A stretch of 64,000 bases of DNA from Roseivivax sediminis (lineage in GTDB: Bacteria > Pseudomonadota > Alphaproteobacteria > Rhodobacterales > Rhodobacteraceae). The position numbers and the translations under genes were made by a program. This document shows, piece by piece, positions 1 through 64,000 of the stretch. The first letter of the stretch is position 1. Every line of letters begins with the position of its first letter. Below the pieces are notes generated by a model. That model saw nothing but the letters and a program-made list of their open reading frames with translations. It was not told where the DNA came from and did no database searches. The DNA is taken from contig NZ_FOMS01000008.1 of assembly GCF_900112685.1 (NCBI RefSeq), positions 1 to 64,000 of the forward strand. Reading direction: 5' to 3'.

Positions 1-267
1 GGTCCAGTCGAGGCCGACCAGGCGGAGCAGGCTCTCCACGAACCCGGTCGTCTGCCGGAGGGCCATACCGAAGAGGACTTTCATCGTCAGGCACGTCTGG
101 ATCGCGGCATCGCTATACTGCGGCTGCCTGCCTTGCTTGCCGGTCGGTGGCGGCACCCAGACCATGTCGGGATCGAACCAGATCGTCAGGGAGCCACGCT
201 GCTTCAGCGCTTCGTTGTAGGCCGGCCAGTTCCTGGTCTTGTAGCTCGGCGGCGTAGGTCTGCTCAT
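1..267 (-). CDS. IS5-family transposase, N-terminal part (cut by window edge)
   Basis: The first 89 codons of a transposase read leftwards off the window edge from an ATG at 267. The protein begins MSRPTPPSYKTRNWPAYNEA and continues through a GSLTIWFDP stretch, GKQGRQPQYSDAAIQ and CLTMKVLFGMALRQTTGFVE. This is the usual N-terminus of the IS5-group transposases (DUF4096/DDE type) found in many alphaproteobacteria. The DDE catalytic part lies outside the window, so it cannot be told whether the copy is intact. It is the only insertion-sequence coding region recognised here and marks the left boundary of the catabolic island. Confidence 0.8.
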   Translation of the reverse strand, partial: MSRPTPPSYKTRNWPAYNEALKQRGSLTIWFDPDMVWVPPPTGKQGRQPQYSDAAIQTCLTMKVLFGMALRQTTGFVESLLRLVGLDWT

Positions 268-286
268 GCAGACCAGCTACCACGCT

Positions 287-305
287 GGATTCACGAGATG
301 AATCC
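287..305. repeat. Short palindrome, probable end of the IS5-type element
   Basis: GGATTCA and TGAATCC form a perfect 7-bp inverted repeat around a 5-bp centre, 20 bp upstream of the transposase start. IS5-type elements carry their terminal inverted repeat just outside the transposase gene, so this is probably the element's 5' end. The partner end and target duplication are outside the window, so this is inferred from position. Confidence 0.4.
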
Positions 306-691
306 CTCACCCCGCCTTTGCCCAACAAAGCCGATGTCGGTGGGAAAATATCCGGCTGAGAGTTGCTTCAATCTTCCGCAGCCGCTTTCGCAAGACCGCC
401 GCAAGGCGTCCTCAGGCCCTACTCGGCCGGGCCGCTCCGAAGTCGCCGCAAATTCGGAGGCGGCAGCAGCGGTCGCGAGCGATTGTGGACAAGCGATGCC
501 AAGGGATCAGGTAGCCGAAAGCTCCGTTTGTGCGGGCAACATCGCCGAGACCAAGCCGACAACGATCGGCAAAGACGCCCCCCCCTTCGCCGATCTGCTT
601 GAGCTGTTGTTCGGCCTTGAACCGGCGCCACCACGTAGCGCGCCGGCCCTCTCGCTCGGGGCACTCCGGCAGGGGCGGCGGCGACAACGCG
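306..691. other. Non-coding stretch between the IS end and gcdH
   Basis: These 386 bases lie between the insertion-sequence end and the stop codon of gcdH. Open frames exist on both strands, but their translations are arginine- and proline-rich, share no recognisable motif and lack ribosome-binding sites. A run of eight C residues lies near 580. It may include decayed mobile DNA, but no family could be recognised. Confidence 0.5.
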
Positions 692-1921
692 TCAGAAGAA
701 CGCCTGCAGCCCCGTCTGCGCGCGCCCGAGGATCAGCGCGTGCACGTCGTGAGTGCCCTCGTAGGTGTTCACCGTCTCGAGGTTGACCATGTGGCGGATC
801 ACCTGGAACTCGCCCGAGATGCCGTTGCCGCCGTGCATGTCCCGCGACATCCGCGCGATGTCGAGCGCCTTGCCGCAATTGTTGCGCTTGAGGATGGAGA
901 TCATCTCGGGCGCGGCCTTGGCCTCGTCCATCAGGCGGCCGACGCGCAGGCAGCCCTGAAGGCCGAGCGCGATCTCGGTCTGCATATCGGCAAGTTTCTT
1001 CTGGAAAAGCTGCGTCTGCGCGATCGGCCGGCCGAACTGCTTGCGGTCGAGCCCGTAGCCCCGCGCCGCCTGCCAACAATACTCTGCCGCGCCCAGAACG
1101 CCCCAGGAAATGCCGTAGCGCGCGCGGTTGAGGCAGCCGAACGGCCCCTTGAGGCCCTGCACGTTGGGCAGGAGCGCATCCTCCCCGACCTCGACGCCGT
1201 CCATCACGATCTCGCCGGTGACGGAGGCGCGCAAGCTCAGCTTGTTGCCGATCTTCGGCGCCGACAGACCCTTCATGCCCTTTTCCAGCACGAAGCCGCG
1301 GATCTTGCCCTCGTGCGCGTCGGACTTCGCCCAGACGACGAAGACATCCGCGATGGGCGAGTTGGAGATCCACATCTTGGAGCCGGAGATCCGGTAGCCG
1401 CCATCGGTCTTCTCCGCCCGCGTCTTCATCGCGGCGGGGTCCGACCCGGCATCGGGCTCGGTCAGGCCGAAACAGCCGATCCATTCGCCGCTGGCGAGCT
1501 TAGGCAGGTACTTCTGCCGCTGCTCTTCCGACCCGTAGGCGTAGATCGGGTAGATCACCAGGCTCGACTGCACCGACATCATCGACCGGTAGCCCGAGTC
1601 CACGCGCTCGATCTCGCGCGCGACGAGGCCGTAGGTCACGTAGGACGACCCGAGCCCGCCGTATTCCTCGGGCAGGGTCACGCCGAGAAGGCCCATCTCG
1701 CCCATCTCGGGGAAGATCTCGGGCGCGACGGTTTCCTCTTCGAAGGCGTCGCTGACGCGGGTCTGCAGGTTTTCCTGCGCGAAGGTGCGCGCGCTCTCGG
1801 CGATCATGCGCTCGTCTTCATCGAGTTGATCGGTCAGCCGGAACGGGTCCTGCCAGTCGAAGGGGCCGAGGTTGGGGGCGTCCTTGTCGCGCAGGGTCGG
1901 GGTCTGGCTCATCTCGTTCAT
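692..1921 (-). CDS. gcdH: Glutaryl-CoA dehydrogenase
   Basis: FAD enzyme that oxidises and decarboxylates glutaryl-CoA to crotonyl-CoA, the usual exit from lysine, tryptophan and CoA-linked aromatic degradation. The 409-residue protein has the acyl-CoA dehydrogenase fold, with [12 protein letters not shown] and [18 protein letters not shown] in the FAD/substrate region. It ends with [19 protein letters not shown], the glutaryl-CoA dehydrogenase signature that carries the catalytic Glu (E388). The ATG at 1921 was chosen because AGGAGG lies 8 bp upstream; the open frame itself extends further. It is divergent from a LysR regulator. In this setting it would take the glutaryl-CoA expected from anthraniloyl-CoA ring breakdown. 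Confidence 0.95.
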
Positions 1922-1996
1922 GTCGGGTCCTCCTGGATTTGCGCGCAGCATACCTTGCGCCGGGCGCATGAAAAATCGACAATTGCGCAAGAATGC
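1922..1996. promoter_or_regulatory. Divergent gcdH/LysR control region with three TTGCGC hexamers
   Basis: The 75-bp gap between divergent gcdH and the LysR gene holds TTGCGC at 1939, 1955 and 1983. The last lies within the perfect palindrome TTGCGCAA (1983-1990). LysR regulators usually bind palindromic sites in such divergent gaps and control both genes, so this is the probable operator. The binding itself is inferred. Confidence 0.5.
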
Positions 1997-2926
1997 ATGA
2001 GGAAACCGCAAGTGACGACGCTCTCCCGTCGCACCATCCCGCCGCTTGGCGCGCTGCGCGCGCTCGAAGCGCTCGACCGGCTGGGATCGGCCACCGCCGT
2101 CGCGGAGGAGCTCGACCTCAGCCAGAGCGCGGTCAGCCGGCAGATCCGCACGCTGGAGGACACGCTCGGCGTGCCGCTGGTGCGGCGCGAGAAGCGACGG
2201 CTGGAGCTGCTGCCGGCGGCGCGGGACTATGCCCAGACGGTGCGCGGTGCGCTCGACCGAATCGCGCAGGCGTCGCTGGCGCTGCGGCTGCCGGAACGGG
2301 CGGGCAGCCTCGATCTGGCGATGCTGCCGACCTTCGGGATGCACTGGCTGGTGCCGCGCCTGCCGGATTTCGCCCGCCGGCACCCGGACGTGACCGTGAA
2401 CCTCGCCACCCGCATCCGGCCCTGCGACTTCGCCGCCGATCCCTTCGATGCGGCGATCGAGTTCGGCGGGGCGGAGCCGCGCCCCGGCACGCGCCGCCTG
2501 CGCCTGCGGCCCGAACGCATGCTGCCGGTCTGCGCCCCGGATCTGCTGCCGGGCGGGCCGGCGAGCCCCGCCGCGCTTACCGACTTGCCGCTTCTTCACA
2601 TGGAGACGCGGCCGGCCTCCTGGCGCGACTGGTTCGCGGCGCAGGGCGTCAGCGCGCCGGGCCAGGCCGGGACCACGTTCGATCAGTTCGTCGCCATGCG
2701 CGAGGGCGCGCAGGCGGGACTGGGCGTGGCGCTGCTCCCTGATTACCTGGTGGAGACGGAGCTTGCGACGGGCCGGCTGGTGCGCGCGGCGAATGCGGCG
2801 CCGGTGACGCTCGGCGCCTATCACCTCGTCTGGCCGGCGGAGCGGGCCGAGAGCCGGGCGCTCAGGCAGTTCCGAGACTGGATCGCGACAGAGGCGGAGG
2901 CGGAGGACGACCCGCTACCGCGCTAG
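1997..2926 (+). CDS. LysR-family transcriptional regulator (GcvA-like), probable gcdH regulator
   Basis: A 309-residue LysR protein. Its winged helix-turn-helix at residues 12-70 includes the typical helix-turn-helix stretch [20 protein letters not shown]. The periplasmic-binding-like effector domain follows from about residue 100. The style ([15 protein letters not shown] at the N-terminus) resembles the GcvA subgroup, which often sits beside glutaryl-CoA dehydrogenase genes. The ATG at 1997 is preferred because the helix-turn-helix begins soon after it. Its TAG stop interlocks with the stop of convergent kynU in the tetranucleotide CTAG (2923-2926). Control of gcdH is inferred from the divergent arrangement. 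Confidence 0.85.
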
Positions 2927-4134
2927 GTCACCGCCGACCGTGCCTGGTACTTCGCATCGCGCCAGAGTTCCTGCGACAGGACCTCTTCCAGCACGTCGAC
3001 CGCGGCGCTCACGTCCCCGGAATCGAGGTAAAGCGGCGTGAAGCCGAAGCGCATGATGTCGGGCGCGCGGAAATCGCCGATCACGCCCCGGTCGATCAGT
3101 GCCTGCATCGCGGCGTAGCCTTCGGCGAAGCGGAACGACACCTGGCTGCCGCGCTGGCCCGGATCGCGCGGGCTGGCGAGGGACAGCTGCGGGCAGCGCG
3201 CCTCCACCTCCTCGATGAACTGCTCCATCAGGGCGACGGCGGCGGCGCGCACGTCGGTCATCGACACCCCGTCCCAGACGCGCAGCGCCTCTTCCAGAGC
3301 GGTCATCTGGATCACCGGCGGGGTGCCGACGCGCATCCGCTCGATCCCGCCGGCGGGCCGGTAGTCGAGGTCGAAGGCGAAGGGCGCGCCGTGGCCCATC
3401 CAGCCCTGAAGCGCGGGCCGCGCCCCGTCCGCGAGGTCGGGCCGGACATAGATGAAGGCCGGCGCGCCGGGTCCGCCGTTGAGGTACTTGTAGGTGCAGC
3501 CGACCGCGAATTCGCAGCCCGATCCGCCCAGGTCCACCGGCACGGCGCCGGCGCTGTGCGCGAGATCCCAGATCATCACCGCGCCCGCGTCCTGCGCCGT
3601 TCGGGTGATCGCGTCCATGTCGTGGCGCCGGCCGGTGCGGTAGTCGACCTCGGTCAGCATCACCGCCGCGACATCCTCGTCGATGGCGCCCGCCGCCTCT
3701 TCGGGCGCGACGACGCGCAGCTCGTGGCCCTGGCCCAGCGTCTCAAGAAGGCCGCGCGCCATGTAGAGGTCGGTGGGAAAGTTGCCGCTGTCCGACAGCA
3801 CGACCCGGCGGCCGGGGCGCATCGCCAGCGCGGCGGCGAGCGCCTGGTAGACCTTGATCGACAGCGTGTCGCCCATCACCACCGAACTTTCGGGCGCGCC
3901 GATCAGCGCGCCGACACGGTCGCCCACGCGGCCGGGCTGGGTGAACCAGTCGGCCTGGTTCCAGCCGCGGATGAGCATCTCGCCCCACTCGCCGGAGATC
4001 ATCTCCTGCGTGCGCGCGGGCACGGATTTCGGCAGCGGCCCCAGAGAATTGCCGTCGAGGTAGATCACCCCCTCCGGCAGATCGAACAGATCCTTGCGGG
4101 TGACGGAGGTCGGGGCGTGGCTGGTATCGGGCAT
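2923..4134 (-). CDS. kynU: Kynureninase
   Basis: PLP-dependent hydrolase that splits L-kynurenine into anthranilate and L-alanine. The 403-residue length is usual for the family. Visible signatures are YLDGNSLGPLP near residue 25, the PLP-binding WDLAHSAGA (189-197) and CTYKYLNGGPGAPAF, whose Lys216 is the Schiff-base lysine. It follows kynA with one base between the kynA stop and this ATG (TGAGATG), so the two are probably translationally coupled. The anthranilate it makes feeds the CoA ligase at 48197. Its stop codon interlocks with that of the convergent LysR gene. Confidence 0.95.
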   Translation of the reverse strand: MPDTSHAPTSVTRKDLFDLPEGVIYLDGNSLGPLPKSVPARTQEMISGEWGEMLIRGWNQADWFTQPGRVGDRVGALIGAPESSVVMGDTLSIKVYQALAAALAMRPGRRVVLSDSGNFPTDLYMARGLLETLGQGHELRVVAPEEAAGAIDEDVAAVMLTEVDYRTGRRHDMDAITRTAQDAGAVMIWDLAHSAGAVPVDLGGSGCEFAVGCTYKYLNGGPGAPAFIYVRPDLADGARPALQGWMGHGAPFAFDLDYRPAGGIERMRVGTPPVIQMTALEEALRVWDGVSMTDVRAAAVALMEQFIEEVEARCPQLSLASPRDPGQRGSQVSFRFAEGYAAMQALIDRGVIGDFRAPDIMRFGFTPLYLDSGDVSAAVDVLEEVLSQELWRDAKYQARSAVT

Positions 4135-4135
4135 C

Positions 4136-4969
4136 TCAGAGTCCTCCGCGGACGCTCCAGAGTTCGGGGAACAGTTCGACGTCGAGCATCTTGCGCAGGT
4201 AGTTCACGCCGCTCGTCCCGCCTGTGCCGCGCTTGAAGCCGATCACGCGCTCCACCGTGGTGACGTGGTTGAAGCGCCAGCGGCGGAAGTAATCCTCGAG
4301 GTCGACCAGCTTCTCGGCCAGTTCGTAGAGGTTCCAGAACCGCGCGGTGTCGGCATAGACCTCGTGCCAGGCGGCCTCGATGCCTTCGTCGCGGGCGTGC
4401 GGCGCGCGCATCCGGTAGGCGGCGGGATCGAAGCGGTGGCCCGTAGCCTCACTCAGCCGGTCGAGCGTGACGTGATAGAGCGAGGGGCGCGACAACTCCG
4501 CCTCCAGCATCGCGTGGAGTTCGGGGCGGTGTTCGTGCACGCGCATCAGGTTCTCGTTGCGATTGCCGAGCGCGTATTCGATCAGCCGGTACTGGTGCGA
4601 CTGGAAGCCCGACGACCGGCCGAGGCTTTCGCGGAACGTGGTATAATCCGACGGGGTCATCGTGCGCAGCACGTCCCAAGACGAATTGAGCTGATCGAAG
4701 ATTCGAGCGACCCGCGACAGCACCTTGAAGGACGGCTGCAGGGCCCCGGCGCAGATGGCCGAGCGCGCGGCGCCGATCTCGTGCAGGACCAGTTTCATCC
4801 ACAGCTCGGAGGTCTGGTGCTGGATGATGAACAGCATCTCGTCATGCGCGTCCGAAAGCGGCGCCTGCGCGGTCAGGATCGCGTCCGTGCGCAGATAGTC
4901 GCCGTAGCTCATGTCGCGCGCGAAGGACATCTGCGCGCCATCGCCGGCGGGATCGTAGGCATCGGACAT
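4136..4969 (-). CDS. kynA: Tryptophan 2,3-dioxygenase
   Basis: Heme enzyme that opens the indole ring of L-tryptophan to give N-formylkynurenine. The 277-residue protein carries [14 protein letters not shown] (48-61, active-site His51), YTTFRESLG (substrate-carboxylate Arg113), [13 protein letters not shown] (heme-ligand His235) and the GTGGTSG loop (248-254). The ATG at 4969 was chosen over an in-frame ATG 21 codons upstream: it matches family length and has GAAGGGG about 8 bp upstream. First gene of a kynA-kynU pair. A perfect inverted repeat lies 57-86 bp upstream (5026-5055). The formamidase step is supplied by the hydrolase at 44696. Confidence 0.95.
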
Positions 4970-5025
4970 CGCAAGCCCCTTCGCGTCTGCCAAAGGCAGA
5001 AGCAGCGTAGGCCCGGCCGGGTTTT

Positions 5026-5055
5026 GCTTCAAGTATAAAATTTCAGGCTTGAAGC
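5026..5055. promoter_or_regulatory. Palindromic operator upstream of kynA (TTCAAG-N14-CTTGAA)
   Basis: GCTTCAAG (5026-5033) and CTTGAAGC (5048-5055) are perfect 8-bp inverted arms around an AT-rich 14-bp centre, in otherwise very GC-rich DNA. The same TTCAAG-N14-CTTGAA layout recurs at 34843 and, with small changes, at 45598 and 56017. It is probably a repressor site covering the kynA promoter. The binder is inferred to be the MarR protein encoded at 45690. Confidence 0.65.
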
Positions 5056-5098
5056 TTTGGGGCCGGCCGCCGGGAGAGGGAGCGGCGACCGGTCCGGA

Positions 5099-6727
5099 TC
5101 AAGCCTCACCGGCGGTGGTGAAGGACCTGATCGTCTGCAGCGCGCCGTCCAGCGCCTCGCCTTGGGGAGCCTTGAGCGCCGCGGTGATCAGGCGCGCGGT
5201 CCAGTCGGCGGCGTCATCGCGCCCTTCGACCAGCGTCGCGCCCGACATGACCTTGTCGAACTTGGCAAGGCCGCGCGCGTGCGTGTCGCTGTAGCCCTTG
5301 ATCAGCCGGCGGATCTTCAGCGTCTCGGTCGCGTGGGCATAATCCGTGTCGAGCCGACCGAGCGCGGTGTCGAGCCACGTCTCGATATGCGCCATCTCCC
5401 GGCCGTGGCGCAGCATGCCGCGCCGCCGCTTGCGCAGGCCCGCCACGACGTAGAGCATCGCGAACCCCGCGAGCCGGTCCGTGCGCAGCCGCCGCCCCCG
5501 GTTGATCGCCCGGTCGAGCGCGGAGACAAGGTGCGGCCGCGCCTCCACCCACGCGCCGAGGCGGGCGGGCATGACGCTGATCGCCTCTTCCGCGCGGGGG
5601 TGCATGTACTCGGTGACGTGAACGAGCGTGCCGTCCGGCGCGCGCATCTCGTCGTTGATCCGCTCGAACCTTCCCTTTCGGGTCTTGAGGTCGGCAACGC
5701 GCGGGATGTCGTCATAGGCCATCGCCGTGGCGAGGTACTTCGCCGCGTTCGCGGTGAAGTCGAAGCCCTGCGCCTCGCCCCCCGCTGCGCGGTCGCGCGC
5801 CAGGATCGCGTCGAGCCGGTCGAGGTATTCGCGGCCGTAGGCGACGTCCTGGTAATCCACCAGCTTGCGCAGGCCGGCCTGGGCCAGCGGCACGACCGGT
5901 TCCGGCAGTGCCTTGGCGCGGTCGGTCAGGGCCTCCCATTCGCTCAGCATCGCGTCCGGCCCGACCATGCGCTCGGGGTCCGCGTCCTCGTGGACCGGCG
6001 TGGCGGCCGGGGGCAGGACACCGCCCGGCTCCGGCGCGGCCTCGGTCAGCTCCGTCGTGGTGGGCGTGCGGCCGGCCGCGGCGGCCTCGCGCGCCGCCTC
6101 GAACGCGGCGAGGGAGGCATCGACGCCCCGGCCCGAGGCGCGGATCGTCTCGCGGTAGGTCTCGGCGGGGAAGGGCAGCGTGCCCGACCCGGCAAGCGCG
6201 CCGAAGAGGCTGGCGGAGATCACCGAGCCCGCATCGCGCGCCATCGCCTCCATGTCGAAGGCGACGAACTTCGCGGCGCTTTCCTCGGCCGCTTTCGCCA
6301 CCGCGCGGCTGTCGGCCAGACCGGTGCCCGGCACGATCTTCTCGCTGACGGCCAGGGCGCGATGCGACGAGGCGATGAGCGTGGTGCGGTCCGGCGTGAC
6401 GAAGCCGCGCATGATCGCCCGGCCCGCCTCCATCATCTCTGCGGCGATGAGGATGTCGACATCGCCCTCGGCGGGCGCGAGCGCGAAGACCGGCTGGCGG
6501 TCGCTCTCGGGCAGCATCTCCACGTAGTAGATCGTGGCGCCGGTGCGCTGCGCGACCCCGGCGACGGAGGTCGCCTGCGCGGCGTAGCCGTTGCGCTCCG
6601 CGAGGTCGATGATCCAGTTGGTCAGGACGCCCCCGCCCTGGCCGCCGACCGCCATGACGGCGAGCTTGAGGACCTGTCCCAGCCGCGGATCGGGCGATTT
6701 CGCATCGAGCGTGACGGCCTGGTTCAT
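5099..6727 (-). CDS. iorB: Indolepyruvate:ferredoxin oxidoreductase, beta (gamma-domain) subunit with C-terminal extension
   Basis: Partner of IorA in the oxidative decarboxylation of aryl-2-oxoacids to aryl-acyl-CoA with ferredoxin as acceptor. Residues 20-200 form the pyruvate-ferredoxin-oxidoreductase gamma domain, including VMAVGGQGGGVLTNWIIDLA and the TSVAGVAQRTGATIYYVEML stretch. The roughly 330-residue remainder corresponds to the DUF6537-type extension seen in bacterial single-chain versions; archaeal IorB is only about 200 residues. The start overlaps the iorA stop as ATGA. The true substrate could be indolepyruvate, phenylpyruvate or, given the locus, 2-aminophenylglyoxylate (isatinate); this is inference. 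Confidence 0.88.
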   Translation of the reverse strand: MNQAVTLDAKSPDPRLGQVLKLAVMAVGGQGGGVLTNWIIDLAERNGYAAQATSVAGVAQRTGATIYYVEMLPESDRQPVFALAPAEGDVDILIAAEMMEAGRAIMRGFVTPDRTTLIASSHRALAVSEKIVPGTGLADSRAVAKAAEESAAKFVAFDMEAMARDAGSVISASLFGALAGSGTLPFPAETYRETIRASGRGVDASLAAFEAAREAAAAGRTPTTTELTEAAPEPGGVLPPAATPVHEDADPERMVGPDAMLSEWEALTDRAKALPEPVVPLAQAGLRKLVDYQDVAYGREYLDRLDAILARDRAAGGEAQGFDFTANAAKYLATAMAYDDIPRVADLKTRKGRFERINDEMRAPDGTLVHVTEYMHPRAEEAISVMPARLGAWVEARPHLVSALDRAINRGRRLRTDRLAGFAMLYVVAGLRKRRRGMLRHGREMAHIETWLDTALGRLDTDYAHATETLKIRRLIKGYSDTHARGLAKFDKVMSGATLVEGRDDAADWTARLITAALKAPQGEALDGALQTIRSFTTAGEA

Positions 6728-8868
6728 CGCACCGCCTCCCGCGCGAGCCGCTTGCCGGCGCGGCGCTCCTGCAGCCAGTCGATCGCGCGGCGCTGCCAGC
6801 GGGCCATGCGCGTCTCCATCGGTTTGGGGTTATGGACGAGGTCGGCCTGATAGAACGACGGGCAGAGGATGGCGGCATCCGCCACCTCGCCGCAATTGCC
6901 GCAGCCGACGCAGGACTGGTCGATATGCGCGATGGGATCGTCGCGCAGCGGATCGTCCGGCATCTTGAGCGTCAGCGAGGGGCAGCCCGACAGCCGCATG
7001 CAGGCGTGATCGCCGGTGCAGACCTCTTCGTCGACGCCGAACTTGGGCCGCTCGACGCGCCGTCCCTCCTTGATCGCCTTGGCCAGCAGCGGCTTTTCGC
7101 GGCGTTGACGGTTGAGCATGCATTCCGACGACGCGACGATGACCTTCGGCCCCTCGTGGTCCGTGGTCAGCGCCTCGCGCAGCGTCTCGCGCATCTTGTT
7201 CACGTCGTAGGTGCGGTCGATCTGCCGGACCCATTTGACGCCGACGCCCTTCACCGCCTCGGTGATCGGGTTCTGGGTCGCCTTGGTCTTGTTGTTCGCA
7301 CGCGACGACAGGATGTCCTGCCCGCCGGTCGCGGCGGAGTAGTAGTTGTCCACGACGATGGTCACGCCGTCGGACTTGTTGAACACCGCGTTGCCGATGG
7401 AGGACGACAGCCCGTTGTGCCAGAACCCGCCGTCCCCGATGATCGAGATCGGGCGCTTTTCTCCGCCGCCGTCGAACGCGGCGTTGGAGGCCGGGCCGAG
7501 GCCGTAGCCCATGGTCGTGCCACCGATCTCGAACGGCGGCATGATCGAAAAGAGGTGGCAGCCGATATCGGCCGACACCTGGTGCGGTCCGGTCTCTTCC
7601 TCCACCAGCTTCATCGCGGCGAAGATCGGCCGTTCGGGGCAGCCGGTGCAAAAACCGGGCGGACGGCCGGGCACCACTTCGGAGAGGTCCGGCACCGGGC
7701 CGGGACGGTTCGGCGCGCGGGCGCGGTCGGGCATCGTATCGCCCGCGTACTTGGCGAGGAACGCCTCCAGCCCGTCGAGCATGACCTGCCCGGTATATTC
7801 GCCCGCCATCGGCAGAACGTCCTTGCCCGCGACCTTCACGCCGTGCCCGGCCTTGTGCAGGATCGAACGGAGCGATTGTTCGATATGGTCGGGCTGGCCT
7901 TCCTCCACGATCAGCACGGCGTCCTTGCCTTCGCAGAAGGCCAGGAACTCGTCGTCGACCAGCGGGTAGGTCACGTTCAGGCAGTAAAGCGGGATCTCGG
8001 TGTCGCCGTAGACGTCCGCGAGGCCGAGGCGCTGCAGCGCGCGGATCACGCCGTTATACATGCCGCCCTGAAGGACGATGCCGACCTTGCCCTGCTCGGG
8101 TCCGAAGAACTCGTTGAGCTTGTTGTCCTTGATGTAGTCGACGGCGGCGGGCCAGCGCACCTCGATCTTCTGCTTCTCGTGCTGGAAGGAGGCGGGCGGC
8201 AGGACGATCCGGCTGGTGTCGCGTTGCGGGCTCGACAGTGCCTCACGCACCGTGAGTGGCGGGGGCACGTTGTCCTTGGCCTCGAATGCACCGTGGACGT
8301 GGCAGCAGCGGATGCGAAGCTGCAGCATGACCGGCGTGTTCGATGCCTCCGACAGCTCGAAGCCCTGGCGTACCGCGTCGGTGATCGACGGCAGGTTCGG
8401 GCGCGGATCGAGAAGCCAGATCTGCGACTTCATCGCGAAGGCGTGGCTCCGCTCCTGCATGATCGAGGAGCCTTCGCCGTAATCCTCCCCGACGATGATG
8501 AGCGCGCCGCCGTTCACCCCGCCCGAGGCGAGGTTGGCGAGCGCGTCGGACGCGACATTGGTGCCGACGGTCGACTTGAAGGTGACGGCCCCGCGGATCG
8601 GGTAATGCACGCTGGCCGCCAGCATCGCGGCGGCGGCGGCTTCGGAGGCGTTGGCCTCGAAACGGATGCCAAGCTCGCCCATCAGCTCTTCGGCATCGGC
8701 GAGCACGTCCATCAGATGGCTGATCGGTGCGCCCTGATAGCCGCCGACATAGCCCACGCCGTTTTCCAGAAGCGCCTTGGTGATGGCGAGGATGCCCTCG
8801 CCGCGAAAGGTCTCGCCCGCGCCGATGCGCAGCTGCTCCACCTCTTTCTTGAACGATCTCTCAGCCAT
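6724..8868 (-). CDS. iorA: Indolepyruvate:ferredoxin oxidoreductase, alpha subunit
   Basis: Catalytic TPP- and FeS-containing subunit, 714 residues. The N-terminal part is the pyrimidine-binding domain (GVGYVGGYQGAPISHLMDVL). The TPP domain carries CTGCPERPIFAAMK and GDGGFWHNG followed by VVDNYYSAATGGQ. The C-terminus has a ferredoxin-like segment with CVGCGNC and a further Cys in ILCPSF. The ATG at 8868 was chosen because GGGAGGG lies just upstream; ten extra in-frame codons precede it. Operon with iorB (ATGA overlap). A TTTGCA-N8-TGCAAA inverted repeat lies about 40 bp upstream of the start. Confidence 0.9.
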   Translation of the reverse strand: MAERSFKKEVEQLRIGAGETFRGEGILAITKALLENGVGYVGGYQGAPISHLMDVLADAEELMGELGIRFEANASEAAAAAMLAASVHYPIRGAVTFKSTVGTNVASDALANLASGGVNGGALIIVGEDYGEGSSIMQERSHAFAMKSQIWLLDPRPNLPSITDAVRQGFELSEASNTPVMLQLRIRCCHVHGAFEAKDNVPPPLTVREALSSPQRDTSRIVLPPASFQHEKQKIEVRWPAAVDYIKDNKLNEFFGPEQGKVGIVLQGGMYNGVIRALQRLGLADVYGDTEIPLYCLNVTYPLVDDEFLAFCEGKDAVLIVEEGQPDHIEQSLRSILHKAGHGVKVAGKDVLPMAGEYTGQVMLDGLEAFLAKYAGDTMPDRARAPNRPGPVPDLSEVVPGRPPGFCTGCPERPIFAAMKLVEEETGPHQVSADIGCHLFSIMPPFEIGGTTMGYGLGPASNAAFDGGGEKRPISIIGDGGFWHNGLSSSIGNAVFNKSDGVTIVVDNYYSAATGGQDILSSRANNKTKATQNPITEAVKGVGVKWVRQIDRTYDVNKMRETLREALTTDHEGPKVIVASSECMLNRQRREKPLLAKAIKEGRRVERPKFGVDEEVCTGDHACMRLSGCPSLTLKMPDDPLRDDPIAHIDQSCVGCGNCGEVADAAILCPSFYQADLVHNPKPMETRMARWQRRAIDWLQERRAGKRLAREAVR

Positions 8869-8906
8869 AGTGTGCCCTCCCATCCGGGGTTTGGGCATTT
8901 ATATCC

Positions 8907-8927
8907 ATTTGCATAGATTTTTGCAAA
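8907..8927. promoter_or_regulatory. Inverted repeat TTTGCA-N8-TGCAAA upstream of iorA
   Basis: The AT-rich stretch upstream of iorA holds ATTTGCAT (8907-8914). TTTGCA (8908-8913) and TGCAAA (8922-8927) form an inverted pair. The octamer recurs as ATGCAAAT at 8978 and 10462, the latter upstream of the cyclase at 9616. It is a plausible operator for the adjacent MarR regulator. The binding is inferred. Confidence 0.45.
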
Positions 8928-8940
8928 GGTGGAGATTGCA

Positions 8941-8971
8941 GGCACTGCGGAAATTCCCGGCACTGCGGAAA
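8941..8971. repeat. Direct repeat of GGCACTGCGGAAA
   Basis: Two identical 13-base copies (8941-8953 and 8959-8971), 18 bp apart, lie between the MarR gene and iorA. The role is unknown. The position upstream of the iorAB start suggests a regulatory or slippage-derived origin. Confidence 0.6.
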
Positions 8972-9006
8972 CAGCCAATGCAAATGGCGTGATCGGCGCG
9001 CAGCGC

Positions 9007-9492
9007 CTAAAGGTCGTGCAGCCGCACGTTCCGAAGGACCTTCTGCAGGGTGCCGACAAAGGCCGCCCGCTCCGCGTCGTCGATGCCGGCGAACATCTCC
9101 TCGTAGCGGGCGTGCATCGTCGGCCAGACCGCATCGAACTCCGCGCGGCCCATCTCCGTCAGGTAGATCTCGCGCACGCGGGCATCGGTGTCACGGGCCT
9201 GCCGGCGAATCAGGCCGGCCTTTTCCATCGCCTCGAGCGTGCGGGACATGGTCGACTGCTCGGTCACGGCGTAGACCGACAGCTCGTTGATCGTCAGCCC
9301 CGGCACCACCGCCAGCACGGCAAGCGTGCGCATCTTGGCGGTGGTCAGGCTCTGCGCCCGCAGCGCCGCCTGCAGGTTGGCGTTGTAGCGCCCCATGATG
9401 CGATTCATCAGGTAGGGCGCGAACTGCCACAGCCCGATCTCGCCCAATGTCTGATCGGCGCGAAGCGGGCCGTCCGCCTGATCTTCTGCCAT
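9007..9492 (-). CDS. MarR-family transcriptional regulator (iorAB/cyclase locus)
   Basis: A 161-residue MarR protein. The winged-helix core lies at about residues 50-125, with GLTINELSVYAVTEQSTMSRTL forming the helix-turn-helix and the wing ending in DTDARVREIYLTEMGRAEF. The ATG at 9492 gives the usual family length; an in-frame GTG three codons upstream (9501) and a longer frame exist. It lies between a cyclase-family hydrolase and iorAB, all on the minus strand. MarR regulators in aromatic catabolism usually repress until an aryl or aryl-CoA ligand binds. The nearby ATTTGCAT sites are candidate targets. Confidence 0.88.
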   Translation of the reverse strand: MAEDQADGPLRADQTLGEIGLWQFAPYLMNRIMGRYNANLQAALRAQSLTTAKMRTLAVLAVVPGLTINELSVYAVTEQSTMSRTLEAMEKAGLIRRQARDTDARVREIYLTEMGRAEFDAVWPTMHARYEEMFAGIDDAERAAFVGTLQKVLRNVRLHDL

Positions 9493-9615
9493 CGGTGTCA
9501 CCCGGTCCTCTCCGTCACGGATCCTACCGGGCCGGCACCTAGGCCGCATTCAGAAAGCGTCGAACCCTCGCATCCGCGTCCGGAGAGGCCCAAGCGCCGC
9601 ATCAGGCGCTCCGGC

Positions 9616-10404
9616 TCACGCCGGCACAAGCGCCATCGCCCGGATCGGGCTGCCGGTGCCGCGCACGATCTTGAGCGGGGCCGCGATCAGCACAGCGCCC
9701 TTCGGCGGCAGCTGGTCGAGATTCGCGAGCGACGCCAGCCCGAAGCAATTGTCGCGGTGCAGGAAGTTGTGCGCGGGGAACGGTGGCTCCAGCCCGCCGG
9801 CGCAGCCTGCATCGGTGCCGATGCATTGCGTGCCCCAGCCGACGATCTTCTTCGACAGCAGGTATTCGATCGCCTCGGGGGTCGGTCCGGGCGAATGCGG
9901 GCCGGTCTCGTCGGCGTTGAGGAACGCGGCTTCGTCGTGCGCCCGCTTGTCCCAGTCACTGCGCATCACCACCCACTCGCCGGCACCGATCTCGCCATGC
10001 TCGGACTCCCACGCCTTGATGTGGTCCGGGGTGAGCAGGAAGTCGGCGTCCGCCGCGCTTTCGGCAGAGAAGTCGAGAACGTTCACCGGCGCCACGACGC
10101 GCTGCAGCTCGAGCGTGTCGGTAAAGCCTTCCTCATAATCCTTTCCGGTGATCCAGTGGTGCGGGGCATCGAAATGGGTGCCGGAATGCTCGCCAAGCAC
10201 CATCCAGTTCCAGGCGAAGAACGGGCCGTCCTCGTCGTATTCGCTGATCTTGTGGATCTCGACCTTGGGGGTGTTCTTGGCGAAGTCGGGCGGCAGGTGC
10301 AGGATCGGGGTGTCCGGGCCGAGCGTCGCCGACAGGTCCACGACCTTCACCTTCCCCGCGAGCAGCTGCGCCCCCAGATCCTTCACGATGTCCGTTGCCG
10401 ACAT
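9616..10404 (-). CDS. Cyclase-family metal-dependent hydrolase, isatin-hydrolase-like
   Basis: A 262-residue member of the cyclase family (PF04199), which includes kynurenine formamidase KynB and isatin hydrolase. The metal motif is HSGTHFDAPHHW near residue 95. Later come CIGTDAG and PFPAHNFLHRDN, then VLIAAPLKI near the C-terminus, the pattern of the isatin-hydrolase group. The ATG at 10404 has GGGAGAA upstream. It is followed by the MarR gene and iorAB. A plausible role is isatin to isatinate, or another cyclic amide or ester. A second paralogue is encoded at 22440. The substrate is inferred, not shown. Confidence 0.75.
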   Translation of the reverse strand: MSATDIVKDLGAQLLAGKVKVVDLSATLGPDTPILHLPPDFAKNTPKVEIHKISEYDEDGPFFAWNWMVLGEHSGTHFDAPHHWITGKDYEEGFTDTLELQRVVAPVNVLDFSAESAADADFLLTPDHIKAWESEHGEIGAGEWVVMRSDWDKRAHDEAAFLNADETGPHSPGPTPEAIEYLLSKKIVGWGTQCIGTDAGCAGGLEPPFPAHNFLHRDNCFGLASLANLDQLPPKGAVLIAAPLKIVRGTGSPIRAMALVPA

Positions 10405-10448
10405 TTCCGTTCTCCCGATGATCGCGCATTTCCCTGGCAGGTTAGCGA

Positions 10449-10472
10449 GATACATATGCAGATGCAAATATC
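10449..10472. promoter_or_regulatory. AT-rich candidate operator upstream of the cyclase gene
   Basis: GATA and TATC bracket a 16-bp core holding the direct repeat ATGCA-G-ATGCA and the octamer ATGCAAAT (10462-10469). It lies 45-68 bp upstream of the cyclase start. The octamer is shared with the iorA upstream region at 8907, suggesting one regulator for both transcription units. Confidence 0.4.
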
Positions 10473-10510
10473 GGCTGGAAGGCCCGCGCCGGTCGGCGCG
10501 GGCCGCAGGC

Positions 10511-11656
10511 TCAGATCGCCTTATCGAAGAGGCCGCGCAGGTTCTCGGCGGTCAGAGTGACCGGGTTGCCGCCGCAGGACGGATCCTCCAGCGCCATCGC
10601 AACAAGGTCGTCCGTGCGGTCCGTCGTGACACCCAGGTCGCGCAGCTTGCGCGGGATGTCGAAGCCGTCGTTGAAGTCCTGCACGAAGGCGCGGAAGCCG
10701 TCATAACCGCCGTCGATCCCCAGATACGGCGCCGCGCGGTCGAAGCGGTCGCGGATCTTCGGCGCGTTGAGGTCCAGGACGGCAGGCATGCACACGGCGT
10801 TCGTGGTGCCGTGATGGGTGCCCCAGATCGCGCCAACCGGGTGGCTCATGGCGTGGATCGCGCCGAGGCCCTTCTGGAACGCCGTCGCGCCCATCGCCGC
10901 CGCCGACATCATGTTCGCCCGCGCCTCCAGATCGTCCGGCGTGGCGTACGCGCGCGGCAGGTTGTCGATCACCAGCCGCATCCCCTCGAGCGCGATGCCC
11001 TGGCTCATCGGGTGGTAATGCGGCGACGAGAACGCCTCCACGCAATGCGCAAACGCATCGAGGCCGGTCCCGGCGGTGATCGCCTTGGGCATGCCCACGG
11101 TCAGCTCGGGGTCCGCGATCACCACGGAGGGCAGCACCTTGGGGTGGAAAATGATCTTCTTCACATGCGTCTCGGAATTGGTGATGACGCTTGCGCGCCC
11201 CACCTCGGACCCGGTGCCGGCGGTCGTCGGCACGCAGATGTTGGGCACGATGGCGCTGGCATCCGCGCGCGTCCACCAGTCGCCGATATCCTCGAAATCC
11301 CAGATCGGGCGCGTCTGGCCGCACATGAAGGCGACCATCTTGCCCAGATCGAGCCCCGAGCCGCCGCCGAAGGCGATCACCCCGTCATGGCCGCCGGCGC
11401 GGAACGCCTCCACCCCGGCGGCGAGGTTGACCTCGTTCGGGTTGGGATCGACCTCCGCGAAGAGCGCGCGACCGAGGCCCGCGCCTTCGAGGATGTCGAG
11501 CGCGCGAGTGGTGATCTCCAGCGGCGCCAGCCCGCGGTCGGTGACCAGTAGCGGCCGGGAAATGCCGGCAGCGGCGCAGGCGTCGGGCAGTTCCGCAAGG
11601 CGCCCGGCGCCGAAGCGGATGGCGGTGGGATAGGACCAGTTGCCGGTCGGGCTCAT
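10511..11656 (-). CDS. Iron-containing alcohol dehydrogenase
   Basis: A 381-residue NAD(P)-dependent alcohol dehydrogenase of the Fe-ADH family (PF00465). The GGGSGLDLGK stretch binds nucleotide and PTTAGTGSEVGRASVI is the family signature. Metal ligands can be read in GLDAFAHCVEAF (Asp and His), AIHAMSHPVGA (His) and the HHGTTNA stretch (His). It is last in an operon after an aldehyde dehydrogenase, a glutamine-synthetase-like enzyme and a TRAP transporter. It probably interconverts an alcohol with the aldehyde used by its neighbour. The exact substrate cannot be read. Confidence 0.88.
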   Translation of the reverse strand: MSPTGNWSYPTAIRFGAGRLAELPDACAAAGISRPLLVTDRGLAPLEITTRALDILEGAGLGRALFAEVDPNPNEVNLAAGVEAFRAGGHDGVIAFGGGSGLDLGKMVAFMCGQTRPIWDFEDIGDWWTRADASAIVPNICVPTTAGTGSEVGRASVITNSETHVKKIIFHPKVLPSVVIADPELTVGMPKAITAGTGLDAFAHCVEAFSSPHYHPMSQGIALEGMRLVIDNLPRAYATPDDLEARANMMSAAAMGATAFQKGLGAIHAMSHPVGAIWGTHHGTTNAVCMPAVLDLNAPKIRDRFDRAAPYLGIDGGYDGFRAFVQDFNDGFDIPRKLRDLGVTTDRTDDLVAMALEDPSCGGNPVTLTAENLRGLFDKAI

Positions 11657-11687
11657 GGCAAGTGCCTCGTCGTTGCTGTGGGGCCGC

Positions 11688-13070
11688 TCAGGCCGTGGTT
11701 TTCTTCAGGTGATAGGATTTCGGCCGCGTCAGCGCGTGGAAGCCCAGCACCGACAGGCCGGCGCCGCGCCCGGTGTCCTTGCAGCCGGTCCAGCAGAGCG
11801 CCGGGTCGAGGTAGTCGGCACGGTTCATGAACACCGTCCCGGTCTCGATCCGGTCGCCGATGGCGGCGGCGCGGTCGACGTCGCGGGTCCAGACGCTCGC
11901 GGTCAGGCCGAACTTGCAGTCGTTCATCAGCCGCACCGCCTCGTCGTCGTCCGTCACGGGCATGATGCCGACCACGGGGCCGAAGCTTTCCTCGCGCATC
12001 ACCTCCATGTCGTGGGTGACGCCGGTGAGGATCTGCGGCGTGAGGTAGGCGCCGCCGTCATCGGCGGGCATGGTCGCGATATGCGCGGTGGCGCCGTCGG
12101 CGACGGCCTTCTCGACCTGGTCGCGCACGACCTTGGCAAAGCGGACATTGGCCATCGGGCCGATCGTGGTCGCCTCCTCCAGCGGGTTGCCGAGGACCAG
12201 CTCGTTCGCCCAGGCCACGGCCTTCTCGACGAAGCCCTCGTAGAGCCTTTCGTGCACGTAGATCCGCTCGATCCCGCAGCAGCACTGGCCGGCATTGAAC
12301 ATCGCACCGTCCATCAGGCCGTTCACGGCGGCATCGAGGTCGGCGTCGTCCATGACGTAGCCGGGATCCTTGCCCCCGAGCTCCGTCGCCACGGGCACGA
12401 AGGTGCCCGCCGCCGCGCGTTCCATCGCCTGCCCGCCGCCGACGGAGCCGGTGAAGTTCACGAAGTCGAACGCCCGCCCTGCGATCAGCTCGTTGGTGGT
12501 CTCGTGGCCGAGGAACACGTTCTGGAACACGTCCTCGGGGATGCCGGCAGAATGGAAGGCGCGCGCCATGCGCTCGCCCACCAGCAGCGTCTGCGTGGCG
12601 TGTTTCAGAACCACGGTGTTGCCCGCGATCAGCGCCGGGGCGACGGTGTTGATCGCCGTCATCCACGGGTAATTCCACGGCGCCACCACGAACACCACGC
12701 CCCAGGGCAGGCGGCGGATGTAGCGGCGGAAGGCGTCGTCGTCGCCCACCTCGATATCGGCCAGCGCCTCTTCGGCGATCTCGGCCATGTAGGCGCCGCG
12801 TTCCTCGAAACCGCCGAATTCGCCGCCGTAGCGCACCGGGCGGCCCATCATGTGCGCCAGTTCCGGCACGATCTCGTCGTTCATCGCGCCGACCGCGGCG
12901 ATGCCCTTCATCACCAGATCCGCGCGTTCGCGGATCGGCCGGGCGGCCCAGTCGGGCTGCGCGGCGCGGGCGCGGGCGGCGGCCGCGCGGCCCTCCGCGA
13001 CGCTCAGCACCGGGCGTTCGGCGAAGACCGATCCGTCGATCGGCGAGATGCACTTCAGCGTGTCGCTCAT
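11688..13070 (-). CDS. NAD(P)-dependent aldehyde dehydrogenase
   Basis: A 460-residue aldehyde dehydrogenase. It shows PWNYPWMTAINTVAPALIAG (131-150), FTGSVGGG for nucleotide binding (206-213), the general-base Glu230 in ATELGGKDP and the catalytic Cys264 in FNAGQCCCG. Length is slightly shorter than the common 480-500, as in succinate-semialdehyde and arylaldehyde types. It lies between the Fe-ADH and a gamma-glutamyl-amine-type ligase. It could oxidise the aldehyde made by the copper amine oxidase at 19415 or a gamma-glutamyl aldehyde. The choice between these is inference. Confidence 0.88.
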   Translation of the reverse strand: MSDTLKCISPIDGSVFAERPVLSVAEGRAAAARARAAQPDWAARPIRERADLVMKGIAAVGAMNDEIVPELAHMMGRPVRYGGEFGGFEERGAYMAEIAEEALADIEVGDDDAFRRYIRRLPWGVVFVVAPWNYPWMTAINTVAPALIAGNTVVLKHATQTLLVGERMARAFHSAGIPEDVFQNVFLGHETTNELIAGRAFDFVNFTGSVGGGQAMERAAAGTFVPVATELGGKDPGYVMDDADLDAAVNGLMDGAMFNAGQCCCGIERIYVHERLYEGFVEKAVAWANELVLGNPLEEATTIGPMANVRFAKVVRDQVEKAVADGATAHIATMPADDGGAYLTPQILTGVTHDMEVMREESFGPVVGIMPVTDDDEAVRLMNDCKFGLTASVWTRDVDRAAAIGDRIETGTVFMNRADYLDPALCWTGCKDTGRGAGLSVLGFHALTRPKSYHLKKTTA

Positions 13071-13136
13071 GTCGCTCCTTTCGCGCGCCGCCGCCCCGTG
13101 CGGGGCCGGTCCGGCGCAACCCTTTCCAGCGTGGGC

Positions 13137-14501
13137 CTAGGCCCTCTCGAAGCCGCGCGCCAGTTCCCAGTCGGTGACCGCGCGGTCGAATTCCTCCTGC
13201 TCCCATTCGGCGCTGCGCACGTAGTGATCGACCACCGCGTCGCCCATCGCCGCCCGCAGCATGGCCGAGCCGCGCAGGGCCTCCGTCGCATCGCGCAGGT
13301 TGCGCGGGATCTCGGCCACGTCGTCGCTTTCGTAGACGTCGCCGTCGTAGGCCGGCGCCAACTCAAGCCCGTCCTCGATCCCCTTGATCCCAGCAGCCAG
13401 AAGCGCCGCCTGCGCGAGATAGGGGTTCATGTCCGACCCGCCGATCCGGCATTCCATGCGCACCGCCTTGCTGCCCGATCCGCAGAGGCGGAAGCCGGCG
13501 GTGCGGTTGTCCTCCGACCAGACGGTCTTGGTCGGCGCGAAGGTCCCCGGCGCGAAGCGCTTGTAGGAATTGACGTAGGGCGCGAAGAAGAACGTGATCT
13601 CCTGCGCATGGGCGATCAGGCCCGCGCAGAACGCCCGCATCGTCTTCGACATGCCGAGCGGCGCATCGGCGTCGTAGAACGCCGGCGCCCCGTCCTTCCA
13701 GAGCGACATGTGCACGTGGCTCGACGAGCCGACCTTGTCGGCCGCCCATTTCGGCAGGAAGGTCGCGGAGAGCCCGTTCTGCCAGGCGATTTCCTTCGTG
13801 GCGTGCTTGGCGATGGTGTGATGATCCGCGCAACCCAGAGCATCGGCATAGCGGATGTTCAGCTCCTGCTGGCCGACCTCGGCCTCGCCCTTGGTGTTCT
13901 CGACCGGGATGCCAGCAGCGACGAGGTGATTGCGCAGGGGCCGCAGCACTGCCTCTTCCTTCGTGGTCTGGAACAGGCAGTAATCCTCGTTATGGCCGTT
14001 GAACGGCACGAGATTGCGATAGCCGTCCTTCTGCAGCGCGCGATAATCGCCCTCGAAGAGGAAGAATTCCAGCTCCGTCGCCATGGCAGCATCGAAGCCC
14101 ATCTCGGCCAGCCGCGCGACCTGCCGTTTCAGCATCTCGCGCGGAGAATGCTCCACCGGCGCGTGGCCGTGGTGATCGAGCACGTCGCCCAGCACCAGCG
14201 CCGTCTTCTCCAGCCACGGCATCCGCCGCAGGGTCGAGAGGTCCGGGCGAAGCGTGTAGTCGCCGTAGCCCTTGCGCCAGGAGGTCGAGGCGTAGCCGTC
14301 CGGCGTCGACATCACGAGGTCGGTGGCCAGAAGATAGTTGCAGCAATGCGTTTCGGCATGCGCGTGGTCGATGAAGTTGGAGACGTGGAAGCGCTTGCCC
14401 ATCAGGCGGCCCTGCATGTCCACCATCGCCAGCAGCACGGTGTCGATCTCGCCCGTCGCGGCCTCTTCCTTCAGGGCGTCGAATGTCAGGTTGCCGGCCA
14501 T
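13137..14501 (-). CDS. Glutamine synthetase-family ligase (gamma-glutamyl-amine synthetase type)
   Basis: A 454-residue class of glutamine synthetase. The catalytic metal and ATP residues lie in AMATELEFFLFEG, GEAEVGQQELNIRYADAL and GSSSHVHMSLWKDG; later come NSYKRFAPGTFAPT and ECRIGGSDMNPYLA. It lacks the tyrosine-adenylation tail of GlnA. Such enzymes (PuuA, GlnA3 or GMAS-like) join glutamate to polyamines, ethanolamine or methylamine. With an amine oxidase, aldehyde dehydrogenase and amidohydrolase nearby, an amine substrate is likely. It follows dctP after a 12-bp stem-loop, which suggests lower expression than dctP. Confidence 0.85.
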   Translation of the reverse strand: MAGNLTFDALKEEAATGEIDTVLLAMVDMQGRLMGKRFHVSNFIDHAHAETHCCNYLLATDLVMSTPDGYASTSWRKGYGDYTLRPDLSTLRRMPWLEKTALVLGDVLDHHGHAPVEHSPREMLKRQVARLAEMGFDAAMATELEFFLFEGDYRALQKDGYRNLVPFNGHNEDYCLFQTTKEEAVLRPLRNHLVAAGIPVENTKGEAEVGQQELNIRYADALGCADHHTIAKHATKEIAWQNGLSATFLPKWAADKVGSSSHVHMSLWKDGAPAFYDADAPLGMSKTMRAFCAGLIAHAQEITFFFAPYVNSYKRFAPGTFAPTKTVWSEDNRTAGFRLCGSGSKAVRMECRIGGSDMNPYLAQAALLAAGIKGIEDGLELAPAYDGDVYESDDVAEIPRNLRDATEALRGSAMLRAAMGDAVVDHYVRSAEWEQEEFDRAVTDWELARGFERA

Positions 14502-14530
14502 GTCGGTGATCCTCGGTGTCTCTCACGTGG

Positions 14531-14559
14531 CGGACGGCCCGCGCGGGGCGGGCCGTCCG
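14531..14559. terminator. Stem-loop between dctP and the ligase gene
   Basis: A perfect 12-bp inverted repeat (14531-14542 with 14548-14559) with a 5-base loop lies just downstream of the dctP stop. No U-run follows on the minus strand, so it is more likely an mRNA-stabilising or partial-attenuation hairpin than a full terminator. This arrangement is common after solute-binding-protein genes. Confidence 0.6.
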
Positions 14560-14577
14560 TGTGTCGCGGCGGCGGCC

Positions 14578-15618
14578 TCAGCCGTTGGTGTAGGGCGGGC
14601 CGGCTTGGTTGATGACCTCGTTGTACTCGCGGAAGATGCCGACGATCCTCTCGTGCACCTCGCCCTCCTGGGCGATCTCTTCCCAGAACTCCTTCGCCGC
14701 GGTCTCGACCTCGGCCCATTCCTCGGCCGGGACGGTGCGCAGTTCCAGCTTCTCGCCCTGGGCGCGCAGCCGCGCCTCTCCGCCCCAGTACCACTGGTTG
14801 CGGTAGGTGTGGCCGGCCTCGATCGCCGCCATGACCAGCTGCTTGAGGTGGTCCGGCAGGTCGGCCCAACGCTCCTGGTTGACGAAGAACGACCCGATCC
14901 AGGCGCCCGAGATGTTGTTCGTGAGGAAGTAGTCGGTCACGTCCGCCCAGCCGACGGTGTAATCCTCGGTGATGCCCGACCAGGCCATGCCGTCAAGCTC
15001 CCCGGTCTGGACCGCGACCTCGGCGTCCTCGTAGGGGATGTTCACCGGCACCACGCCGAAGCGGCTCAGGAAGCGACCCGCCGTCGGGAAGGTGTAGAGC
15101 TTCAGCCCGTCGAGGTCGTCGACCGACGTGATCTCGCGCTTGGTGTTGAAGTTGCAGGGGTCCTGCCCGGCGGCCGACAGCCACTTCACGCCGACCTTGG
15201 CATATTCCTCGTCCCAGATCTCGGCGAGGCCGTACTGGTTGAACAGCACCGGCACGTCGAGGATGTGCTTGGTCGCGAACGGGAAATAACCCCCGAACAC
15301 GCGCAGCGGCGTGGGCGAGGCCATGCTGTCGTCGTCCGAGTGCACGCCGTCGATGGTGCCGCGCTGGAGCGCCTGGAACAGCTCCCCGGTGGGCACGATC
15401 TGGTCGGCGTAGAACAGCTCGATCTCGAGCTCGCCGTTCGCGGCATTGTTGATGTAGTCGATGATCGGCTTGGTCACCTGTTCGCCCAGCGCGGTGCCCG
15501 CGTAGGTCTGGAAGCGCCAGCGGATCGGCTCCTGCGCGCGGGCGATGCCGGGGGCGGCAAGGCTCGCCGGGGCAGCGATGGCCGCGCCCTTGATCATGTT
15601 GCGTCTGGTTAAAGCCAT
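14578..15618 (-). CDS. dctP: TRAP transporter solute-binding protein (Tat-exported)
   Basis: Periplasmic DctP-type receptor, 346 residues. The N-terminus carries a twin-arginine signal (LTRRNMIKGAAIAAPAS, cleavage near ARAQ-EP at residue 29). The DctP fold follows, with GTALGEQVTKPIIDYI and the LDGLKLYTFPTAGRFLSRFG stretch that usually holds the carboxylate-binding Arg. It belongs to the TAXI-unrelated, mandelate/pyruvate-type DctP group by overall pattern. It is third after dctQ and dctM. The ligand is probably an organic acid or amino-acid derivative, but cannot be read directly. Confidence 0.9.
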   Translation of the reverse strand: MALTRRNMIKGAAIAAPASLAAPGIARAQEPIRWRFQTYAGTALGEQVTKPIIDYINNAANGELEIELFYADQIVPTGELFQALQRGTIDGVHSDDDSMASPTPLRVFGGYFPFATKHILDVPVLFNQYGLAEIWDEEYAKVGVKWLSAAGQDPCNFNTKREITSVDDLDGLKLYTFPTAGRFLSRFGVVPVNIPYEDAEVAVQTGELDGMAWSGITEDYTVGWADVTDYFLTNNISGAWIGSFFVNQERWADLPDHLKQLVMAAIEAGHTYRNQWYWGGEARLRAQGEKLELRTVPAEEWAEVETAAKEFWEEIAQEGEVHERIVGIFREYNEVINQAGPPYTNG

Positions 15619-15682
15619 GTTGGTCTCTCCTGTTGTCGGGTTATGGGAGGGGCCGGTTTTGCCCGGCCTCTTCGGTTTGAAA

Positions 15683-17011
15683 TCAGCGTGAATAGACGAG
15701 CTCCGGCAGCCACAGCGCGATCTGCGGAAAGACCATCACCAGCGCCAGCGCGACGATCATCACCCCCACGAACGGCACGATGGAGCGGTAGATGTCTCGG
15801 ATGGTGATCTCGGGCGGTGCCATCGCCCGCATCAGGAACAGGTTATAGCCGAAGGGCGGCGTCATGTAGGCGATCTGGCAGGTGATGGTGTAAAGGACGC
15901 CGTACCACACGAGGTTGAAGCCCAGCTCTCCGACCAGCGGCACGTAAAGCGGCGCGACGATGACCAGCATCGCGGTATCGTCGAGGAACGTACCCATGAC
16001 GATGAAGCTCAGCTGCATCAGGATCAGGATGACCCAGGGCGACAGGCCCCATTGCGTCGTGAACAGATCCTCGATCGCCTTCACCGCACCCAGCCCGTCG
16101 AACACCGCCCCGAAGGCCAGCGCGGCGAGGATGATCCACATGAACATGCAGGTGATGGCGAGCGTCTGGCGCACGCTGGTTTCGAACACGCGCCACGTCA
16201 TCCGGCGCTTCAGGATCGCGGCCACGAAGGCGGCGATGGCGCCGATGGCGGAGGATTCGACGAGGCTCGTCCAGCCGTTCACGAAAGGCACCATCATCAC
16301 CGCGAAGATGCCGACCGGCAGGAGTCCGGCGCTCAGCAGACGGAGCTTCTCGGCCCGGGTGTATTGAGCCCGCTCCTCGGGCGGCAGCGTCGGCCCCAGC
16401 GACGGCGTTATCCGGCAGCGGATGGCGATGTAGATTACGAAGAGCGCCGCCATCATCAGCCCCGGGATCGCGCCTGCCAGCCAGAGCTGCCCCACAGGCT
16501 GCCGCGCGATCATCGCATAGAGGACCAGCACCACGGAGGGCGGCACGAGGATGCCCAGACTGGACCCCGCCTGTATGACCCCCGTGACCATCAGCTTGTC
16601 GTAATTGCGCTTCAGAAGCTCCGGCAGCGCGATGGTCGCGCCGATCGCCATGCCCGCGACGCTGAGGCCGTTCATCGCCGAGATCAGCACCATCAGCCCG
16701 ATCGTCCCGATGGCCAGACCGCCGTTCAGCCCGCCCATCCAGACGTGGAACATCTTGTAGAGGTCGTCGGCGATCTTGGACTCCGACAGCACGTAGCCCA
16801 TGAAGATGAACATCGGCAGCGTCAGCAGCGGGTACCACCGCATCACCTTGATCGCCGCCGAGAAGCCGATGTCGTAGCCGCCCCGGTCACCCCACAGGAA
16901 CACCGCCGCCACGACGGCGACGAACCCGATGGCCCCGAACACCCGCTGCCCGGTGAAGAGCATGAGCATCATCGTGGAGAACATGAGCGCCGCGATCAGC
17001 TCATAGGGCAT
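15683..17011 (-). CDS. dctM: TRAP transporter large permease
   Basis: A 442-residue membrane subunit with about 12 hydrophobic segments and DctM-family motifs such as GSSLGILVPPSVVLVLYAMI, which forms the solute/sodium-binding region. It couples sodium-driven uptake to the DctP receptor encoded downstream. Its start overlaps the dctQ end by 11 bp, as is usual for paired DctQM subunits. The neighbouring ligase and dehydrogenases suggest an amine or amino-acid-derived substrate. Confidence 0.92.
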   Translation of the reverse strand: MPYELIAALMFSTMMLMLFTGQRVFGAIGFVAVVAAVFLWGDRGGYDIGFSAAIKVMRWYPLLTLPMFIFMGYVLSESKIADDLYKMFHVWMGGLNGGLAIGTIGLMVLISAMNGLSVAGMAIGATIALPELLKRNYDKLMVTGVIQAGSSLGILVPPSVVLVLYAMIARQPVGQLWLAGAIPGLMMAALFVIYIAIRCRITPSLGPTLPPEERAQYTRAEKLRLLSAGLLPVGIFAVMMVPFVNGWTSLVESSAIGAIAAFVAAILKRRMTWRVFETSVRQTLAITCMFMWIILAALAFGAVFDGLGAVKAIEDLFTTQWGLSPWVILILMQLSFIVMGTFLDDTAMLVIVAPLYVPLVGELGFNLVWYGVLYTITCQIAYMTPPFGYNLFLMRAMAPPEITIRDIYRSIVPFVGVMIVALALVMVFPQIALWLPELVYSR

Positions 17012-17546
17012 CGCTGGGCTCCTGGTTCTGGTGGCGCAGCGGCTCGCCGGTCTTGATGAAGAGGATGTCCTTGGCCAGCTCGCTCAGCGCCTGCAGCAGC
17101 ATGAGCGCGATACCGATGCACATCGTCACCTTGATCGGCCAGAGATAGGGGCGCCAGGCGGAGGGGCTGCGCTCTCCGCCGTACTGGAAGGAATAGATGG
17201 TGGACTCGATCCCGCCCCAGAGCAGGATCACGAGGTAGACCAGCAGGAACAGAACCGTGAAACAATCCGTCCAGGCCTTCTTGCGGGGGCTGAACTCGCC
17301 GTAGAACAGGTCCATCCGGACATTGGCGCCCATCTGCATCGCGTAGGGCCCGCCGAGGATGTAGTAGCCGACCATCACGAACTGCGCCATTTCCAGCGTC
17401 CAGAGCGTCGGCGTGAAGAAGGTCTTGTTGACGGACGAGAACAGCAGGATCCCCATCAGCACGAAGATCCCGAACATGATCACCCGTCCGAGGACGTAGT
17501 TGAAGCGGTCCACCACCGCGACATAAGCCCGGAGCGCGCCGATCAT
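17001..17546 (-). CDS. dctQ: TRAP transporter small permease
   Basis: A 181-residue small membrane subunit with four hydrophobic helices, including VLGRVIMFGIFVLMGILLFS and FVMVGYYILGGPYAMQMG. It packs against DctM. The ATG at 17546 forms an ATGA overlap with the upstream amidohydrolase gene. The frame is open 16 codons further, but that extension is arginine/glycine-rich and belongs to the upstream gene. First transporter gene of the 18310-to-10511 operon. Confidence 0.88.
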   Translation of the reverse strand: MIGALRAYVAVVDRFNYVLGRVIMFGIFVLMGILLFSSVNKTFFTPTLWTLEMAQFVMVGYYILGGPYAMQMGANVRMDLFYGEFSPRKKAWTDCFTVLFLLVYLVILLWGGIESTIYSFQYGGERSPSAWRPYLWPIKVTMCIGIALMLLQALSELAKDILFIKTGEPLRHQNQEPSDAL

Positions 17547-18310
17547 TCCGCCACCCTGTCTACGCCACCGGCCCCCTGCCCGAGCGCGTCCCACGCGCGC
17601 GTCAGCGTCTCCTGCAGATGTGCGGCCATGGCGCGCGCGGTCTCGGCCGTGGCGATCAGGTCGTTGCGGATTTCGATCATCACCGCCGGGCGGCCGGCAT
17701 CGTCGCCGTGCCGCCGTAGCGTGTAGGTCACACCATCGGATGCCGCGTAGGGTTCGTTCAGGGCGGCGCGGTACCGTCCGCGCGGCGCTTCGACCTCCAG
17801 CGCGGCGCGCGCGAAGCTTTCGTCATGATGGCACAGGAACCCAAGCTCCACCGCGCGGTGCTGCCCGTGATAGACCGGCGTGAAACTATGGATGGTGACA
17901 AGCGCGGCGCGGCCGGCCGCGACCTCCTCCACCGCCGCATGGAACGGATCGTGCACCAGCGCCACGCGCTGCGCGCGCGCGGCTGCGTCTAGGTCGCGAT
18001 TGCCAGGAACCGCGATCACCTCGCTCTGAGCGGGCACCGCGTCGTGCGCCTCGGGCGGGCGATTGCAGTCGTAGACGAGCCGCGACAGCGTACCCGCGAC
18101 CAGCGGCGCATCGAGTCCCTCGGCCAGCGCCACCGCCACGTCGCGTGCGCCGATATCCCAGGCGGCATGGCTGTCCCGCGCCTCGGGCGCGAGGCCCAGC
18201 GCGTCCAACTCTTCGGGGATCGCCAGCGCGGCATGTTCGCATACCAGCACGAAGGGCGACCGGCCGTACCGGTTCACCATCTCCACCGCTGTCCACGCGC
18301 TGTCGCCCAT
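17543..18310 (-). CDS. N-formylglutamate amidohydrolase-family protein
   Basis: A 255-residue member of the N-formylglutamate amidohydrolase (HutG-like, PF05013) family. Signatures include VCEHAALAIP near residue 23, the TLSRLVYDCNRPP stretch, VTIHSFTPVYHGQHR and MIEIRNDLI. The family releases acyl groups from N-acyl glutamates in zinc-dependent fashion. No histidine-utilisation genes are nearby, so formylglutamate is not necessarily the substrate; a gamma-glutamyl or N-acyl amine product of the local ligase is an alternative. It is the first gene of the TRAP operon and divergent from the RpiR regulator. Confidence 0.8.
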   Translation of the reverse strand: MGDSAWTAVEMVNRYGRSPFVLVCEHAALAIPEELDALGLAPEARDSHAAWDIGARDVAVALAEGLDAPLVAGTLSRLVYDCNRPPEAHDAVPAQSEVIAVPGNRDLDAAARAQRVALVHDPFHAAVEEVAAGRAALVTIHSFTPVYHGQHRAVELGFLCHHDESFARAALEVEAPRGRYRAALNEPYAASDGVTYTLRRHGDDAGRPAVMIEIRNDLIATAETARAMAAHLQETLTRAWDALGQGAGGVDRVAE

Positions 18311-18428
18311 GATGCTTGCCCACTGTCCCGAGTATTGTAGACATCACTACAGCAGCCACTTGCATGTCAATCTTGCTTCTGAAATTTTTCATACACAGAA
18401 TTCAGGTCTGAACAGAAAGGAACGCCGC
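18311..18428. promoter_or_regulatory. Divergent control region, RpiR regulator / amidohydrolase-TRAP operon
   Basis: It contains the inverted repeat TGTAG-N6-CTACA (18336-18351) and an AT-rich GAAATTTTTC palindrome (18381-18390) flanked by CTGAA (18379) and TTCAG (18401). RpiR-type regulators bind such short palindromes next to their own gene. A TGAAATT element also occurs upstream of the amine oxidase (near 19345). Confidence 0.45.
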
Positions 18429-19295
18429 TTGGACAGGACGCCGCTGGTCCGGGACCTCCTGAGGGAAAAACAGGATGAATTGACCGCGTCCGAACGGCGG
18501 CTGAGCGCGGTGCTGCTGAACGACTCACTGGTGATGGGCCTGCAATCCATCACCAGGCTGGCGGAAAGCGCCGAGGTCTCGACGCCGACCATCGTGCGTC
18601 TTGCCCGGAAACTGGGCTTCGAGGGCTTCCCCGATCTTCAGGACGCGATCCGCGAAGAGGTGGCGGCGCGCATGAAACAGCCGCTCGCCAAGCTCGACGC
18701 GGCCGAGCGGGCGGAACCACCCGACCACATCGTCTCGCGCTTCGTGCGCGCGGTGTCCGAGAACATCAACCGCACGCTCGACCGGCTCGACCTCGAGGAG
18801 TTCGACCGCGTGGCGGAGCTGCTCTCGGACCCCGAGCGCCGGCTGCACCTTCTGGGCGGGCGCATCACCCGCTCGAACGCGCATTACTTCTTCAATCACC
18901 TGCAGATCATCCGCCCGCAGGTCTTTCTTCTCGACAGCTCGCCCAGCGTCTGGCCGCAATCGCTGCTCGACATGGACGAACGCTCCACGGTGATCGTCTT
19001 CGACATCCGCCGCTACGAGAAGGAGCTGGAGAAGCTCGCCGGGCTGGCCGTCGACCAGGGCGCCAATATCGTGCTGTTCACCGACACCTGGGGCTCGCCC
19101 ATCGAGAAGCACGCCGCGCATTGCTTCCGGGTGATGGTCGAGGTGCCGTCGAGCTGGGATTCGACGCTGGCGATGAACCTGCTGATCGAGGCGCTGGTCG
19201 CCGAGGTCCAGAGCCGCCGGTCGGATTCGAGCGCCGAGCGGATCACCGCCCTGGAGAACATGATCGGCGAATCGCGGATCTTCCGCAGTCTCTGA
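18429..19295 (+). CDS. MurR/RpiR-family transcriptional regulator
   Basis: A 288-residue regulator. The N-terminal helix-turn-helix (residues 1-80) contains SITRLAESAEVSTPTIVRLA and the typical RKLGFEGFPDLQDAIREEV. The C-terminal SIS sugar-isomerase-like domain spans about 125-260. The TTG start at 18429 is proposed because AAAGGAA lies 6 bp upstream and it gives the family length; an in-frame ATG lies 40 codons upstream but inside the divergent promoter. Many RpiR proteins sense sugar phosphates, but several control amino-acid or amine catabolism. Targets are probably the divergent TRAP operon and the downstream amine oxidase. Confidence 0.85.
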   Translation: MDRTPLVRDLLREKQDELTASERRLSAVLLNDSLVMGLQSITRLAESAEVSTPTIVRLARKLGFEGFPDLQDAIREEVAARMKQPLAKLDAAERAEPPDHIVSRFVRAVSENINRTLDRLDLEEFDRVAELLSDPERRLHLLGGRITRSNAHYFFNHLQIIRPQVFLLDSSPSVWPQSLLDMDERSTVIVFDIRRYEKELEKLAGLAVDQGANIVLFTDTWGSPIEKHAAHCFRVMVEVPSSWDSTLAMNLLIEALVAEVQSRRSDSSAERITALENMIGESRIFRSL

Positions 19296-19414
19296 GCGCG
19301 CACCGCAGGCCGCGGTTGACCGGCGCCCGCGACTCGGAGTTTGATGAAATTGCATAGACCCAGACAGGCAGCCACCCGTTCACAGAGCTGCAGCCCAACA
19401 GGGGGACTACAACC
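19296..19414. promoter_or_regulatory. Probable promoter region of the copper amine oxidase gene
   Basis: TTGACC (19316-19321) and TTTGAT (19340-19345), 18 bp apart, make a weak sigma-70-like pair. GGGGG near 19400 is a possible ribosome-binding site about 10 bp before the ATG. The promoter call rests only on matches to consensus. Confidence 0.35.
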
Positions 19415-21400
19415 ATGAGATTCCGCACGACGTCCACCGCCGCCGCCGCGCTGATCGCAGCGACCGGCGCCGGGGCGCACCCGCTCGATGGCCTGACCGC
19501 CGAGGAGATCGACAGCGTCCGCGCAGTGCTGGCCGGGGCCGGTCACATCACCGAGGACAGCCGCTGGCACCTGATCGAGCTCTACGAGCCCGAGAAATCC
19601 GAGGTGTTGACCTGGTCCGAGGGCGACGCCGTGCCGAGGGAGGCGATCGTCAACGTCACCGCGGACGGCACAACCTATCGCGGCATCGTCGACATCGCGG
19701 ACGGCTCGGTCACCGAATGGGCCGAGGCGGAGGGCGAGCCGATGCTGCTGGTCGAGGAATTCGTCGGCGCGATGGAGCTTGCCCTGTCGAATCCCGATTT
19801 CGTCGCCGGGCTCGAGGAACGCGGGCTGACGCCCGACGACGTGTTCTGCCTGCCGCTCACCGCCGGCGCCTTCGGCGATCCGGATGAGGAGGGCCGGCGG
19901 CTGATGAAGGTGCCCTGCTACGTGCTGCCCGAAGGGTCGAACTGGTATGCCAAGCCGATCGAGGGGCTCTATGCCACGGTCGACCTGCGCGGCGACGAGG
20001 TGGTCGAGGTCATCGACACCGGAGTGGTACCGCTGCCCGAGGATTCCTGGGGCTACACCGCCGAAGAGATCGCCGCCCGCGACGACATGGAGATGCGCGA
20101 GGACACCCCCCGCGCCGGAGTGGCGCAGCCCGAGGGCTCCGGAAACGTGACCGTCGATGGCAGCCTGATCGAATGGGACATGTGGTCGATGCGCTGGCGC
20201 ATCGACAAGCGCCCCGGCGTGGTGCTGTCGCAGATCGAAGCGGACGGCCGCGAGGTGCTCTACCAGGCGCACCTGTCGGAGGTTTTCGTACCCTACATGG
20301 ACCCCTCCGAGGGCTGGTACTGGCGCACCTACATGGACAGCGGCGAATACGGCTTCGGCATCTTCCTGTCGCCCTTGCGCGCCGGGGTCGACTGCCCGAG
20401 CTACGCCACCTTCCTGCCGGCGCTCGTTCATGCGGACGACGGCACGCCGCTCGAGATCCCCGACGCGATCTGCGTGTTCGAGCGGCAGGTGGGCGATCCC
20501 GCCTGGCGGCATTTCGAGATCTTCGCGCAGGGCCCTGACACCTTCACCCCGACCGAGGGGCGCCCGGCGACCGAACTGGTGGTGCGCTCGGCCTCCGAGG
20601 TCGGCAACTACGACTACCTGATCGACTATCGCTTCGACCAGTCGGGGCGGATGCGGGTCATGGTGGGCTCCACCGGGCTGGACGCGGTGAAGGGTGTCGC
20701 GGCGACCTCCATGGAAAGCGAGACCGCGGAAGCGGACACGCAGCACGGCACCCTGATCGCGCCGCACCTCGTTGCGCCGAACCACGACCACTTCTTCAAC
20801 TTCCGGCTGGATTTCGACATCGACGGGCAGGCCAACAGCTTCATGCGCACGGGGATCGTGCCGGCCACCGCGCCCGACGACATCCCGCGCCGGTCGATGT
20901 GGGTGACCGAGCAGGAGATGCCGCAGACCGAGGGCGAGGCGAAGTACAAGGTGAACCCGGACACGCCGGCGATGTACCACGTGGGCAACATGGGCGTGAC
21001 CTCGGGGCTCGGGCATCACCCGAGCTACATGATCAACCCCGGCAATTCGGTGGCCTACACGCCGCTCGACGTGGAAAACGATCCGCCGGCGATGCGCAAT
21101 CCCTATATCGAGCACACGATGTTCGTGACGCCCTATGACCGGGACGAGAGGTACGCGGGCGGCGAGTATGCCTTCCAGAGCGACGGGTCGGACACTCTGG
21201 CGACCTGGATGCAGTCGGACGACAGCATCGCGGACACCGACATCGTGACCTGGTACACGATGGGCTTCCACCACATCCCGAGGATGGAGGACTGGCCGGT
21301 GATGCCGCTGATGTGGAAGGGGATCACGCTCGCGCCGTTCAACTTCTTCGACCACAACCCGGCGATCACCGTCCCGGCTGTGGGCGGGGACCAAGAGTAG
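19415..21400 (+). CDS. Copper amine oxidase (primary-amine oxidase, TPQ), exported
   Basis: It oxidises primary amines such as phenethylamine, tyramine or tryptamine to aldehyde, ammonia and hydrogen peroxide. The 661-residue protein has a Sec-type signal (residues 1-21). The general base is Asp308 in YMDSGEYGFG. The topaquinone precursor is Tyr399 in GNYDYLIDY. Copper ligands are His457 and His459 in NHDHF and a third His at 619 or 620 in FHHIPRMEDWPVMP. All key residues are present, so it should be active in the periplasm. It lies downstream of the RpiR gene and ends in a strong terminator. An aromatic amine substrate fits the locus but is inferred. Confidence 0.95.
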   Translation: MRFRTTSTAAAALIAATGAGAHPLDGLTAEEIDSVRAVLAGAGHITEDSRWHLIELYEPEKSEVLTWSEGDAVPREAIVNVTADGTTYRGIVDIADGSVTEWAEAEGEPMLLVEEFVGAMELALSNPDFVAGLEERGLTPDDVFCLPLTAGAFGDPDEEGRRLMKVPCYVLPEGSNWYAKPIEGLYATVDLRGDEVVEVIDTGVVPLPEDSWGYTAEEIAARDDMEMREDTPRAGVAQPEGSGNVTVDGSLIEWDMWSMRWRIDKRPGVVLSQIEADGREVLYQAHLSEVFVPYMDPSEGWYWRTYMDSGEYGFGIFLSPLRAGVDCPSYATFLPALVHADDGTPLEIPDAICVFERQVGDPAWRHFEIFAQGPDTFTPTEGRPATELVVRSASEVGNYDYLIDYRFDQSGRMRVMVGSTGLDAVKGVAATSMESETAEADTQHGTLIAPHLVAPNHDHFFNFRLDFDIDGQANSFMRTGIVPATAPDDIPRRSMWVTEQEMPQTEGEAKYKVNPDTPAMYHVGNMGVTSGLGHHPSYMINPGNSVAYTPLDVENDPPAMRNPYIEHTMFVTPYDRDERYAGGEYAFQSDGSDTLATWMQSDDSIADTDIVTWYTMGFHHIPRMEDWPVMPLMWKGITLAPFNFFDHNPAITVPAVGGDQE

Positions 21401-21424
21401 AACGAGCTATAGCGCACATAGCAT

Positions 21425-21454
21425 CGCCCCCGCCCCATTGGCGGGGGCGTTTTT
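21425..21454 (+). terminator. Rho-independent terminator after the amine oxidase gene
   Basis: A perfect 10-bp stem (CGCCCCCGCC with GGCGGGGGCG), a 5-base loop and a run of five T residues lie 25 bp after the stop codon. It is the best intrinsic terminator in the window. Confidence 0.92.
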
Positions 21455-21720
21455 GCGACGGGGCGCCAGCGTTCAACGGGTCCACCCATGGCGTGAGCCG
21501 CGCATCGTCGGGCCGCGGTGCGGCGATCCTGCCCGTCGAACAAATCGCTTTATGGCAGCCATGTCCGGATGACCTCCGATCTTCGCGCCAAGCGTCGCCA
21601 AATCGCCGTGCCGGGGGGCGGCCCGGCGATGCGCGGCGGCCTTCGGCCTTTGCTCCGCGCCGAGGGATCGGTCGGGCGCAGCGCGCGCTGCGCTCGGCAC
21701 CGACCGACCGAACGGCCCTC
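21455..21720. other. Intergenic region with a composite palindrome, 3' of the eight-gene operon
   Basis: No gene is seen. An 18-bp perfect palindrome (21676-21693) nests inside outer arms CGGTCGG (21669) and CCGACCG (21700). It lies 15 bp beyond the stop of the SDR gene at 21721 and may mark the end of that transcript. No T-run follows, so a Rho-independent terminator is not claimed. Confidence 0.5.
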
Positions 21721-22443
21721 TCAGATCGGCACCGACCCCACGCTCGCCCCGCCACAGACATACAGCGTCTGGCCGGTCACGAAGCCGTTCTCGGGCTCCG
21801 CGAAGAACATGAAGGCCCGCGTGACGTCCCCGGTCTCGCCCAGCCGCCGCACCGGGATGCGCTGCGCGAGGCCCTCTTCCTGGTCGGAGCCCTTGGGCAC
21901 GATACCCCAGAAATTGTCCGTCCGGATCGGCCCCGGCGCGACCACGTTCACGGTGATCCCGTGCGGCGCCAGTTCCAGCGCCCAGGTCCGCGCCATGCCG
22001 AGCATCCCGGCCTTCGACGCACCGTAGGCGGTGCGCGTCGGCGCCCCCAAAGCGGCGCGGGAGGAGTTGAACATCACCCGCCCGAAGCCGCGCGCCTTCA
22101 TCGCCGGCAGGAACGCCTGCACCAGCGTCAGCGCCGACCCCAGGTGAAGCTGCGCCAGCCCGGTGATGTCCTCCGGTTTCGCCTCTTCCACGAGGTTCGG
22201 CCAGATGACGCCTGCGTTGTGCACCAGATGCGTGACCTCGTGCCGCTCCGCGATGCCGCGCGCCGCCTCGGCCACGGCCCCGGCGTCCAGCAGATCGCAT
22301 TCGACATGCTCGATCCGGTCCGCCGCCGTCTCGGGCGCGTGCCGCGCCACCGACACCACGCGGTAGCCGCGCTCCAGCATCGCGAGGGCGAGGTCGAGTC
22401 CGATGCCCTTGTTGCCCCCGGTGATGACCGCCGTGTAGCTCAT
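21721..22443 (-). CDS. Short-chain dehydrogenase/reductase, last gene of the indole-acetate-type operon
   Basis: A 240-residue classical SDR. The nucleotide motif ITGGNKGIG lies at residues 7-15. NAG (HNAGVIW) and the catalytic Ser and YGASK (Tyr-x3-Lys) are intact. An ATGA overlap links it to the cyclase gene upstream. It could oxidise or reduce a hydroxy or oxo intermediate between dioxindole and isatin in indole-3-acetate breakdown, but the sequence alone does not fix the substrate. It is a functional contrast to the degenerate SDR domain encoded at 23219. Confidence 0.85.
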   Translation of the reverse strand: MSYTAVITGGNKGIGLDLALAMLERGYRVVSVARHAPETAADRIEHVECDLLDAGAVAEAARGIAERHEVTHLVHNAGVIWPNLVEEAKPEDITGLAQLHLGSALTLVQAFLPAMKARGFGRVMFNSSRAALGAPTRTAYGASKAGMLGMARTWALELAPHGITVNVVAPGPIRTDNFWGIVPKGSDQEEGLAQRIPVRRLGETGDVTRAFMFFAEPENGFVTGQTLYVCGGASVGSVPI

Positions 22444-23222
22444 GCCGTTTCCTTCTCCACCAGCGCCAGCACGCGCAGCGGGCTTCCCGTTCCGTTGCGG
22501 ATCTTGAGCGGCGCAGCCAGCAGCATCGCGCCGGTCGCCGGCAGCCGATCGAGGCCGGACAGGCATTGCAGCCCGTAGCGCCCGGCGCCGTGCAGGTGAT
22601 AATGCGCCGGATAGGGCGGCTCGAAATGCGTGGCCTGGCCCGCGTCCGTGCCCACCGTCTCGGTCCCGAAGCCGCGGATGCCGCGCTCTTCCACGAGGTA
22701 AAGCACCGCGCCCGCGTCGGGCCCCGGCGAATGCGCGCCGTCCTCGCGCATGTTGAGGTATTTGGCCCCCGACCGCTTCGACCAGTCGGTGCGCATCAGC
22801 ACCCAGGCGCCTTCGGGGATGGCGCCATGCTCGGCCTCCCACGCCTCGATGCGAGCGCGGGTGAGGATGTAATCCTCGTCTTCCGCCGACTCGGCCGAGC
22901 AGTCGATGACGCAGACCGGCCCGACGAAGGCCGCCGGGTCGATCTCGTCAACCGCGCCATTCGCCACGTCACGCCCCGAGATCCAGTGGCAGGGCGCGTC
23001 GAAATGCGTGCCGGTATGCTCGGACATGTGGAGGTTGTGCCACTTCCACGCCGGGCCGCGGTGATCGTAGGCCGAGATTTCCTCCATCCGGAAGCGCGCA
23101 CATTGCCCGAATTCGGGCGGCAGCACGATCACCGGGAAATCGGGGTCGAGCGTGTGGGTCAGGTCCACCACCTCGACCGCGCCCGAGGCCATCGCCCCGG
23201 CCAGATCCGCCAAGACGCTCAT
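22440..23222 (-). CDS. Cyclase-family hydrolase, probable isatin hydrolase
   Basis: A 260-residue PF04199 protein. It has HTGTHFDAPCHWISG (metal-binding His/His/Asp), TVGTDAG, PYPAHYHLHGAGRYGL and LLAAPLKI. These match the isatin-hydrolase group described from roseobacter-type bacteria, where manganese-dependent hydrolysis of isatin gives isatinate. It overlaps both neighbours by ATGA and sits in an operon with a Rieske oxygenase, CoA ligase and aldolase-like protein, where isatin is the expected intermediate. The paralogue at 9616 shares the same motifs. A formamidase role is less likely because a separate alpha/beta-hydrolase formamidase is present. Confidence 0.78.
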   Translation of the reverse strand: MSVLADLAGAMASGAVEVVDLTHTLDPDFPVIVLPPEFGQCARFRMEEISAYDHRGPAWKWHNLHMSEHTGTHFDAPCHWISGRDVANGAVDEIDPAAFVGPVCVIDCSAESAEDEDYILTRARIEAWEAEHGAIPEGAWVLMRTDWSKRSGAKYLNMREDGAHSPGPDAGAVLYLVEERGIRGFGTETVGTDAGQATHFEPPYPAHYHLHGAGRYGLQCLSGLDRLPATGAMLLAAPLKIRNGTGSPLRVLALVEKETA

Positions 23223-24469
23223 GCCCCGCCCTCCGACACTTGCCGTTCCACAACCTTCGGATCCTGCCGCAGCCGGTCGCGCAGGTCCTGCGCGACGTCG
23301 CCGCACCAGATCTCCTCCGTCCCGTCGCGGAGGCCCTGGACCAGCGAGCGCGCCAGCGCCTTCGGCAGCACCTTGGGCGGCGGCACGTCCTGGTGCCAGT
23401 CGTCCTCCGTCGGGCCGACAAACAGCGTCGCGACCCGCACGCCGCCCGGCCTCAGCTCCGCCCGCAGCGTCTGCGCCGCCGAGAGCGCCGCCGCCTGGCT
23501 GGCGTTGAAGCCGCCATAGGCCGGATCGCTCGCCAGCGCGTGCACCGACAGGATGTTGACCCAGGCCACCGCGTTGTTGACGCCGTCCGCGCCGCGGGCC
23601 CGCATGCCCGGCCCGAAGGCCTGCGCAAGCCGCATGAGGCCAAAGGCGTTCACGTCCATCTCGCGCTGCGCGAAGCCGACGTCGCCGCGGGACAGGATGC
23701 CGCCCGGGCGCACGAAGCGCGCGTTGTTGACGAGGATGTCCACCTTGCCGCCGATCTCTCCGGCCAGTTCCACGACCGAGGACGTGTCGGTGACGTCGAG
23801 CGGCAGAAGCTGCACACCCTCCATCGCGGCCAGCGTCTCGCGCTGCGGATAGGGCCGCCAGGTTTCGGCCTCGCCCACGAACACCACGCTCGCGCCCGCA
23901 TCCAGCAGCGCCTTGGCCAGCGCCGGGGCGTTCGCCTGCCGCGCGTCGGTGAGCAGGACGCGGCGGTGCTTCGGATCGCAGGTCAGCTCCCGCAGCTCGG
24001 GATCGTCGGCCATGTTCGGTGTCTCCCCCTCGGGCAGCGCCATCAGCACCCCCTGCCCGGCCCGGTCCAGCCGGTTGATGAGCCGCACGCGCCCGCCCTT
24101 CTCGCAATCGCCGTGAACATGCGCGACGACCGACACGCCGACGTCGAGCCGCACCGTCCCCGTGCGCCACGGCGCCGCACGGCGGAAGTAGAGGTTGGGC
24201 GAGGTGCGCACCGTCGTCTCCGCGATCAGGGTGCCGGCGGGATCGGTGTCGCGCCAGCGCAGATCGGTCGACAGGCACCCGTGGCAGGCATCGCGCGGCG
24301 GATACTGGACCGCGCCGCATTCCGCGCAATGCTGGAGGGCAAAGCGCGCCTCGGCCGCCGCCGCACTCAGGCCGAGTGCCGCGCGCGACCGCGCGGCCGG
24401 CGGCGACAGCGGCACCGCCTGCGGTTTCTGCGGGTTCTTCTTCGGCGGGGGCGCGATCGGATCGGTCAT
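23219..24469 (-). CDS. Fusion of DUF35 (zinc-ribbon/OB-fold) with a degenerate SDR domain
   Basis: A 416-residue two-domain protein. Residues 45-150 form the DUF35 unit: a zinc ribbon with Cys48, Cys51, Cys62 and Cys65, then an OB-fold. Residues 169-405 follow the SDR fold. The Gly-rich nucleotide motif is missing (LLTDARQANAP in its place), and the catalytic Tyr-x3-Lys is FNASQ (Phe321, Gln325). So the SDR half is probably not an oxidoreductase. DUF35 proteins act as obligate partners of thiolase-like aldolases, and the preceding gene encodes one. The start at 24469 overlaps that gene's stop as ATGA. The SDR half may serve for assembly; this is inferred. Confidence 0.8.
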   Translation of the reverse strand: MTDPIAPPPKKNPQKPQAVPLSPPAARSRAALGLSAAAAEARFALQHCAECGAVQYPPRDACHGCLSTDLRWRDTDPAGTLIAETTVRTSPNLYFRRAAPWRTGTVRLDVGVSVVAHVHGDCEKGGRVRLINRLDRAGQGVLMALPEGETPNMADDPELRELTCDPKHRRVLLTDARQANAPALAKALLDAGASVVFVGEAETWRPYPQRETLAAMEGVQLLPLDVTDTSSVVELAGEIGGKVDILVNNARFVRPGGILSRGDVGFAQREMDVNAFGLMRLAQAFGPGMRARGADGVNNAVAWVNILSVHALASDPAYGGFNASQAAALSAAQTLRAELRPGGVRVATLFVGPTEDDWHQDVPPPKVLPKALARSLVQGLRDGTEEIWCGDVAQDLRDRLRQDPKVVERQVSEGGA

Positions 24470-25635
24470 GCCGCCCCCTCGATCACCGCGGCGCCGGAGC
24501 ACAGCCCGCGGTCGTAATTGATCATCCCGAAGCCCGAGACGAGCGCCTTCCGCGCCTCCGCGACCTGCGTCGGCCCGGCGGTCTGCGTCACCTGCCGGAT
24601 CGCCTCCACCAGCCCGATGAAGCCGCCGCCCGCGCCCGCCTGCCCGGCCGAAAGCTGCCCGCCAGAGGTGTTGTGCGGCAGATCGCCCGTGACGGTCAGG
24701 TCCTTGTTCCGCAGGTACTCCGGCGCGGCGCCCTTGTCGCAGAAACCGAGGTCCTCGAATTGCAGCATGGAGATCACCGGGTAGTCGTCATAGGTCTGGA
24801 CGAGGTCCATGTCCTCGGGGCCGCAGCCCGCGCAGGACCACAGCGTGTCGCGGTCCATCTCCCACCCGCCGCGGAGCTGCATGGGATCGTCCGGGAAGGC
24901 ATTGTGCCGCTCGATGGTCGAGGAGATGCGCGCCGCCGGAAGACCGCGCTTGGCAGCCTCGTCTTCGGTCATCACAAGGAACGCCTCCGCCCCGGCGCAG
25001 GGCATCACGCAATCGAAGAGCGCGATGGGGTCGGCGATGGGCCGCGCCGCAAGGTAGTCGTCCAGCGTCAGCGGCTTCTTCATCACCGCGTTGGGGTACC
25101 GCAGGGCGTTGTCGCGCTGCGCCACGCAGATCCGGCCGAAATCCTCGCGCGTCGCGCCGTACTCGGTCATGTAGCGGTCGGTCAGCAGGGCGAACATCGC
25201 GTTCGGCCCGCCGTAGCCGTAAGGGTACGCGGCATCCATCGCGAAGCGCGAGAAGCTCGACAGAAGCTTGCGGAACGAATCGATCTGGTTGGTGTCGCCC
25301 GCGACGCAGGCGACGATGTCGGCATCGCCCGCCTGCACCGCCCGCGCCGCGCGGCGCAGGGCCACCACGCCCGAGGCGCCGCCCATCGGGATGGAGTCGA
25401 GCCAGCGCGGCGTGAAGCCGAGATGCTGTGTCAGCCCGACCGGCGTGTCGGGGAACAGCGTGAAGGACGCGACCGACAGCCCGTCGACGTCCTCCTTGCG
25501 CAGCCCGGCGGCGTCCAGAGCGCCTTTCAGCCCGCGCGCCAGCCAGTGATGCGCGGTCTCGGTCGAATAGCGGGTGTAGGGCGTGGAGAAGGGCGCGGCG
25601 ATCACCACCCCGTCATAGGATTGCGGTGTTCTCAT
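24466..25635 (-). CDS. Thiolase-superfamily protein of the SCP-x/Ltp2 type, probable retro-aldolase
   Basis: A 389-residue thiolase-fold protein. Where classic thiolases have the nucleophilic Cys, it reads SIPMGGASGVVALRRAA with no Cys, as in Ltp2-type side-chain-cleaving aldolases. It keeps VQTYDDYPVISMLQFEDLGF and the C-terminal HNTSGGQLSAGQAGAGGGF. Ltp2 enzymes split tertiary beta-hydroxyacyl-CoA esters in a complex with a DUF35 protein, and a DUF35 fusion is encoded next with an ATGA overlap. In this operon it could cleave a 3-hydroxy-oxindole-acetyl-CoA to isatin and acetyl-CoA. The reaction is inferred. Confidence 0.8.
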   Translation of the reverse strand: MRTPQSYDGVVIAAPFSTPYTRYSTETAHHWLARGLKGALDAAGLRKEDVDGLSVASFTLFPDTPVGLTQHLGFTPRWLDSIPMGGASGVVALRRAARAVQAGDADIVACVAGDTNQIDSFRKLLSSFSRFAMDAAYPYGYGGPNAMFALLTDRYMTEYGATREDFGRICVAQRDNALRYPNAVMKKPLTLDDYLAARPIADPIALFDCVMPCAGAEAFLVMTEDEAAKRGLPAARISSTIERHNAFPDDPMQLRGGWEMDRDTLWSCAGCGPEDMDLVQTYDDYPVISMLQFEDLGFCDKGAAPEYLRNKDLTVTGDLPHNTSGGQLSAGQAGAGGGFIGLVEAIRQVTQTAGPTQVAEARKALVSGFGMINYDRGLCSGAAVIEGAA

Positions 25636-27257
25636 GCGGCCTGACGCTTCTTCATCTTGCGGGTGTCGATGGTGCCCGCGTCCGCCAGAAGATCGGCGGC
25701 CAGCGTCTTGAGCACCCCGCGCTGGATCTTGTTGGTCGCGGTGAGCGGCAGCTCACCTACGAAGGCGACGTAGCCGGGCACCTTGTAATAGGCCATCTGG
25801 CCGAGCGCCCACTCCACGATATCGCGGGCCAGCGCCTCTCCGGCCTCGCCCGAGACCTTGAGGCAGGCGAAGACCTCGTCGCCGCGCACGTCGTCGGGAA
25901 CCGCCGCGACGCCCGCCGCCTCGATCGCCGGATGGCGCATGAGCACCGATTCCACCTCCACCGCGGCGATGTTCTCGCCCGAGCGGCGGATCACGTTCTT
26001 CTTGCGGTCGACGAAGACCATGTCGCCGGACGGCTCCTGCCGCACGACGTCACCGGTGTGGAACCAGCCCCCCTCCCAGACCTTCGCGGTCTCTTCGGCG
26101 TTCTTCCAGTATTCGGTGAAAAAGCCCCGGCGCGGGTCGTCGCCCTTACGACGCACCAGGAGTTCACCGGGCGTGTTCGGGGCCACGTCGGCGCCGGCAT
26201 CGTCCACGAGCCGCACCTCCAGTTCCGGCCCCGGTCGGCCGAAGCACGCCTCGCCCACGCGGCGCGGTTCGTGATTTGCGGCCACCACAGCGCCGGCGCC
26301 GGTTTCGGTCATCGCCCAGGCCTCCATCAGCGGGAAGCCGAAGCGCGTCTCGAACGGGCCGTGCAGCTTGGGATCGACCCCCGCGCCGAAGCCGAAACGC
26401 ACCGAATGGGCGCGGTCAGCGGGATCCTCCGGCGCGCCCATCAGCATCGACGGCATCACGCCGAGGTAGTGCAGGCAGGTGGCGCCACTCTCCTTCACGG
26501 AGGCCCACCACGTGCGCGGGTGGAACCGGTCGAGCGCGGTCAGGCAGCCGCCCACGGCGACCATCGCCATGAAGGAATAGGCCATCGCGTTCATGTGGAA
26601 GATCGGCAGCGGCGTCAGCATCCGTTCACCGTCCTCGGTCAGCGTGCAGACGCCGCCCGCGCCGGCGTACCAGCGCCCGGCCTCGAGGAAATAGGTGTTG
26701 GAGAGAACGCAGCCCTTGGGCTGGCCCGTGGTGCCGGAGGTATAGAGCATCGCCGCCTCGCGCGCCTCGGGCGCGACATCGGCGTCGAAAACCGGCCCGC
26801 CGCGCGGCGCCGGCACGTCCTCGCCCGGCGCGCAGACCGGCAGGTCGAGGCCCGCCGCCTGCCCGGCCGCGCGCAGTTCCTCGCAGCGCGCGGGGATCGC
26901 GACGACCAGCGCGGGCTCGGCGTGGCCGGCCATGTATTCCAGCTCTGCCGCGCGCAGGTCGGGGTTCACCGGCACCACCGACAGGCCCAGCCCGTTGAGT
27001 GCGATCCAGTAGAGGAAGAAATCCGGCCGGTTCTCGAGCAGCAGCATGACCCGCTGGCCGGGCGCGTAGCCCGAAGCCGCGAACGCCTCTCGCAGCGCGA
27101 GGACCCGCGCCTGCGCAGCGTCATAGGTGATCTCTCCCGCCGCGATCCCGTAGATGTCCGCCGTCTCGGCCAGAACGTTCAGCACCGGCCGCTCGGGCCA
27201 GAGGCCCGCCGCCGCCGCGAAGGCCTCGGCGACCGTCTCCGCTTCCATCGGCCTCAT
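25632..27257 (-). CDS. AMP-forming acyl-CoA ligase (aryl/acyl acid:CoA ligase)
   Basis: A 541-residue ANL-superfamily ligase. The P-loop LYTSGTTGQPKG is at 171-182. PLPIFHMNAMAYSF, the YWKNAEETAKVWEGGWFHTGD stretch (adenylate-binding Asp), DRKKNVIRRSGENI and the C-terminal lysine in TATNKIQRGVLK are all present, so it should be active. The ATG at 27257 is preferred because it makes an ATGA overlap with the dioxygenase beta gene; a longer open frame exists. It would activate the carboxylate made by the Rieske oxygenase before side-chain cleavage. The substrate is inferred from context. Confidence 0.88.
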   Translation of the reverse strand: MRPMEAETVAEAFAAAAGLWPERPVLNVLAETADIYGIAAGEITYDAAQARVLALREAFAASGYAPGQRVMLLLENRPDFFLYWIALNGLGLSVVPVNPDLRAAELEYMAGHAEPALVVAIPARCEELRAAGQAAGLDLPVCAPGEDVPAPRGGPVFDADVAPEAREAAMLYTSGTTGQPKGCVLSNTYFLEAGRWYAGAGGVCTLTEDGERMLTPLPIFHMNAMAYSFMAMVAVGGCLTALDRFHPRTWWASVKESGATCLHYLGVMPSMLMGAPEDPADRAHSVRFGFGAGVDPKLHGPFETRFGFPLMEAWAMTETGAGAVVAANHEPRRVGEACFGRPGPELEVRLVDDAGADVAPNTPGELLVRRKGDDPRRGFFTEYWKNAEETAKVWEGGWFHTGDVVRQEPSGDMVFVDRKKNVIRRSGENIAAVEVESVLMRHPAIEAAGVAAVPDDVRGDEVFACLKVSGEAGEALARDIVEWALGQMAYYKVPGYVAFVGELPLTATNKIQRGVLKTLAADLLADAGTIDTRKMKKRQAA

Positions 27258-27757
27258 GGCAGAAGCTGGATGTTGCCGAAGGCGGCGTCGCAATTGAGGA
27301 TGTCGACCCGTTTCTGCCGGATCAGCAGCCGGTCGGCATCGCGCACAAGGTCGTGCGTCGCGGTCAGCGCGAGCAGGATCTGCTCGTCGAGCCGCGTCTC
27401 CACGTAGTGCATCTGCGTCGTCACCAGATATTCGCCCGCCTCGTTGTCGATCCTGTCGACATAGGGTCGCTGGATGACGTGATGGCACCGCGTCTTGGGC
27501 TTCTGCGAAAAGGTCCGCGCCCCGGCCAGACGCTCGATCCGGAGGCGCAGCATGAACTGGTCCTCCCACATCAGCGAGGTCTCGTGGATCGGATCCTCCT
27601 GCTGATAGTCGAGCGGCATCCAGTACATGCCGTCCTTCGTCCACAGGTTCAGCCAGTCGTCGTAATGGCCGAAATCGAGCATCCGGACCTCGTCGTAGAC
27701 GAAGTCGATCAGGTCCTCGCGGGTCACGTCGCGGTTCTTGACGTCGAGCGTGGTCAT
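27254..27757 (-). CDS. Aromatic-ring-hydroxylating dioxygenase, beta subunit
   Basis: A 167-residue small subunit of a Rieske oxygenase (PF00866, SnoaL-like fold). It shows LIDFVYDEVRMLDFGHYDDWLNLW near the N-terminus, YWMPLDYQQED and the RLRIERL segment, typical for this structural subunit. It overlaps the alpha gene upstream and the CoA ligase gene downstream by ATGA. Together with the alpha subunit it corresponds to the oxygenase pair called IadD/IadE in indole-3-acetate-degrading bacteria, if the operon assignment is right. Confidence 0.9.
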   Translation of the reverse strand: MTTLDVKNRDVTREDLIDFVYDEVRMLDFGHYDDWLNLWTKDGMYWMPLDYQQEDPIHETSLMWEDQFMLRLRIERLAGARTFSQKPKTRCHHVIQRPYVDRIDNEAGEYLVTTQMHYVETRLDEQILLALTATHDLVRDADRLLIRQKRVDILNCDAAFGNIQLLP

Positions 27758-29106
27758 TCCGCGGCCTCCAGCACTTCGGCCTCGGGCATCGAGGCGGTCA
27801 TGAACTTCACCCAGGCATTGAACTGGTTGCGCATCTGCCGCTCCGTCGTGCCGTTCTCCACCGCTTCGGCGTCGAAATCCTCGTCGTCCTGGTAGAGCCG
27901 CTGGACGTTCACCCATTCCAGCCCGTCGGCCATCAGGCCCTCCTGCGCGCGTTCGTACATCTCAAGATCGTCGTGCCCGACGATTGAGGTCGGCGCGTTG
28001 ATCATCCGGTTGTACATCGCGGTGCGCGCGACCAGCTCGTCGGGCGCGTCGACCAGACGGTAGATCCAGCTTTCCACCAGCGTCTTGTCCGGCCCCAGCG
28101 GGATGAAGTTGCGGAGCTGCTGGATCGGCCCCTTGATCATGATGTTGGGGAAATAGACCGTGTTGTGCCGGTTCTCGCCCAGGATCTCCTTGGCGCGTTC
28201 CTCGCCATAGGCTTCTTTCATCGCCTCTTCGTAGCCGGGGATCTCGGAATAATCGGCGTGGATCGAAGTGTGCACGCCGGTGTGTCCGTGCCCGTTCGGC
28301 CAGGTGCGGATGCCCATTTCCTCGAAGAACTCGTAAGGGCTCATGAACGGCGCGATGATCTGCATCGCCGGGGGCTTCGGCGCGTCCTTCGGCATGTCCA
28401 TCTCTTCCCAGATCTTCACCGCCGTCCCGGCGCTGCTTTCATGCGCGACCATCGGGTGGCAGGTGTCGGTCTGGTTCTCGACCAGCATCTTCCAGTTGCA
28501 GCGGTGCATGTAGCGCAGGGGCTGGCCCACGACCTCGAGCCGCCCGGCCGGCGAGCGGTCGACCATGTTGTCGAAGGACGACAGCGAATCCCCGAAATAT
28601 TCCTCGAAGGAGATCCCCTCTTCGGCCAGCCGCGCGAAGATGAAGCCGCGATAATTGTGGACGTCGCCCACCGCCTTCATGCCCCGGGCGCTCTCGGTCT
28701 CGGAAAGGCCGGTGCCGTCGTAGCCCTTCTTCAGCGGGATCGCGAGAAGGCAGCCGTCGGTCTTGAAGGACCAGGCGTGATAGGGGCAGCGGAAGAACTT
28801 GCCGGTGTTGCCGGTGCGGTCGATGGCGATCTTGGTGCCCTTGTGCGGGCAACGGTTGTAGAGAACCTTCACCTCGCCATCAGAGTGCCGCACCATGATG
28901 ACCGGCTGATCGCCGATCTGCGTGGTGTAGTAATCGCCCTTCTTCGGGACCTGGCTGTCATGGCCGACGAAGACCCAAGTATTGGCGAAAAGGTGCTTCA
29001 TCTCGAGCCGGTAGACCTCCGGCGAGGTGTAGATGTCGCGGTGCACCTGGTAGGGCGTCACCAGCGCCTCGACGTCGGCGCGGGTCTGATACTTGGCCTG
29101 GGGCAT
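27754..29106 (-). CDS. Aromatic-ring-hydroxylating dioxygenase, alpha subunit (Rieske)
   Basis: A 450-residue catalytic subunit. The Rieske cluster ligands are Cys86 and His88 (NRCPHKG) and Cys107 and His110 (FRCPYHAW). The mononuclear iron site is read in LVENQTDTCHPMVAH, with Asp214 bridging and His217 and His222 as ligands. It adds dioxygen to an aromatic substrate with electrons from the reductase encoded just upstream. The operon (CoA ligase, Ltp2-like aldolase, isatin-hydrolase-like enzyme) points to indole-3-acetate as substrate. Benzoate- or anthranilate-type dioxygenase is the alternative. Confidence 0.92.
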   Translation of the reverse strand: MPQAKYQTRADVEALVTPYQVHRDIYTSPEVYRLEMKHLFANTWVFVGHDSQVPKKGDYYTTQIGDQPVIMVRHSDGEVKVLYNRCPHKGTKIAIDRTGNTGKFFRCPYHAWSFKTDGCLLAIPLKKGYDGTGLSETESARGMKAVGDVHNYRGFIFARLAEEGISFEEYFGDSLSSFDNMVDRSPAGRLEVVGQPLRYMHRCNWKMLVENQTDTCHPMVAHESSAGTAVKIWEEMDMPKDAPKPPAMQIIAPFMSPYEFFEEMGIRTWPNGHGHTGVHTSIHADYSEIPGYEEAMKEAYGEERAKEILGENRHNTVYFPNIMIKGPIQQLRNFIPLGPDKTLVESWIYRLVDAPDELVARTAMYNRMINAPTSIVGHDDLEMYERAQEGLMADGLEWVNVQRLYQDDEDFDAEAVENGTTERQMRNQFNAWVKFMTASMPEAEVLEAAE

Positions 29107-29124
29107 GTCCTTGGTCCTCCCTTC

Positions 29125-30081
29125 TCAGAGGTCGAGTTTCAGGCGGGCGGATTTCGCCCGGCTGACACAGATCTGCATGACCTTGTTCGAGGCGCGTTCT
29201 TCGGACGACAGCACCACATCGCGATGGTCCGGCTCGCCCTCCAGCACGTCGGTCTGGCAGATGCCGCAATCGCCGCGCTGACAGTCGTAGATGAGATCCT
29301 CGCCCGCCTCTTCGAGCACCTCGATGATCGTGCGGCCCGGCGGGATCGTGTAGACTTCGCCGGAGGAGGCAAGCTCCACCTCGAAGGCCGTGTCGCCGTC
29401 CTGGTCCGCCGGGGCGTCGAAAAGCTCGAAATGGATCTGTTCGGCGGGATAGCCCTCGGCCTCGGCCGCGGCCTTCACCGCCTTGATCATCGCCTTGGGT
29501 CCGCAGACATAGACATGCGCCGAGGGATCGGCCGCCTTCACGATGCCGGCCACGTCCAGCGGCCCGCCCGCGCGGTCGTCGTGATGCATACTCAGCGCGT
29601 CGCCATGCGCCTCGGCCAGCCGGTCCGCGAAGGCCGCGGCCGCCTCGGACCGCACGGCGTAATGCAGCGCGTAGGGCGCGCCGCGCGCCTTGAGCGCGGT
29701 CGCCATCGACACGATCGGGGTGATCCCGATGCCGCCGGCGATCAGAACGGAGGGCGCGTCGCCCCCGGCCAGCGGGAAATCGTTCGACGGCCCCTCGACG
29801 GCGACGGTGTCGCCCTCGCTCAGCCCGTGCATGTAGCGCGACCCGCCGGTGCTCTCGGCCTCCAGCCGGATGCCGAAGCGGTAGGCGGCCGGCGCCGCCG
29901 CCCCGCCGTCCCAGTCGATCAGGCTGTAGGACCGCGTGGTACCGTCGGGCAGGTGCACGTCGACATGGGCGCCCGGATCGTAGGCAGGCAGCGGCGATCC
30001 GTCCGGCGCCTCCAGCGTCACGGCCCGAATCAGCTCCGCCGCCTCGGCGATTTCGGTCACCTTGAGATCCAGTGCCGTCAT
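29125..30081 (-). CDS. Oxygenase reductase, phthalate-dioxygenase-reductase type (FMN, NADH, [2Fe-2S])
   Basis: A 318-residue one-piece electron-transfer protein. The flavin motif RSYSL lies near residue 60, the nucleotide-binding domain carries IAGGIGITPIVSMA and YVCGPKAMIKAV, and the C-terminal plant-type ferredoxin has Cys267, Cys272, Cys275 and Cys305. This domain order is that of phthalate dioxygenase reductase. The ATG at 30081 has GGGGGTGG upstream. It is the first gene of the minus-strand operon and supplies electrons to the oxygenase. It is divergent from a TRAP transporter operon. Confidence 0.9.
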   Translation of the reverse strand: MTALDLKVTEIAEAAELIRAVTLEAPDGSPLPAYDPGAHVDVHLPDGTTRSYSLIDWDGGAAAPAAYRFGIRLEAESTGGSRYMHGLSEGDTVAVEGPSNDFPLAGGDAPSVLIAGGIGITPIVSMATALKARGAPYALHYAVRSEAAAAFADRLAEAHGDALSMHHDDRAGGPLDVAGIVKAADPSAHVYVCGPKAMIKAVKAAAEAEGYPAEQIHFELFDAPADQDGDTAFEVELASSGEVYTIPPGRTIIEVLEEAGEDLIYDCQRGDCGICQTDVLEGEPDHRDVVLSSEERASNKVMQICVSRAKSARLKLDL

Positions 30082-30255
30082 GCCACCCCCTTTGGATGCA
30101 GGCGCAAATGCCTTTCGATGCTTCAAGCATGAAAGATCCTGCGCCGTTGCGTCAAGCTTCAAGCCCAAAAAAATGCGTTTTCATGTTTTTCGTTTGTCAT
30201 GAGCCGAAATCGGCGCTTACCCTCGGCGCCAGATCCATCACAGGGAGTGTCACCA
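30082..30255. promoter_or_regulatory. Divergent control region, oxygenase operon / TRAP-MarR operon
   Basis: This 174-bp AT-rich gap lies between two divergent operons. It contains the short palindrome ATGCTT-C-AAGCAT (30118-30130) and a GCTTCAAG half-site (30157-30164). The half-site matches the left arm of the TTCAAG-N14-CTTGAA operator, but the right arm is not conserved. The MarR regulator encoded at 33090 is the likeliest binder. AGGGAG (30242-30247) is the ribosome-binding site for dctP. Confidence 0.5.
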
Positions 30256-31281
30256 ATGAACAGGATCGCACGAACACTGACTGCAAGCGCGGTCGCGCTC
30301 GCAGCGGCCTCCGTTTCGGTCTCGGCGCAGGAGACGACGCTGCGGCTGTCGAACTGGCTGCCGCCGTCGCATCCGATCGTGAAGGACATCGTCGTGCCCT
30401 GGGCCGAAGACGTCGAAGAGGCGACCGAGGGCCGCGTGACGGTGGAGATCCTCGATGCAGCGCTCGGCCCGCCGCCGGCGCATTTCGACCTCGCCGCGAC
30501 CGGCGCGGCGGATGTCACCTATGCGCCGCACGGCTACACGCCCGGACGGTTCGGCCTGACGGACATCGCCGAGCTGCCGCTGATCACGCCGTCCTCGACC
30601 GCGCTGTCGGTCGCCTACCAGCGCGTCCACGAGGAGATGCTGGCCGAGGCGGGCGAACACCAGGGGGTGAAGGTCCTGTCGGTCTGGACCCACGGGCCCG
30701 GGCACCTGTTCACCACCGGCGCCGACGTCACGCCGCTCGACACGGTCGAGGGGCTGAAGATCCGCGTGGGTGGCCCGCTGCCGTCGCAACTGGCCGAACA
30801 GATGGGCATGGTGCCGCTGCAATCGCCGTCGACCCAGACCTACGAGGTGCTGTCGGGCGGCGTCGCCGACGCGATCTACTTCCCCTACGAGTCGGTCACC
30901 TTCTTCAACCTCGACGAGCTGCTGACCAAGGCGCTGCGGGTGGACGGCGGGCTCTACAACACGTCGTTCTTCATGGTGATGAACCAGGCGAAGTGGGAGA
31001 GCCTCTCCGAAGAGGACCAGGCTGCCATCGATGAGGTCTCGGGCGAAGCACTGGCCCGCATGGCCGGCCAGGCCTGGGACAACGCCGACGAAGCGGGCCT
31101 CGAGGCGATGGAAGGCAGCGTCGAATTCCACGACGCCACCGAGGAAGAGCGCGCGCAGATCGAGGCCTGGTCCGAGCCGCTTTACGAAGAGGTGCGCGCC
31201 AAGTTCGAGGCGAAGGGCGTGGATTTCGACGCCGCGCTCGAGATGCTGACCTCGGAGGCCGAGAAGGTCGCGTCGGAATGA
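30256..31281 (+). CDS. dctP: TRAP transporter solute-binding protein
   Basis: A 341-residue periplasmic receptor with a Sec signal (residues 1-24, ending SVSAQ). It has LRLSNWLPPSHPIVKDIV and VEGLKIRVGGPLPSQLAEQM, where the conserved Arg binds the ligand carboxylate. The ATG at 30256 lies 8 bp after AGGGAG; an in-frame ATG 19 codons earlier is rejected because it has no such site and would hide the signal peptide. First gene of dctPQM-marR, divergent from the oxygenase operon. It probably imports that operon's acid substrate, for example indole-3-acetate (inferred). Confidence 0.92.
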   Translation: MNRIARTLTASAVALAAASVSVSAQETTLRLSNWLPPSHPIVKDIVVPWAEDVEEATEGRVTVEILDAALGPPPAHFDLAATGAADVTYAPHGYTPGRFGLTDIAELPLITPSSTALSVAYQRVHEEMLAEAGEHQGVKVLSVWTHGPGHLFTTGADVTPLDTVEGLKIRVGGPLPSQLAEQMGMVPLQSPSTQTYEVLSGGVADAIYFPYESVTFFNLDELLTKALRVDGGLYNTSFFMVMNQAKWESLSEEDQAAIDEVSGEALARMAGQAWDNADEAGLEAMEGSVEFHDATEEERAQIEAWSEPLYEEVRAKFEAKGVDFDAALEMLTSEAEKVASE

Positions 31282-31796
31282 GCGCACCTCAAACCACCAC
31301 AGGGCGCCGCGCCGGCGCCCTGCGATCCGCCTTCCGGCGCATCACGGCAGTCCTGACCGGCGTGCTGCTGCTGACGCTGACCGCGATCACGCTGGTCGAC
31401 GTGCTGGGGCGCTACTTCTTCTCCAGCCCCCTGCCCGGCGCGACGGAGCTGACCGAGCTTCTGGTCATGGCCATCGTCTTCGCCGGCCTGCCGGCGATCT
31501 GCCTCGACGACGGGCACATCACCGTCGATCTGTTCACTACGCGCCTGAAAGGCCGGGCCGAGGGCGTGCAGACTTTCCTGTCTCGCCTCGTCGTCGCGGT
31601 CATGCTCGCCATCGTCGCCTGGCAGATGTGGGAGCACGGCGCCCGCATCGGCAGCTACGGCTCCACCACCACCTATCTGCGCATCCCGCTTCAGCCGGCA
31701 GCGCAGGCGGCCAGCGTGCTCTGCGCCGTCTCCGCGCTGATCGTCGCGACGCTGGCGGTCCTGCGCCTGCCCAAGGGCCGCTCCGAGGAGATCTGA
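31278..31796 (+). CDS. dctQ: TRAP transporter small permease
   Basis: A 172-residue membrane subunit with four helices. ITLVDVLGRYFFSSPLPGAT and GLPAICLDDGHITVDLF are typical DctQ stretches. The start overlaps the dctP stop by ATGA. It joins DctM in the sodium-coupled complex. Confidence 0.9.
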   Translation: MSAPQTTTGRRAGALRSAFRRITAVLTGVLLLTLTAITLVDVLGRYFFSSPLPGATELTELLVMAIVFAGLPAICLDDGHITVDLFTTRLKGRAEGVQTFLSRLVVAVMLAIVAWQMWEHGARIGSYGSTTTYLRIPLQPAAQAASVLCAVSALIVATLAVLRLPKGRSEEI

Positions 31797-31797
31797 C

Positions 31798-33084
31798 ATG
31801 GACTGGCCCATCGGCCTCGCGCTTCTGCTCGGGCTCATCTTCGCGGGCGTGCCGATCGCCTTCGCGCTCTCGGCCATCGGCCTTGTCGGCGTGATCTCGA
31901 TCATCGGCCTCGATCCCGCATTCGCCATGCTGGGGCAGGTCTATTTCGACAGCGGCCGCAGCTACACGCTGTCGGTGGTGCCGCTGTTCCTGCTCATGGG
32001 CAACTTCATCGTGCAATCGGGCATCGCGTCCGAGCTTTACGACGCCGCGAATGCCTGGCTGCGCCACCGCAAGGGCGGGCTGGCGATGGCCACCATCGTC
32101 GCCTGCGGCGGCTTCTCTTCGGTCTGCGGATCGTCGCTCGCCACCACCGCGACGATGGGGCGGATTTCCCTGCCGGCGATGAAGCGCTACGGCTATTCCG
32201 ACAGCCTCGCAGCGGCATCGGTCGCCGCCGGCGGCACGCTCGGCATCCTGATCCCGCCCTCGGTGATCCTGGTGATCTACGGCATCCTGACGCAACAGGA
32301 CATCGGCAAGCTGTTCCTCGCCGGGCTCGTGCCCGGGCTCATCGGCATCCTGTTCTACATGGGCGCGGTGCGCCTGTCGCTTTGGATGCGGGCCGAAGAT
32401 CACGGCCGGATCGACAAGCTGCCCCTTGCCGAACGGCTGCGCGCCACGCGCGGCGTCGCCGGGGCGCTGGTCCTGTTCGTCTTCGTGCTGGGGGGCATCT
32501 ACCTCGGCGTCTTCACCGCGACGGAGGCCGCGGGCATGGGCGCCGGCGGGTCGATCCTGATCACCGCGCTGCGTGGAAAGCTGGGCCTGCGCGAGACGCT
32601 GGCGACGCTCTTCGACACCGCCAAGACAACGGCAGTGATGTTCTTCATCCTGTTCGGCGCGCTCTATTTCCTGAACTACGTGAACCTCGCGGGGCTGACG
32701 ACCGACCTGCGCGGATGGATCAACGGGCTCGGCGTCGGGCGGATCGAGCTGATCCTGATGCTGATCGTGCTGTTCCTGATCCTCGGCTGCCTGCTGGAGA
32801 GCCTGTCGATGATCCTGCTGACGGTGCCGGTGCTCTATCCCATCGTGCAGGGCATGGGGATCGACCTGATCTGGTTCGGCGTCTTCGTCGTCGTCGCGAC
32901 GGAGCTGAGCTACATCACCCCGCCCATCGGCATGAACGTCTTCGTCATGCGGCTCGTCGCGCCGGACATCCCGCTGGAGCGGGTGTTCGCGGGCGTCCTG
33001 CCCTTCGTCATCGTCGATGTCGGCCGGCTGCTGTTGCTGATCGCGGTGCCGGGGCTTGTCCTCTTCATCCCGAACTCGATGTGA
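31798..33084 (+). CDS. dctM: TRAP transporter large permease
   Basis: A 428-residue DctM with about 12 hydrophobic helices. It has VVPLFLLMGNFIVQSG, GSSLATTATMGRISLPAMKR, the GTLGILIPPSVILVIYGILT binding region and ELSYITPPIGMNVFVM near the C-terminus. One base separates it from dctQ. Translation probably continues into the MarR gene that overlaps or closely follows its stop. Confidence 0.93.
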   Translation: MDWPIGLALLLGLIFAGVPIAFALSAIGLVGVISIIGLDPAFAMLGQVYFDSGRSYTLSVVPLFLLMGNFIVQSGIASELYDAANAWLRHRKGGLAMATIVACGGFSSVCGSSLATTATMGRISLPAMKRYGYSDSLAAASVAAGGTLGILIPPSVILVIYGILTQQDIGKLFLAGLVPGLIGILFYMGAVRLSLWMRAEDHGRIDKLPLAERLRATRGVAGALVLFVFVLGGIYLGVFTATEAAGMGAGGSILITALRGKLGLRETLATLFDTAKTTAVMFFILFGALYFLNYVNLAGLTTDLRGWINGLGVGRIELILMLIVLFLILGCLLESLSMILLTVPVLYPIVQGMGIDLIWFGVFVVVATELSYITPPIGMNVFVMRLVAPDIPLERVFAGVLPFVIVDVGRLLLLIAVPGLVLFIPNSM

Positions 33085-33089
33085 GCGTC

Positions 33090-33572
33090 ATGGGCACGGA
33101 ACCGCGCCAGGGTGATCTGAACGAGGGGGGCGACGGCGACGCCCCCTTCGTGGCCGACTACCTGCTATTCCTGCTCGCCTCCACCAGCGCGGCGGCGAGC
33201 GCGGAATTTCACGCCGTGGTGCGGGCCGAGGGGCTTCGGGTGCGGGAATGGCGCGTGCTGGCGTGCCTCCACGACGAGGACGGCCAGATGACCACGCGGC
33301 TGGCAGAGCTTGCGCTGATGGAGCAATCGCGCCTGACCCGGATCATCGACCAGATGCACACGTCCGGGCTCGTCGAACGTCGCAGCGACGCCGAGGACCG
33401 ACGCCGCGTCCGGGTGTTCCTGACGGAGCGCGGTGCCGCCGTGGCCGCAAACATGATCGAGAAGGCGCGCGCGCACGAGGCGGCTCTCATCGCCCGCCTG
33501 CCGGGCGCGAGCGGCGAGACCTTGAAGCGCCTGCTGAAGCGGGTGCACGCGGAACTGGTGGACGGGGAGTAG
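33090..33572 (+). CDS. MarR-family transcriptional regulator (IadR-like candidate)
   Basis: A 160-residue MarR protein. The winged helix includes LRVREWRVLACLHDEDGQMT, then MEQSRLTRIIDQMHTSGLVE and the basic wing DRRRVRVFL. It is the last gene of the TRAP operon. The start is either ATG 33090 or an upstream GTG at 33081 that overlaps the dctM stop; no clear ribosome-binding site decides between them. In indole-3-acetate (iad) loci of other bacteria a MarR regulator senses the auxin, so this gene is the natural candidate to control both arms of the divergent 30.1 kb promoter. Confidence 0.85.
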   Translation: MGTEPRQGDLNEGGDGDAPFVADYLLFLLASTSAAASAEFHAVVRAEGLRVREWRVLACLHDEDGQMTTRLAELALMEQSRLTRIIDQMHTSGLVERRSDAEDRRRVRVFLTERGAAVAANMIEKARAHEAALIARLPGASGETLKRLLKRVHAELVDGE

Positions 33573-33640
33573 GGGTGCCGCCCGGAAATGGCGCCCGCTT
33601 TTCGCGCCGGTCGCCGGCCACGGGCGCGAATTGCACACAG

Positions 33641-33830
33641 AGCCACCGAAGGGGCCGGGCGCGCGCCGGACCGGGGTCTGGCGCTGCAGCGTCCAAGGTC
33701 AGCGCTTTATCCGCGCCACGCCCCTCTGCAATATGAGCGCTGCAAGAGGATGACATCGCGCCAGACCGGAGGGCCGGTCCGGCGCACGCCCGGCCCCTGC
33801 GGTGCTGTTCGGGCGGGCAGAGCTTTGCTC
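33641..33830. repeat. 190-bp dispersed repeat, copy 1 (MITE-like, inverted ends)
   Basis: This is the first of two equal-length copies (second at 49923-50112). The first 47 bases are identical in both, and the internal and right parts are clearly related with substitutions but no length difference. The ends at about 33651-33685 and 33757-33797 are imperfect inverted repeats of roughly 35 bases, so the element could fold into one long stem. No open frame in it is convincing. Confidence 0.75.
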
Positions 33831-33876
33831 CCCCTCGGCCCGCCGTGTGCCGGCGACACGCGCCCCGCCCTTCGCA

Positions 33877-33897
33877 GGGTGGGCAATCTGCCCACCC
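33877..33897. repeat. REP-like palindrome (GGGTGGGCA-ATC-TGCCCACCC)
   Basis: A 9-bp perfect inverted repeat with a 3-base loop lies at the 3' side of the Rid gene (ends 33906). The same core occurs twice in inverted orientation at 37982-38040. It behaves like a dispersed REP element placed in gaps between convergent genes. Confidence 0.8.
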
Positions 33898-33905
33898 CGC
33901 GCCGG

Positions 33906-34307
33906 TCACGACTGCGGCAGCACCGCGGTCGCCTCGATCTCCAGTTGCGCGTCGTCCTCGACCAGCGCGGTGACCACGACCATGGTCATCGCAGGGAAAT
34001 GGTAGCCCATCACCTCGCGGTAGGCCTTTCCGATCTCCTTCTGGCGGGCGAGGTACTCTTTCTTGTCGGTCACGTACCAGGTCAGTCGGGTGATGTCGGT
34101 CACCTCGCCGCCGGCGGCGCGCACGACATCGGCGATGTTCCTGAGCGCCTGGCTCATCTGGCCGATGAAGTCGTGCGTCTCGAACACCTGCTCGGCGGTC
34201 CAGCCGATCTGCCCGCCGACGAACAGAACGCGGCCCTCGGCCACGACGCCGTTCGCGTAGCCCTTCGCCGGGGTCCAGCCCTCGGGTTGAATGGTCATCG
34301 TGCTCAC
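33906..34307 (-). CDS. Rid-family protein (YjgF/YER057c/UK114)
   Basis: A 133-residue Rid protein. Rid enzymes hydrolyse reactive enamines and imines. The Arg of the PAR motif that RidA needs for deamination reads Met here (FPAMTMVVVTALVEDDAQLE), while the Glu of LEIEA is kept. So it may have another substrate or role. The GTG start at 34307 is proposed: it makes a GTGA overlap with the thioesterase stop and has AAGGAGG 10 bp upstream; ATG 34298 is the alternative. In the anthraniloyl-CoA pathway an enamine-type CoA intermediate must lose ammonia, which may be its job. Confidence 0.82.
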   Translation of the reverse strand: MSTMTIQPEGWTPAKGYANGVVAEGRVLFVGGQIGWTAEQVFETHDFIGQMSQALRNIADVVRAAGGEVTDITRLTWYVTDKKEYLARQKEIGKAYREVMGYHFPAMTMVVVTALVEDDAQLEIEATAVLPQS

Positions 34308-34726
34308 GGGGCCTCGTCCTCCTTGTAGCTCGTCAATGTCGCGCGCTTGTCGTCGGGCCAGCGGATCGACGCCATCCGGTCGAGATCCACCAGCACCAGG
34401 GTGCCCCGCGCCGTAAGCCGTGCTTCGTCGCAGGACGCCGCCCGCAGGGTGAAATCGAGGCTCGCGCCGCCGATCCGGGTGACAAAGAGCATCCAGTCCA
34501 GCGCGTCCCCCAGCCGCGACGATGCGTGGAACTCGGTCTCGATCCGGCCCATCGGCACGCCGACGCGCTCCACGCTGTGCATCTGGCGGAACGACCAACC
34601 CACGGCGTCGCCGAAGAACGTCTCCACCACCTCGTTGATCATCTCGAAATAGCGCGGATAGAACACGATCGCCGCGGGATCGCAGTGCTGGAACATCACC
34701 CGTGTCCGATGCCGAAACGCCGCCAT
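34304..34726 (-). CDS. Acyl-CoA thioesterase, 4-hydroxybenzoyl-CoA thioesterase family
   Basis: A 140-residue hot-dog-fold protein. The active-site motif HCDPAAIVFYPRYF carries the catalytic Asp16, as in 4-hydroxybenzoyl-CoA thioesterase. It is the first gene of a short operon with the Rid gene and is divergent from the anthraniloyl-CoA monooxygenase. Aerobic CoA-linked aromatic pathways usually carry such an enzyme to release trapped CoA from dead-end thioesters. The operator at 34843 lies in the shared promoter. Confidence 0.88.
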   Translation of the reverse strand: MAAFRHRTRVMFQHCDPAAIVFYPRYFEMINEVVETFFGDAVGWSFRQMHSVERVGVPMGRIETEFHASSRLGDALDWMLFVTRIGGASLDFTLRAASCDEARLTARGTLVLVDLDRMASIRWPDDKRATLTSYKEDEAP

Positions 34727-34842
34727 CGTTCAGCCCCGCCTCGCCTGGATCGTCCTGTCCCTCGCGCACATGCCGCGTCTCCTTCCGCCGGACGGCCACG
34801 GCCGCCTCTTCTTTCATCACTTTTCCTGACCGCGACAAAAAC

Positions 34843-34868
34843 TTCAAGCCTAAAGTTTTAGGCTTGAA
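34843..34868. promoter_or_regulatory. Perfect 12+12 bp palindromic operator between the two anthraniloyl-CoA operons
   Basis: TTCAAGCCTAAA (34843-34854) is mirrored exactly by TTTAGGCTTGAA (34857-34868) with a 2-bp centre. It is the best copy of the TTCAAG-N14-CTTGAA motif. It lies between the thioesterase start (34726) and the monooxygenase start (34924), so it could control both. It is probably bound by the MarR protein encoded at 45690 (inferred). Confidence 0.75.
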
Positions 34869-34923
34869 ATGACTGCCGCGCGATGTGACATTCGACGGAA
34901 ATGTTGCAGGGAAGGAGCGCGCG

Positions 34924-37208
<2,285 letters not shown>

Positions 37209-37212
<4 letters not shown>

Positions 37213-37973
37213 GCGGGATCGCCATGACGGATCTGACCGGCAAGACGGCGCTCGTCACCGGCGGCGGCGCCGGCCTCGGCGCGAACCTCGCGCGCGGGCT
37301 GGCGGAGGCGGGCGCGACGGTCTGGGTCGCCGGGCGCCGGGCCGAACCGCTGGAGGCGCTGGCGAAAACGCACGAGCGGCTGCACGCGGTCGAAGTCGAC
37401 GTGACCGACGAGACCGCCGTGAAGGCGATGTTCGACTTCACCGGCGCCTGCGACATCGTGATCGCCAATGCCGGCGCTTCGGTCAGCGCGCCGTTCACGA
37501 AGACGGACATCGATACGTGGCGGCAGATGGTCGACGTGAATCTCACCGGCGCCTTCCTGACACTGCGCGAAGGCGCGATCCGCCTCAAGGGCGCGGAATG
37601 GGGGCGGCTGATCGCGGTGGCCTCCACGGCGGGCCTGAAGGGCTACGGCTACGTCTCGGCCTATGCGGCGGCCAAGCACGGGGTCGTCGGCATGGTGAAA
37701 TCGGCGGCGCTGGAGATGGCGAAGACCGGGATCACGGTGAACGCGCTCTGCCCCGGCTTCCTCGATACGGAGATGACCGACCGTTCGGTCGCCAACATCG
37801 CCGAGAAGACCGGCATGACGCCGGAAGACGCGCGCGCCAGCCTCGAGAAGATGTCGCCGCAGCGCCGCCTGATCCGGCCAGAGGAAGTCACCGCCGCGGC
37901 ACTCTGGCTCTGCGGGCCGGGCTCGGAAGGGATCACCGGACAGACGGTGGCCATCGCGGGCGGCGAGGTCTAG
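37209..37973 (+). CDS. Short-chain dehydrogenase/reductase of the anthraniloyl-CoA module
   Basis: A 254-residue SDR. It has TGGGAGLG near residue 17, NAGAS and the catalytic YAAAK (Tyr-x3-Lys). The start overlaps the abmA stop by ATGA. SDR genes in this place of 2-aminobenzoate clusters are thought to act as beta-hydroxyacyl-CoA dehydrogenases on the non-aromatic ring product. The gene ends just before a large REP palindrome that separates it from a convergent gene. Confidence 0.88.
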
Positions 37974-37981
37974 GCGCCCCC

Positions 37982-38040
37982 GGTAGGGTGGGCAATCTGC
38001 CCACCGCCGGGCGAAGGGTGGGCAGATTGCCCACCCTACG
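37982..38040. repeat. Paired inverted REP palindromes between convergent genes
   Basis: The left arm (37982-38005) and right arm (38017-38040) match as inverted repeats at 23 of 24 positions, around an 11-bp spacer. Each arm is itself a GGTGGGCA/TGCCCACC palindrome, as at 33877. The element lies between the SDR gene (ends 37973) and a monooxygenase gene (ends 38050). It probably acts as a bidirectional terminator or REP cluster. Confidence 0.85.
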
Positions 38041-38049
38041 GACCCGCGC

Positions 38050-39288
38050 TCACGACGCCCGGCGCACCTGCGAGAACCCCGCCATCGCGGCGTAGCCGCC
38101 GACGATGGCCTTGCGGTCCTCGTGGCTCAGCACCTTGTCGATGTCCCTGAACCCGGCGGGGGCGAGCTTTTCCACCGCGTCGATCACGCGCTCCGGCCCG
38201 CCGACGCGGTTGGTGCGCACCACGTCCGCCGTCTTCGGCAGCCGCTCCTTCTCGTAGGCCCAGAGCGCCGCGCGGGGATGTTCCGCCCCCGCCAGCGCAT
38301 CCGCCAGGCAACGCGCATCGAGGATCGCCTGGCTCGCGCCGTTCGATCCGACCGGGTACATCGGGTGCGCCGCGTCGCCCAGCAGCGTCACCCGCCCGAA
38401 GGTCCAGCGCGGCAGCGGGTCGCGGTCGGCCATGGGATACTCGTAGATCGCCGGCGTGGCCCGGACGAGCCCGGCGATGTCCATGCCCGGCACGTGAAAG
38501 CGCAGCGCGTGCGGCAGCACATTCGCCAGCGGCGCCTGCCGCGACCAGTTGTCGGGCGGCGGGGTGGAGACCGCCGGATCCTTGATCCGCACGTTCACCA
38601 CCCAGTTCATCAGCTGCGTCTTTCCCGTCGCCGGCGCGATCGGGTAAAGCACGAACTTGCCCCCGAGCCCGCCGCCGATCGCCATGGACTCGCCGTCCTC
38701 CCAGACCGGCCACTCGGCGGCGCCGCGCCACATCACCACGCCCTGCCAGGACGGCGCGCCCTCGTTCGGGTAGAACACCCGCCGGCCCGCCGAATGGATG
38801 CCGTCGGCACAGATCAGCACCTCGCCGCGCACGGTTTCCCCGGCGCCGCCCTCGGCGGCATCGGTGAAATGCGCCGTCACGCCAGCCTCGTCCTGCACGA
38901 AGCCGGCAAGGCGCCGCCCGGTGCGGATCGCCCCGGGCCCGAGCCGGTCGATCACCGCGTCGTGGATCGCCTTCTGCAGCCGCCCGCGGTGGATCGAGAA
39001 TTGCGGCACCTCGTGGCCGGCATGCATGCCCCTGAGCTCGGACCAGACCTCCTGCCCCTGCCGGGTAAGGTACGTCAGCTTGCGCGTCCGCACCCCGACC
39101 TTGTCCAGCGCCGGCAGCAGGCCGAGCCCCGCCAGTTCGCGGATCGCGTGCGGCAGCACGTTGATGCCGACACCGACCTCGCGCACCTCGCGCGCCGCCT
39201 CGTAGATCACGCAAGGGATGCCCCGCGCATGGCACATCAGCGCCGTGGTCAGCCCGCCGATCCCCGCGCCCGCAATGATGACGGTCAT
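38050..39288 (-). CDS. FAD-dependent aromatic monooxygenase (salicylate hydroxylase / 3-hydroxybenzoate 6-hydroxylase type)
   Basis: A 412-residue flavin hydroxylase. It shows the dinucleotide motif IIAGAGIGGLTTALM at the N-terminus, a CADGIHS stretch (the DG motif) and the second FAD motif LLGDAAHPMYPVGSNGASQ. The ATG at 39288 starts the FAD motif directly; a longer frame is not needed. It follows a cupin gene by 4 bp, at the end of the formamidase-Liv transporter operon. A hydroxylated benzoate or a kynurenine-derived acid is a likely substrate, but this is inferred. Confidence 0.87.
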   Translation of the reverse strand: MTVIIAGAGIGGLTTALMCHARGIPCVIYEAAREVREVGVGINVLPHAIRELAGLGLLPALDKVGVRTRKLTYLTRQGQEVWSELRGMHAGHEVPQFSIHRGRLQKAIHDAVIDRLGPGAIRTGRRLAGFVQDEAGVTAHFTDAAEGGAGETVRGEVLICADGIHSAGRRVFYPNEGAPSWQGVVMWRGAAEWPVWEDGESMAIGGGLGGKFVLYPIAPATGKTQLMNWVVNVRIKDPAVSTPPPDNWSRQAPLANVLPHALRFHVPGMDIAGLVRATPAIYEYPMADRDPLPRWTFGRVTLLGDAAHPMYPVGSNGASQAILDARCLADALAGAEHPRAALWAYEKERLPKTADVVRTNRVGGPERVIDAVEKLAPAGFRDIDKVLSHEDRKAIVGGYAAMAGFSQVRRAS

Positions 39289-39292
39289 CGGA

Positions 39293-39742
39293 TCACTCCT
39301 CGGGCGGCAGAAAGTCGACCTCGTGCTCGGCCGAGACGGCGACCACGTCGGCGGGGTTCGCGTCCGGCCCCAGGTTGTGCAGCGCCCAGAACAGATCGTA
39401 GAGCCGCCGCGTCGGCGACACCCAGAACAGGCACTTGATGGTCGTGTCGGTCTTGTTGAAGATCCCATGCGGGATGCCCATCGGCATGCGGACCAGATCG
39501 CCCGGCTCGGCATAGGTCTCCACCCCGTTCAGCAGGAAATCGAACCGTCCCTCGAGCACGTAGATGAACTCGTCCTGCGTCGGGTGGATGTGCGGCGGCA
39601 CGAAGGTGCCCTTGGGCAGCGTCGCATGCCAGGACATCGAGTTCTTGGACTTCTGCTTGGGCACGTAGGTCTGGCCGAGGATGTTCCAGGCGATGTCCTC
39701 CATGCCGGAATTCGATCTGGTGATGCCGGGAAGCATGGTCAT
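39293..39742 (-). CDS. Cupin-domain protein
   Basis: A 149-residue single-domain cupin. Motif 1 reads FVPPHIHPTQDEFIYVLEGRF (two His and a Glu, typical metal ligands) and motif 2 GDLVRMPMGIPHGIF. It may be a small dioxygenase or an isomerase acting with the following monooxygenase. No closer family can be named. It lies 4 bp upstream of that gene and downstream of livF. Confidence 0.82.
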   Translation of the reverse strand: MTMLPGITRSNSGMEDIAWNILGQTYVPKQKSKNSMSWHATLPKGTFVPPHIHPTQDEFIYVLEGRFDFLLNGVETYAEPGDLVRMPMGIPHGIFNKTDTTIKCLFWVSPTRRLYDLFWALHNLGPDANPADVVAVSAEHEVDFLPPEE

Positions 39743-39799
39743 GGCTTGCTCCTTTTCAGGGTTGAGATGTCGGGCCGTGCCTCGGGCGATCCGCGGCGT

Positions 39800-39843
39800 G
39801 GCGGGCCGGGGCCTCCGGCGGGAGTATTTGGGACGAGAAGAAG
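39800..39843. repeat. 44-bp repeat, copy 1 (flanks livF)
   Basis: The 44 bases that start GGCGGGCCGGGGCCTCCGGC and end GACGAGAAGAAG are identical to 40612-40655. The two copies lie on either side of livF in the same orientation. The GC-rich left half can form a hairpin. Confidence 0.85.
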
Positions 39844-39895
39844 CCGGGAGCGCCGCGCGCCGGTCGCAGGAGGGACGCTTGCGGCCCGGCGGACT

Positions 39896-40582
39896 TCAGA
39901 CATGGAGGAAGCGGTCTTTCACGTCCGGGGTGGCGAGGATTTCGGCTGTGGTGCCGGTCCAGACCACGCGGCCCTTTTCGATCACCACGTGGCGGTCGGC
40001 GAGGCGGGTGAGCGCATCGACGTTCTTGTCGATGACGAGGATCGCCTCGCCCTCGGCCTTGAGCGCCTCGAGGCAGGCCCAGATGTCGGCGCGAATGAGC
40101 GGCGCGAGCCCCTCGGTCGCCTCGTCGAGGACGATGAGCCGCGGGTTGGTCATCAGCGCGCGGCCGATGGCGAGCATCTGTTGCTCGCCGCCCGAGAGCT
40201 GGGTGCCCATGTTGCGGCGGCGTTCCTCGAGGCGCGGGAACAACTCGTAGATGCGGGGCAGGTCCCACTTGCCGGGACGGGCGGTGGCGCGCAGGTTCTC
40301 TTCCACGCTGAGCGTGGGGAAGATCTGGCGGCCTTCGGGCACGAGGCCGAGCCCGGCGAGCGCGACGCGGTGCGGCTCCGCCCCGGTGAGGTCCTCTCCG
40401 TCCACGGTGACGCGGCCGGCGCGCGGTTTGAGCATGCCGAAGATCGACTTGATCGTGGTAGTCTTGCCCATGCCGTTGCGGCCGAGGAGGGTGACGACCT
40501 CGCCGTCGGCGACCGACAGATCGACGCCGAAGAGGATGCGGCTTTCGCCATAGGCGGCTTCGAGGGCTTCGACGTTCAGCAT
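39896..40582 (-). CDS. livF: Branched-chain amino-acid-type ABC transporter ATP-binding protein
   Basis: A 228-residue ATPase. Walker A is GRNGMGKTT, the signature LSGGEQQ and Walker B LIVLDEATEGLAP, as in LivF. It powers the Liv-type importer together with LivG. It is set off from its neighbours by two identical 44-bp repeats. The locus suggests that the substrate is an aromatic acid such as anthranilate, kynurenine or a related compound rather than leucine. Confidence 0.93.
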   Translation of the reverse strand: MLNVEALEAAYGESRILFGVDLSVADGEVVTLLGRNGMGKTTTIKSIFGMLKPRAGRVTVDGEDLTGAEPHRVALAGLGLVPEGRQIFPTLSVEENLRATARPGKWDLPRIYELFPRLEERRRNMGTQLSGGEQQMLAIGRALMTNPRLIVLDEATEGLAPLIRADIWACLEALKAEGEAILVIDKNVDALTRLADRHVVIEKGRVVWTGTTAEILATPDVKDRFLHV

Positions 40583-40611
40583 GGGCGCGATCCCCCGGCG
40601 TCGCGCGGGGC

Positions 40612-40655
40612 GGCGGGCCGGGGCCTCCGGCGGGAGTATTTGGGACGAGAAGAAG
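40612..40655. repeat. 44-bp repeat, copy 2 (flanks livF)
   Basis: Identical to 39800-39843. It lies in the 127-bp gap between livG and livF. Recombination between the copies would remove livF. Confidence 0.85.
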
Positions 40656-40709
40656 GGGCGGGCGGGCGCGAGGGGCCGGGCGTCGGACGCGAGGTGGCAA
40701 AGGGTGCGG

Positions 40710-41465
40710 TCATGCCGAAGCCTCCTCTTCCTCGCCGAGATAGGCGGCGCGGACGGCGGCGTCGGCGCGGACGGCCTCGGGCGTGCCGGTGGCGATGATG
40801 CGGCCGTAGACGAGGACGGACACGCGCGTCGCGAGGCGGAATACCGCGTCCATGTCGTGCTCGATCAGCAGCATGGTGAAGCGCCCCTTCATCGCGGCGA
40901 GCGCGGCGACGAAGGCCTCCGCATCCTCGCCGCCGACCCCGGCGAGCGGCTCGTCGAGGAGGAGAACCGAGGGTTCGGTGGCCAGCGCACAGGCCAGTTC
41001 CAGGCGGCGGTGTTCGCCGTGGCTGAGGGCGCTGGCGCGGGCCTCCGCGCGGTGCTCGAGGCCGGCCTCGGTCAGCGCGCGCATCGCCGCGTCGTTGAGC
41101 GCGGCCTCGGTCGCGACGGGCGCCCAGAACCGGAAGGAGGAGCCGTGCCGCGCCTGCACCGCGAGGGCCACGTTCTCCAGCACCGTGAAGCCGGGCAGCG
41201 TCTGGGTGATCTGGAAGCTGCGGGCGAGGCCGAGATGCACGCGGTCGGGCATCGAGGTGCCGGTGATGTCGCGCCCGTCCAGGGCGATCCGTCCGGAATC
41301 GGAGGCGAGCTGGCCGGAGATCTGCGCGATCAGCGTCGTCTTGCCGGCGCCGTTGGGGCCGATGATGGCGTGGATCTCGCCCGGCTCCGCGGTCAGGGAG
41401 ACGTCGTCGGTGACCTTCAAGGCGCCGAAGCTCTTGGTCAGGTGCGTTATGTCGAGCCGGCTCAT
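40710..41465 (-). CDS. livG: Branched-chain amino-acid-type ABC transporter ATP-binding protein
   Basis: A 251-residue ATPase. Walker A is GPNGAGKTT, the signature reads LSHGEHR (a His in place of the usual Gly, as in some LivG proteins) and Walker B is VLLLDEPLAGV. The ATG at 41465 overlaps the livM stop by ATGA; a longer open frame upstream is an extension into livM. Second ATPase of the importer. Confidence 0.93.
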   Translation of the reverse strand: MSRLDITHLTKSFGALKVTDDVSLTAEPGEIHAIIGPNGAGKTTLIAQISGQLASDSGRIALDGRDITGTSMPDRVHLGLARSFQITQTLPGFTVLENVALAVQARHGSSFRFWAPVATEAALNDAAMRALTEAGLEHRAEARASALSHGEHRRLELACALATEPSVLLLDEPLAGVGGEDAEAFVAALAAMKGRFTMLLIEHDMDAVFRLATRVSVLVYGRIIATGTPEAVRADAAVRAAYLGEEEEASA

Positions 41466-42445
41466 TTGCGTCTCCGGATCTGCTCCACGAGGCCGGTGAT
41501 GCCGCGCGGGGAGAAGAGGACCATGAGGACGAGGAAGACACCGAACCAGAGCCGCCAATGGTCGGTTGCCATGCCCAGCACCTCCTCGAGCACCAGCGCG
41601 GCAACTGCGCCGCCGATGGCGCCCGCGAGCGTGCCGATGCCTCCGAGGACGACCATCACGATAAGCTCGCCGGAGCGGTGCCAGGACATGAAGGCGGGCG
41701 AGACGAACTCCGCCTGGTTGGCCAGGAGCACCCCGGCGACGCTCGTCATGCAGCCCGAGATCACGAAGGCGGTGAGCTGGAAGCGGAAGGGCGAATAGCC
41801 GATCGCCTCCATCCGGGTCGGGTTCTCGCGGATGCCGGTCAGCACCCGGCCGAAGCGCGACCCGACGATGCGGTGGCAGAGCGCGAAGAGGCCGATCAGC
41901 ACCGCGAGCGTGGCGTAGAAGAGCGCGAGGTCGTTCTCGAGCACCTGCGTGCCGAAGAGCGTGGAGCGTTGCGACAGGCCGTAGCCGTCGTCGCCGCCAT
42001 AGGCCGAGAGCGAGATGAAGAAGAAGAACGCCATCTGCCCGAAGGCCAGCGTGATCATGATGAAGTAGACGCCCTTGGTGCGCAGGGAGATCGCGCCTGT
42101 GACGAGCGCGAAGAGCGCGGAGATCAGGACCGCGCCGAGCATCTGCAGAAGGATGTCACTCACCCCGTAGCTCGACAGGATGGCGACAGCGTAGGTGCCG
42201 AAGCCGAGATAGGCGGCGTGGCCGAAGGACACCATAGCGCCGTAGCCGAGGATCAGGTCGAGCGCCATTGCCGCGATGGCATAGGCCAGGATGCGGGTGC
42301 CGATGAGCACGAGGAACGGATCGCCCGCCGCCGTCACGATGGGCGGGAAGAGCGCGAAGAGAACGAAGAGGATCGCGGCGGCCTTCACGCGCCCGGCAAG
42401 GGCTGGGGCGCGCGGCGCGGCGGCGGGGGCGGCGGTGTCGGTCAT
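41462..42445 (-). CDS. livM: Branched-chain amino-acid-type ABC transporter permease
   Basis: A 327-residue membrane protein with about ten helices. It has LILGYGAMVSFGHAAYLGFGTY, the FALVTGAISLRTKGVYFIMITLA region and GTLAGAIGGAVAALVLEEVL near the end, all typical for LivM. The ATG at 42445 shares a base with the livH stop (TGATG). Confidence 0.93.
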   Translation of the reverse strand: MTDTAAPAAAPRAPALAGRVKAAAILFVLFALFPPIVTAAGDPFLVLIGTRILAYAIAAMALDLILGYGAMVSFGHAAYLGFGTYAVAILSSYGVSDILLQMLGAVLISALFALVTGAISLRTKGVYFIMITLAFGQMAFFFFISLSAYGGDDGYGLSQRSTLFGTQVLENDLALFYATLAVLIGLFALCHRIVGSRFGRVLTGIRENPTRMEAIGYSPFRFQLTAFVISGCMTSVAGVLLANQAEFVSPAFMSWHRSGELIVMVVLGGIGTLAGAIGGAVAALVLEEVLGMATDHWRLWFGVFLVLMVLFSPRGITGLVEQIRRRK

Positions 42446-43362
42446 CAGCCGCGCCCTCCGAAAAGGCCGGCGGGTTTCACGCAGAGGATCGCCGCCATCA
42501 GGATGTAGACGAGCATCGGCGCGAGCATCCGTCCTGCCTGCCCGGCCGCCGAGGGGTCCAGCACCTCGCGCAGGAGGATCGGGCCGAACACGCCGCCGAG
42601 CGTGTCGACGATGGCCACGAGCAGCGCGCCAAGGAACGCGCCCTTGATCGAGCCGATGCCGCCGATGACCACAACCACGAAGGTCAGGATCAGCACGCTC
42701 TCCCCCATGCCCGTGTCGACCGACAGGATCGGCGCGACCAGCGCCCCGGCGAGGCAGGCGAGCACTGCGCCCAGCGTGAAGACGATGGCGAAGAGCTTGC
42801 CGATGTCGATGCCGAGGGCGGAGACCATCGCGCGGTTGGTCGCGCCCGCGCGCAGCAGCATGCCGATCCGCGTGTGGTTGATGACAAGGTAGAGCCCGCC
42901 GGCCACCGCCAGCCCCGCGACGATGATCGCGATGCGGTAGACCGGGTATTGCAGCGGCCCCATGAGCGGGACGGAGCCCGACAGGATCTCCGGCATCGGC
43001 ACCGACAGCGGCGAGACGCCCCAGACGATCTTGACCGTCTCGTTGGCGATCATCACCAGCCCGAAGGTCGCGAGCACCTGGTCGAGATGCGAGCGCGCAT
43101 AAAGCCTTCGGATCACCACAACCTCGAGGATCAGGCCCACCGCCACCGCCGCCGGCAGCATGAGCAGGAGCCCCCACCAGAACGATCCGGTGAGGGCCGC
43201 GAAGGTGGCCACGAAATACGCGCCCACCATGTAGAGCACCCCGTGCGCGAGGTTGACCACGTCCATGATCCCGAAGACGAGCGTGAGGCCCGCCGCGATC
43301 AGGAACAACAGGACGCCGAGCTGCACTCCGTTCAGGAGCTGGAGCACGAAAAGGTTTGTCAT
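42445..43362 (-). CDS. livH: Branched-chain amino-acid-type ABC transporter permease
   Basis: A 305-residue permease. It carries QLLNGVQLGVLLFLIAAGLT at the N-terminus, DVVNLAHGVLYMVGAY and GGIGSIKGAFLGALLVAIVD, as in LivH. It follows the binding-protein gene by 26 bp. Confidence 0.93.
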   Translation of the reverse strand: MTNLFVLQLLNGVQLGVLLFLIAAGLTLVFGIMDVVNLAHGVLYMVGAYFVATFAALTGSFWWGLLLMLPAAVAVGLILEVVVIRRLYARSHLDQVLATFGLVMIANETVKIVWGVSPLSVPMPEILSGSVPLMGPLQYPVYRIAIIVAGLAVAGGLYLVINHTRIGMLLRAGATNRAMVSALGIDIGKLFAIVFTLGAVLACLAGALVAPILSVDTGMGESVLILTFVVVVIGGIGSIKGAFLGALLVAIVDTLGGVFGPILLREVLDPSAAGQAGRMLAPMLVYILMAAILCVKPAGLFGGRG

Positions 43363-43388
43363 GGCCGTGGTCCTTCCCGGTCAGGCGA

Positions 43389-44585
43389 TCAGGGAGAGGG
43401 CATCTCGCACTGGTCGGCGTAGGTATCGACATAGTCGTCGAAGATCTTCTCCTGCGCCGAGGTCGCGAAGAAGCCGTCCTCGCGCTCCACCGCCTCGACG
43501 AGGTAGAAGTCCTGCACCGGGTAGTTGTTGACCCCGAAGGAGAAATCGCCGCGCGGGCTGTCGAAGTCGGCCTCCTTGAGCGCCGCGCGCAGGGCGTCGC
43601 GGTCGGTCAGGTCGCCGCCGACCTTCGAGACGGCGGAGTTGATGAGCTGCGCCGCGTCGTAGGCCTGCATCGCGTAGGTGCCGGGGACGGCATCGTATTC
43701 CTCGATATAGGCCGAGACGAATTCGGCATTCGCCTCATTGTCGAGGTCGGGCGCCCAGTTCGCGCCACCCAGAAGGCCGAGCGCCGCCTCTTGCGTCGCC
43801 GGCAGCGTGGTCTCGTCCACTGTGAAGGCCGACAGGAACGGGATCGAGGAGAGGCCCGCCTGATCGTATTGCTTCACGAGGTTCACGCCCATGCCGCCGG
43901 GCATGAAGGTGAACAGCGCGTCGGGCTGGAACGCCGCGATCTGCGCCAGCTCGGACGAGAAGTCGAGCTGCCCGAGCTCGGTGAAGACCTCGCCGGCGAC
44001 CCCGCCGGTATAGGAGTGCTTGAACCCCGCGAGGCTGTCCTTGCCGGCCTGGTAGTTCGGCGCCATCAGGAACACGTTCTGGTAGCCCTCCTGCTCCGCG
44101 TAAGCGCCCATGACCTCGTGGTTCTGGTCGTTCTGGTAGGACGTCACGAAGAAGTTCGGGTGACAGTCCGGCCCGGCGAAGTTCGAGGTGCCGGCGTTGG
44201 TGGAGATCAGGATCGTCCCGGTCTCGGTCACCGGCTGGTGGATCGCCACGAGGATGTTGGAGAAGATCGGTCCGACGACGAAATCGACCTCTTCGCGCTG
44301 CACCAGTTCGCGCGCGTCGTCCGCGGCCTTGTCGGGGCGCTGCTCGTCGTCGATGACGACGATCTCGGTCTCCATCCCGCCGATCTCGCCCATGCGCTCG
44401 GCCGCCAGCATGAAGCCGTTGCGCGCCTGTTCGCCCAGGGCGGCGGCGGGGCCGGACAGGGTGTAGATCAGGCCGATCTTCAGCACGTCGTCCTCGGCTG
44501 CTGCCGGCACGTCCTGCGCGGCGGCCGCGGTCGCGAGGCCGAGCGACAGGGTGGTCGTCGCCAGAAGCGTTGTCTTGAGGGTCAT
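43389..44585 (-). CDS. livK: ABC transporter substrate-binding protein (Liv type)
   Basis: A 398-residue periplasmic binding protein with a Sec signal (residues 1-24, ending TAAAAQ). It has LKIGLIYTLSGPAAALGEQARNG at the start of the mature protein and GPIFSNILVAIHQPVTETG in the hinge region. The ATG at 44585 begins the signal peptide and has GGGAGA upstream. Such proteins in aromatic clusters bind aromatic acids. Here anthranilate or kynurenine is likely but not shown. Confidence 0.92.
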   Translation of the reverse strand: MTLKTTLLATTTLSLGLATAAAAQDVPAAAEDDVLKIGLIYTLSGPAAALGEQARNGFMLAAERMGEIGGMETEIVVIDDEQRPDKAADDARELVQREEVDFVVGPIFSNILVAIHQPVTETGTILISTNAGTSNFAGPDCHPNFFVTSYQNDQNHEVMGAYAEQEGYQNVFLMAPNYQAGKDSLAGFKHSYTGGVAGEVFTELGQLDFSSELAQIAAFQPDALFTFMPGGMGVNLVKQYDQAGLSSIPFLSAFTVDETTLPATQEAALGLLGGANWAPDLDNEANAEFVSAYIEEYDAVPGTYAMQAYDAAQLINSAVSKVGGDLTDRDALRAALKEADFDSPRGDFSFGVNNYPVQDFYLVEAVEREDGFFATSAQEKIFDDYVDTYADQCEMPSP

Positions 44586-44695
44586 TGTCGTCTCCCGTGT
44601 TGGTTCTGTGTGCGGCCGCGCCATCTGCCGGGCGTCGTGCCGAATGTCGGTATTGAAGGGCGGGCTCGGTTCCGCCCGCAACCCCCTTTCGTCGT

Positions 44696-45526
44696 TCAGG
44701 GCGCCTCCACCGGATCCAGCGCGGCGCGCATAAGTGGGGAGGTTGCATCCGCCAGACCGTCGATCACGTTGAAGTGGTGGCGGTCGGGTTCGGCGACCTC
44801 CAGCGTCGGCGCCCCGAGGCCCCGCCAGACGTTGGCGATCAGCGCGGTCTGGCGCAGGAATTCCTGCCGCTCGCCGCCGCCGACCCAGGCGGTCAGGCGC
44901 ACGCCCTCAAGCGGACGCTTGAGCGCCGGGGAGCCCGCCTCCGCGCTGTCCATGTCGAGGCGCAGCGAGGCGTTGCGCGAGGTCTTCAGCATCGGGCGCA
45001 GATCGTGCAGGCCGGAGATCGACACGACATGCGCGAGGCGGTCGCGCGTCTGCGCTCCGAGCGGGCTGTCATGGCACATCATCGCGGTCACGAGATGCCC
45101 GCCGGCGGAATGGCCCGACAGAACGATGGGGCCGCCGACCTCGCCTGCCGCGTGGTCGATGGCGGCGCCGATCTGGGCCGTGATCTCCGCGATGGTGACA
45201 TCGGGGCAGAGCTCATAGGACGGTATCGCGCAGGCCCAGCCGCGCGCCACCGCGCCGGCGGCGAGATGCGACCAGTACGACTTGTCGAGCGCGGCCCAGT
45301 AGCCGCCATGCACGAAGACGAAGAGGCCCTTGGGCGTGCCCTCGGGCAGAAAGAGGTCGTAGCGGTGCCGCGCGCCGTCGCCATAGGCCACGCCGAGCTG
45401 CGCCCTAGCGCTATCGCGGAACGCCGCCGCGGGGGCGACCCAGCGCTGCGGATACTCCGATCCGTTCGGAATATTCGCGCCGTTTTCGTAGGCGTCGTCC
45501 CAGTCGCGTATCTCGTGCACGATCAC
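44696..45526 (-). CDS. Alpha/beta hydrolase, probable arylformamidase (kynurenine formamidase)
   Basis: A 276-residue alpha/beta hydrolase. It has the HGGYW oxyanion motif at 73-77 and the nucleophile Ser140 in LSGHSAGGHL. HHF near the C-terminus offers the catalytic His. HGGXW with GxSxGG is typical of animal/yeast-type kynurenine formamidase. It would convert N-formylkynurenine from KynA to kynurenine for KynU, closing the pathway without a KynB-type enzyme. First gene of the operon running down to 38050, divergent from the MarR gene. Confidence 0.82.
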   Translation of the reverse strand: MIVHEIRDWDDAYENGANIPNGSEYPQRWVAPAAAFRDSARAQLGVAYGDGARHRYDLFLPEGTPKGLFVFVHGGYWAALDKSYWSHLAAGAVARGWACAIPSYELCPDVTIAEITAQIGAAIDHAAGEVGGPIVLSGHSAGGHLVTAMMCHDSPLGAQTRDRLAHVVSISGLHDLRPMLKTSRNASLRLDMDSAEAGSPALKRPLEGVRLTAWVGGGERQEFLRQTALIANVWRGLGAPTLEVAEPDRHHFNVIDGLADATSPLMRAALDPVEAP

Positions 45527-45597
45527 GCGGCACTCCCTGTCGATCTGCGCCGATCTTCGCCGGCATTTCCCGAAGCCTGACCCGGCCGAACCAGTAT

Positions 45598-45626
45598 TTC
45601 AAGCTCAAACGTTTTTTGCTTGAAAT
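45598..45626. promoter_or_regulatory. Palindromic operator between the formamidase and MarR operons
   Basis: TTTCAAGC (45598-45605) and GCTTGAAA (45619-45626) are perfect 8-bp inverted arms, with 15 bases between TTCAAG and CTTGAA (one more than at the other sites). The site lies between the divergent starts at 45526 and 45690, where an autoregulated MarR repressor would bind. Confidence 0.7.
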
Positions 45627-45689
45627 AAATTTTGCCGCCACCTAGCCTTTTGCCCAGCAGCGCAGCGAAGAACAGGAGGCGCGGGGCCC

Positions 45690-46172
45690 GTGGCGCAACG
45701 AGGGACCGACACGACACCCGAGGATGCGGGCGCCGAGGCCTCCAAGGCCCGCCTGCGCATGTGGCTACGGATGCTCAAGAGCACCCGTCAGGTGGAGGCC
45801 GTCCTGCGCGAACGGCTGCGCGCCGAATTCGACACCACCCTGCCCCGCTTCGACGTGATGGCCGCGCTCGCCCGCTACGAGTCCGGGCTGAAGATGAGCG
45901 CGCTCTCCGGCGTCCTGCGCGTGTCCAACGGCAATGTCACCGGCATCGTCGACCGGCTGGCTGAGGACGGCATCGTCGTGCGCGTGCAGGTGCCGGGTGA
46001 CCGCCGCGCCTCTCTCGTGCGGTTGACCCGCAAGGGACAGGAAGAGTTTGCCCGCCAGGCCGAAGCGCACGAGGCGTGGATCGGCGAGCTTCTGTCCGAT
46101 TTCTCGGCGGAAGAGGCCGACACCCTCTCGGACCGCTTCGACGCGGTCAGCCACAAGGAGGACGAGACGTGA
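45690..46172 (+). CDS. MarR-family transcriptional regulator, probable repressor of the anthranilate regulon
   Basis: A 160-residue MarR protein starting at GTG 45690, with AGGAGG 10 bp upstream. The helix-turn-helix is [24 protein letters not shown] and the wing follows with [11 protein letters not shown]. It is first in an operon with the enoyl-CoA hydratase, acyl-CoA dehydrogenase and anthranilate-CoA ligase. The operator at 45598 precedes it. Related MarR regulators respond to aryl-CoA thioesters; anthraniloyl-CoA is the likely inducer (inferred). Confidence 0.88.
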
Positions 46173-46969
46173 CCGACACGCCCCAGAACTTCCGCTGCGA
46201 GATCGAGGGGGGCATCGCGACCCTCCGGCTCGATCGGCCGGACCGCAAGAACCCGCTGACTTTCGAGTCGTATGCCGAGCTGCGCGACTGGTTCCGCGCC
46301 CTGCCCTACAGAGACGACGTGAAGGCCGTGGTGTTCGGATCGAACGGCGGCAACTTCTGCTCGGGCGGGGACGTGCACGACATCATCGGCCCGCTCACCA
46401 AGATGACGATGAAGGAGCTTCTGGCCTTCACCCGGATGACCGGCGATCTCGTCAAGGCGATGATCAATTGCCACAAGCCGGTGATCGCGGCGGCCGACGG
46501 CGTCTGCGTCGGCGCCGGCGCGATTGTCGCCATGGCCTCCGACCTGCGGGTCGCGACGCCCGAGACGAAGACCGCCTTCCTGTTTACCAAGGTCGGGCTC
46601 GCGGGCTGCGACATGGGCGCCTGCGCGATGCTGCCGCGCATCATCGGCCAGGGCCGCGCGTCCGAACTGCTTTATACCGGCCGCTCCATGAGCGCCGAGG
46701 AAGGCCAGGCCTGGGGCTTCTGGAACAAGGTCGTCCCGGCGGCTGAGCTGGACGCCGCCGCGCAGGACATGGCCGCACGCATCGCCGCCGGCCCGAATTT
46801 CGGGCACATGATGACCAAGACCATGCTGAACCAGGAATGGTCCATGTCGCTCGAACAGGCCATCGAGGCCGAAGCGCAGGCGCAGGCGATCTGCATGCAG
46901 ACCGAGGATTTCACCCGCGCCTACAACGCCTTCGTCGCGAAGGAAAAGCCGGTCTTCGAGGGCGATTGA
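46169..46969 (+). CDS. Enoyl-CoA hydratase/isomerase-family protein
   Basis: A 266-residue crotonase-fold protein. [13 protein letters not shown] forms the first oxyanion-hole strand, and [21 protein letters not shown] the second. The GTG start at 46169 overlaps the MarR stop and is preceded 7 bp upstream by AAGGAGG. In the anthraniloyl-CoA pathway it would hydrate or open the non-aromatic ring CoA ester. The next gene overlaps its stop by one base (TGATG). Confidence 0.88.
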
Positions 46970-48126
46970 TGGCCGACCTTTCGTATCTCGACTGGCCGTT
47001 CCTCGAGGATCGCCACCGCGATCATGCCCGCGCGCTCGACACCTGGGCCGGCGAGGCCGGTCCCATCGACCACCACGACACCGACGCCACCTGCCGCGAT
47101 CTCGTCGCCCGGCTCGGCGCCGATGGCTGGCTGATGCCGACCGCCGTCGATCCGGCCGATCCGCAGCCCCTCGACGTGCGCACGCTGTGCCTGTCGCGCG
47201 AGACGCTGGCACGGCATGACGGGCTGATGGACTTCGCCTTCGCGATGCAGGGGCTCGGCACCGGGGCGCTGTCTCTCTTCGGCTCGCCCGATCAGCAGGC
47301 CGAGTGGCTGCCGCTGACGCGGACCGGCAAGGCGATCTCCGCCTTCGCGCTGACCGAGCCTCGGTCGGGCTCGGACGTGGCGAATTCCACGATGACGGCG
47401 ACCGACGATGGCGACGCCTGGGTCCTCGACGGGGAGAAGACGTGGATCTCCAACGGCGGGATCGCGGATGTCTACACGCTCTTTGCCCGCACCGGCGAGG
47501 GGCCGGGCGCCAAGGGCCTGTCGGCCTTCGTGGTGCCTGCCGATACGCCGGGCCTGACGATCGCCGAGCGGCTGGAGACGATCGCGCCGCACCCGCTTGC
47601 GACCTTGCGTTTCGACGGCGCGCGGCTGCCGAAATCGGCGCTGATCGGCCAGCCCGGACAGGGCTTCAAGATCGCGATGTCGGTGCTCGACGTGTTCCGC
47701 ACCACCGTCGCCGCCGCAGGGCTCGGCTTCGCGCGCCGCGCGCTTGACGAAGCGCTTGCGCGGGTGACGAGCCGCGAGGTTCAGGGCGAGCCGCTGAGCG
47801 AACTCCAGATGGTGCAGGGCCACATCGCCGACATGGCACTGCGCGTCGATGCGGCCGCCCTTCTCGTCTACCGCGCCGCCTGGACGAAGGACAGTGGCGC
47901 GCCCCGCGTCAGCCGCGAGGCGGCGATGGCCAAGCTCTACGCCACCGACGAGGCGCAGAAGGTGATCGACGCGGCGGTGCAGCTTCACGGCGGCGACGGC
48001 GTGAAATCGGGCGAGACGGTCGAACGGCTCTACCGCGAGATCCGGGCGCTGCGCATCTACGAGGGCGCCTCGGACGTGCAGAAGGTCATCATCGCGCGCC
48101 AGACGCTGAGCGCCGCCGCGCGCTAA
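46969..48126 (+). CDS. Acyl-CoA dehydrogenase of the anthraniloyl-CoA module
   Basis: A 385-residue FAD enzyme. It has [16 protein letters not shown] for substrate and flavin contacts, [36 protein letters not shown] and the catalytic-Glu segment [18 protein letters not shown]. The ATG at 46969 shares one base with the hydratase stop. It lies between the hydratase and the CoA ligase. It probably acts in beta-oxidation of the ring-opened or reduced CoA ester. Confidence 0.9.
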
Positions 48127-48196
48127 AGATCAAGACAGAGGCGGGACAACCCGCCCGTCATCCCGGCCCGAGGCCGGCAACAGGGAGTTTGGACTG

Positions 48197-49834
48197 ATGA
48201 CAGAGCAGTCTGTGCACGACGTGCTGGGCCCATCGGCCCATACCGACACCTTCACCCGCGACAACCTTCCCCCGCTGGACCGCTGGCCCGACTTCCTGCT
48301 GGACGGGTTCGACTACCCCGAGCGGCTGAACGCGGGCGTGGAGTTGACCGACGCGATGGTCGCCCGTGGCCACGGCGACCGCACAGCGCTGATCGGCAAT
48401 GGACGCCGGCGCACCTACAAGGAGCTGGCCGACTGGACCAACCGGCTCGCCCATGCGCTGGTGGACGATCTGGGCGTGAAGCCGGGCAACCGCGTGCTGA
48501 TCCGCTCGGCCAACAACCCGGCGATGGTGGCGGCGTGGCTGGCGGCGACCAAGGCCGGCGCGGTGGTGGTGAACACCATGCCGCTGCTGCGCGCCGGGGA
48601 GCTGGCAAAGGTCGTCGACAAGGCCGAGATCGAATTCGCGCTCTGCGACACGCGGCTGATGGACGAGATGGTCATCTGCGCCAAGTCGAGCCGGTTCCTG
48701 AAGAAAGTGGTCGGCTTCGACGGCACCTCGAACCACGATGCGGAGCTTGACCGCCTCGCGCTGGAAAAACCGGTGCTGTTCGACGCGGTCGACACTGGAC
48801 GCGACGACGTGGCGCTTCTGGGCTTCACTTCCGGCACCACCGGATCGCCCAAGGCGACGATGCACTTTCACCGCGACATCCTGACGATCGCGGACGGCTA
48901 CGCCAAGGAAGTGCTGGGCGTGACCCCCGACGACGTCTTCGTCGGCTCGCCGCCGCTGGCCTTCACCTTCGGGCTGGGCGGGCTCGCGGTGTTCCCGCTG
49001 CGCTTCGGCGCGGCGGCGGCGCTGCTCGAGACCGCCTCACCCCCGAACATGATCGAGATCATCCAGAAGTACCGCGCCACGGTCAGCTTCACCGCACCCA
49101 CCGCCTACCGCGTGATGCTGCGGGCGATGGACGAGGGCGCGGACCTGTCCTCACTCCGTGCCGCCGTCTCGGCCGGGGAGACGCTGCCGGCGCCGGTCTA
49201 CGAGGAGTGGATGCAGAAGACCGGCAAGCCGATGCTCGACGGGATCGGCGCGACGGAGATGCTGCATATCTTCATCTCCAACCGCTTCGACGACCACCGC
49301 CCGGCCTGCACCGGCAAGCCCGTGACCGGCTACGAGGCCAAGGTGATCGGCGAGGACGGGCAGGAGGTGCCGCGCGGCACAATCGGCAAGCTCGCCGTGC
49401 GTGGGCCGACGGGGTGCCGCTACCTCGCCGACGACCGGCAGACCGACTATGTCCGGGACGGCTGGAACGTCACCGGCGACGCCTTCGTGATGGACGAAGG
49501 GGGCTACCTGCACTTCGCCGCCCGCAACGACGACATGATCGTGTCGTCGGGCTACAACATCGCGGGGCCGGAGGTGGAAGCGGCACTGCTCGCACACGAA
49601 GCCGTGGCCGAATGCGCCGTGGTCGGCCAGCCCGACGAGGAGCGCGGCGCCATCGTCTCCGCCCACGTGGTGCTGGCGGAGGGTCACACCGGCGACTCCG
49701 CGCTGGTCAAGGCGCTGCAGGACCACGTCAAGGCGACAATCGCGCCGTTCAAGTATCCTCGCGCAGTGAGCTTCGTGGAGGCCCTTCCGAAGACCGAGAC
49801 CGGCAAGATCCAGCGCTTCCGCCTGAAGGACTAG
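48197..49834 (+). CDS. abmG: 2-Aminobenzoate (anthranilate)-CoA ligase, benzoate-CoA-ligase family
   Basis: A 545-residue AMP-forming ligase. The P-loop is TSGTTGSPK (211-219), followed by ATMHFHRDILT; DGIGATEMLHIFISN is the A5 motif of benzoate-CoA ligases. NVTGDAF, ARNDDMIVSSGYNIAGPEVE and the catalytic Lys in TETGKIQRFRL complete the fold. It would activate anthranilate from kynureninase or isatinate for the monooxygenase at 34924. CAGGGAG lies upstream of the ATG. Confidence 0.9.
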   Translation: MTEQSVHDVLGPSAHTDTFTRDNLPPLDRWPDFLLDGFDYPERLNAGVELTDAMVARGHGDRTALIGNGRRRTYKELADWTNRLAHALVDDLGVKPGNRVLIRSANNPAMVAAWLAATKAGAVVVNTMPLLRAGELAKVVDKAEIEFALCDTRLMDEMVICAKSSRFLKKVVGFDGTSNHDAELDRLALEKPVLFDAVDTGRDDVALLGFTSGTTGSPKATMHFHRDILTIADGYAKEVLGVTPDDVFVGSPPLAFTFGLGGLAVFPLRFGAAAALLETASPPNMIEIIQKYRATVSFTAPTAYRVMLRAMDEGADLSSLRAAVSAGETLPAPVYEEWMQKTGKPMLDGIGATEMLHIFISNRFDDHRPACTGKPVTGYEAKVIGEDGQEVPRGTIGKLAVRGPTGCRYLADDRQTDYVRDGWNVTGDAFVMDEGGYLHFAARNDDMIVSSGYNIAGPEVEAALLAHEAVAECAVVGQPDEERGAIVSAHVVLAEGHTGDSALVKALQDHVKATIAPFKYPRAVSFVEALPKTETGKIQRFRLKD

Positions 49835-49922
49835 GGCCGGAAGGTGCCGGGCACATCGTGCTTCCTGGGAATCGCGCCTTGCGCCAAGCCTTGGCTGCCC
49901 TGAGCTCCCTACTTAACCCCCG

Positions 49923-50112
49923 AGCCACCGAAGGGGCCGGGCGCGCGCCGGACCGGGGTCTGGCGCTGCGCCCTCCGAGGACTGCGCTTTATCCCGGCCA
50001 CGCGCCTCCGCAATACGAACGTTGCACGCGGGTGACATCGCGCCAGACCGCCGGGCCGGTCCGGCGCGCGCCCGGCACCTGCGGTGCTGTTCGGGCGATC
50101 AGAGCATTGCTC
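49923..50112. repeat. 190-bp dispersed repeat, copy 2 (MITE-like, inverted ends)
   Basis: It has the same length as 33641-33830 and its first 47 bases are identical. Related inverted ends lie at about 49933-49967 and 50039-50078. It lies between the anthranilate-CoA ligase and the racemase gene and contains no convincing gene. Together with the short unremarkable DNA at 49835-49922 it fills the whole gap. Confidence 0.75.
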
Positions 50113-50132
50113 GACCGGCGCGAGGCCGCCCC

Positions 50133-50921
50133 TCACATGTCCCGTGCCGGATGCCGCGCGGGATGCTCCAGGAACTCGTCGATCACCTCGCGCGGGGGCT
50201 GGAGGAAATCGCCCGTCCGGCTGACCGACAGGCCGAACTCGCGCTTGAGTTCCACCGCGCTTTCGGCGGCTTTCACCGCCACCGGGATGCCGTTCAGCAC
50301 CGGCAGCCCCTCGATCCGGTGGGCATGGACCTGCGAGAACAGCAGCATCGGAATGCCCCCGCCGGGGATCAGCACGTCCGTCCCCCGCCCGATCATCGGC
50401 ATCGCCTGCTCGGCGAAGAGCCGCGCGACCTCGTCCCGCCGCGCGTCCGAGCCGAAGGCGCCGAGGATCTGGCCCGGCTCGAAATCCATCGCGTAGACGT
50501 CCGAAACGCGCTCGCGCAGGCCGTACTTGCTGATCTGATGATGAAACCACGGGATGAACCGCCGGTTGATCGTTATGATCCCGATGCGCTGGCCGAGCGT
50601 GCAGGCGTGCAGCATCGACGCCTCGCCAAGCGCGATGACGGGAATGTCCACCGCCGCCCGCGCCTCGTAGAGGCCCGCGTCCTGGAAATGGCCGACGACG
50701 AAGGCGTCGTAGCCCTCGCGTTCGGCCTGCACGGCGTTGCAGATCATCTCGCGCGCGCAGCGCCATTCGACGAGCGGATGGGCGTAGCTGTCATAGGGCG
50801 TGATGCCGTGGACCACGATCTCCGTACCCTCGCGCGCCACCGCGTTCAGATGCTTTTCCAGCTCGGTCCAGTAGACCCCGCCATTCTCGCTGTCCACGTA
50901 GCTTTGGTACCATATCCGCAT
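50133..50921 (-). CDS. Asp/Glu/hydantoin racemase-family protein without the two catalytic cysteines
   Basis: A 262-residue protein with the hydantoin-racemase-like pattern (MRIWYQSYVDSE at the start; VIALGEASMLHACTLGQRIG). In the family the first Cys lies in a C-F-x-D motif; here the place reads DAFVVGHFQDAGLYEAR (His78). The second Cys site reads VLIPGGGIPM. With both thiols absent, a normal two-base racemase reaction is unlikely. An isomerase, decarboxylase-like or binding role is possible. Last gene of the TRAP operon, 3 bp after dctM. Confidence 0.75.
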   Translation of the reverse strand: MRIWYQSYVDSENGGVYWTELEKHLNAVAREGTEIVVHGITPYDSYAHPLVEWRCAREMICNAVQAEREGYDAFVVGHFQDAGLYEARAAVDIPVIALGEASMLHACTLGQRIGIITINRRFIPWFHHQISKYGLRERVSDVYAMDFEPGQILGAFGSDARRDEVARLFAEQAMPMIGRGTDVLIPGGGIPMLLFSQVHAHRIEGLPVLNGIPVAVKAAESAVELKREFGLSVSRTGDFLQPPREVIDEFLEHPARHPARDM

Positions 50922-50924
50922 CGT

Positions 50925-52241
50925 CTATCCTCCGACCCCCGGCAGCCATGTCGCCAGCCCCGGCACCAGCACCAGAAGCACCAGGAGGATCAGCGTGCAC
51001 AGGATGAACGGCGCTACCGACTTGGTGACATCCCACAGCGTCGTGCCCCTTGGCGCGACGCCCAGCATCACGAACAGCAGTAGCCCGAAGGGCGGCGTGA
51101 CGAGGCTGAGCTCCAGCGCCACCAGCATGAAGACCCCGAACCACACCGAATCGAAGCCGAAATGCAGCACCAGCGGCATGAAGATCGGCAGCGACAGCAT
51201 CATGATCGACAGCTGATCCATGAACATCCCCATCACCAGAAGCACGAGGAAGATGAACAGCAGCATCACGTAGCCCGACACCTCGAAGCCCGTCGCCCAC
51301 TGGACGACGCCGCGCGAGGCGCCGGAAAAGGCGAGGATCTGCGCGAAGGTGGTCGAGGCGACGATGATCGTCAGCATCATTGCCGACACCGCGAGCGTGC
51401 CGCGCAGGGATCGCACGATCACCCCGCGGTCGAGCTTGCGGTAGAGAAGCGCGAGGATCACCACCGACAGCACGCCGAAGGCGGCGCTTTCGGTCGGTGT
51501 GGCCCAGCCCAACAGGATCAGTCCGATCACCGCGAAGATGACCAGCCCCATCGGCGCCACGTCCCGCAGGAGCGCTACGGCGATCTCGCGCGCCGGGGCG
51601 CGTTCGGCGTCGTAGCTGGGCGCGGCCTCGGGATCGAGCGCGATGATAACGCGGATGGCGATGCCGAAGAGCACCGCCAGCACCAGCCCCGGCAGCACCC
51701 CCGCGATCAGAAGCGCGCCGACGTCGATCCGCGCGAGGCTGCCCAGCAGCACCGCCAGCGAGGACGGCGGAATGATCATCGCAAGGCTGCCGGTCGCGAG
51801 GATCGGCCCCATCACCAGCACGTTCTTGTAGCCGCGCGCCTTCATCTCGGGCATCAGCGTCGTGCCCAGCATCGCGGTGTTCGCCATGGACGACCCCGAC
51901 AGCGTCGCGAAGAGCGTGCCGCCGGCCACCGTCATGTAGCTCAGCCTCCCACGCGCGGTGCCGAGGCACTTGTCGAGCGCGTCGAACACCCGCAGCGCCA
52001 GCCCCGACTGGAACAGAAGCTCCCCCATCAGCACGAAAAGCGGTACGGGCACGAGGCTGAACGAGGTCACGCTGTCCGTCGCGTTGGCGATCAGCTGGTC
52101 GATCCCCGGCATGCCGCCGAGAAAGAGGATCGCGCCGAGGATGTTGATGCCGAGGAACGCGACCGCCACCGGCAGGCCGAAGGCCATCAGGACCAGGACG
52201 CCCCCGATCATCAGCGCCGTCGCGGAATACCATGCCATCAT
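50925..52241 (-). CDS. dctM: TRAP transporter large permease
   Basis: A 438-residue DctM with about 12 helices, MTVAGGTLFATLSGSSMANTAMLG and GSLAMIIPPSSLAVLLGSL in the binding region, and ELSLVTPPFGLLLFVMLG late in the protein. It is encoded 13 bp after dctQ and pairs with the receptor encoded at 52822. Confidence 0.93.
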   Translation of the reverse strand: MMAWYSATALMIGGVLVLMAFGLPVAVAFLGINILGAILFLGGMPGIDQLIANATDSVTSFSLVPVPLFVLMGELLFQSGLALRVFDALDKCLGTARGRLSYMTVAGGTLFATLSGSSMANTAMLGTTLMPEMKARGYKNVLVMGPILATGSLAMIIPPSSLAVLLGSLARIDVGALLIAGVLPGLVLAVLFGIAIRVIIALDPEAAPSYDAERAPAREIAVALLRDVAPMGLVIFAVIGLILLGWATPTESAAFGVLSVVILALLYRKLDRGVIVRSLRGTLAVSAMMLTIIVASTTFAQILAFSGASRGVVQWATGFEVSGYVMLLFIFLVLLVMGMFMDQLSIMMLSLPIFMPLVLHFGFDSVWFGVFMLVALELSLVTPPFGLLLFVMLGVAPRGTTLWDVTKSVAPFILCTLILLVLLVLVPGLATWLPGVGG

Positions 52242-52254
52242 GCGCGGATGCCCC

Positions 52255-52755
52255 TCAATGGCTGGCGCGCGAGGCGTCGAAACGCTCGCCGCGCAGAAGC
52301 AGGCGCAGGAACTCCGTCCCCATCAGCGCAAAACCGGCGCAAAGCATCACCGGCAGGATCCACGCCGGCAGCGCTATGGAGCGGATGTCGACCGCGCCGC
52401 GTTCCACCGCCTCGAAGGCGACGACGCCGGCCCGCCAGCTCAGCAGCGCCAGGATCGCGATGCTGAACACCAGCATCGCGCGGTCCACCGCTGCTCCCAC
52501 CCGGTCCGGCAGAAGCCCGATCAGCGCGCGGATCGCCACGTGGCCGTTTTCCCGCACGAGCCACGGCGCCCCGGCCATGGTCGCGAACAGAAGACCGTAT
52601 TCGATCAGCGCCGAGGTCGCCTGCACCGGCGCCCGGCCCATGTTGCGCAGCACCACGTCCGTCACGATCCCGACAACCATCAGCGCCAGCGTCAGCGCCG
52701 CTAGCACCGCAAGGCCGTGGATCACGCCGTCATAGATCTTGAGTAGCCGGGCCAT
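52255..52755 (-). CDS. dctQ: TRAP transporter small permease
   Basis: A 166-residue DctQ-type subunit with four helices, including LAVLAALTLALMVVGIVTDVVLR and GLLFATMAGAPWLVRENGHVAI. It follows dctP after a strong stem-loop (52776-52801). Membrane anchor of the TRAP complex. Confidence 0.88.
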   Translation of the reverse strand: MARLLKIYDGVIHGLAVLAALTLALMVVGIVTDVVLRNMGRAPVQATSALIEYGLLFATMAGAPWLVRENGHVAIRALIGLLPDRVGAAVDRAMLVFSIAILALLSWRAGVVAFEAVERGAVDIRSIALPAWILPVMLCAGFALMGTEFLRLLLRGERFDASRASH

Positions 52756-52775
52756 GTCCCCTCCGCTGCCAAAAT

Positions 52776-52801
52776 GGGGGAGCGGCGCGCGCCGCTCCCC
52801 C
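52776..52801. terminator. Perfect 26-bp palindrome between dctP and dctQ
   Basis: GGGGGAGCGGCGC and its exact reverse complement follow one another without a spacer, so transcripts can form an 11-bp stem with a 4-base loop. On the minus strand it is followed by ATTTT. It is probably a partial attenuator that keeps the membrane subunits below the receptor, like the stem-loop at 14531. Confidence 0.7.
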
Positions 52802-52821
52802 GACCGTTCCGTGAGTTGCGA

Positions 52822-53805
52822 TCAACGGTCGTAATACGCCTCGCGCAGGGCGTCGTAGCGCTCGGTCCCCGAGGCCTCCATGCGCGCCCAGGCGCTGTCG
52901 TAGGCGGCGTCGAGATAGGCGTCGCGCGCCGCGCCCTCGAGTTCGATCACCGTCATGCCCTCTTCGCGCACGGTGGCGTCGGTCTCCTGGATCACCTCCT
53001 GGAAGTTGTCGTAGGAGATCTGCTCGTATTCCGCCGCGACCTCGGTGAGGATTTCCTTGGCCTCGTCGCTGAGGCTGTCCCACTTGCCGGGGTTCATGTA
53101 GATCCCGAGGTCGGTGTTGAAGAAGCCCGGATCGACGCGGTACTGCAGGAACTTGTCCCAGCTGAGGTCCTTGATCGCGACGATCGGCCAGCCGGCGCCG
53201 TCGAAGGTGTTGCGCTCCAGCCCGGTATAGACGTCCGGCACGGGCACGGAGATCGGCACCGCGCCGAGGCTTTCGAAGAACGCCTTGTAGATCGGCTGCG
53301 AGCGAAGCTGCGCGCCGTTGAACTCAAGGCTGCCGTCCTCGGCGCGGCCGGGCTCATCCACGGTGTAGATGTGGAACTGGATGCCGCTGTCGATATGGGC
53401 CAGAAGCTGCACGCCCAGCTTTTCGGCGAACGCCTCCTGCATGATTTCGAAGCCGCCGTTCTCGCGCGCGTCCATCGCGGTGACGGTCGATCCGACCCAG
53501 GCATCCGCCTCGGGCATGGTGCCGAGGTGGAAGGAGGCGGGGCCGTAATGCATGTCGACGACGCCGCGCGCGGCGGCATCCATCTGCTGGTTCTGCGGCA
53601 CCGCTTCGGGCCCGCCGATATACTGGATCTGGACCACGCCTTCGCCGCGCTCGTTGAGCAGATCGACGAAGCCGAGGAAGGACTGGCTGAAGGCGAGCTG
53701 GCTGGGGAACGCGGTCACGGCACGGATCGTCTCCTGCGCCGCGGCGGGTGCGGCCAGCGCCGCGGCGAGGCCGAGCGCGCTTGCCAGGGTGGTGAACTTG
53801 GTCAT
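52822..53805 (-). CDS. dctP: TRAP transporter solute-binding protein
   Basis: A 327-residue receptor with a Sec signal (residues 1-23, ending PAAAQ). It has IRAVTAFPSQLAFSQSFLGF at the start of the mature protein and DVYTGLERNTFDGAGWPIVA in the second lobe. The usual Arg of the VEGLKIR-type segment corresponds to NGAQLRSQPIYKAFFESLGA. The ATG at 53805 has GGGAGA upstream. The ligand is unknown. Confidence 0.88.
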   Translation of the reverse strand: MTKFTTLASALGLAAALAAPAAAQETIRAVTAFPSQLAFSQSFLGFVDLLNERGEGVVQIQYIGGPEAVPQNQQMDAAARGVVDMHYGPASFHLGTMPEADAWVGSTVTAMDARENGGFEIMQEAFAEKLGVQLLAHIDSGIQFHIYTVDEPGRAEDGSLEFNGAQLRSQPIYKAFFESLGAVPISVPVPDVYTGLERNTFDGAGWPIVAIKDLSWDKFLQYRVDPGFFNTDLGIYMNPGKWDSLSDEAKEILTEVAAEYEQISYDNFQEVIQETDATVREEGMTVIELEGAARDAYLDAAYDSAWARMEASGTERYDALREAYYDR

Positions 53806-53852
53806 CTGCTTGTCTCCCTGTGAAGGACTGGCCGGTCCCGGTTCGCCCGGGG

Positions 53853-54833
53853 TCAGGTGGCCGGTGGTTTGAACAATCCCGCCTGCCGTAGCGCCGAAAG
53901 GAACGCGCCCATGCGTTCCTTCTGGTAGGCCGGCACGTCGCGGCCCGCGTAGTCGAAGAAGCCCTGCCCCGATTTCATCCCGATGCGGCCGGCCTCCATG
54001 TTCTCGCTGACGATGGCGGGCGGGGCGAAGCGGTCCTCGCCAGTGGCCTCTGCCATATAGCGACTCGCATGATAGAGGATATCGCCGCCGCCCCAGTCGA
54101 TGAATTCCAGAAGCCCGAGCACGGAGAAGCGCAGACCGAAGCCATATTTCACCGCGCGGTCCACGTCCTCTGCGCTGGCGACGCCTTCCTCGACCAGCCG
54201 CGCCGCCTCGTTCATGGCGAGCGCCTGGATACGCGGGACGATGTAGCCGGGGGAGGCCTTGCACACGACCGGCACCTTGCCGAGGGTCTCCAGAAGCGCG
54301 GTGGTGTGCGACAGCGTCTCGGGCGAGGTCTCCTCGCAGGGCGACACCTCCACCAGAGGCACGAGCAGCGCGGGATTCAGCCAGTGAGCGTTGAGGAAGC
54401 GGTCCGGATGCGCGGTCAGCCCGGCAAGATCGGTCGCCAGCATCGTGGAGGTCGTGGAGGCGAGGATCGCCTCCGGCCCCGCCGCCCGGTCGAAGAGCGC
54501 GAAGGCGGCGGCCTTGGCGTCGCGCACCTCCGGCACCGCCTCGAAGACGATCTCGGCGTCCTCGAGCGCGGCCTCCGCCTCGGCCAGCGGGTAGATCGAC
54601 ACACGTTCCCTGAGGGTCGGCAGATCGGCCCGGTCGAAGCCGCCGAGATCGGCGATCATGCCGAGGCCGGCCTCGACCTCCGACAACACGGCGGTCACGT
54701 AGGCATCGAAGTCCTGCGGCGAGCGGTCCCGCGCATCGAGAAGCGCGATCTCTCCGCCCGCATAGGCCAGCGCCTGGGCGATGCCGCGGCCCATGCGGCC
54801 GGCGCCGATGCAAGCGGCGTATGGCATCGCCAT
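53853..54833 (-). CDS. 3-Hydroxyacyl-CoA dehydrogenase-family protein
   Basis: A 326-residue NAD enzyme. The Rossmann motif is CIGAGRMGRGIAQALAYAG, and ASTTSTMLATDLA, KASPGYIVPRIQALAMNEAA and GIGMKSGQGFFDY (reads RIGMKSGQGFFDY) follow the 3-hydroxyacyl-CoA dehydrogenase and carnitine dehydrogenase pattern. It shares one base with the opine-dehydrogenase-type gene upstream (TGATG). The real substrate may be a 3-hydroxy acid rather than a CoA ester. Confidence 0.85.
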   Translation of the reverse strand: MAMPYAACIGAGRMGRGIAQALAYAGGEIALLDARDRSPQDFDAYVTAVLSEVEAGLGMIADLGGFDRADLPTLRERVSIYPLAEAEAALEDAEIVFEAVPEVRDAKAAAFALFDRAAGPEAILASTTSTMLATDLAGLTAHPDRFLNAHWLNPALLVPLVEVSPCEETSPETLSHTTALLETLGKVPVVCKASPGYIVPRIQALAMNEAARLVEEGVASAEDVDRAVKYGFGLRFSVLGLLEFIDWGGGDILYHASRYMAEATGEDRFAPPAIVSENMEAGRIGMKSGQGFFDYAGRDVPAYQKERMGAFLSALRQAGLFKPPAT

Positions 54834-55909
54834 CAGATCCCCTCCGCGAGGGTCTTCTGGAACGCCTTCGGGTCGCGGTCCGCGAGGCCCAGCGCCTCGA
54901 GCGTCCGCCCCTCGCTGCGCCAGTCGCGCCCCGTGACGGCACTCGCCAGCGCCAGGAGGCCCGCGGCAACCGGCGTCTTCACTCCCGCCCATTCGCCGAC
55001 GGAGACCAGCAGAGCGAGTCCGACGGCGATATCCTCGGTCATGTAGCGGTGGGTCTGAAGGTCGAGGTGCTCGTGCCAGTCACCCGATCCGACAAGCTTG
55101 TCATGGGCGAGGTTGCCGTACATCCAGTTCGACGTGTTGTAGTGGTCCGCCAGCGGGAAATGCGGCGCGCCGTAGCCCAGCGCCTCGCGCACCGCGACAC
55201 GTTCGGCGTCGAGCGCGTCGTGCACCGACCGGATCGCCGGCTGCGTGCCCTCGTTGTGGATGTCCCACTTGTCGAAATGCTGGATCGGCCCCGCGTTCAT
55301 CAGGATCAGCGGCGGGTGGATGATCGGCCCGGCATTCATCAGCGCGCCCGACAGCGCATCCTCGCAGCGCTCGATCGCGCCGGGATAGACCTGCCCCAGC
55401 TTTTCCAGCGCCATGTCGGTCAGCCGCGCCGGCAGAACGCCCGTCGGCAGGCGCGAGGCGCGCGTGGTGATCCGCACCTCCGCCTCGCCCTGCTTGCGGC
55501 AGAGCCACGGCAGCGTGCCGGTCTCGCACAGCGCCACGTCGGCGCTGCAGCCGGCAGCGCGGATCCGCTCCAGCATGATCCAGGCGCCGAAGGAGCCCGG
55601 CGAGAGGTAGATCACCTGCCCATCCACGAGATGCGGCGCCAGCGCGTCGGCAAGATCGGCCTGCGCGAAGGCCGGCATCGGTGCGAGGATCACCTCCGCC
55701 CCGTCCAGCGCGCGCCCGAGGTCGTCCGTCGTATCGACGGCGATCTGCCGCGTGCCTTCGTGGTCGGTCACGGTCAGGGTCGGCGGCGTGCCGAGCGGGG
55801 CGAAGCTGGCCCCGTCGCGGCGCCACCAGCGCACCTCGTGCCCCGCCTCAGCAGCATCCGCCACAGCGGCATAAGACCCGTTTCCACCCCCGAGGACTGC
55901 AATCTTCAC
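54833..55909 (-). CDS. NAD/NADP octopine/nopaline dehydrogenase-family protein
   Basis: A 358-residue two-domain dehydrogenase. The N-terminal Rossmann motif is KIAVLGGGNGSYAAVADAAE, and the C-terminal helical domain holds GPIIHPPLILMNAGPIQHFDKW with the His that family members use in catalysis. The GTG start at 55909 is proposed: it opens the Rossmann strand and has GGGAGT upstream; the ATG 31 codons earlier would add an odd extension. Opine dehydrogenases reduce imines of amino and keto acids. First gene of the operon to 50133, with the operator at 56017 upstream. Confidence 0.85.
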   Translation of the reverse strand: MKIAVLGGGNGSYAAVADAAEAGHEVRWWRRDGASFAPLGTPPTLTVTDHEGTRQIAVDTTDDLGRALDGAEVILAPMPAFAQADLADALAPHLVDGQVIYLSPGSFGAWIMLERIRAAGCSADVALCETGTLPWLCRKQGEAEVRITTRASRLPTGVLPARLTDMALEKLGQVYPGAIERCEDALSGALMNAGPIIHPPLILMNAGPIQHFDKWDIHNEGTQPAIRSVHDALDAERVAVREALGYGAPHFPLADHYNTSNWMYGNLAHDKLVGSGDWHEHLDLQTHRYMTEDIAVGLALLVSVGEWAGVKTPVAAGLLALASAVTGRDWRSEGRTLEALGLADRDPKAFQKTLAEGI

Positions 55910-56016
55910 CCGGCTACTCCCGTCTTGCGTGCGGGCGGCCACTTCATGCGGACGCATGTGGACACACCCGGTGTTTCCCGTTCTCCGAACCAATGCGAGC
56001 AAAATTTATCTGCAAC

Positions 56017-56042
56017 TGCAAGTTTTTTATTTTAAGCTTGAA
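56017..56042. promoter_or_regulatory. Palindromic operator between the opine-dehydrogenase and CoA-transferase operons
   Basis: TGCAAG (56017-56022), 14 AT-rich bases and CTTGAA (56037-56042) match the TTCAAG-N14-CTTGAA motif with one change in the left arm. It lies between divergent starts at 55909 and 56173. It extends the proposed anthranilate regulon to this block. Confidence 0.55.
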
Positions 56043-56172
56043 AGAAAAAACCGGTCAACCGATGCCGCCGCCCGTTTCGGCGGCACCTTGCCGGAACCTG
56101 TCGACAGCCGCGCCCCTTCCCCCTAGCTGACCGTGAGGATCGCCGCCCCTGACTTCCCGAGAGGCCTCCCCC

Positions 56173-58005
56173 GTGACACCATCGCCCGTCCGCTTCGACG
56201 ATGCCGACGCCGCCGCACGGGAGATCGTCGCGCGCGCCGGGCCGGAATTGCGCGTCGGCCTGCCGCTCGGCCTCGGCAAGCCGGTCACGTTGATCAACGC
56301 GCTCACCCGGCTGGCGGCGGAGGACCCCGGGCTGCGGCTGTCGATCTTCACCGCGCTGACACTGGAGCGGCCGGCGCCGTCCTCGGACCTTGCCGAGCGC
56401 TTTCTCGGCCCGGCGATGGACCGCCTCTTCGGCGCCTACCCCGAGATCGACTATGCCCGCATGCTGCGGGACGGCACCCTCCCGGAAAACATCAAGGTGC
56501 AAGAGTTCTTCTTCTTCGCCGGCCGCTGGCTCGGCACGAACGCGGCGCAACAGGATTATGTCTCGGTGAACTATTCGGACGCCTGCTCCGTCCTGCTGGC
56601 GCAGCGGCCGAACGTGATGCTGCAACTCCTCGCGCCCGGCAGCGACCGGCTGAGCCTGTCGTGCAACCCCGACATCTCTGTCGATCTACTTGAGCGGCGC
56701 CGCGCCGGCACCCTGGACATCCTCTTCGCCGGAGAGCTGCACCTCGGCCTGCCGTTCATGGACGGCCCCGCCGCCCTGCCGGCGTCGGAGCCCGACATCC
56801 TCCTCGACCCGGCGGAGCCGTTTGAGCTTTTCTCCGCGGTCAACCAGCCGGTGAGCGACGCCGCGCATGCCATCGGCCTGCACGTCGCCCGGACGGTTCC
56901 CGACGGCGGCACGCTGCAAATCGGGATCGGAGAGATCGGCGACGCCGTCGCCAACGCGCTCCTCCTGCGGGATCGCGGCGAGATCGCGCCCGCCCTGGCT
57001 GCGTCCCCGTTCCCGGCGGACGGCTTCGACGAGACCGGGCGATTCGAGACCGGCCTATACGCGGTGACGGAGATGCTGGTGGATGGGCTCCTGCAGCTTT
57101 TCGAGGCCGGCATCCTGCGGCGCGAGGTGGACGGCGCCGCGATCCATGCCGGGTTCTTCGTGGAGAGCCGCGACTTCTACGCCCGCCTGAACGACATGCC
57201 GCCCGAGCGGCGCGCCAAGATCGCAATGGTGCCGGTGAGCTACACCAACACGCTCCTCGGCGACGAGACCGGCAAGCGAAACGCGCGGCAGGGCGCGCGC
57301 TTCGTCAATTCCGCGATGAAGGTCACCGCGCTCGGCGCGGTCGTGTCGGACACGCTCGAGGACGGGCGCGTGGTCAGCGGCGTCGGCGGGCAGCACGACT
57401 TCGTCACCCAGGCGCATGCGCTGGAAGGCGGGCGGTCGATCATCACTTTGCCCGCCGTGCGCACGTCGAAGGGCAAGACCGAAAGCAACATCGTCTGGTC
57501 GCAGGCCAATGCAACGGTGCCGCGCCATCTGCGCGACATCGTGGTCACGGAATACGGCATCGCCGACCTCTGGGGCCGCTCCGACGCGGAGGTGATCGCG
57601 GCGCTCATCGGCATCGCCGACAGCCGGTTCCAGGACGACCTGGTGCGGCAGGCGAAGGACGCGGGCAAGCTGCCGGCCGATTTCGAGGTTCCGCCGGAGC
57701 GCCGCGACAACCGGCCAGAGACGGTCAGACGCTGGCTCGCGCCATTCGGGGACGCGCTGCCCGACTTTCCCTTCGGCACGGATTTCGACGAGGTCGAGCG
57801 GCAGCTCCTGCCCGCGCTCGACCGGATGCGCGCCGCCGGTGCGTCGCGGCGGGCGCTGCTCTGGCTCGCATGGCGGGGATTGCGCACCCGTGGCGATTAT
57901 TCCGCCGCCCTGCATCGCATGAACCTCGCCGCGCCGCGGACCTGGCGCGACCGCCTTCAGGCGTTTGCGCTGAAAGGCGCGCTGGACGGGGGCGCGCGGG
58001 ACTAG
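56173..58005 (+). CDS. Acetyl-CoA hydrolase/CoA-transferase-family protein
   Basis: A 610-residue protein of the acetyl-CoA hydrolase/transferase family. It has LRVGLPLGLGKPVTLINAL near the N-terminus, LQIGIGEIGDAVANALLLRD in the middle and the C-terminal block SGVGGQHDFVTQAHALEGG with VTEYGIADLWGRSD, which are family marks. It is longer than the usual 430-500 residues because of N-terminal and C-terminal extensions. It could move CoA between acids made by the adjacent dehydrogenases. The operator at 56017 lies upstream. Confidence 0.85.
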   Translation: MTPSPVRFDDADAAAREIVARAGPELRVGLPLGLGKPVTLINALTRLAAEDPGLRLSIFTALTLERPAPSSDLAERFLGPAMDRLFGAYPEIDYARMLRDGTLPENIKVQEFFFFAGRWLGTNAAQQDYVSVNYSDACSVLLAQRPNVMLQLLAPGSDRLSLSCNPDISVDLLERRRAGTLDILFAGELHLGLPFMDGPAALPASEPDILLDPAEPFELFSAVNQPVSDAAHAIGLHVARTVPDGGTLQIGIGEIGDAVANALLLRDRGEIAPALAASPFPADGFDETGRFETGLYAVTEMLVDGLLQLFEAGILRREVDGAAIHAGFFVESRDFYARLNDMPPERRAKIAMVPVSYTNTLLGDETGKRNARQGARFVNSAMKVTALGAVVSDTLEDGRVVSGVGGQHDFVTQAHALEGGRSIITLPAVRTSKGKTESNIVWSQANATVPRHLRDIVVTEYGIADLWGRSDAEVIAALIGIADSRFQDDLVRQAKDAGKLPADFEVPPERRDNRPETVRRWLAPFGDALPDFPFGTDFDEVERQLLPALDRMRAAGASRRALLWLAWRGLRTRGDYSAALHRMNLAAPRTWRDRLQAFALKGALDGGARD

Positions 58006-58065
58006 ACCGGCGCGGGGCCACCGGACCCCTGTCCCGCTTGGCCGGGGCGACGGCCTGACCTCCGC

Positions 58066-58983
58066 TCAACCGGCCGTGTCGCGGCGCACGAGATCGGCGT
58101 AAAGCGCCCGGATGCGCTTCGTGACCGGGCGCGATCCGTCTCCGATGGCCTTGCCGTCGATCGACGCGACCGGCGTCTGCGCACCGAAGGTGCCGGTCAG
58201 GAACGCCTCGTCGGCGCCATAGGCCTCGTAGAGCGAATAGTTCTTCTCGAAGACCGGGATGCCGTTTTCGCGGCAGAGATCGATCACCTTTGCCCGCGTC
58301 ACGCCGTTCATGCAGTAATCGCCGGTCGAGGTCCAAACCTCGCCACGCCGGACGATGAAGAAGTTGCAGGCGTTGGTGGTGTTCACGAAGCCATGCGGGT
58401 CGAGCATCAGCCCCTCGTCGGCGCCCGCGGCCTCTGCCTGCAGGCAGGCGATGATGCAGTTGAGCTTCGAATGCGAGTTGAACTTGGCGTCCTGGCTGTG
58501 CGGCAGGCCGCGCACCTGCGGCACGGTGGCCAAGCGGATGCCCGCCGCCAGTGCTTCGGCCGGTTTCGAATGCTCCATGATGATGACGAGCGTCGGACCG
58601 GTGGTCGACAGCTTGGGATGCTGGAACGGCTTGTCCTTGATCCCGCGCGTCAGCATCAGCCGGCAATGCACGTCCGTCGTCATGCCATTCGCCTCGGCCG
58701 TGCGGGTCAGCGCGTCGAGGATGCCGGCGCGGTCCATGCCGACGTCGAGCCCGACCGCGTGGCAACTGTCGAAAAACCGGTCCATGTGGTCGTCGAAGAA
58801 GGCCCAGCGCCCGTTATAGAGGCGCATCCCCTCCCACATGCCGTCGCCCAGCATGAAGCCGGCATCGTAGACCGACACCTTGGCCTCATCGCGGTGGACG
58901 ATGTCGCCGTTGACGTAGATCCGGATGTCGCGGTTGCGCGCATCCTCTTCGGCGTCGTGGGTGCTGGGGCGGTCCTCGGTCAT
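58066..58983 (-). CDS. Class IV aminotransferase (branched-chain / D-amino-acid type)
   Basis: A 305-residue PLP enzyme of fold type IV. It has SVYDAGFMLGDGMWEGMRLYNGR near residue 37, the PLP lysine in DAKFNSHSKLNCIIACLQA (first Lys after DA), GFVNTTNACNFFIV and GTFGAQTPV. It starts 6 bp after the IalB-type gene, both on the minus strand. BCAA, D-alanine and (R)-amine transaminases share this pattern, so the substrate is open. Confidence 0.88.
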   Translation of the reverse strand: MTEDRPSTHDAEEDARNRDIRIYVNGDIVHRDEAKVSVYDAGFMLGDGMWEGMRLYNGRWAFFDDHMDRFFDSCHAVGLDVGMDRAGILDALTRTAEANGMTTDVHCRLMLTRGIKDKPFQHPKLSTTGPTLVIIMEHSKPAEALAAGIRLATVPQVRGLPHSQDAKFNSHSKLNCIIACLQAEAAGADEGLMLDPHGFVNTTNACNFFIVRRGEVWTSTGDYCMNGVTRAKVIDLCRENGIPVFEKNYSLYEAYGADEAFLTGTFGAQTPVASIDGKAIGDGSRPVTKRIRALYADLVRRDTAG

Positions 58984-58989
58984 TCCGGT

Positions 58990-59613
58990 TCAGCCCTCCG
59001 AGGCACCCGACAGCGCCTCCAGCCCCTCGCCCGCGCCGGCAAAGGAGAAGCGGAAGAAGAACGGCTCGGCCTGCACCGAGGGGCGGAACGCGGCGGTGAC
59101 GCCACCCTCGGCCTCCTCGAGCGCAGCGACCTCCTCGGCACTGAGGGAAATCAGCGCCTCGCACATGTCCTGACCGCAGACCTGCCAGGTGAAGTCGTGC
59201 TGCGCCTCGCCCTCCGCGCCGCGCATCACGAACCCCGACGGCAGATGCGCGCCGGTCGGCACGCGCGCGATGATGGCCGCGCCGCCGTCTTCCGAACCTT
59301 GCGGCAGCGCGAGGATGTCGGCGACGAAGGCATTGTCGGCACTGCGGCGGATGCGCTGGCTGAGCGTGCAGGCGGTGCGGTTCACCGTCAGCGCCTGACA
59401 GGCCACCCTCCAGGCGCCGAAGCTCTGACCGTTGGCGACATCGTCCGGCGGCTCGGGCAGGACGTCCGGGGACATCGCACCGTCCGCCTCCGTCGTGGCG
59501 TCGGGCGCCGGTTCCGCCGGGCTGTCCTGGGCGGTCCCGCGCACCGGCCCGACAACCACGAGCGCGGCCACGAGGAGCAGAATTGCGGTCGACAGCGCGG
59601 TCGGCTTGAACAT
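58990..59613 (-). CDS. Invasion-associated locus B (IalB)-family protein
   Basis: A 207-residue secreted protein. A hydrophobic signal segment (STAILLLVAALVVVGPVRG) is followed by an acidic, proline-rich linker and the IalB domain from about residue 60: FGAWRVACQAL, CTLSQRI and a conserved Cys pair in VCGQDMCEALISL. Such proteins are periplasmic or surface-associated in alphaproteobacteria; their function is not firmly known. It lies 6 bp upstream of the aminotransferase gene. Confidence 0.82.
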   Translation of the reverse strand: MFKPTALSTAILLLVAALVVVGPVRGTAQDSPAEPAPDATTEADGAMSPDVLPEPPDDVANGQSFGAWRVACQALTVNRTACTLSQRIRRSADNAFVADILALPQGSEDGGAAIIARVPTGAHLPSGFVMRGAEGEAQHDFTWQVCGQDMCEALISLSAEEVAALEEAEGGVTAAFRPSVQAEPFFFRFSFAGAGEGLEALSGASEG

Positions 59614-59776
59614 GGCGTCTCGTCCCCTGGGGCGTCGCCGGGCGGTCCCGCCGGCCCGCGCAGAAACCCACCGAAACCGGTTGCTGTCAAGGAGAGCGCC
59701 GGGCAGAATGTCACACGTCACAGATGTACGGTGCGGGCTCCGCGCCGGGGCGGACGGCAGGGGGGAGCAGACGAAA

Positions 59777-60427
59777 ATGACCGATGGCGGCGGCAACCTC
59801 CCGGCGTCCGTGCTTCCGGAGCCGCCCGACCGGACAGATGCCGCCGAACTGCCCGAGGCCGACAGGACCCGCCCGCCGCGGCGGACATTGCGCCACGACG
59901 GCCCGGCCGAGCTCTTCGAAAGCCTGCCCGAGATCGCCCGGCTGACCCAGCACCGCCCGCGGCCCGGAGACACGACGCGGAGCTATCTCACCCGCCTGCG
60001 TCAAAGCGCGACGCCGGAGGAGGCGATCACCTTCGCCGCTTTCGCCGCCGAACCCCGCACGGCGATCTGGTGGGGCCACGCCTGCCTGTCGCCGGGTGCC
60101 GGTCAGGCGGTGCCCGACGCGGATCGCGCGATGATGGGCCTGGTTCGGGACTGGCTGCTCCACCCGGACGAGTCCCACCGCTGGGCGACGATGCAGGCCG
60201 CCCTGTTCGCGACCCGGCGATCGCCGGCGGTGCTGCTCGGACTCGCCGTGGGCTGGTCTGGCGGCCCGCCCGCACCCAACGATCCCGCGCCGGCGCCGCG
60301 CTGGCGCCAGCCGCAGGCGCTCAACGCCGCGGTGCTGTCGCAACTGGCCGAGACGCCGAGCGATGTACGGCGCGGCCGCCTGCAGGACTATGTCGACGCG
60401 GCCGCGGCTCTTTTCGGTGTGCGCTGA
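59777..60427 (+). CDS. Conserved hypothetical protein upstream of an FHA-domain gene (DUF6931-like)
   Basis: A 216-residue soluble protein without a signal peptide. The N-terminus (about 60 residues) is proline- and charge-rich. The rest is helical, with TRSYLTRLRQSATPEEAITF, AIWWGHACLSP and WATMQAALFATRRSPAVLLG. It resembles the DUF6931 family, often found next to type VI-like FHA genes; this is a tentative match. The ATG at 59777 follows GGGGGAG; the open frame upstream is not used. Twelve bases separate it from the FHA gene. Confidence 0.65.
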   Translation: MTDGGGNLPASVLPEPPDRTDAAELPEADRTRPPRRTLRHDGPAELFESLPEIARLTQHRPRPGDTTRSYLTRLRQSATPEEAITFAAFAAEPRTAIWWGHACLSPGAGQAVPDADRAMMGLVRDWLLHPDESHRWATMQAALFATRRSPAVLLGLAVGWSGGPPAPNDPAPAPRWRQPQALNAAVLSQLAETPSDVRRGRLQDYVDAAAALFGVR

Positions 60428-60439
60428 CGAGGCGCGGAG

Positions 60440-61588
60440 ATGACGCTGACCCTGCGGATAGAAGGCCACGACGAGTTGGACAACGGCAGCCCGGCCAGTG
60501 TGGTGGTGAGCCGTTCCGGGCTCAGCGCCGGGCGGCGGCGCACGATGGACTGGGTCCTGCCGGATCCCGAACGGCACATCTCCGGGCATCATTTCGACAT
60601 CGGCTTCGCCGAGGGGGCGTACTGGCTGACCGATCTGTCGACCAACGGCACATTCCTGGCCGGGCAGGCGCAGCGCATAGACGGCGCGCACCGGCTTTGC
60701 GACGGCGACCGGCTGATCGTCGGACGCTACGCGATCGCGGTGTCGGTGGTCGGCGCCGCCCGCGAGAAGGCCGCGCTGCGCCCCTCCGATATCGGTCCGA
60801 CGCCCTGGCCCGGAGAGGAGGAGGCCGACTGGGCCAGCCGCGCCGCGGCCCGCCCGGCCCGGCCCGACCCCACGCCCCCCGAACCGGCGCCGTCCATGGC
60901 GGCAAGACCCGACCCCCTCGACCTGGATGCGGGCCAACCGACCCAGGAGACGACAAGCGAGCCGCAGACCGACCGGCCCGCCGGCGACGATGCGGTGATG
61001 CGGGCATTCTGCGAAGGCGCCGGGCTCTGCCACGGCGGCATCGACGCGGTCGATGCCGAGACGCTGGCGCGGCTGCTCGGCCGCACGGTGCGCATCATGA
61101 CGGAAGCGACAATGCGCCAGTTGAGCGACCGCGCGGAGGAGCCGCTCTTTGTCCGCGGCGGCGAGCGGGCGCAGCCCCACGCGCGCGCCAACAACCCGCT
61201 GCGGGTGCTGCCCGACGCGGACCAGGCGATCGCGGCGATGTTCGTCGCACCGCGCGACGGTTTCCTGCTGGGCCCGGAGAGTTTCGACGCCGCGACGGCC
61301 GATCTTGCCGCACATCAGCGCGCGGCGGCGGCGGCACTGCGACCGGCCCTCGCCGAAACCCTGTCGGGGCTTGCACCCGATATGATCGAGGAGGAGGTGC
61401 GGACCGGGCTGCCCTTCTCGCCCGCGCGGAGGTCGCGGGCCTGGGATGCCTATGTCGCCGCCTGGTACGCGCGCGCCAAACCGGGGGAGGCGGGCATGAT
61501 CGAGGCGGTGCTCGAGGCTTATGCCACCGCCTATGGCGCGCTAGCCGCAGACGCGCCCCCCTCTCAGTCCACACCAAGGGAGGATTGA
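60440..61588 (+). CDS. FHA-domain protein of the type VI secretion accessory (TagH/ImpI) kind
   Basis: A 382-residue protein. Residues 1-110 are an FHA domain that binds phosphothreonine: GLSAGRRRTMDWVLPDPERH, then ISGHHFDI and LSTNGTFLAG. A proline-rich linker (120-180) follows. The C-terminal part has AFCEGAGL, LLGRTVRIMTEATMRQLSDR and ARANNPLRVLPDADQAIAAM, as in TagH/ImpI of type VI systems. No other type VI gene is visible in the window. It is probably co-transcribed with the preceding gene. Confidence 0.83.
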   Translation: MTLTLRIEGHDELDNGSPASVVVSRSGLSAGRRRTMDWVLPDPERHISGHHFDIGFAEGAYWLTDLSTNGTFLAGQAQRIDGAHRLCDGDRLIVGRYAIAVSVVGAAREKAALRPSDIGPTPWPGEEEADWASRAAARPARPDPTPPEPAPSMAARPDPLDLDAGQPTQETTSEPQTDRPAGDDAVMRAFCEGAGLCHGGIDAVDAETLARLLGRTVRIMTEATMRQLSDRAEEPLFVRGGERAQPHARANNPLRVLPDADQAIAAMFVAPRDGFLLGPESFDAATADLAAHQRAAAAALRPALAETLSGLAPDMIEEEVRTGLPFSPARRSRAWDAYVAAWYARAKPGEAGMIEAVLEAYATAYGALAADAPPSQSTPRED

Positions 61589-61595
61589 CGCGAGG

Positions 61596-62417
61596 TCAGC
61601 GGAATACGCCGATGCCGAGCGCGCTCGGATCAATCCGTGGCGACGCAGCCGGAGCGGGCGCGGACCGGCGCGCCGGTGCGGCCTGGCGGGCCGGCGCCGC
61701 GCCGTGCACCCGGTCACCGCCCCGGGCCGCCGCCGCTTTGCGCGATGGGGCCGCCGGGGCCGCGACAACCGGCGGGCAGGTCACGCCGGGATTGAGCAAC
61801 ACGGCGCGGTACAGCGCCGCCGTCGGCTGGCTGTCGCCGGGCACCCCGGCCGCGCCGCGGAACGCCGCAGCCCCGCGTCGCGATTGCGGCCCCCAGGCGC
61901 CGTCGATGGCGCCGCCATAGCAGCCGAGACGCCGCAGCGCCCGCTGCAATGTCACCACGAGCGTGTCCGGCGACGGATCCAGAACACCGCGCGCGGCCAG
62001 CGCCCCGAAGCGTGCCGGATCCGCGAGCCGCAGCGCGTCGACCTCCGCCGCGACGGCCCCAGCGTCCGGGCTCGGCGCCGGTTCGCGCTGCGCGGCGGCC
62101 TCGGGCAACAGACCGACAATCAACGCGGGTTCCGGCAGCCCCTCCGGCACCGGCAGCGCCGCGCGGCCCGCCTCTGGCGTGAAAAGCAGGATGTCGGGCT
62201 CGGCCGCCACCGCGGCGGCAACGGGGGCTGGATCGACATGTGGCAGGATGATCAGATCATCCTCCACGACCGCCACCGGCGCGGCCGGATCGACCTGCGG
62301 AAAGACGCGGGCCGAGACGAACGCACCCTTGCCGGAACCGCCCTCGGCGAGGGCGGTTCCGGCCCCCAACAGGCCGGCGAGAAAGAGTGGCAGCGCGCGG
62401 AACAGCATATCCGGCAT
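61596..62417 (-). CDS. Peptidoglycan-binding-domain protein, exported
   Basis: A 273-residue protein with a signal peptide (LFRALPLFLAGLLGAGTALA). A long alanine/proline-rich region is followed by a peptidoglycan-binding domain (about residues 165-220: LQRALRRLGCYGGAIDGAWG, SRRGAAAFRG) and a basic, low-complexity tail. The start ATG 62417 or 62408 is uncertain; no clear ribosome-binding site is seen. It is convergent with the FHA gene, 7 bp apart. Confidence 0.75.
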   Translation of the reverse strand: MPDMLFRALPLFLAGLLGAGTALAEGGSGKGAFVSARVFPQVDPAAPVAVVEDDLIILPHVDPAPVAAAVAAEPDILLFTPEAGRAALPVPEGLPEPALIVGLLPEAAAQREPAPSPDAGAVAAEVDALRLADPARFGALAARGVLDPSPDTLVVTLQRALRRLGCYGGAIDGAWGPQSRRGAAAFRGAAGVPGDSQPTAALYRAVLLNPGVTCPPVVAAPAAPSRKAAAARGGDRVHGAAPARQAAPARRSAPAPAASPRIDPSALGIGVFR

Positions 62418-62634
62418 ATTCGACCGGTTCGCCGTGTCGGGCAAGCGGAAGCCGCACGTCACCCGGAGCCGACGCAGGCGATGGCAAACCGTCCGTCGGA
62501 CCGGCCTGCACATCCGCGAAACAACCGATTTCGAGGGTTGGCGAGGTTACGGCAAAGGCCCGTGGTTGACTTGATCGAAGGTTTCCGCACCAATCGTGCA
62601 GGATCGCAACGAAACGTGCCGATAGGGGAATGCC
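62418..62634. other. Divergent gap before the ExbB/ExbD-type operon
   Basis: A 217-bp gap between divergent genes. TTGACT (62566-62571) is a possible -35 element for the rightward operon, but no good -10 is seen 17-18 bp later. Nothing else recognised. Confidence 0.35.
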
Positions 62635-63081
62635 ATGGCTCGCACGTCCTTGCTCGGGGGCGCGTTCTTTGCCTGCCTGGCCACCGTCGCCACAGCGCAG
62701 GAGACCGAAGACCCAAATGCCTCCGGCCCGTTCGAGCTTGAACTGAACGCGGCCGAGCAGGTGGAGGCCGGGGGGTGCCGGATGACCTACCTCGTGCGCA
62801 ACCCCAGCGCCACCGACCTCGCGGAGGTCGCTTACGAGATGGTGATGTTCGACGGCGGCGGGGTCGTCTCACAGATCCTGACGGTGGATTTCGGCGCGCT
62901 GGAGGCCGGCCGGACGCGGGTGCGCCGCTTCGTGCTGCCAGATACGCGGTGCGAGGCGATTTCGCGCGTGCTGGTGAATTCGGCATGGACCTGCCGCCGC
63001 GCCGCGGACGGCGAGGACTCTGCCCTCTGCATCGACGATCTGAAGACCCGCAGCCGCGCGCCGATCCCCTTCGGCCTCTGA
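62635..63081 (+). CDS. Small exported hypothetical protein upstream of exbB
   Basis: A 148-residue protein with a Sec signal (residues 1-21, ending VATAQ). The mature part is a single beta-rich domain with four Cys (GGCRMTYLVRN, PDTRCEAIS, WTCRRA, ALCIDDL), which may form two disulfides. It resembles transport-associated periplasmic proteins only in placement. No family is assigned. It lies 36 bp before the exbB-like gene, so a shared transcript is likely. Confidence 0.7.
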   Translation: MARTSLLGGAFFACLATVATAQETEDPNASGPFELELNAAEQVEAGGCRMTYLVRNPSATDLAEVAYEMVMFDGGGVVSQILTVDFGALEAGRTRVRRFVLPDTRCEAISRVLVNSAWTCRRAADGEDSALCIDDLKTRSRAPIPFGL

Positions 63082-63117
63082 CCCGCGCGCCCTGCCCTGA
63101 CCGACGGAGCCCCGGCC

Positions 63118-63765
63118 ATGTTCTCGGCCATCGCGTTCGACATGCTCGACCCTGTCACGCTGATCGTGTTCGCGGCGCTCGGCGGGCTGTCCTTCATCGC
63201 CGTCACCGTCGCGGTGTTCAAGGCGGTCCAGTTCGCCCGCCTCGGTGTCGGCCAGCGCAAGGCGGCCGAGGCGGTGCTCGACGCCTGGCTCTCGGACCGG
63301 CAGGATGAGGCGCTGCGCCTTGTCGCGCCGCGCCGGTCGGTGCTGGCACGGACCCTGCAGGCGGTGTTCTCGGCTCTGCACGCCCGACCGGACCAGCCCG
63401 CCTTCGCGGAGGAACTCGGCCGCCAGACCGCTTTGGTGGAGCTCGCCGCGATGGAAGAGCGGATGCGCCTTCTGGAAATGGTCGTGCAGGCGGCTCCGAT
63501 GCTGGGCCTTCTCGGCACCGTGGTCGGCATGATCGAGGCGTTCTCGGTCCTATCGGCCGCCGGCGGCGCGGTAGACTCCGCCGCCCTCGCGGGAGGCATC
63601 TGGGTGGCTCTGACCACCACAGCGGCGGGGCTGACTATCGCGCTGGTCACCTATTTTGCGGCAAGCTGGTTCGAGGCACGGATCGACACCGAACGCACGC
63701 TGATCGAGGCGGCGATCTCGGCCGCGATCCACGGCCGGGTCGACGCATCGGCGCGGTTGGGTTGA
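63118..63765 (+). CDS. exbB: MotA/TolQ/ExbB-family proton channel protein
   Basis: A 215-residue inner-membrane protein with three helices (VTLIVFAALGGLSFIAVTVAV, then APMLGLLGTVVGMIEAFSVL and VALTTTAAGLTIALVTYFAA). The last two carry the TolQ/ExbB signature. It forms the proton channel with ExbD and powers an outer-membrane function. CGGAG lies upstream of the ATG. The exbD-like gene follows after 4 bp. Confidence 0.9.
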   Translation: MFSAIAFDMLDPVTLIVFAALGGLSFIAVTVAVFKAVQFARLGVGQRKAAEAVLDAWLSDRQDEALRLVAPRRSVLARTLQAVFSALHARPDQPAFAEELGRQTALVELAAMEERMRLLEMVVQAAPMLGLLGTVVGMIEAFSVLSAAGGAVDSAALAGGIWVALTTTAAGLTIALVTYFAASWFEARIDTERTLIEAAISAAIHGRVDASARLG

Positions 63766-63769
63766 TCGC

Positions 63770-64000
63770 GTGGCCGTGCGGCTCGATCCTCCGGTTCGGG
63801 TGCGGCGCTACCGCTTTGCGCTGACGCCGCTGGCCGACGCGATGTTCCAACTGCTGATCTTCTTCCTGCTGACCGCCAACCTGTCGCCCTTCTCGGCCCT
63901 GACCTTGCAGAGCCTTTCGCAGGCGCCGGAGCGCGCCGGCAGCGGCGGGGACGTCGGGGCGACGCCGCTGGCCACAGCCGGCACGCTTCTCTGGACGCTC
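63770..64000 (+). CDS. exbD: ExbD/TolR-family protein, N-terminal part (cut by window edge)
   Basis: The first 77 codons from a GTG at 63770. The sequence has a basic cytoplasmic start (VRLDPPVRVRRYRFALTP) and one transmembrane helix, LADAMFQLLIFFLLTANLSP, where the conserved Asp27 in LADAM matches the proton-carrying Asp of ExbD. The reading frame is open to the window edge. It is the partner of the upstream exbB. Confidence 0.85.
   Translation, partial: MAVRLDPPVRVRRYRFALTPLADAMFQLLIFFLLTANLSPFSALTLQSLSQAPERAGSGGDVGATPLATAGTLLWTL

Follow-up and report, generated by a model that had tools for sequence, protein, structure and literature searches.

How is the acetate side chain of indole-3-acetic acid (IAA) removed by the enzymes of the iad pathway? 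Bacteria control auxin around roots through this pathway, which has also been engineered into root commensals, as stated in passages of PMC12633357, a preprint combining gene deletions with isotope tracing. The side-chain step has hitherto rested on gene annotation: in its gene-by-gene account the preprint lists IadG as a ketothiolase and IadH as an alcohol dehydrogenase, and the relevant passages give both functions as derived from annotation. An earlier note on the DNA studied here took Iad-type degradation as known and offered a side-chain mechanism as its own idea, and it was right on both counts; a full-text search of open PMC papers found no retro-aldol mechanism for iad, and a literature search in open PMC papers found no assay of IadG or IadH.

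An iad operon in Roseivivax sediminis

The DNA analysed, here called the window, comprises 64,000 nucleotides of R. sediminis. Eight minus-strand genes at 21721-30081 form the operon iadCDEFGHIJ, which is of the known iad auxin-degradation type, and the order read from the letters by the earlier note (reductase, alpha, beta, CoA ligase, aldolase, DUF35 fusion, cyclase and SDR) was recovered for all eight. iadC (29125-30081; Pfam NAD_binding_1 and Fer2) encodes the flavin/[2Fe-2S] reductase of the oxygenase and is placed equally in other iad operons. It is followed by genes for the Rieske oxygenase alpha subunit (iadD, 27754-29106), the beta subunit (iadE, 27254-27757; Pfam Ring_hydroxyl_B), an AMP-forming acyl-CoA ligase (iadF, 25632-27257; Pfam AMP-binding and AMP-binding_C), a thiolase-fold predicted retro-aldolase (iadG, 24466-25635), a ChsH2-type zinc ribbon and OB fold (DUF35) fused to a degenerate SDR (iadH, 23219-24469), isatin hydrolase A (iadI, 22440-23222) and an SDR dehydrogenase (iadJ, 21721-22443; Pfam adh_short). 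By their coordinates, neighbouring genes overlap by 4 bp at six junctions (D/E, E/F, F/G, G/H, H/I and I/J), and 18 bp separate iadC from iadD. A Pfam search found no IacA flavin monooxygenase, the marker of the iac operon, among the eight genes.

The order CDEFGHIJ on one strand recurs exactly in 65 of the 109 further loci fetched whose IadG is at least 55% identical, so the arrangement is not due to chance; many of the remaining loci are cut at contig ends or have a partial gene set. The 114 IadG sequences compared below include four of about 44% identity (L041-L044) whose fetched stretches hold no iad operon. Counts leave out L064 and L104, whose contigs are identical to those of L031 and L033, and tblastn matches below 38% identity, hence L045-L048. 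Of 564 stretches confirmed in the contig scan the best 80 were kept, and larger regions were fetched for 18 of the 67 genomes with matches.

The set and order from C to J are common to the iad operons of Variovorax paradoxus CL14, Achromobacter and Bradyrhizobium, and the known iad operon also shares with the window the IadD residues, an isatin hydrolase, a MarR regulator and iorA/iorB as iadA/iadB. Whereas the Variovorax operon has the ABC binding protein IadK2, the window has adjoining TRAP transporter genes (30199-33084, plus strand, divergent from iadC; open reading frames named by eye). A TRAP large-subunit homologue adjoins iad in many loci, and these genes are candidates for auxin uptake. 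A MarR regulator of the IadR kind is encoded on the plus strand at 33084-33572, in an open reading frame that is longer and whose true start is not fixed; it matches 3cdh (E 4e-42) as well as 7kki and 7kfo (E 2e-20), 7kfo being Variovorax MarR_73 with auxin.

IAA has been shown in the literature to be the substrate of IadDE orthologues, and iadCDE and iadF to iadJ are required in Variovorax. IadD aligns with 7yls at 247 identical residues of 429 and retains 13 of the 14 residues named for the iron site, the Rieske cluster and the auxin pocket in the Variovorax enzyme, in agreement with auxin as the substrate. The one exception, Leu211 of the pocket replaced by Gln, together with an identity of 57.6% to the tested Variovorax enzyme, could mean that the operon in R. 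sediminis serves an indole or aryl acetate other than IAA; we regard this as quite improbable, given the retention of all remaining named residues and the presence of isatin hydrolases and an IadR-like MarR within the cluster. IadCDE would oxygenate the C2=C3 bond of the indole of IAA. The Rieske enzyme had been proposed to make 3-hydroxy-2-oxindole-3-acetate by itself, with no role for the SDR; a passage of PMC12633357 places the SDR IadJ between the two, so that IadJ is needed afterwards. IadJ has an intact catalytic pair of Tyr and Lys and, by analogy with the role given there, is expected to oxidise the hydroxylated indoline, the hydrated oxygenation product, to dioxindole-3-acetate (DOAA). 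IadF is expected to convert DOAA to dioxindole-3-acetyl-CoA (DOAA-CoA), a tertiary beta-hydroxyacyl-CoA, which fits the CoA activation proposed earlier.

IadG and IadH as candidates for side-chain cleavage

According to the published reading, the ketothiolase IadG removes the CoA-activated side chain, IadH acts as a dehydrogenase and both, together with IadF, lead reductively to dioxindole as the substrate of IadI. In IadG, the position of the thiolase nucleophile Cys is occupied by Gly86 and that of the thiolase catalytic His by Gln332, each in 114/114 sequences, and on these grounds we reject a ketothiolase of the SCP2 type or a beta-ketothiolase. Chemical reasoning adds that DOAA-CoA offers no beta-keto group for thiolysis. 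Where the thiolases 7pxp and 7yvy have HDAF, all 114 IadG sequences have YDDY (Tyr282-Asp-Asp284-Tyr), and the motif Tyr is common to IadG, CtSal (YDCY) and TcLtp2 (YDHF).

The nearest PDB chain to IadG, by sequence and by fold, is 9myr, CtSal of the Sal-Shy(DUF35) steroid aldolase from Comamonas testosteroni, with which IadG shares the thiolase fold, the DUF35 partner, the motif Tyr and a Gln at the position of the thiolase His. Third, behind 4u4e, a putative thiolase that is placed between both aldolases, ranks 6ok1, the Ltp2-ChsH2(DUF35) complex from Thermomonospora curvata, which has the fold, the catalytic Tyr and the DUF35 partner in common with IadG-IadH. Ltp2-ChsH2 cleaves at the tertiary C17 hydroxyl to yield a ketone. 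However, the second catalytic residue of the known aldolases, Cys304 in Sal and Tyr344 in Ltp2, has no equivalent in IadG: Asp284 stands in the place of the catalytic Cys304 of Sal and of His296 of Ltp2, and both the YDHF motif and a Tyr counterpart of the general acid Tyr344 are absent. IadG may work like Sal or Ltp2, but since this second residue differs we file it in neither subgroup. The missing Tyr344 counterpart, the lack of a tested precedent for Asp284 and the rank of 4u4e between the two aldolases all count against a retro-aldol reaction. Also, the iad DUF35 domain is fused to a degenerate SDR where that of Sal-Shy is fused to a MaoC hydratase, and the predicted iad substrate is a tertiary alcohol and not a steroid.

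Benzoylsuccinyl-CoA thiolase BbsAB (7pxp) likewise combines a thiolase fold with a DUF35 partner but has the Cys, the His and the HDAF motif, all three of which are missing in IadG. As DUF35 also partners BbsAB and PhlABC, neither of them an aldolase, and Asp284 matches neither known aldolase, IadG and IadH might catalyse a different carbon-carbon reaction of the CoA ester, such as an acyl transfer like that of PhlABC. We give this little credence, because the nearest characterised relatives of IadG are two aldolases, isatin has been detected in Variovorax cultures and an isatin hydrolase gene accompanies iadG in nearly all loci (see below).

Pfam domains zf-ChsH2, OB_ChsH2_C and adh_short were found in IadH, with DUF35 at about residues 36-130 and the SDR at about 165-413 (numbering in the Pfam search runs 11 higher). 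The four Cys of the zinc ribbon are retained in 109/109 sequences, and IadH is encoded beside IadG in the window and in 108/109 loci, the exception (L170) being cut at a contig end. At the SDR catalytic Tyr and Lys positions the window IadH has Phe321 and Gln325. This pair is missing in 102 of 103 IadH sequences, among them those of the Variovorax-like loci L138 and L168, which have Phe/Lys, while in the same set 83/83 covered IadJ have it. An active SDR in IadH is thus rejected for almost every member, both residues being found in none of the 83 sequences covered first and in one (L162) of the 103, and the missing pair speaks against the published dehydrogenase. L040 and L125 have closed reading frames for an IadH that consists of DUF35 only (157 and 131 aa, respectively). 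The SDR half does not decay faster than the DUF35 half, conservation amounting to 0.598 in both, so the SDR half has some function, which would be structural and non-catalytic. The DUF35 partner that the earlier note gave to the aldolase is supported by sequence, but the note missed the loss of SDR catalytic residues.

Because IadG lacks the thiolase residues, the SDR of IadH lacks Tyr-Lys and the zinc ribbon is kept, IadG and the DUF35 domain of IadH probably split DOAA-CoA into isatin and acetyl-CoA, as far as can be judged from sequence. Tyr282 of IadG would deprotonate the C3 hydroxyl, with the DUF35 domain as partner, and the C3-CH2 bond would be cleaved by a retro-aldol reaction. The Ltp2/Sal-like enzyme proposed in the earlier note is thereby supported, with the aldol step remaining a prediction.

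Isatin as the predicted cleavage product

IadI matches isatin hydrolase A from Labrenzia aggregata (5nnb) with E 3.8e-138, and its segments HTGTHFDAPCH, WKW and GLQC conform to the isatin hydrolase pattern HxG[T/A]HxDxPxH, WxW/FxW and GLQC/GLAS. The two proteins are close orthologues that share metal, aromatic and GLQC signatures, and we saw no difference in IadI that bears on function. Isatin hydrolase activity has been shown in the literature for orthologues, and by its sequence IadI is isatin hydrolase A, which would hydrolyse isatin to isatinate; the cyclase had indeed been expected to open isatin. The crystallised isatin hydrolase A shares 244 of 255 residues with IadI of a Roseibium aggregatum iad operon. 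The fetched stretch includes an isatin hydrolase gene in 103/109 loci; of the six others, five are truncated at contig ends and only L163 truly lacks it. The genes iadH and iadI are neighbours (one strand, less than 200 bp) in 100 of the 103 loci having both.

Passages of PMC12633357 report that DOAA (C10H9NO4) accumulates in Variovorax upon deletion of iadF, iadG or iadH and likewise in an iadI mutant, so that its build-up in mutants of iadG or iadH cannot identify the step. They also report that C8H7NO2 (dioxindole), not described there as isatin, builds up in an iadI deletion and in a strain lacking iadI; the retro-aldol reading must therefore assume a side reduction of isatin. Both observations favour the published route through dioxindole, which we nevertheless consider unlikely in view of the residues missing from IadG and IadH and of IadI being an isatin hydrolase orthologue. 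We hold it to be likely that the operon as a whole carries out iad-type IAA degradation with retro-aldol cleavage to isatin by IadG/DUF35, an inert SDR half of IadH and hydrolysis by IadI, where the retro-aldol step, the roles of the IadG residues and the inert SDR half are what we infer. This sequence evidence replaces the ketothiolase and alcohol dehydrogenase annotations by a testable aldolase-DUF35 step, extends DUF35 aldolases outside steroid breakdown and names a new active-site variant.

IadAB and the second isatin hydrolase

The minus-strand genes iadB-iadA (5099-8898; NF006179, TIGR03336) encode IorB/IorA of the indolepyruvate oxidoreductase type. iorA/iorB serve as iad-locus markers under the names iadA/iadB in passages of PMC9613470; in the window they belong to a transcription unit other than that of iadC-J and, in contrast to the known iad operon, are some 13 kb away from iadJ. 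A second isatin hydrolase, of type B, is encoded on the minus strand at 9616-10410, upstream of iadA and separated from it by a MarR gene; it matches isatin hydrolase B (4j0n) with E 1.5e-154 and carries the GLAS signature.

The iad papers give no reaction for these markers in the passages at hand, and IadAB may turn isatinate into 2-aminobenzoyl-CoA. If they decarboxylate isatinate oxidatively straight to this ester, free anthranilate would be a by-product through which the pathway need not pass. A tentative wider proposal is that DOAA-CoA is cut by an aldolase of a third DUF35-dependent class, marked by YDDY and a pseudo-SDR scaffold, and that IadAB then act on isatinate in this way with anthranilate on the side. 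It is an even bet whether IadAB instead act upstream, from indolepyruvate to indoleacetyl-CoA, or on another arylpyruvate, as the family name suggests. A requirement for IadAB is spoken against by a passage of PMC12633357 in which iadC-K2 without iadAB fully restores anthranilate in a Variovorax deletion strain. Also in favour of the upstream or arylpyruvate role, among 45 IorA loci whose fetched stretch lacks iadG, 42 show no isatin hydrolase nearby and only three show one (the 45 include L182, a fragment of an iad locus, and come from 47 examined IorA matches out of 62 beyond the window), IorA of 55-58% identity lies on a separate contig in six iadG genomes (G065, G185, G187, G279, G281 and G357), and G154, a family relative, possesses IorA and yields no match for IadG. 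Against it, a type B isatin hydrolase adjoins IorA in the window as well as in L173, L175 and L178, IorA or IorB occurs in 41/109 iadG loci, the genome of the window contains at another place a second IOR-type match, which is long, and C8H7NO3, the formula of isatinate, accumulates in strains overexpressing iadC-K2 (passage of PMC12633357).

That IorA is dedicated to iad is rejected: of 385 genomes of the class, 58 carry it, and 48 of these belong to the 374 that have no close IadG. On the plus strand at 34885-37212, the window encodes a flavoenzyme like salicylyl-CoA 5-hydroxylase or 2-aminobenzoyl-CoA monooxygenase-reductase (NF006101, 1283 bits, cut-off 1078).

Operon layout and identity

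An eight-gene operon had been proposed in the earlier note and is present in the order given there: the minus strand (30081-21721) carries, in this order, genes for a reductase (iadC), Rieske alpha and beta subunits (iadD, iadE), a CoA ligase (iadF), a thiolase-fold protein (iadG), a DUF35-SDR fusion (iadH), a cyclase (iadI) and an SDR (iadJ), with six adjacent pairs overlapping by 4 bp according to their coordinates. Judged by its genes, it is an iad operon of known type, whose members correspond to those of Variovorax paradoxus CL14 (iadC to iadJ), the gene set described in a preprint (PMC12633357). IadD shares 247 of 429 residues with 7yls and retains 13 of the 14 residues (Leu211 is replaced by Gln) that PMC10374108 names as ligands of the Rieske cluster or the iron, or as part of the auxin pocket. 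The MarR protein encoded at 33084-33572 matches 7kki and 7kfo (E 2e-20), the latter being Variovorax MarR_73 with indole-3-acetate (IAA) (PMC9613470). The host genome (4.62 Mb, 37 contigs) contains a single IadG match at E <= 0.001.

Among the best 80 of 564 stretches, a set that may lack very near records, the nearest named loci belong to Tropicimonas, Phaeobacter, Roseivivax and Tranquillimonas (IadG identity 83-86%). The genes run exactly in the order CDEFGHIJ along a single strand in 65 of the 109 fetched loci whose IadG is at least 55% identical. Loci L138 and L168, both presumably Variovorax (IadD 94% identical to the CL14 chain), show a single run of iorA, iorB and iadC to iadJ, and a Roseibium aggregatum plasmid carries MarR, iadC to iadJ, thioesterase and TRAP genes. 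In L138, L160, L166 and L168, iadJ is directly followed by a further Rieske alpha/beta pair, whose alpha subunit is about 50% identical to IadD. A copper amine oxidase gene (PF01179; 19415-21400), convergent with the iad operon, could act on tryptamine to give indole-3-acetaldehyde and so feed IAA.

IadCDE is called a monooxygenase in the preprint because the first product retains all seven deuteriums and gains no oxygen from water; the hydrate and dioxindole-3-acetate (DOAA) of expression strains take up water oxygen, and wild-type DOAA is nearly unlabelled (PMC12633357). In a normal Rieske cis-diol, the hydroxyl at C2 would sit on a hemiaminal carbon, which could lose and regain water, and rapid oxidation by IadJ would retain both O2 atoms. 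If both are true, the wild-type labelling would be explained without a special water pool.

IadG, IadH and side-chain removal

By sequence, the Comamonas Sal-Shy(DUF35) aldolase (9myr; E 3.3e-50) is the top PDB match of IadG, followed in turn by the putative thiolase 4u4e and by Ltp2 (6ok1). Foldseek with its AlphaFold2 model (mean pLDDT 85.7; residues 125-141 poor) also placed 9myr first (E 3.3e-30; TM-score 0.86 on the query). When IadG was aligned to the thiolases 7pxp and 7yvy, the sites that we take to be the thiolase catalytic residues were changed: the nucleophile Cys to Gly86, His to Gln332 and HDAF to YDDY (282-285), and Gly, Gln and YDDY were found in all 114 IadG proteins (window and 113 others). 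At the same sites, the aldolases have YDCY and Gln (CtSal) or YDHF (TcLtp2). IadG is likely an aldolase, not a thiolase. Also, being a tertiary beta-hydroxyacyl-CoA that lacks a keto group, DOAA-CoA fits a retro-aldolase and not a thiolase on chemical grounds. The catalytic base in Sal and Ltp2 is the motif Tyr, the second residue being Cys304 in Sal and Tyr344 in Ltp2 (PMC12329534). IadG has a counterpart of neither and thus lies outside both subgroups; it would act like them provided that Asp284 or another group fills the second-residue role.

The retro-aldol cleavage of DOAA-CoA to isatin and acetyl-CoA by IadG and the DUF35 protein, as put forward in the earlier note, is likely the right explanation for side-chain removal. 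The literature searched yielded neither this step in print nor an assay of IadG or IadH. The preprint seems to have mislabelled two of the genes. Dioxindole (C8H7NO2) was found in a mutant of iadI and also in an expression strain lacking that gene (PMC12633357), so the retro-aldol reading needs cellular reduction of isatin by other enzymes; both compounds were detected in Variovorax cultures (PMC9613470). DOAA accumulates in iadF, iadG, iadH and iadI mutants (PMC12633357) and, because iadI acts later, this shared build-up is no proof that IadG and IadH serve one step.

The N-terminal half of IadH consists of a ChsH2 zinc ribbon and OB fold, with the four zinc Cys conserved in 109 of 109 sequences. 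The window protein has Phe321 and Gln325 at the SDR Tyr/Lys sites (Phe and Lys in L138 and L168), and both Tyr and Lys are present in only one of 103 covered IadH (L162:10510-11763) versus 83 of 83 covered IadJ from the same set. In L162, this may be either an ancestral state or a reversal. TGxxxGxG, presumably the SDR nucleotide motif, is altered in the IadH sequences shown. Both halves have the same mean pairwise identity (0.598; 84 loci) and the predicted structure of the SDR half is an SDR fold, with 5u4s nearest; therefore, this half is predicted to be a maintained scaffold. Closed reading frames for a DUF35-only IadH occur in L040 (157 aa) and L125 (131 aa).

L041-L044 encode YDDY proteins with about 44% identity to IadG but lack an iad operon in the fetched stretch (L043 carries a 32% SDR, L044 two CoA ligases at 29-30%); these proteins are possibly aldolases of other pathways. 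In L034-L039, L139, L140, L143 and L144, iadG, iadH and iadI occur together, but the fetched stretch encodes no close IadD (a distant Rieske alpha, 23-25%, is present in L037 and L039); there, the same aldolase module may be supplied by a different oxygenation system.

Isatin hydrolases, IadAB and neighbouring genes

The cyclase had been described as isatin-hydrolase-like, which agrees with the match of IadI to isatin hydrolase A (5nnb; E 3.8e-138) and with its metal motif, WKW and GLQC, the signature according to PMC6117287. Of 102 covered IadI, 97 have GLQC, 2 have GLAS and 3 have GLPA; the type B signature GLAS is found in the two DUF35-only loci. The crystallised isatin hydrolase A shares 244 of 255 residues with the iad cyclase from Roseibium aggregatum and is therefore itself an IadI. 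A second isatin hydrolase (9616-10410) matches type B (4j0n; E 1.5e-154); the genome thus has both types, as does Labrenzia aggregata. Downstream follow a MarR gene (9007-9549) and iorA/iorB (5099-8898), published as the iad markers iadA/iadB (PMC9613470).

IorA or IorB is present in 41 of the 109 fetched loci with IadG of at least 55%, many of the 109 being short. IorA occurs in 10 of 11 class genomes with IadG of at least 58% versus 48 of 374 others (Fisher p 3e-8, uncorrected for kinship), in 6 of these 10 on a separate contig (55-58% identity). An isatin hydrolase lies nearby in 4 of 47 IorA-centred loci and in 3 of the 45 that have no iadG in the stretch (L173, L175 and L178; L182, among the 45, is a piece of an iad locus), these three sharing hydrolase B, FAD oxidoreductase, MarR, IorA and IorB (FAD oxidoreductase and MarR named by eye). 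In L185, an isatin hydrolase is directly followed by iorA and iorB, with thioesterase, SDR and flavoenzyme homologues farther along on the opposite strand; in L142, a homologue of the window flavoenzyme (34885-37212) comes after iadF to iadI.

Isatinate is 2-aminophenylglyoxylate, and a 2-oxoacid oxidoreductase would therefore yield 2-aminobenzoyl-CoA, the conversion that IadAB would perform. As a claim about the whole pathway, we consider this route less likely than not. C8H7NO3 and C7H7NO accumulate only in strains overexpressing iadC-K2, which would be without iadAB; but iadC-K2 restored anthranilate fully (PMC12633357), so that iadAB seem dispensable for anthranilate in Variovorax. Enoyl-CoA hydratase, acyl-CoA dehydrogenase and benzoate-type CoA ligase genes (46076-49834), together with the flavoenzyme, look like an aerobic 2-aminobenzoyl-CoA route.

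Directly downstream of IorB, tryptophan 2,3-dioxygenase (TIGR03036, slightly below cut-off) and kynureninase are encoded (2923-5032) with no formamidase gene between them; the type B hydrolase upstream might stand in for that function. Genes for a glutamine-synthetase-like protein, an aldehyde dehydrogenase and an iron alcohol dehydrogenase lie together at 10511-14501.
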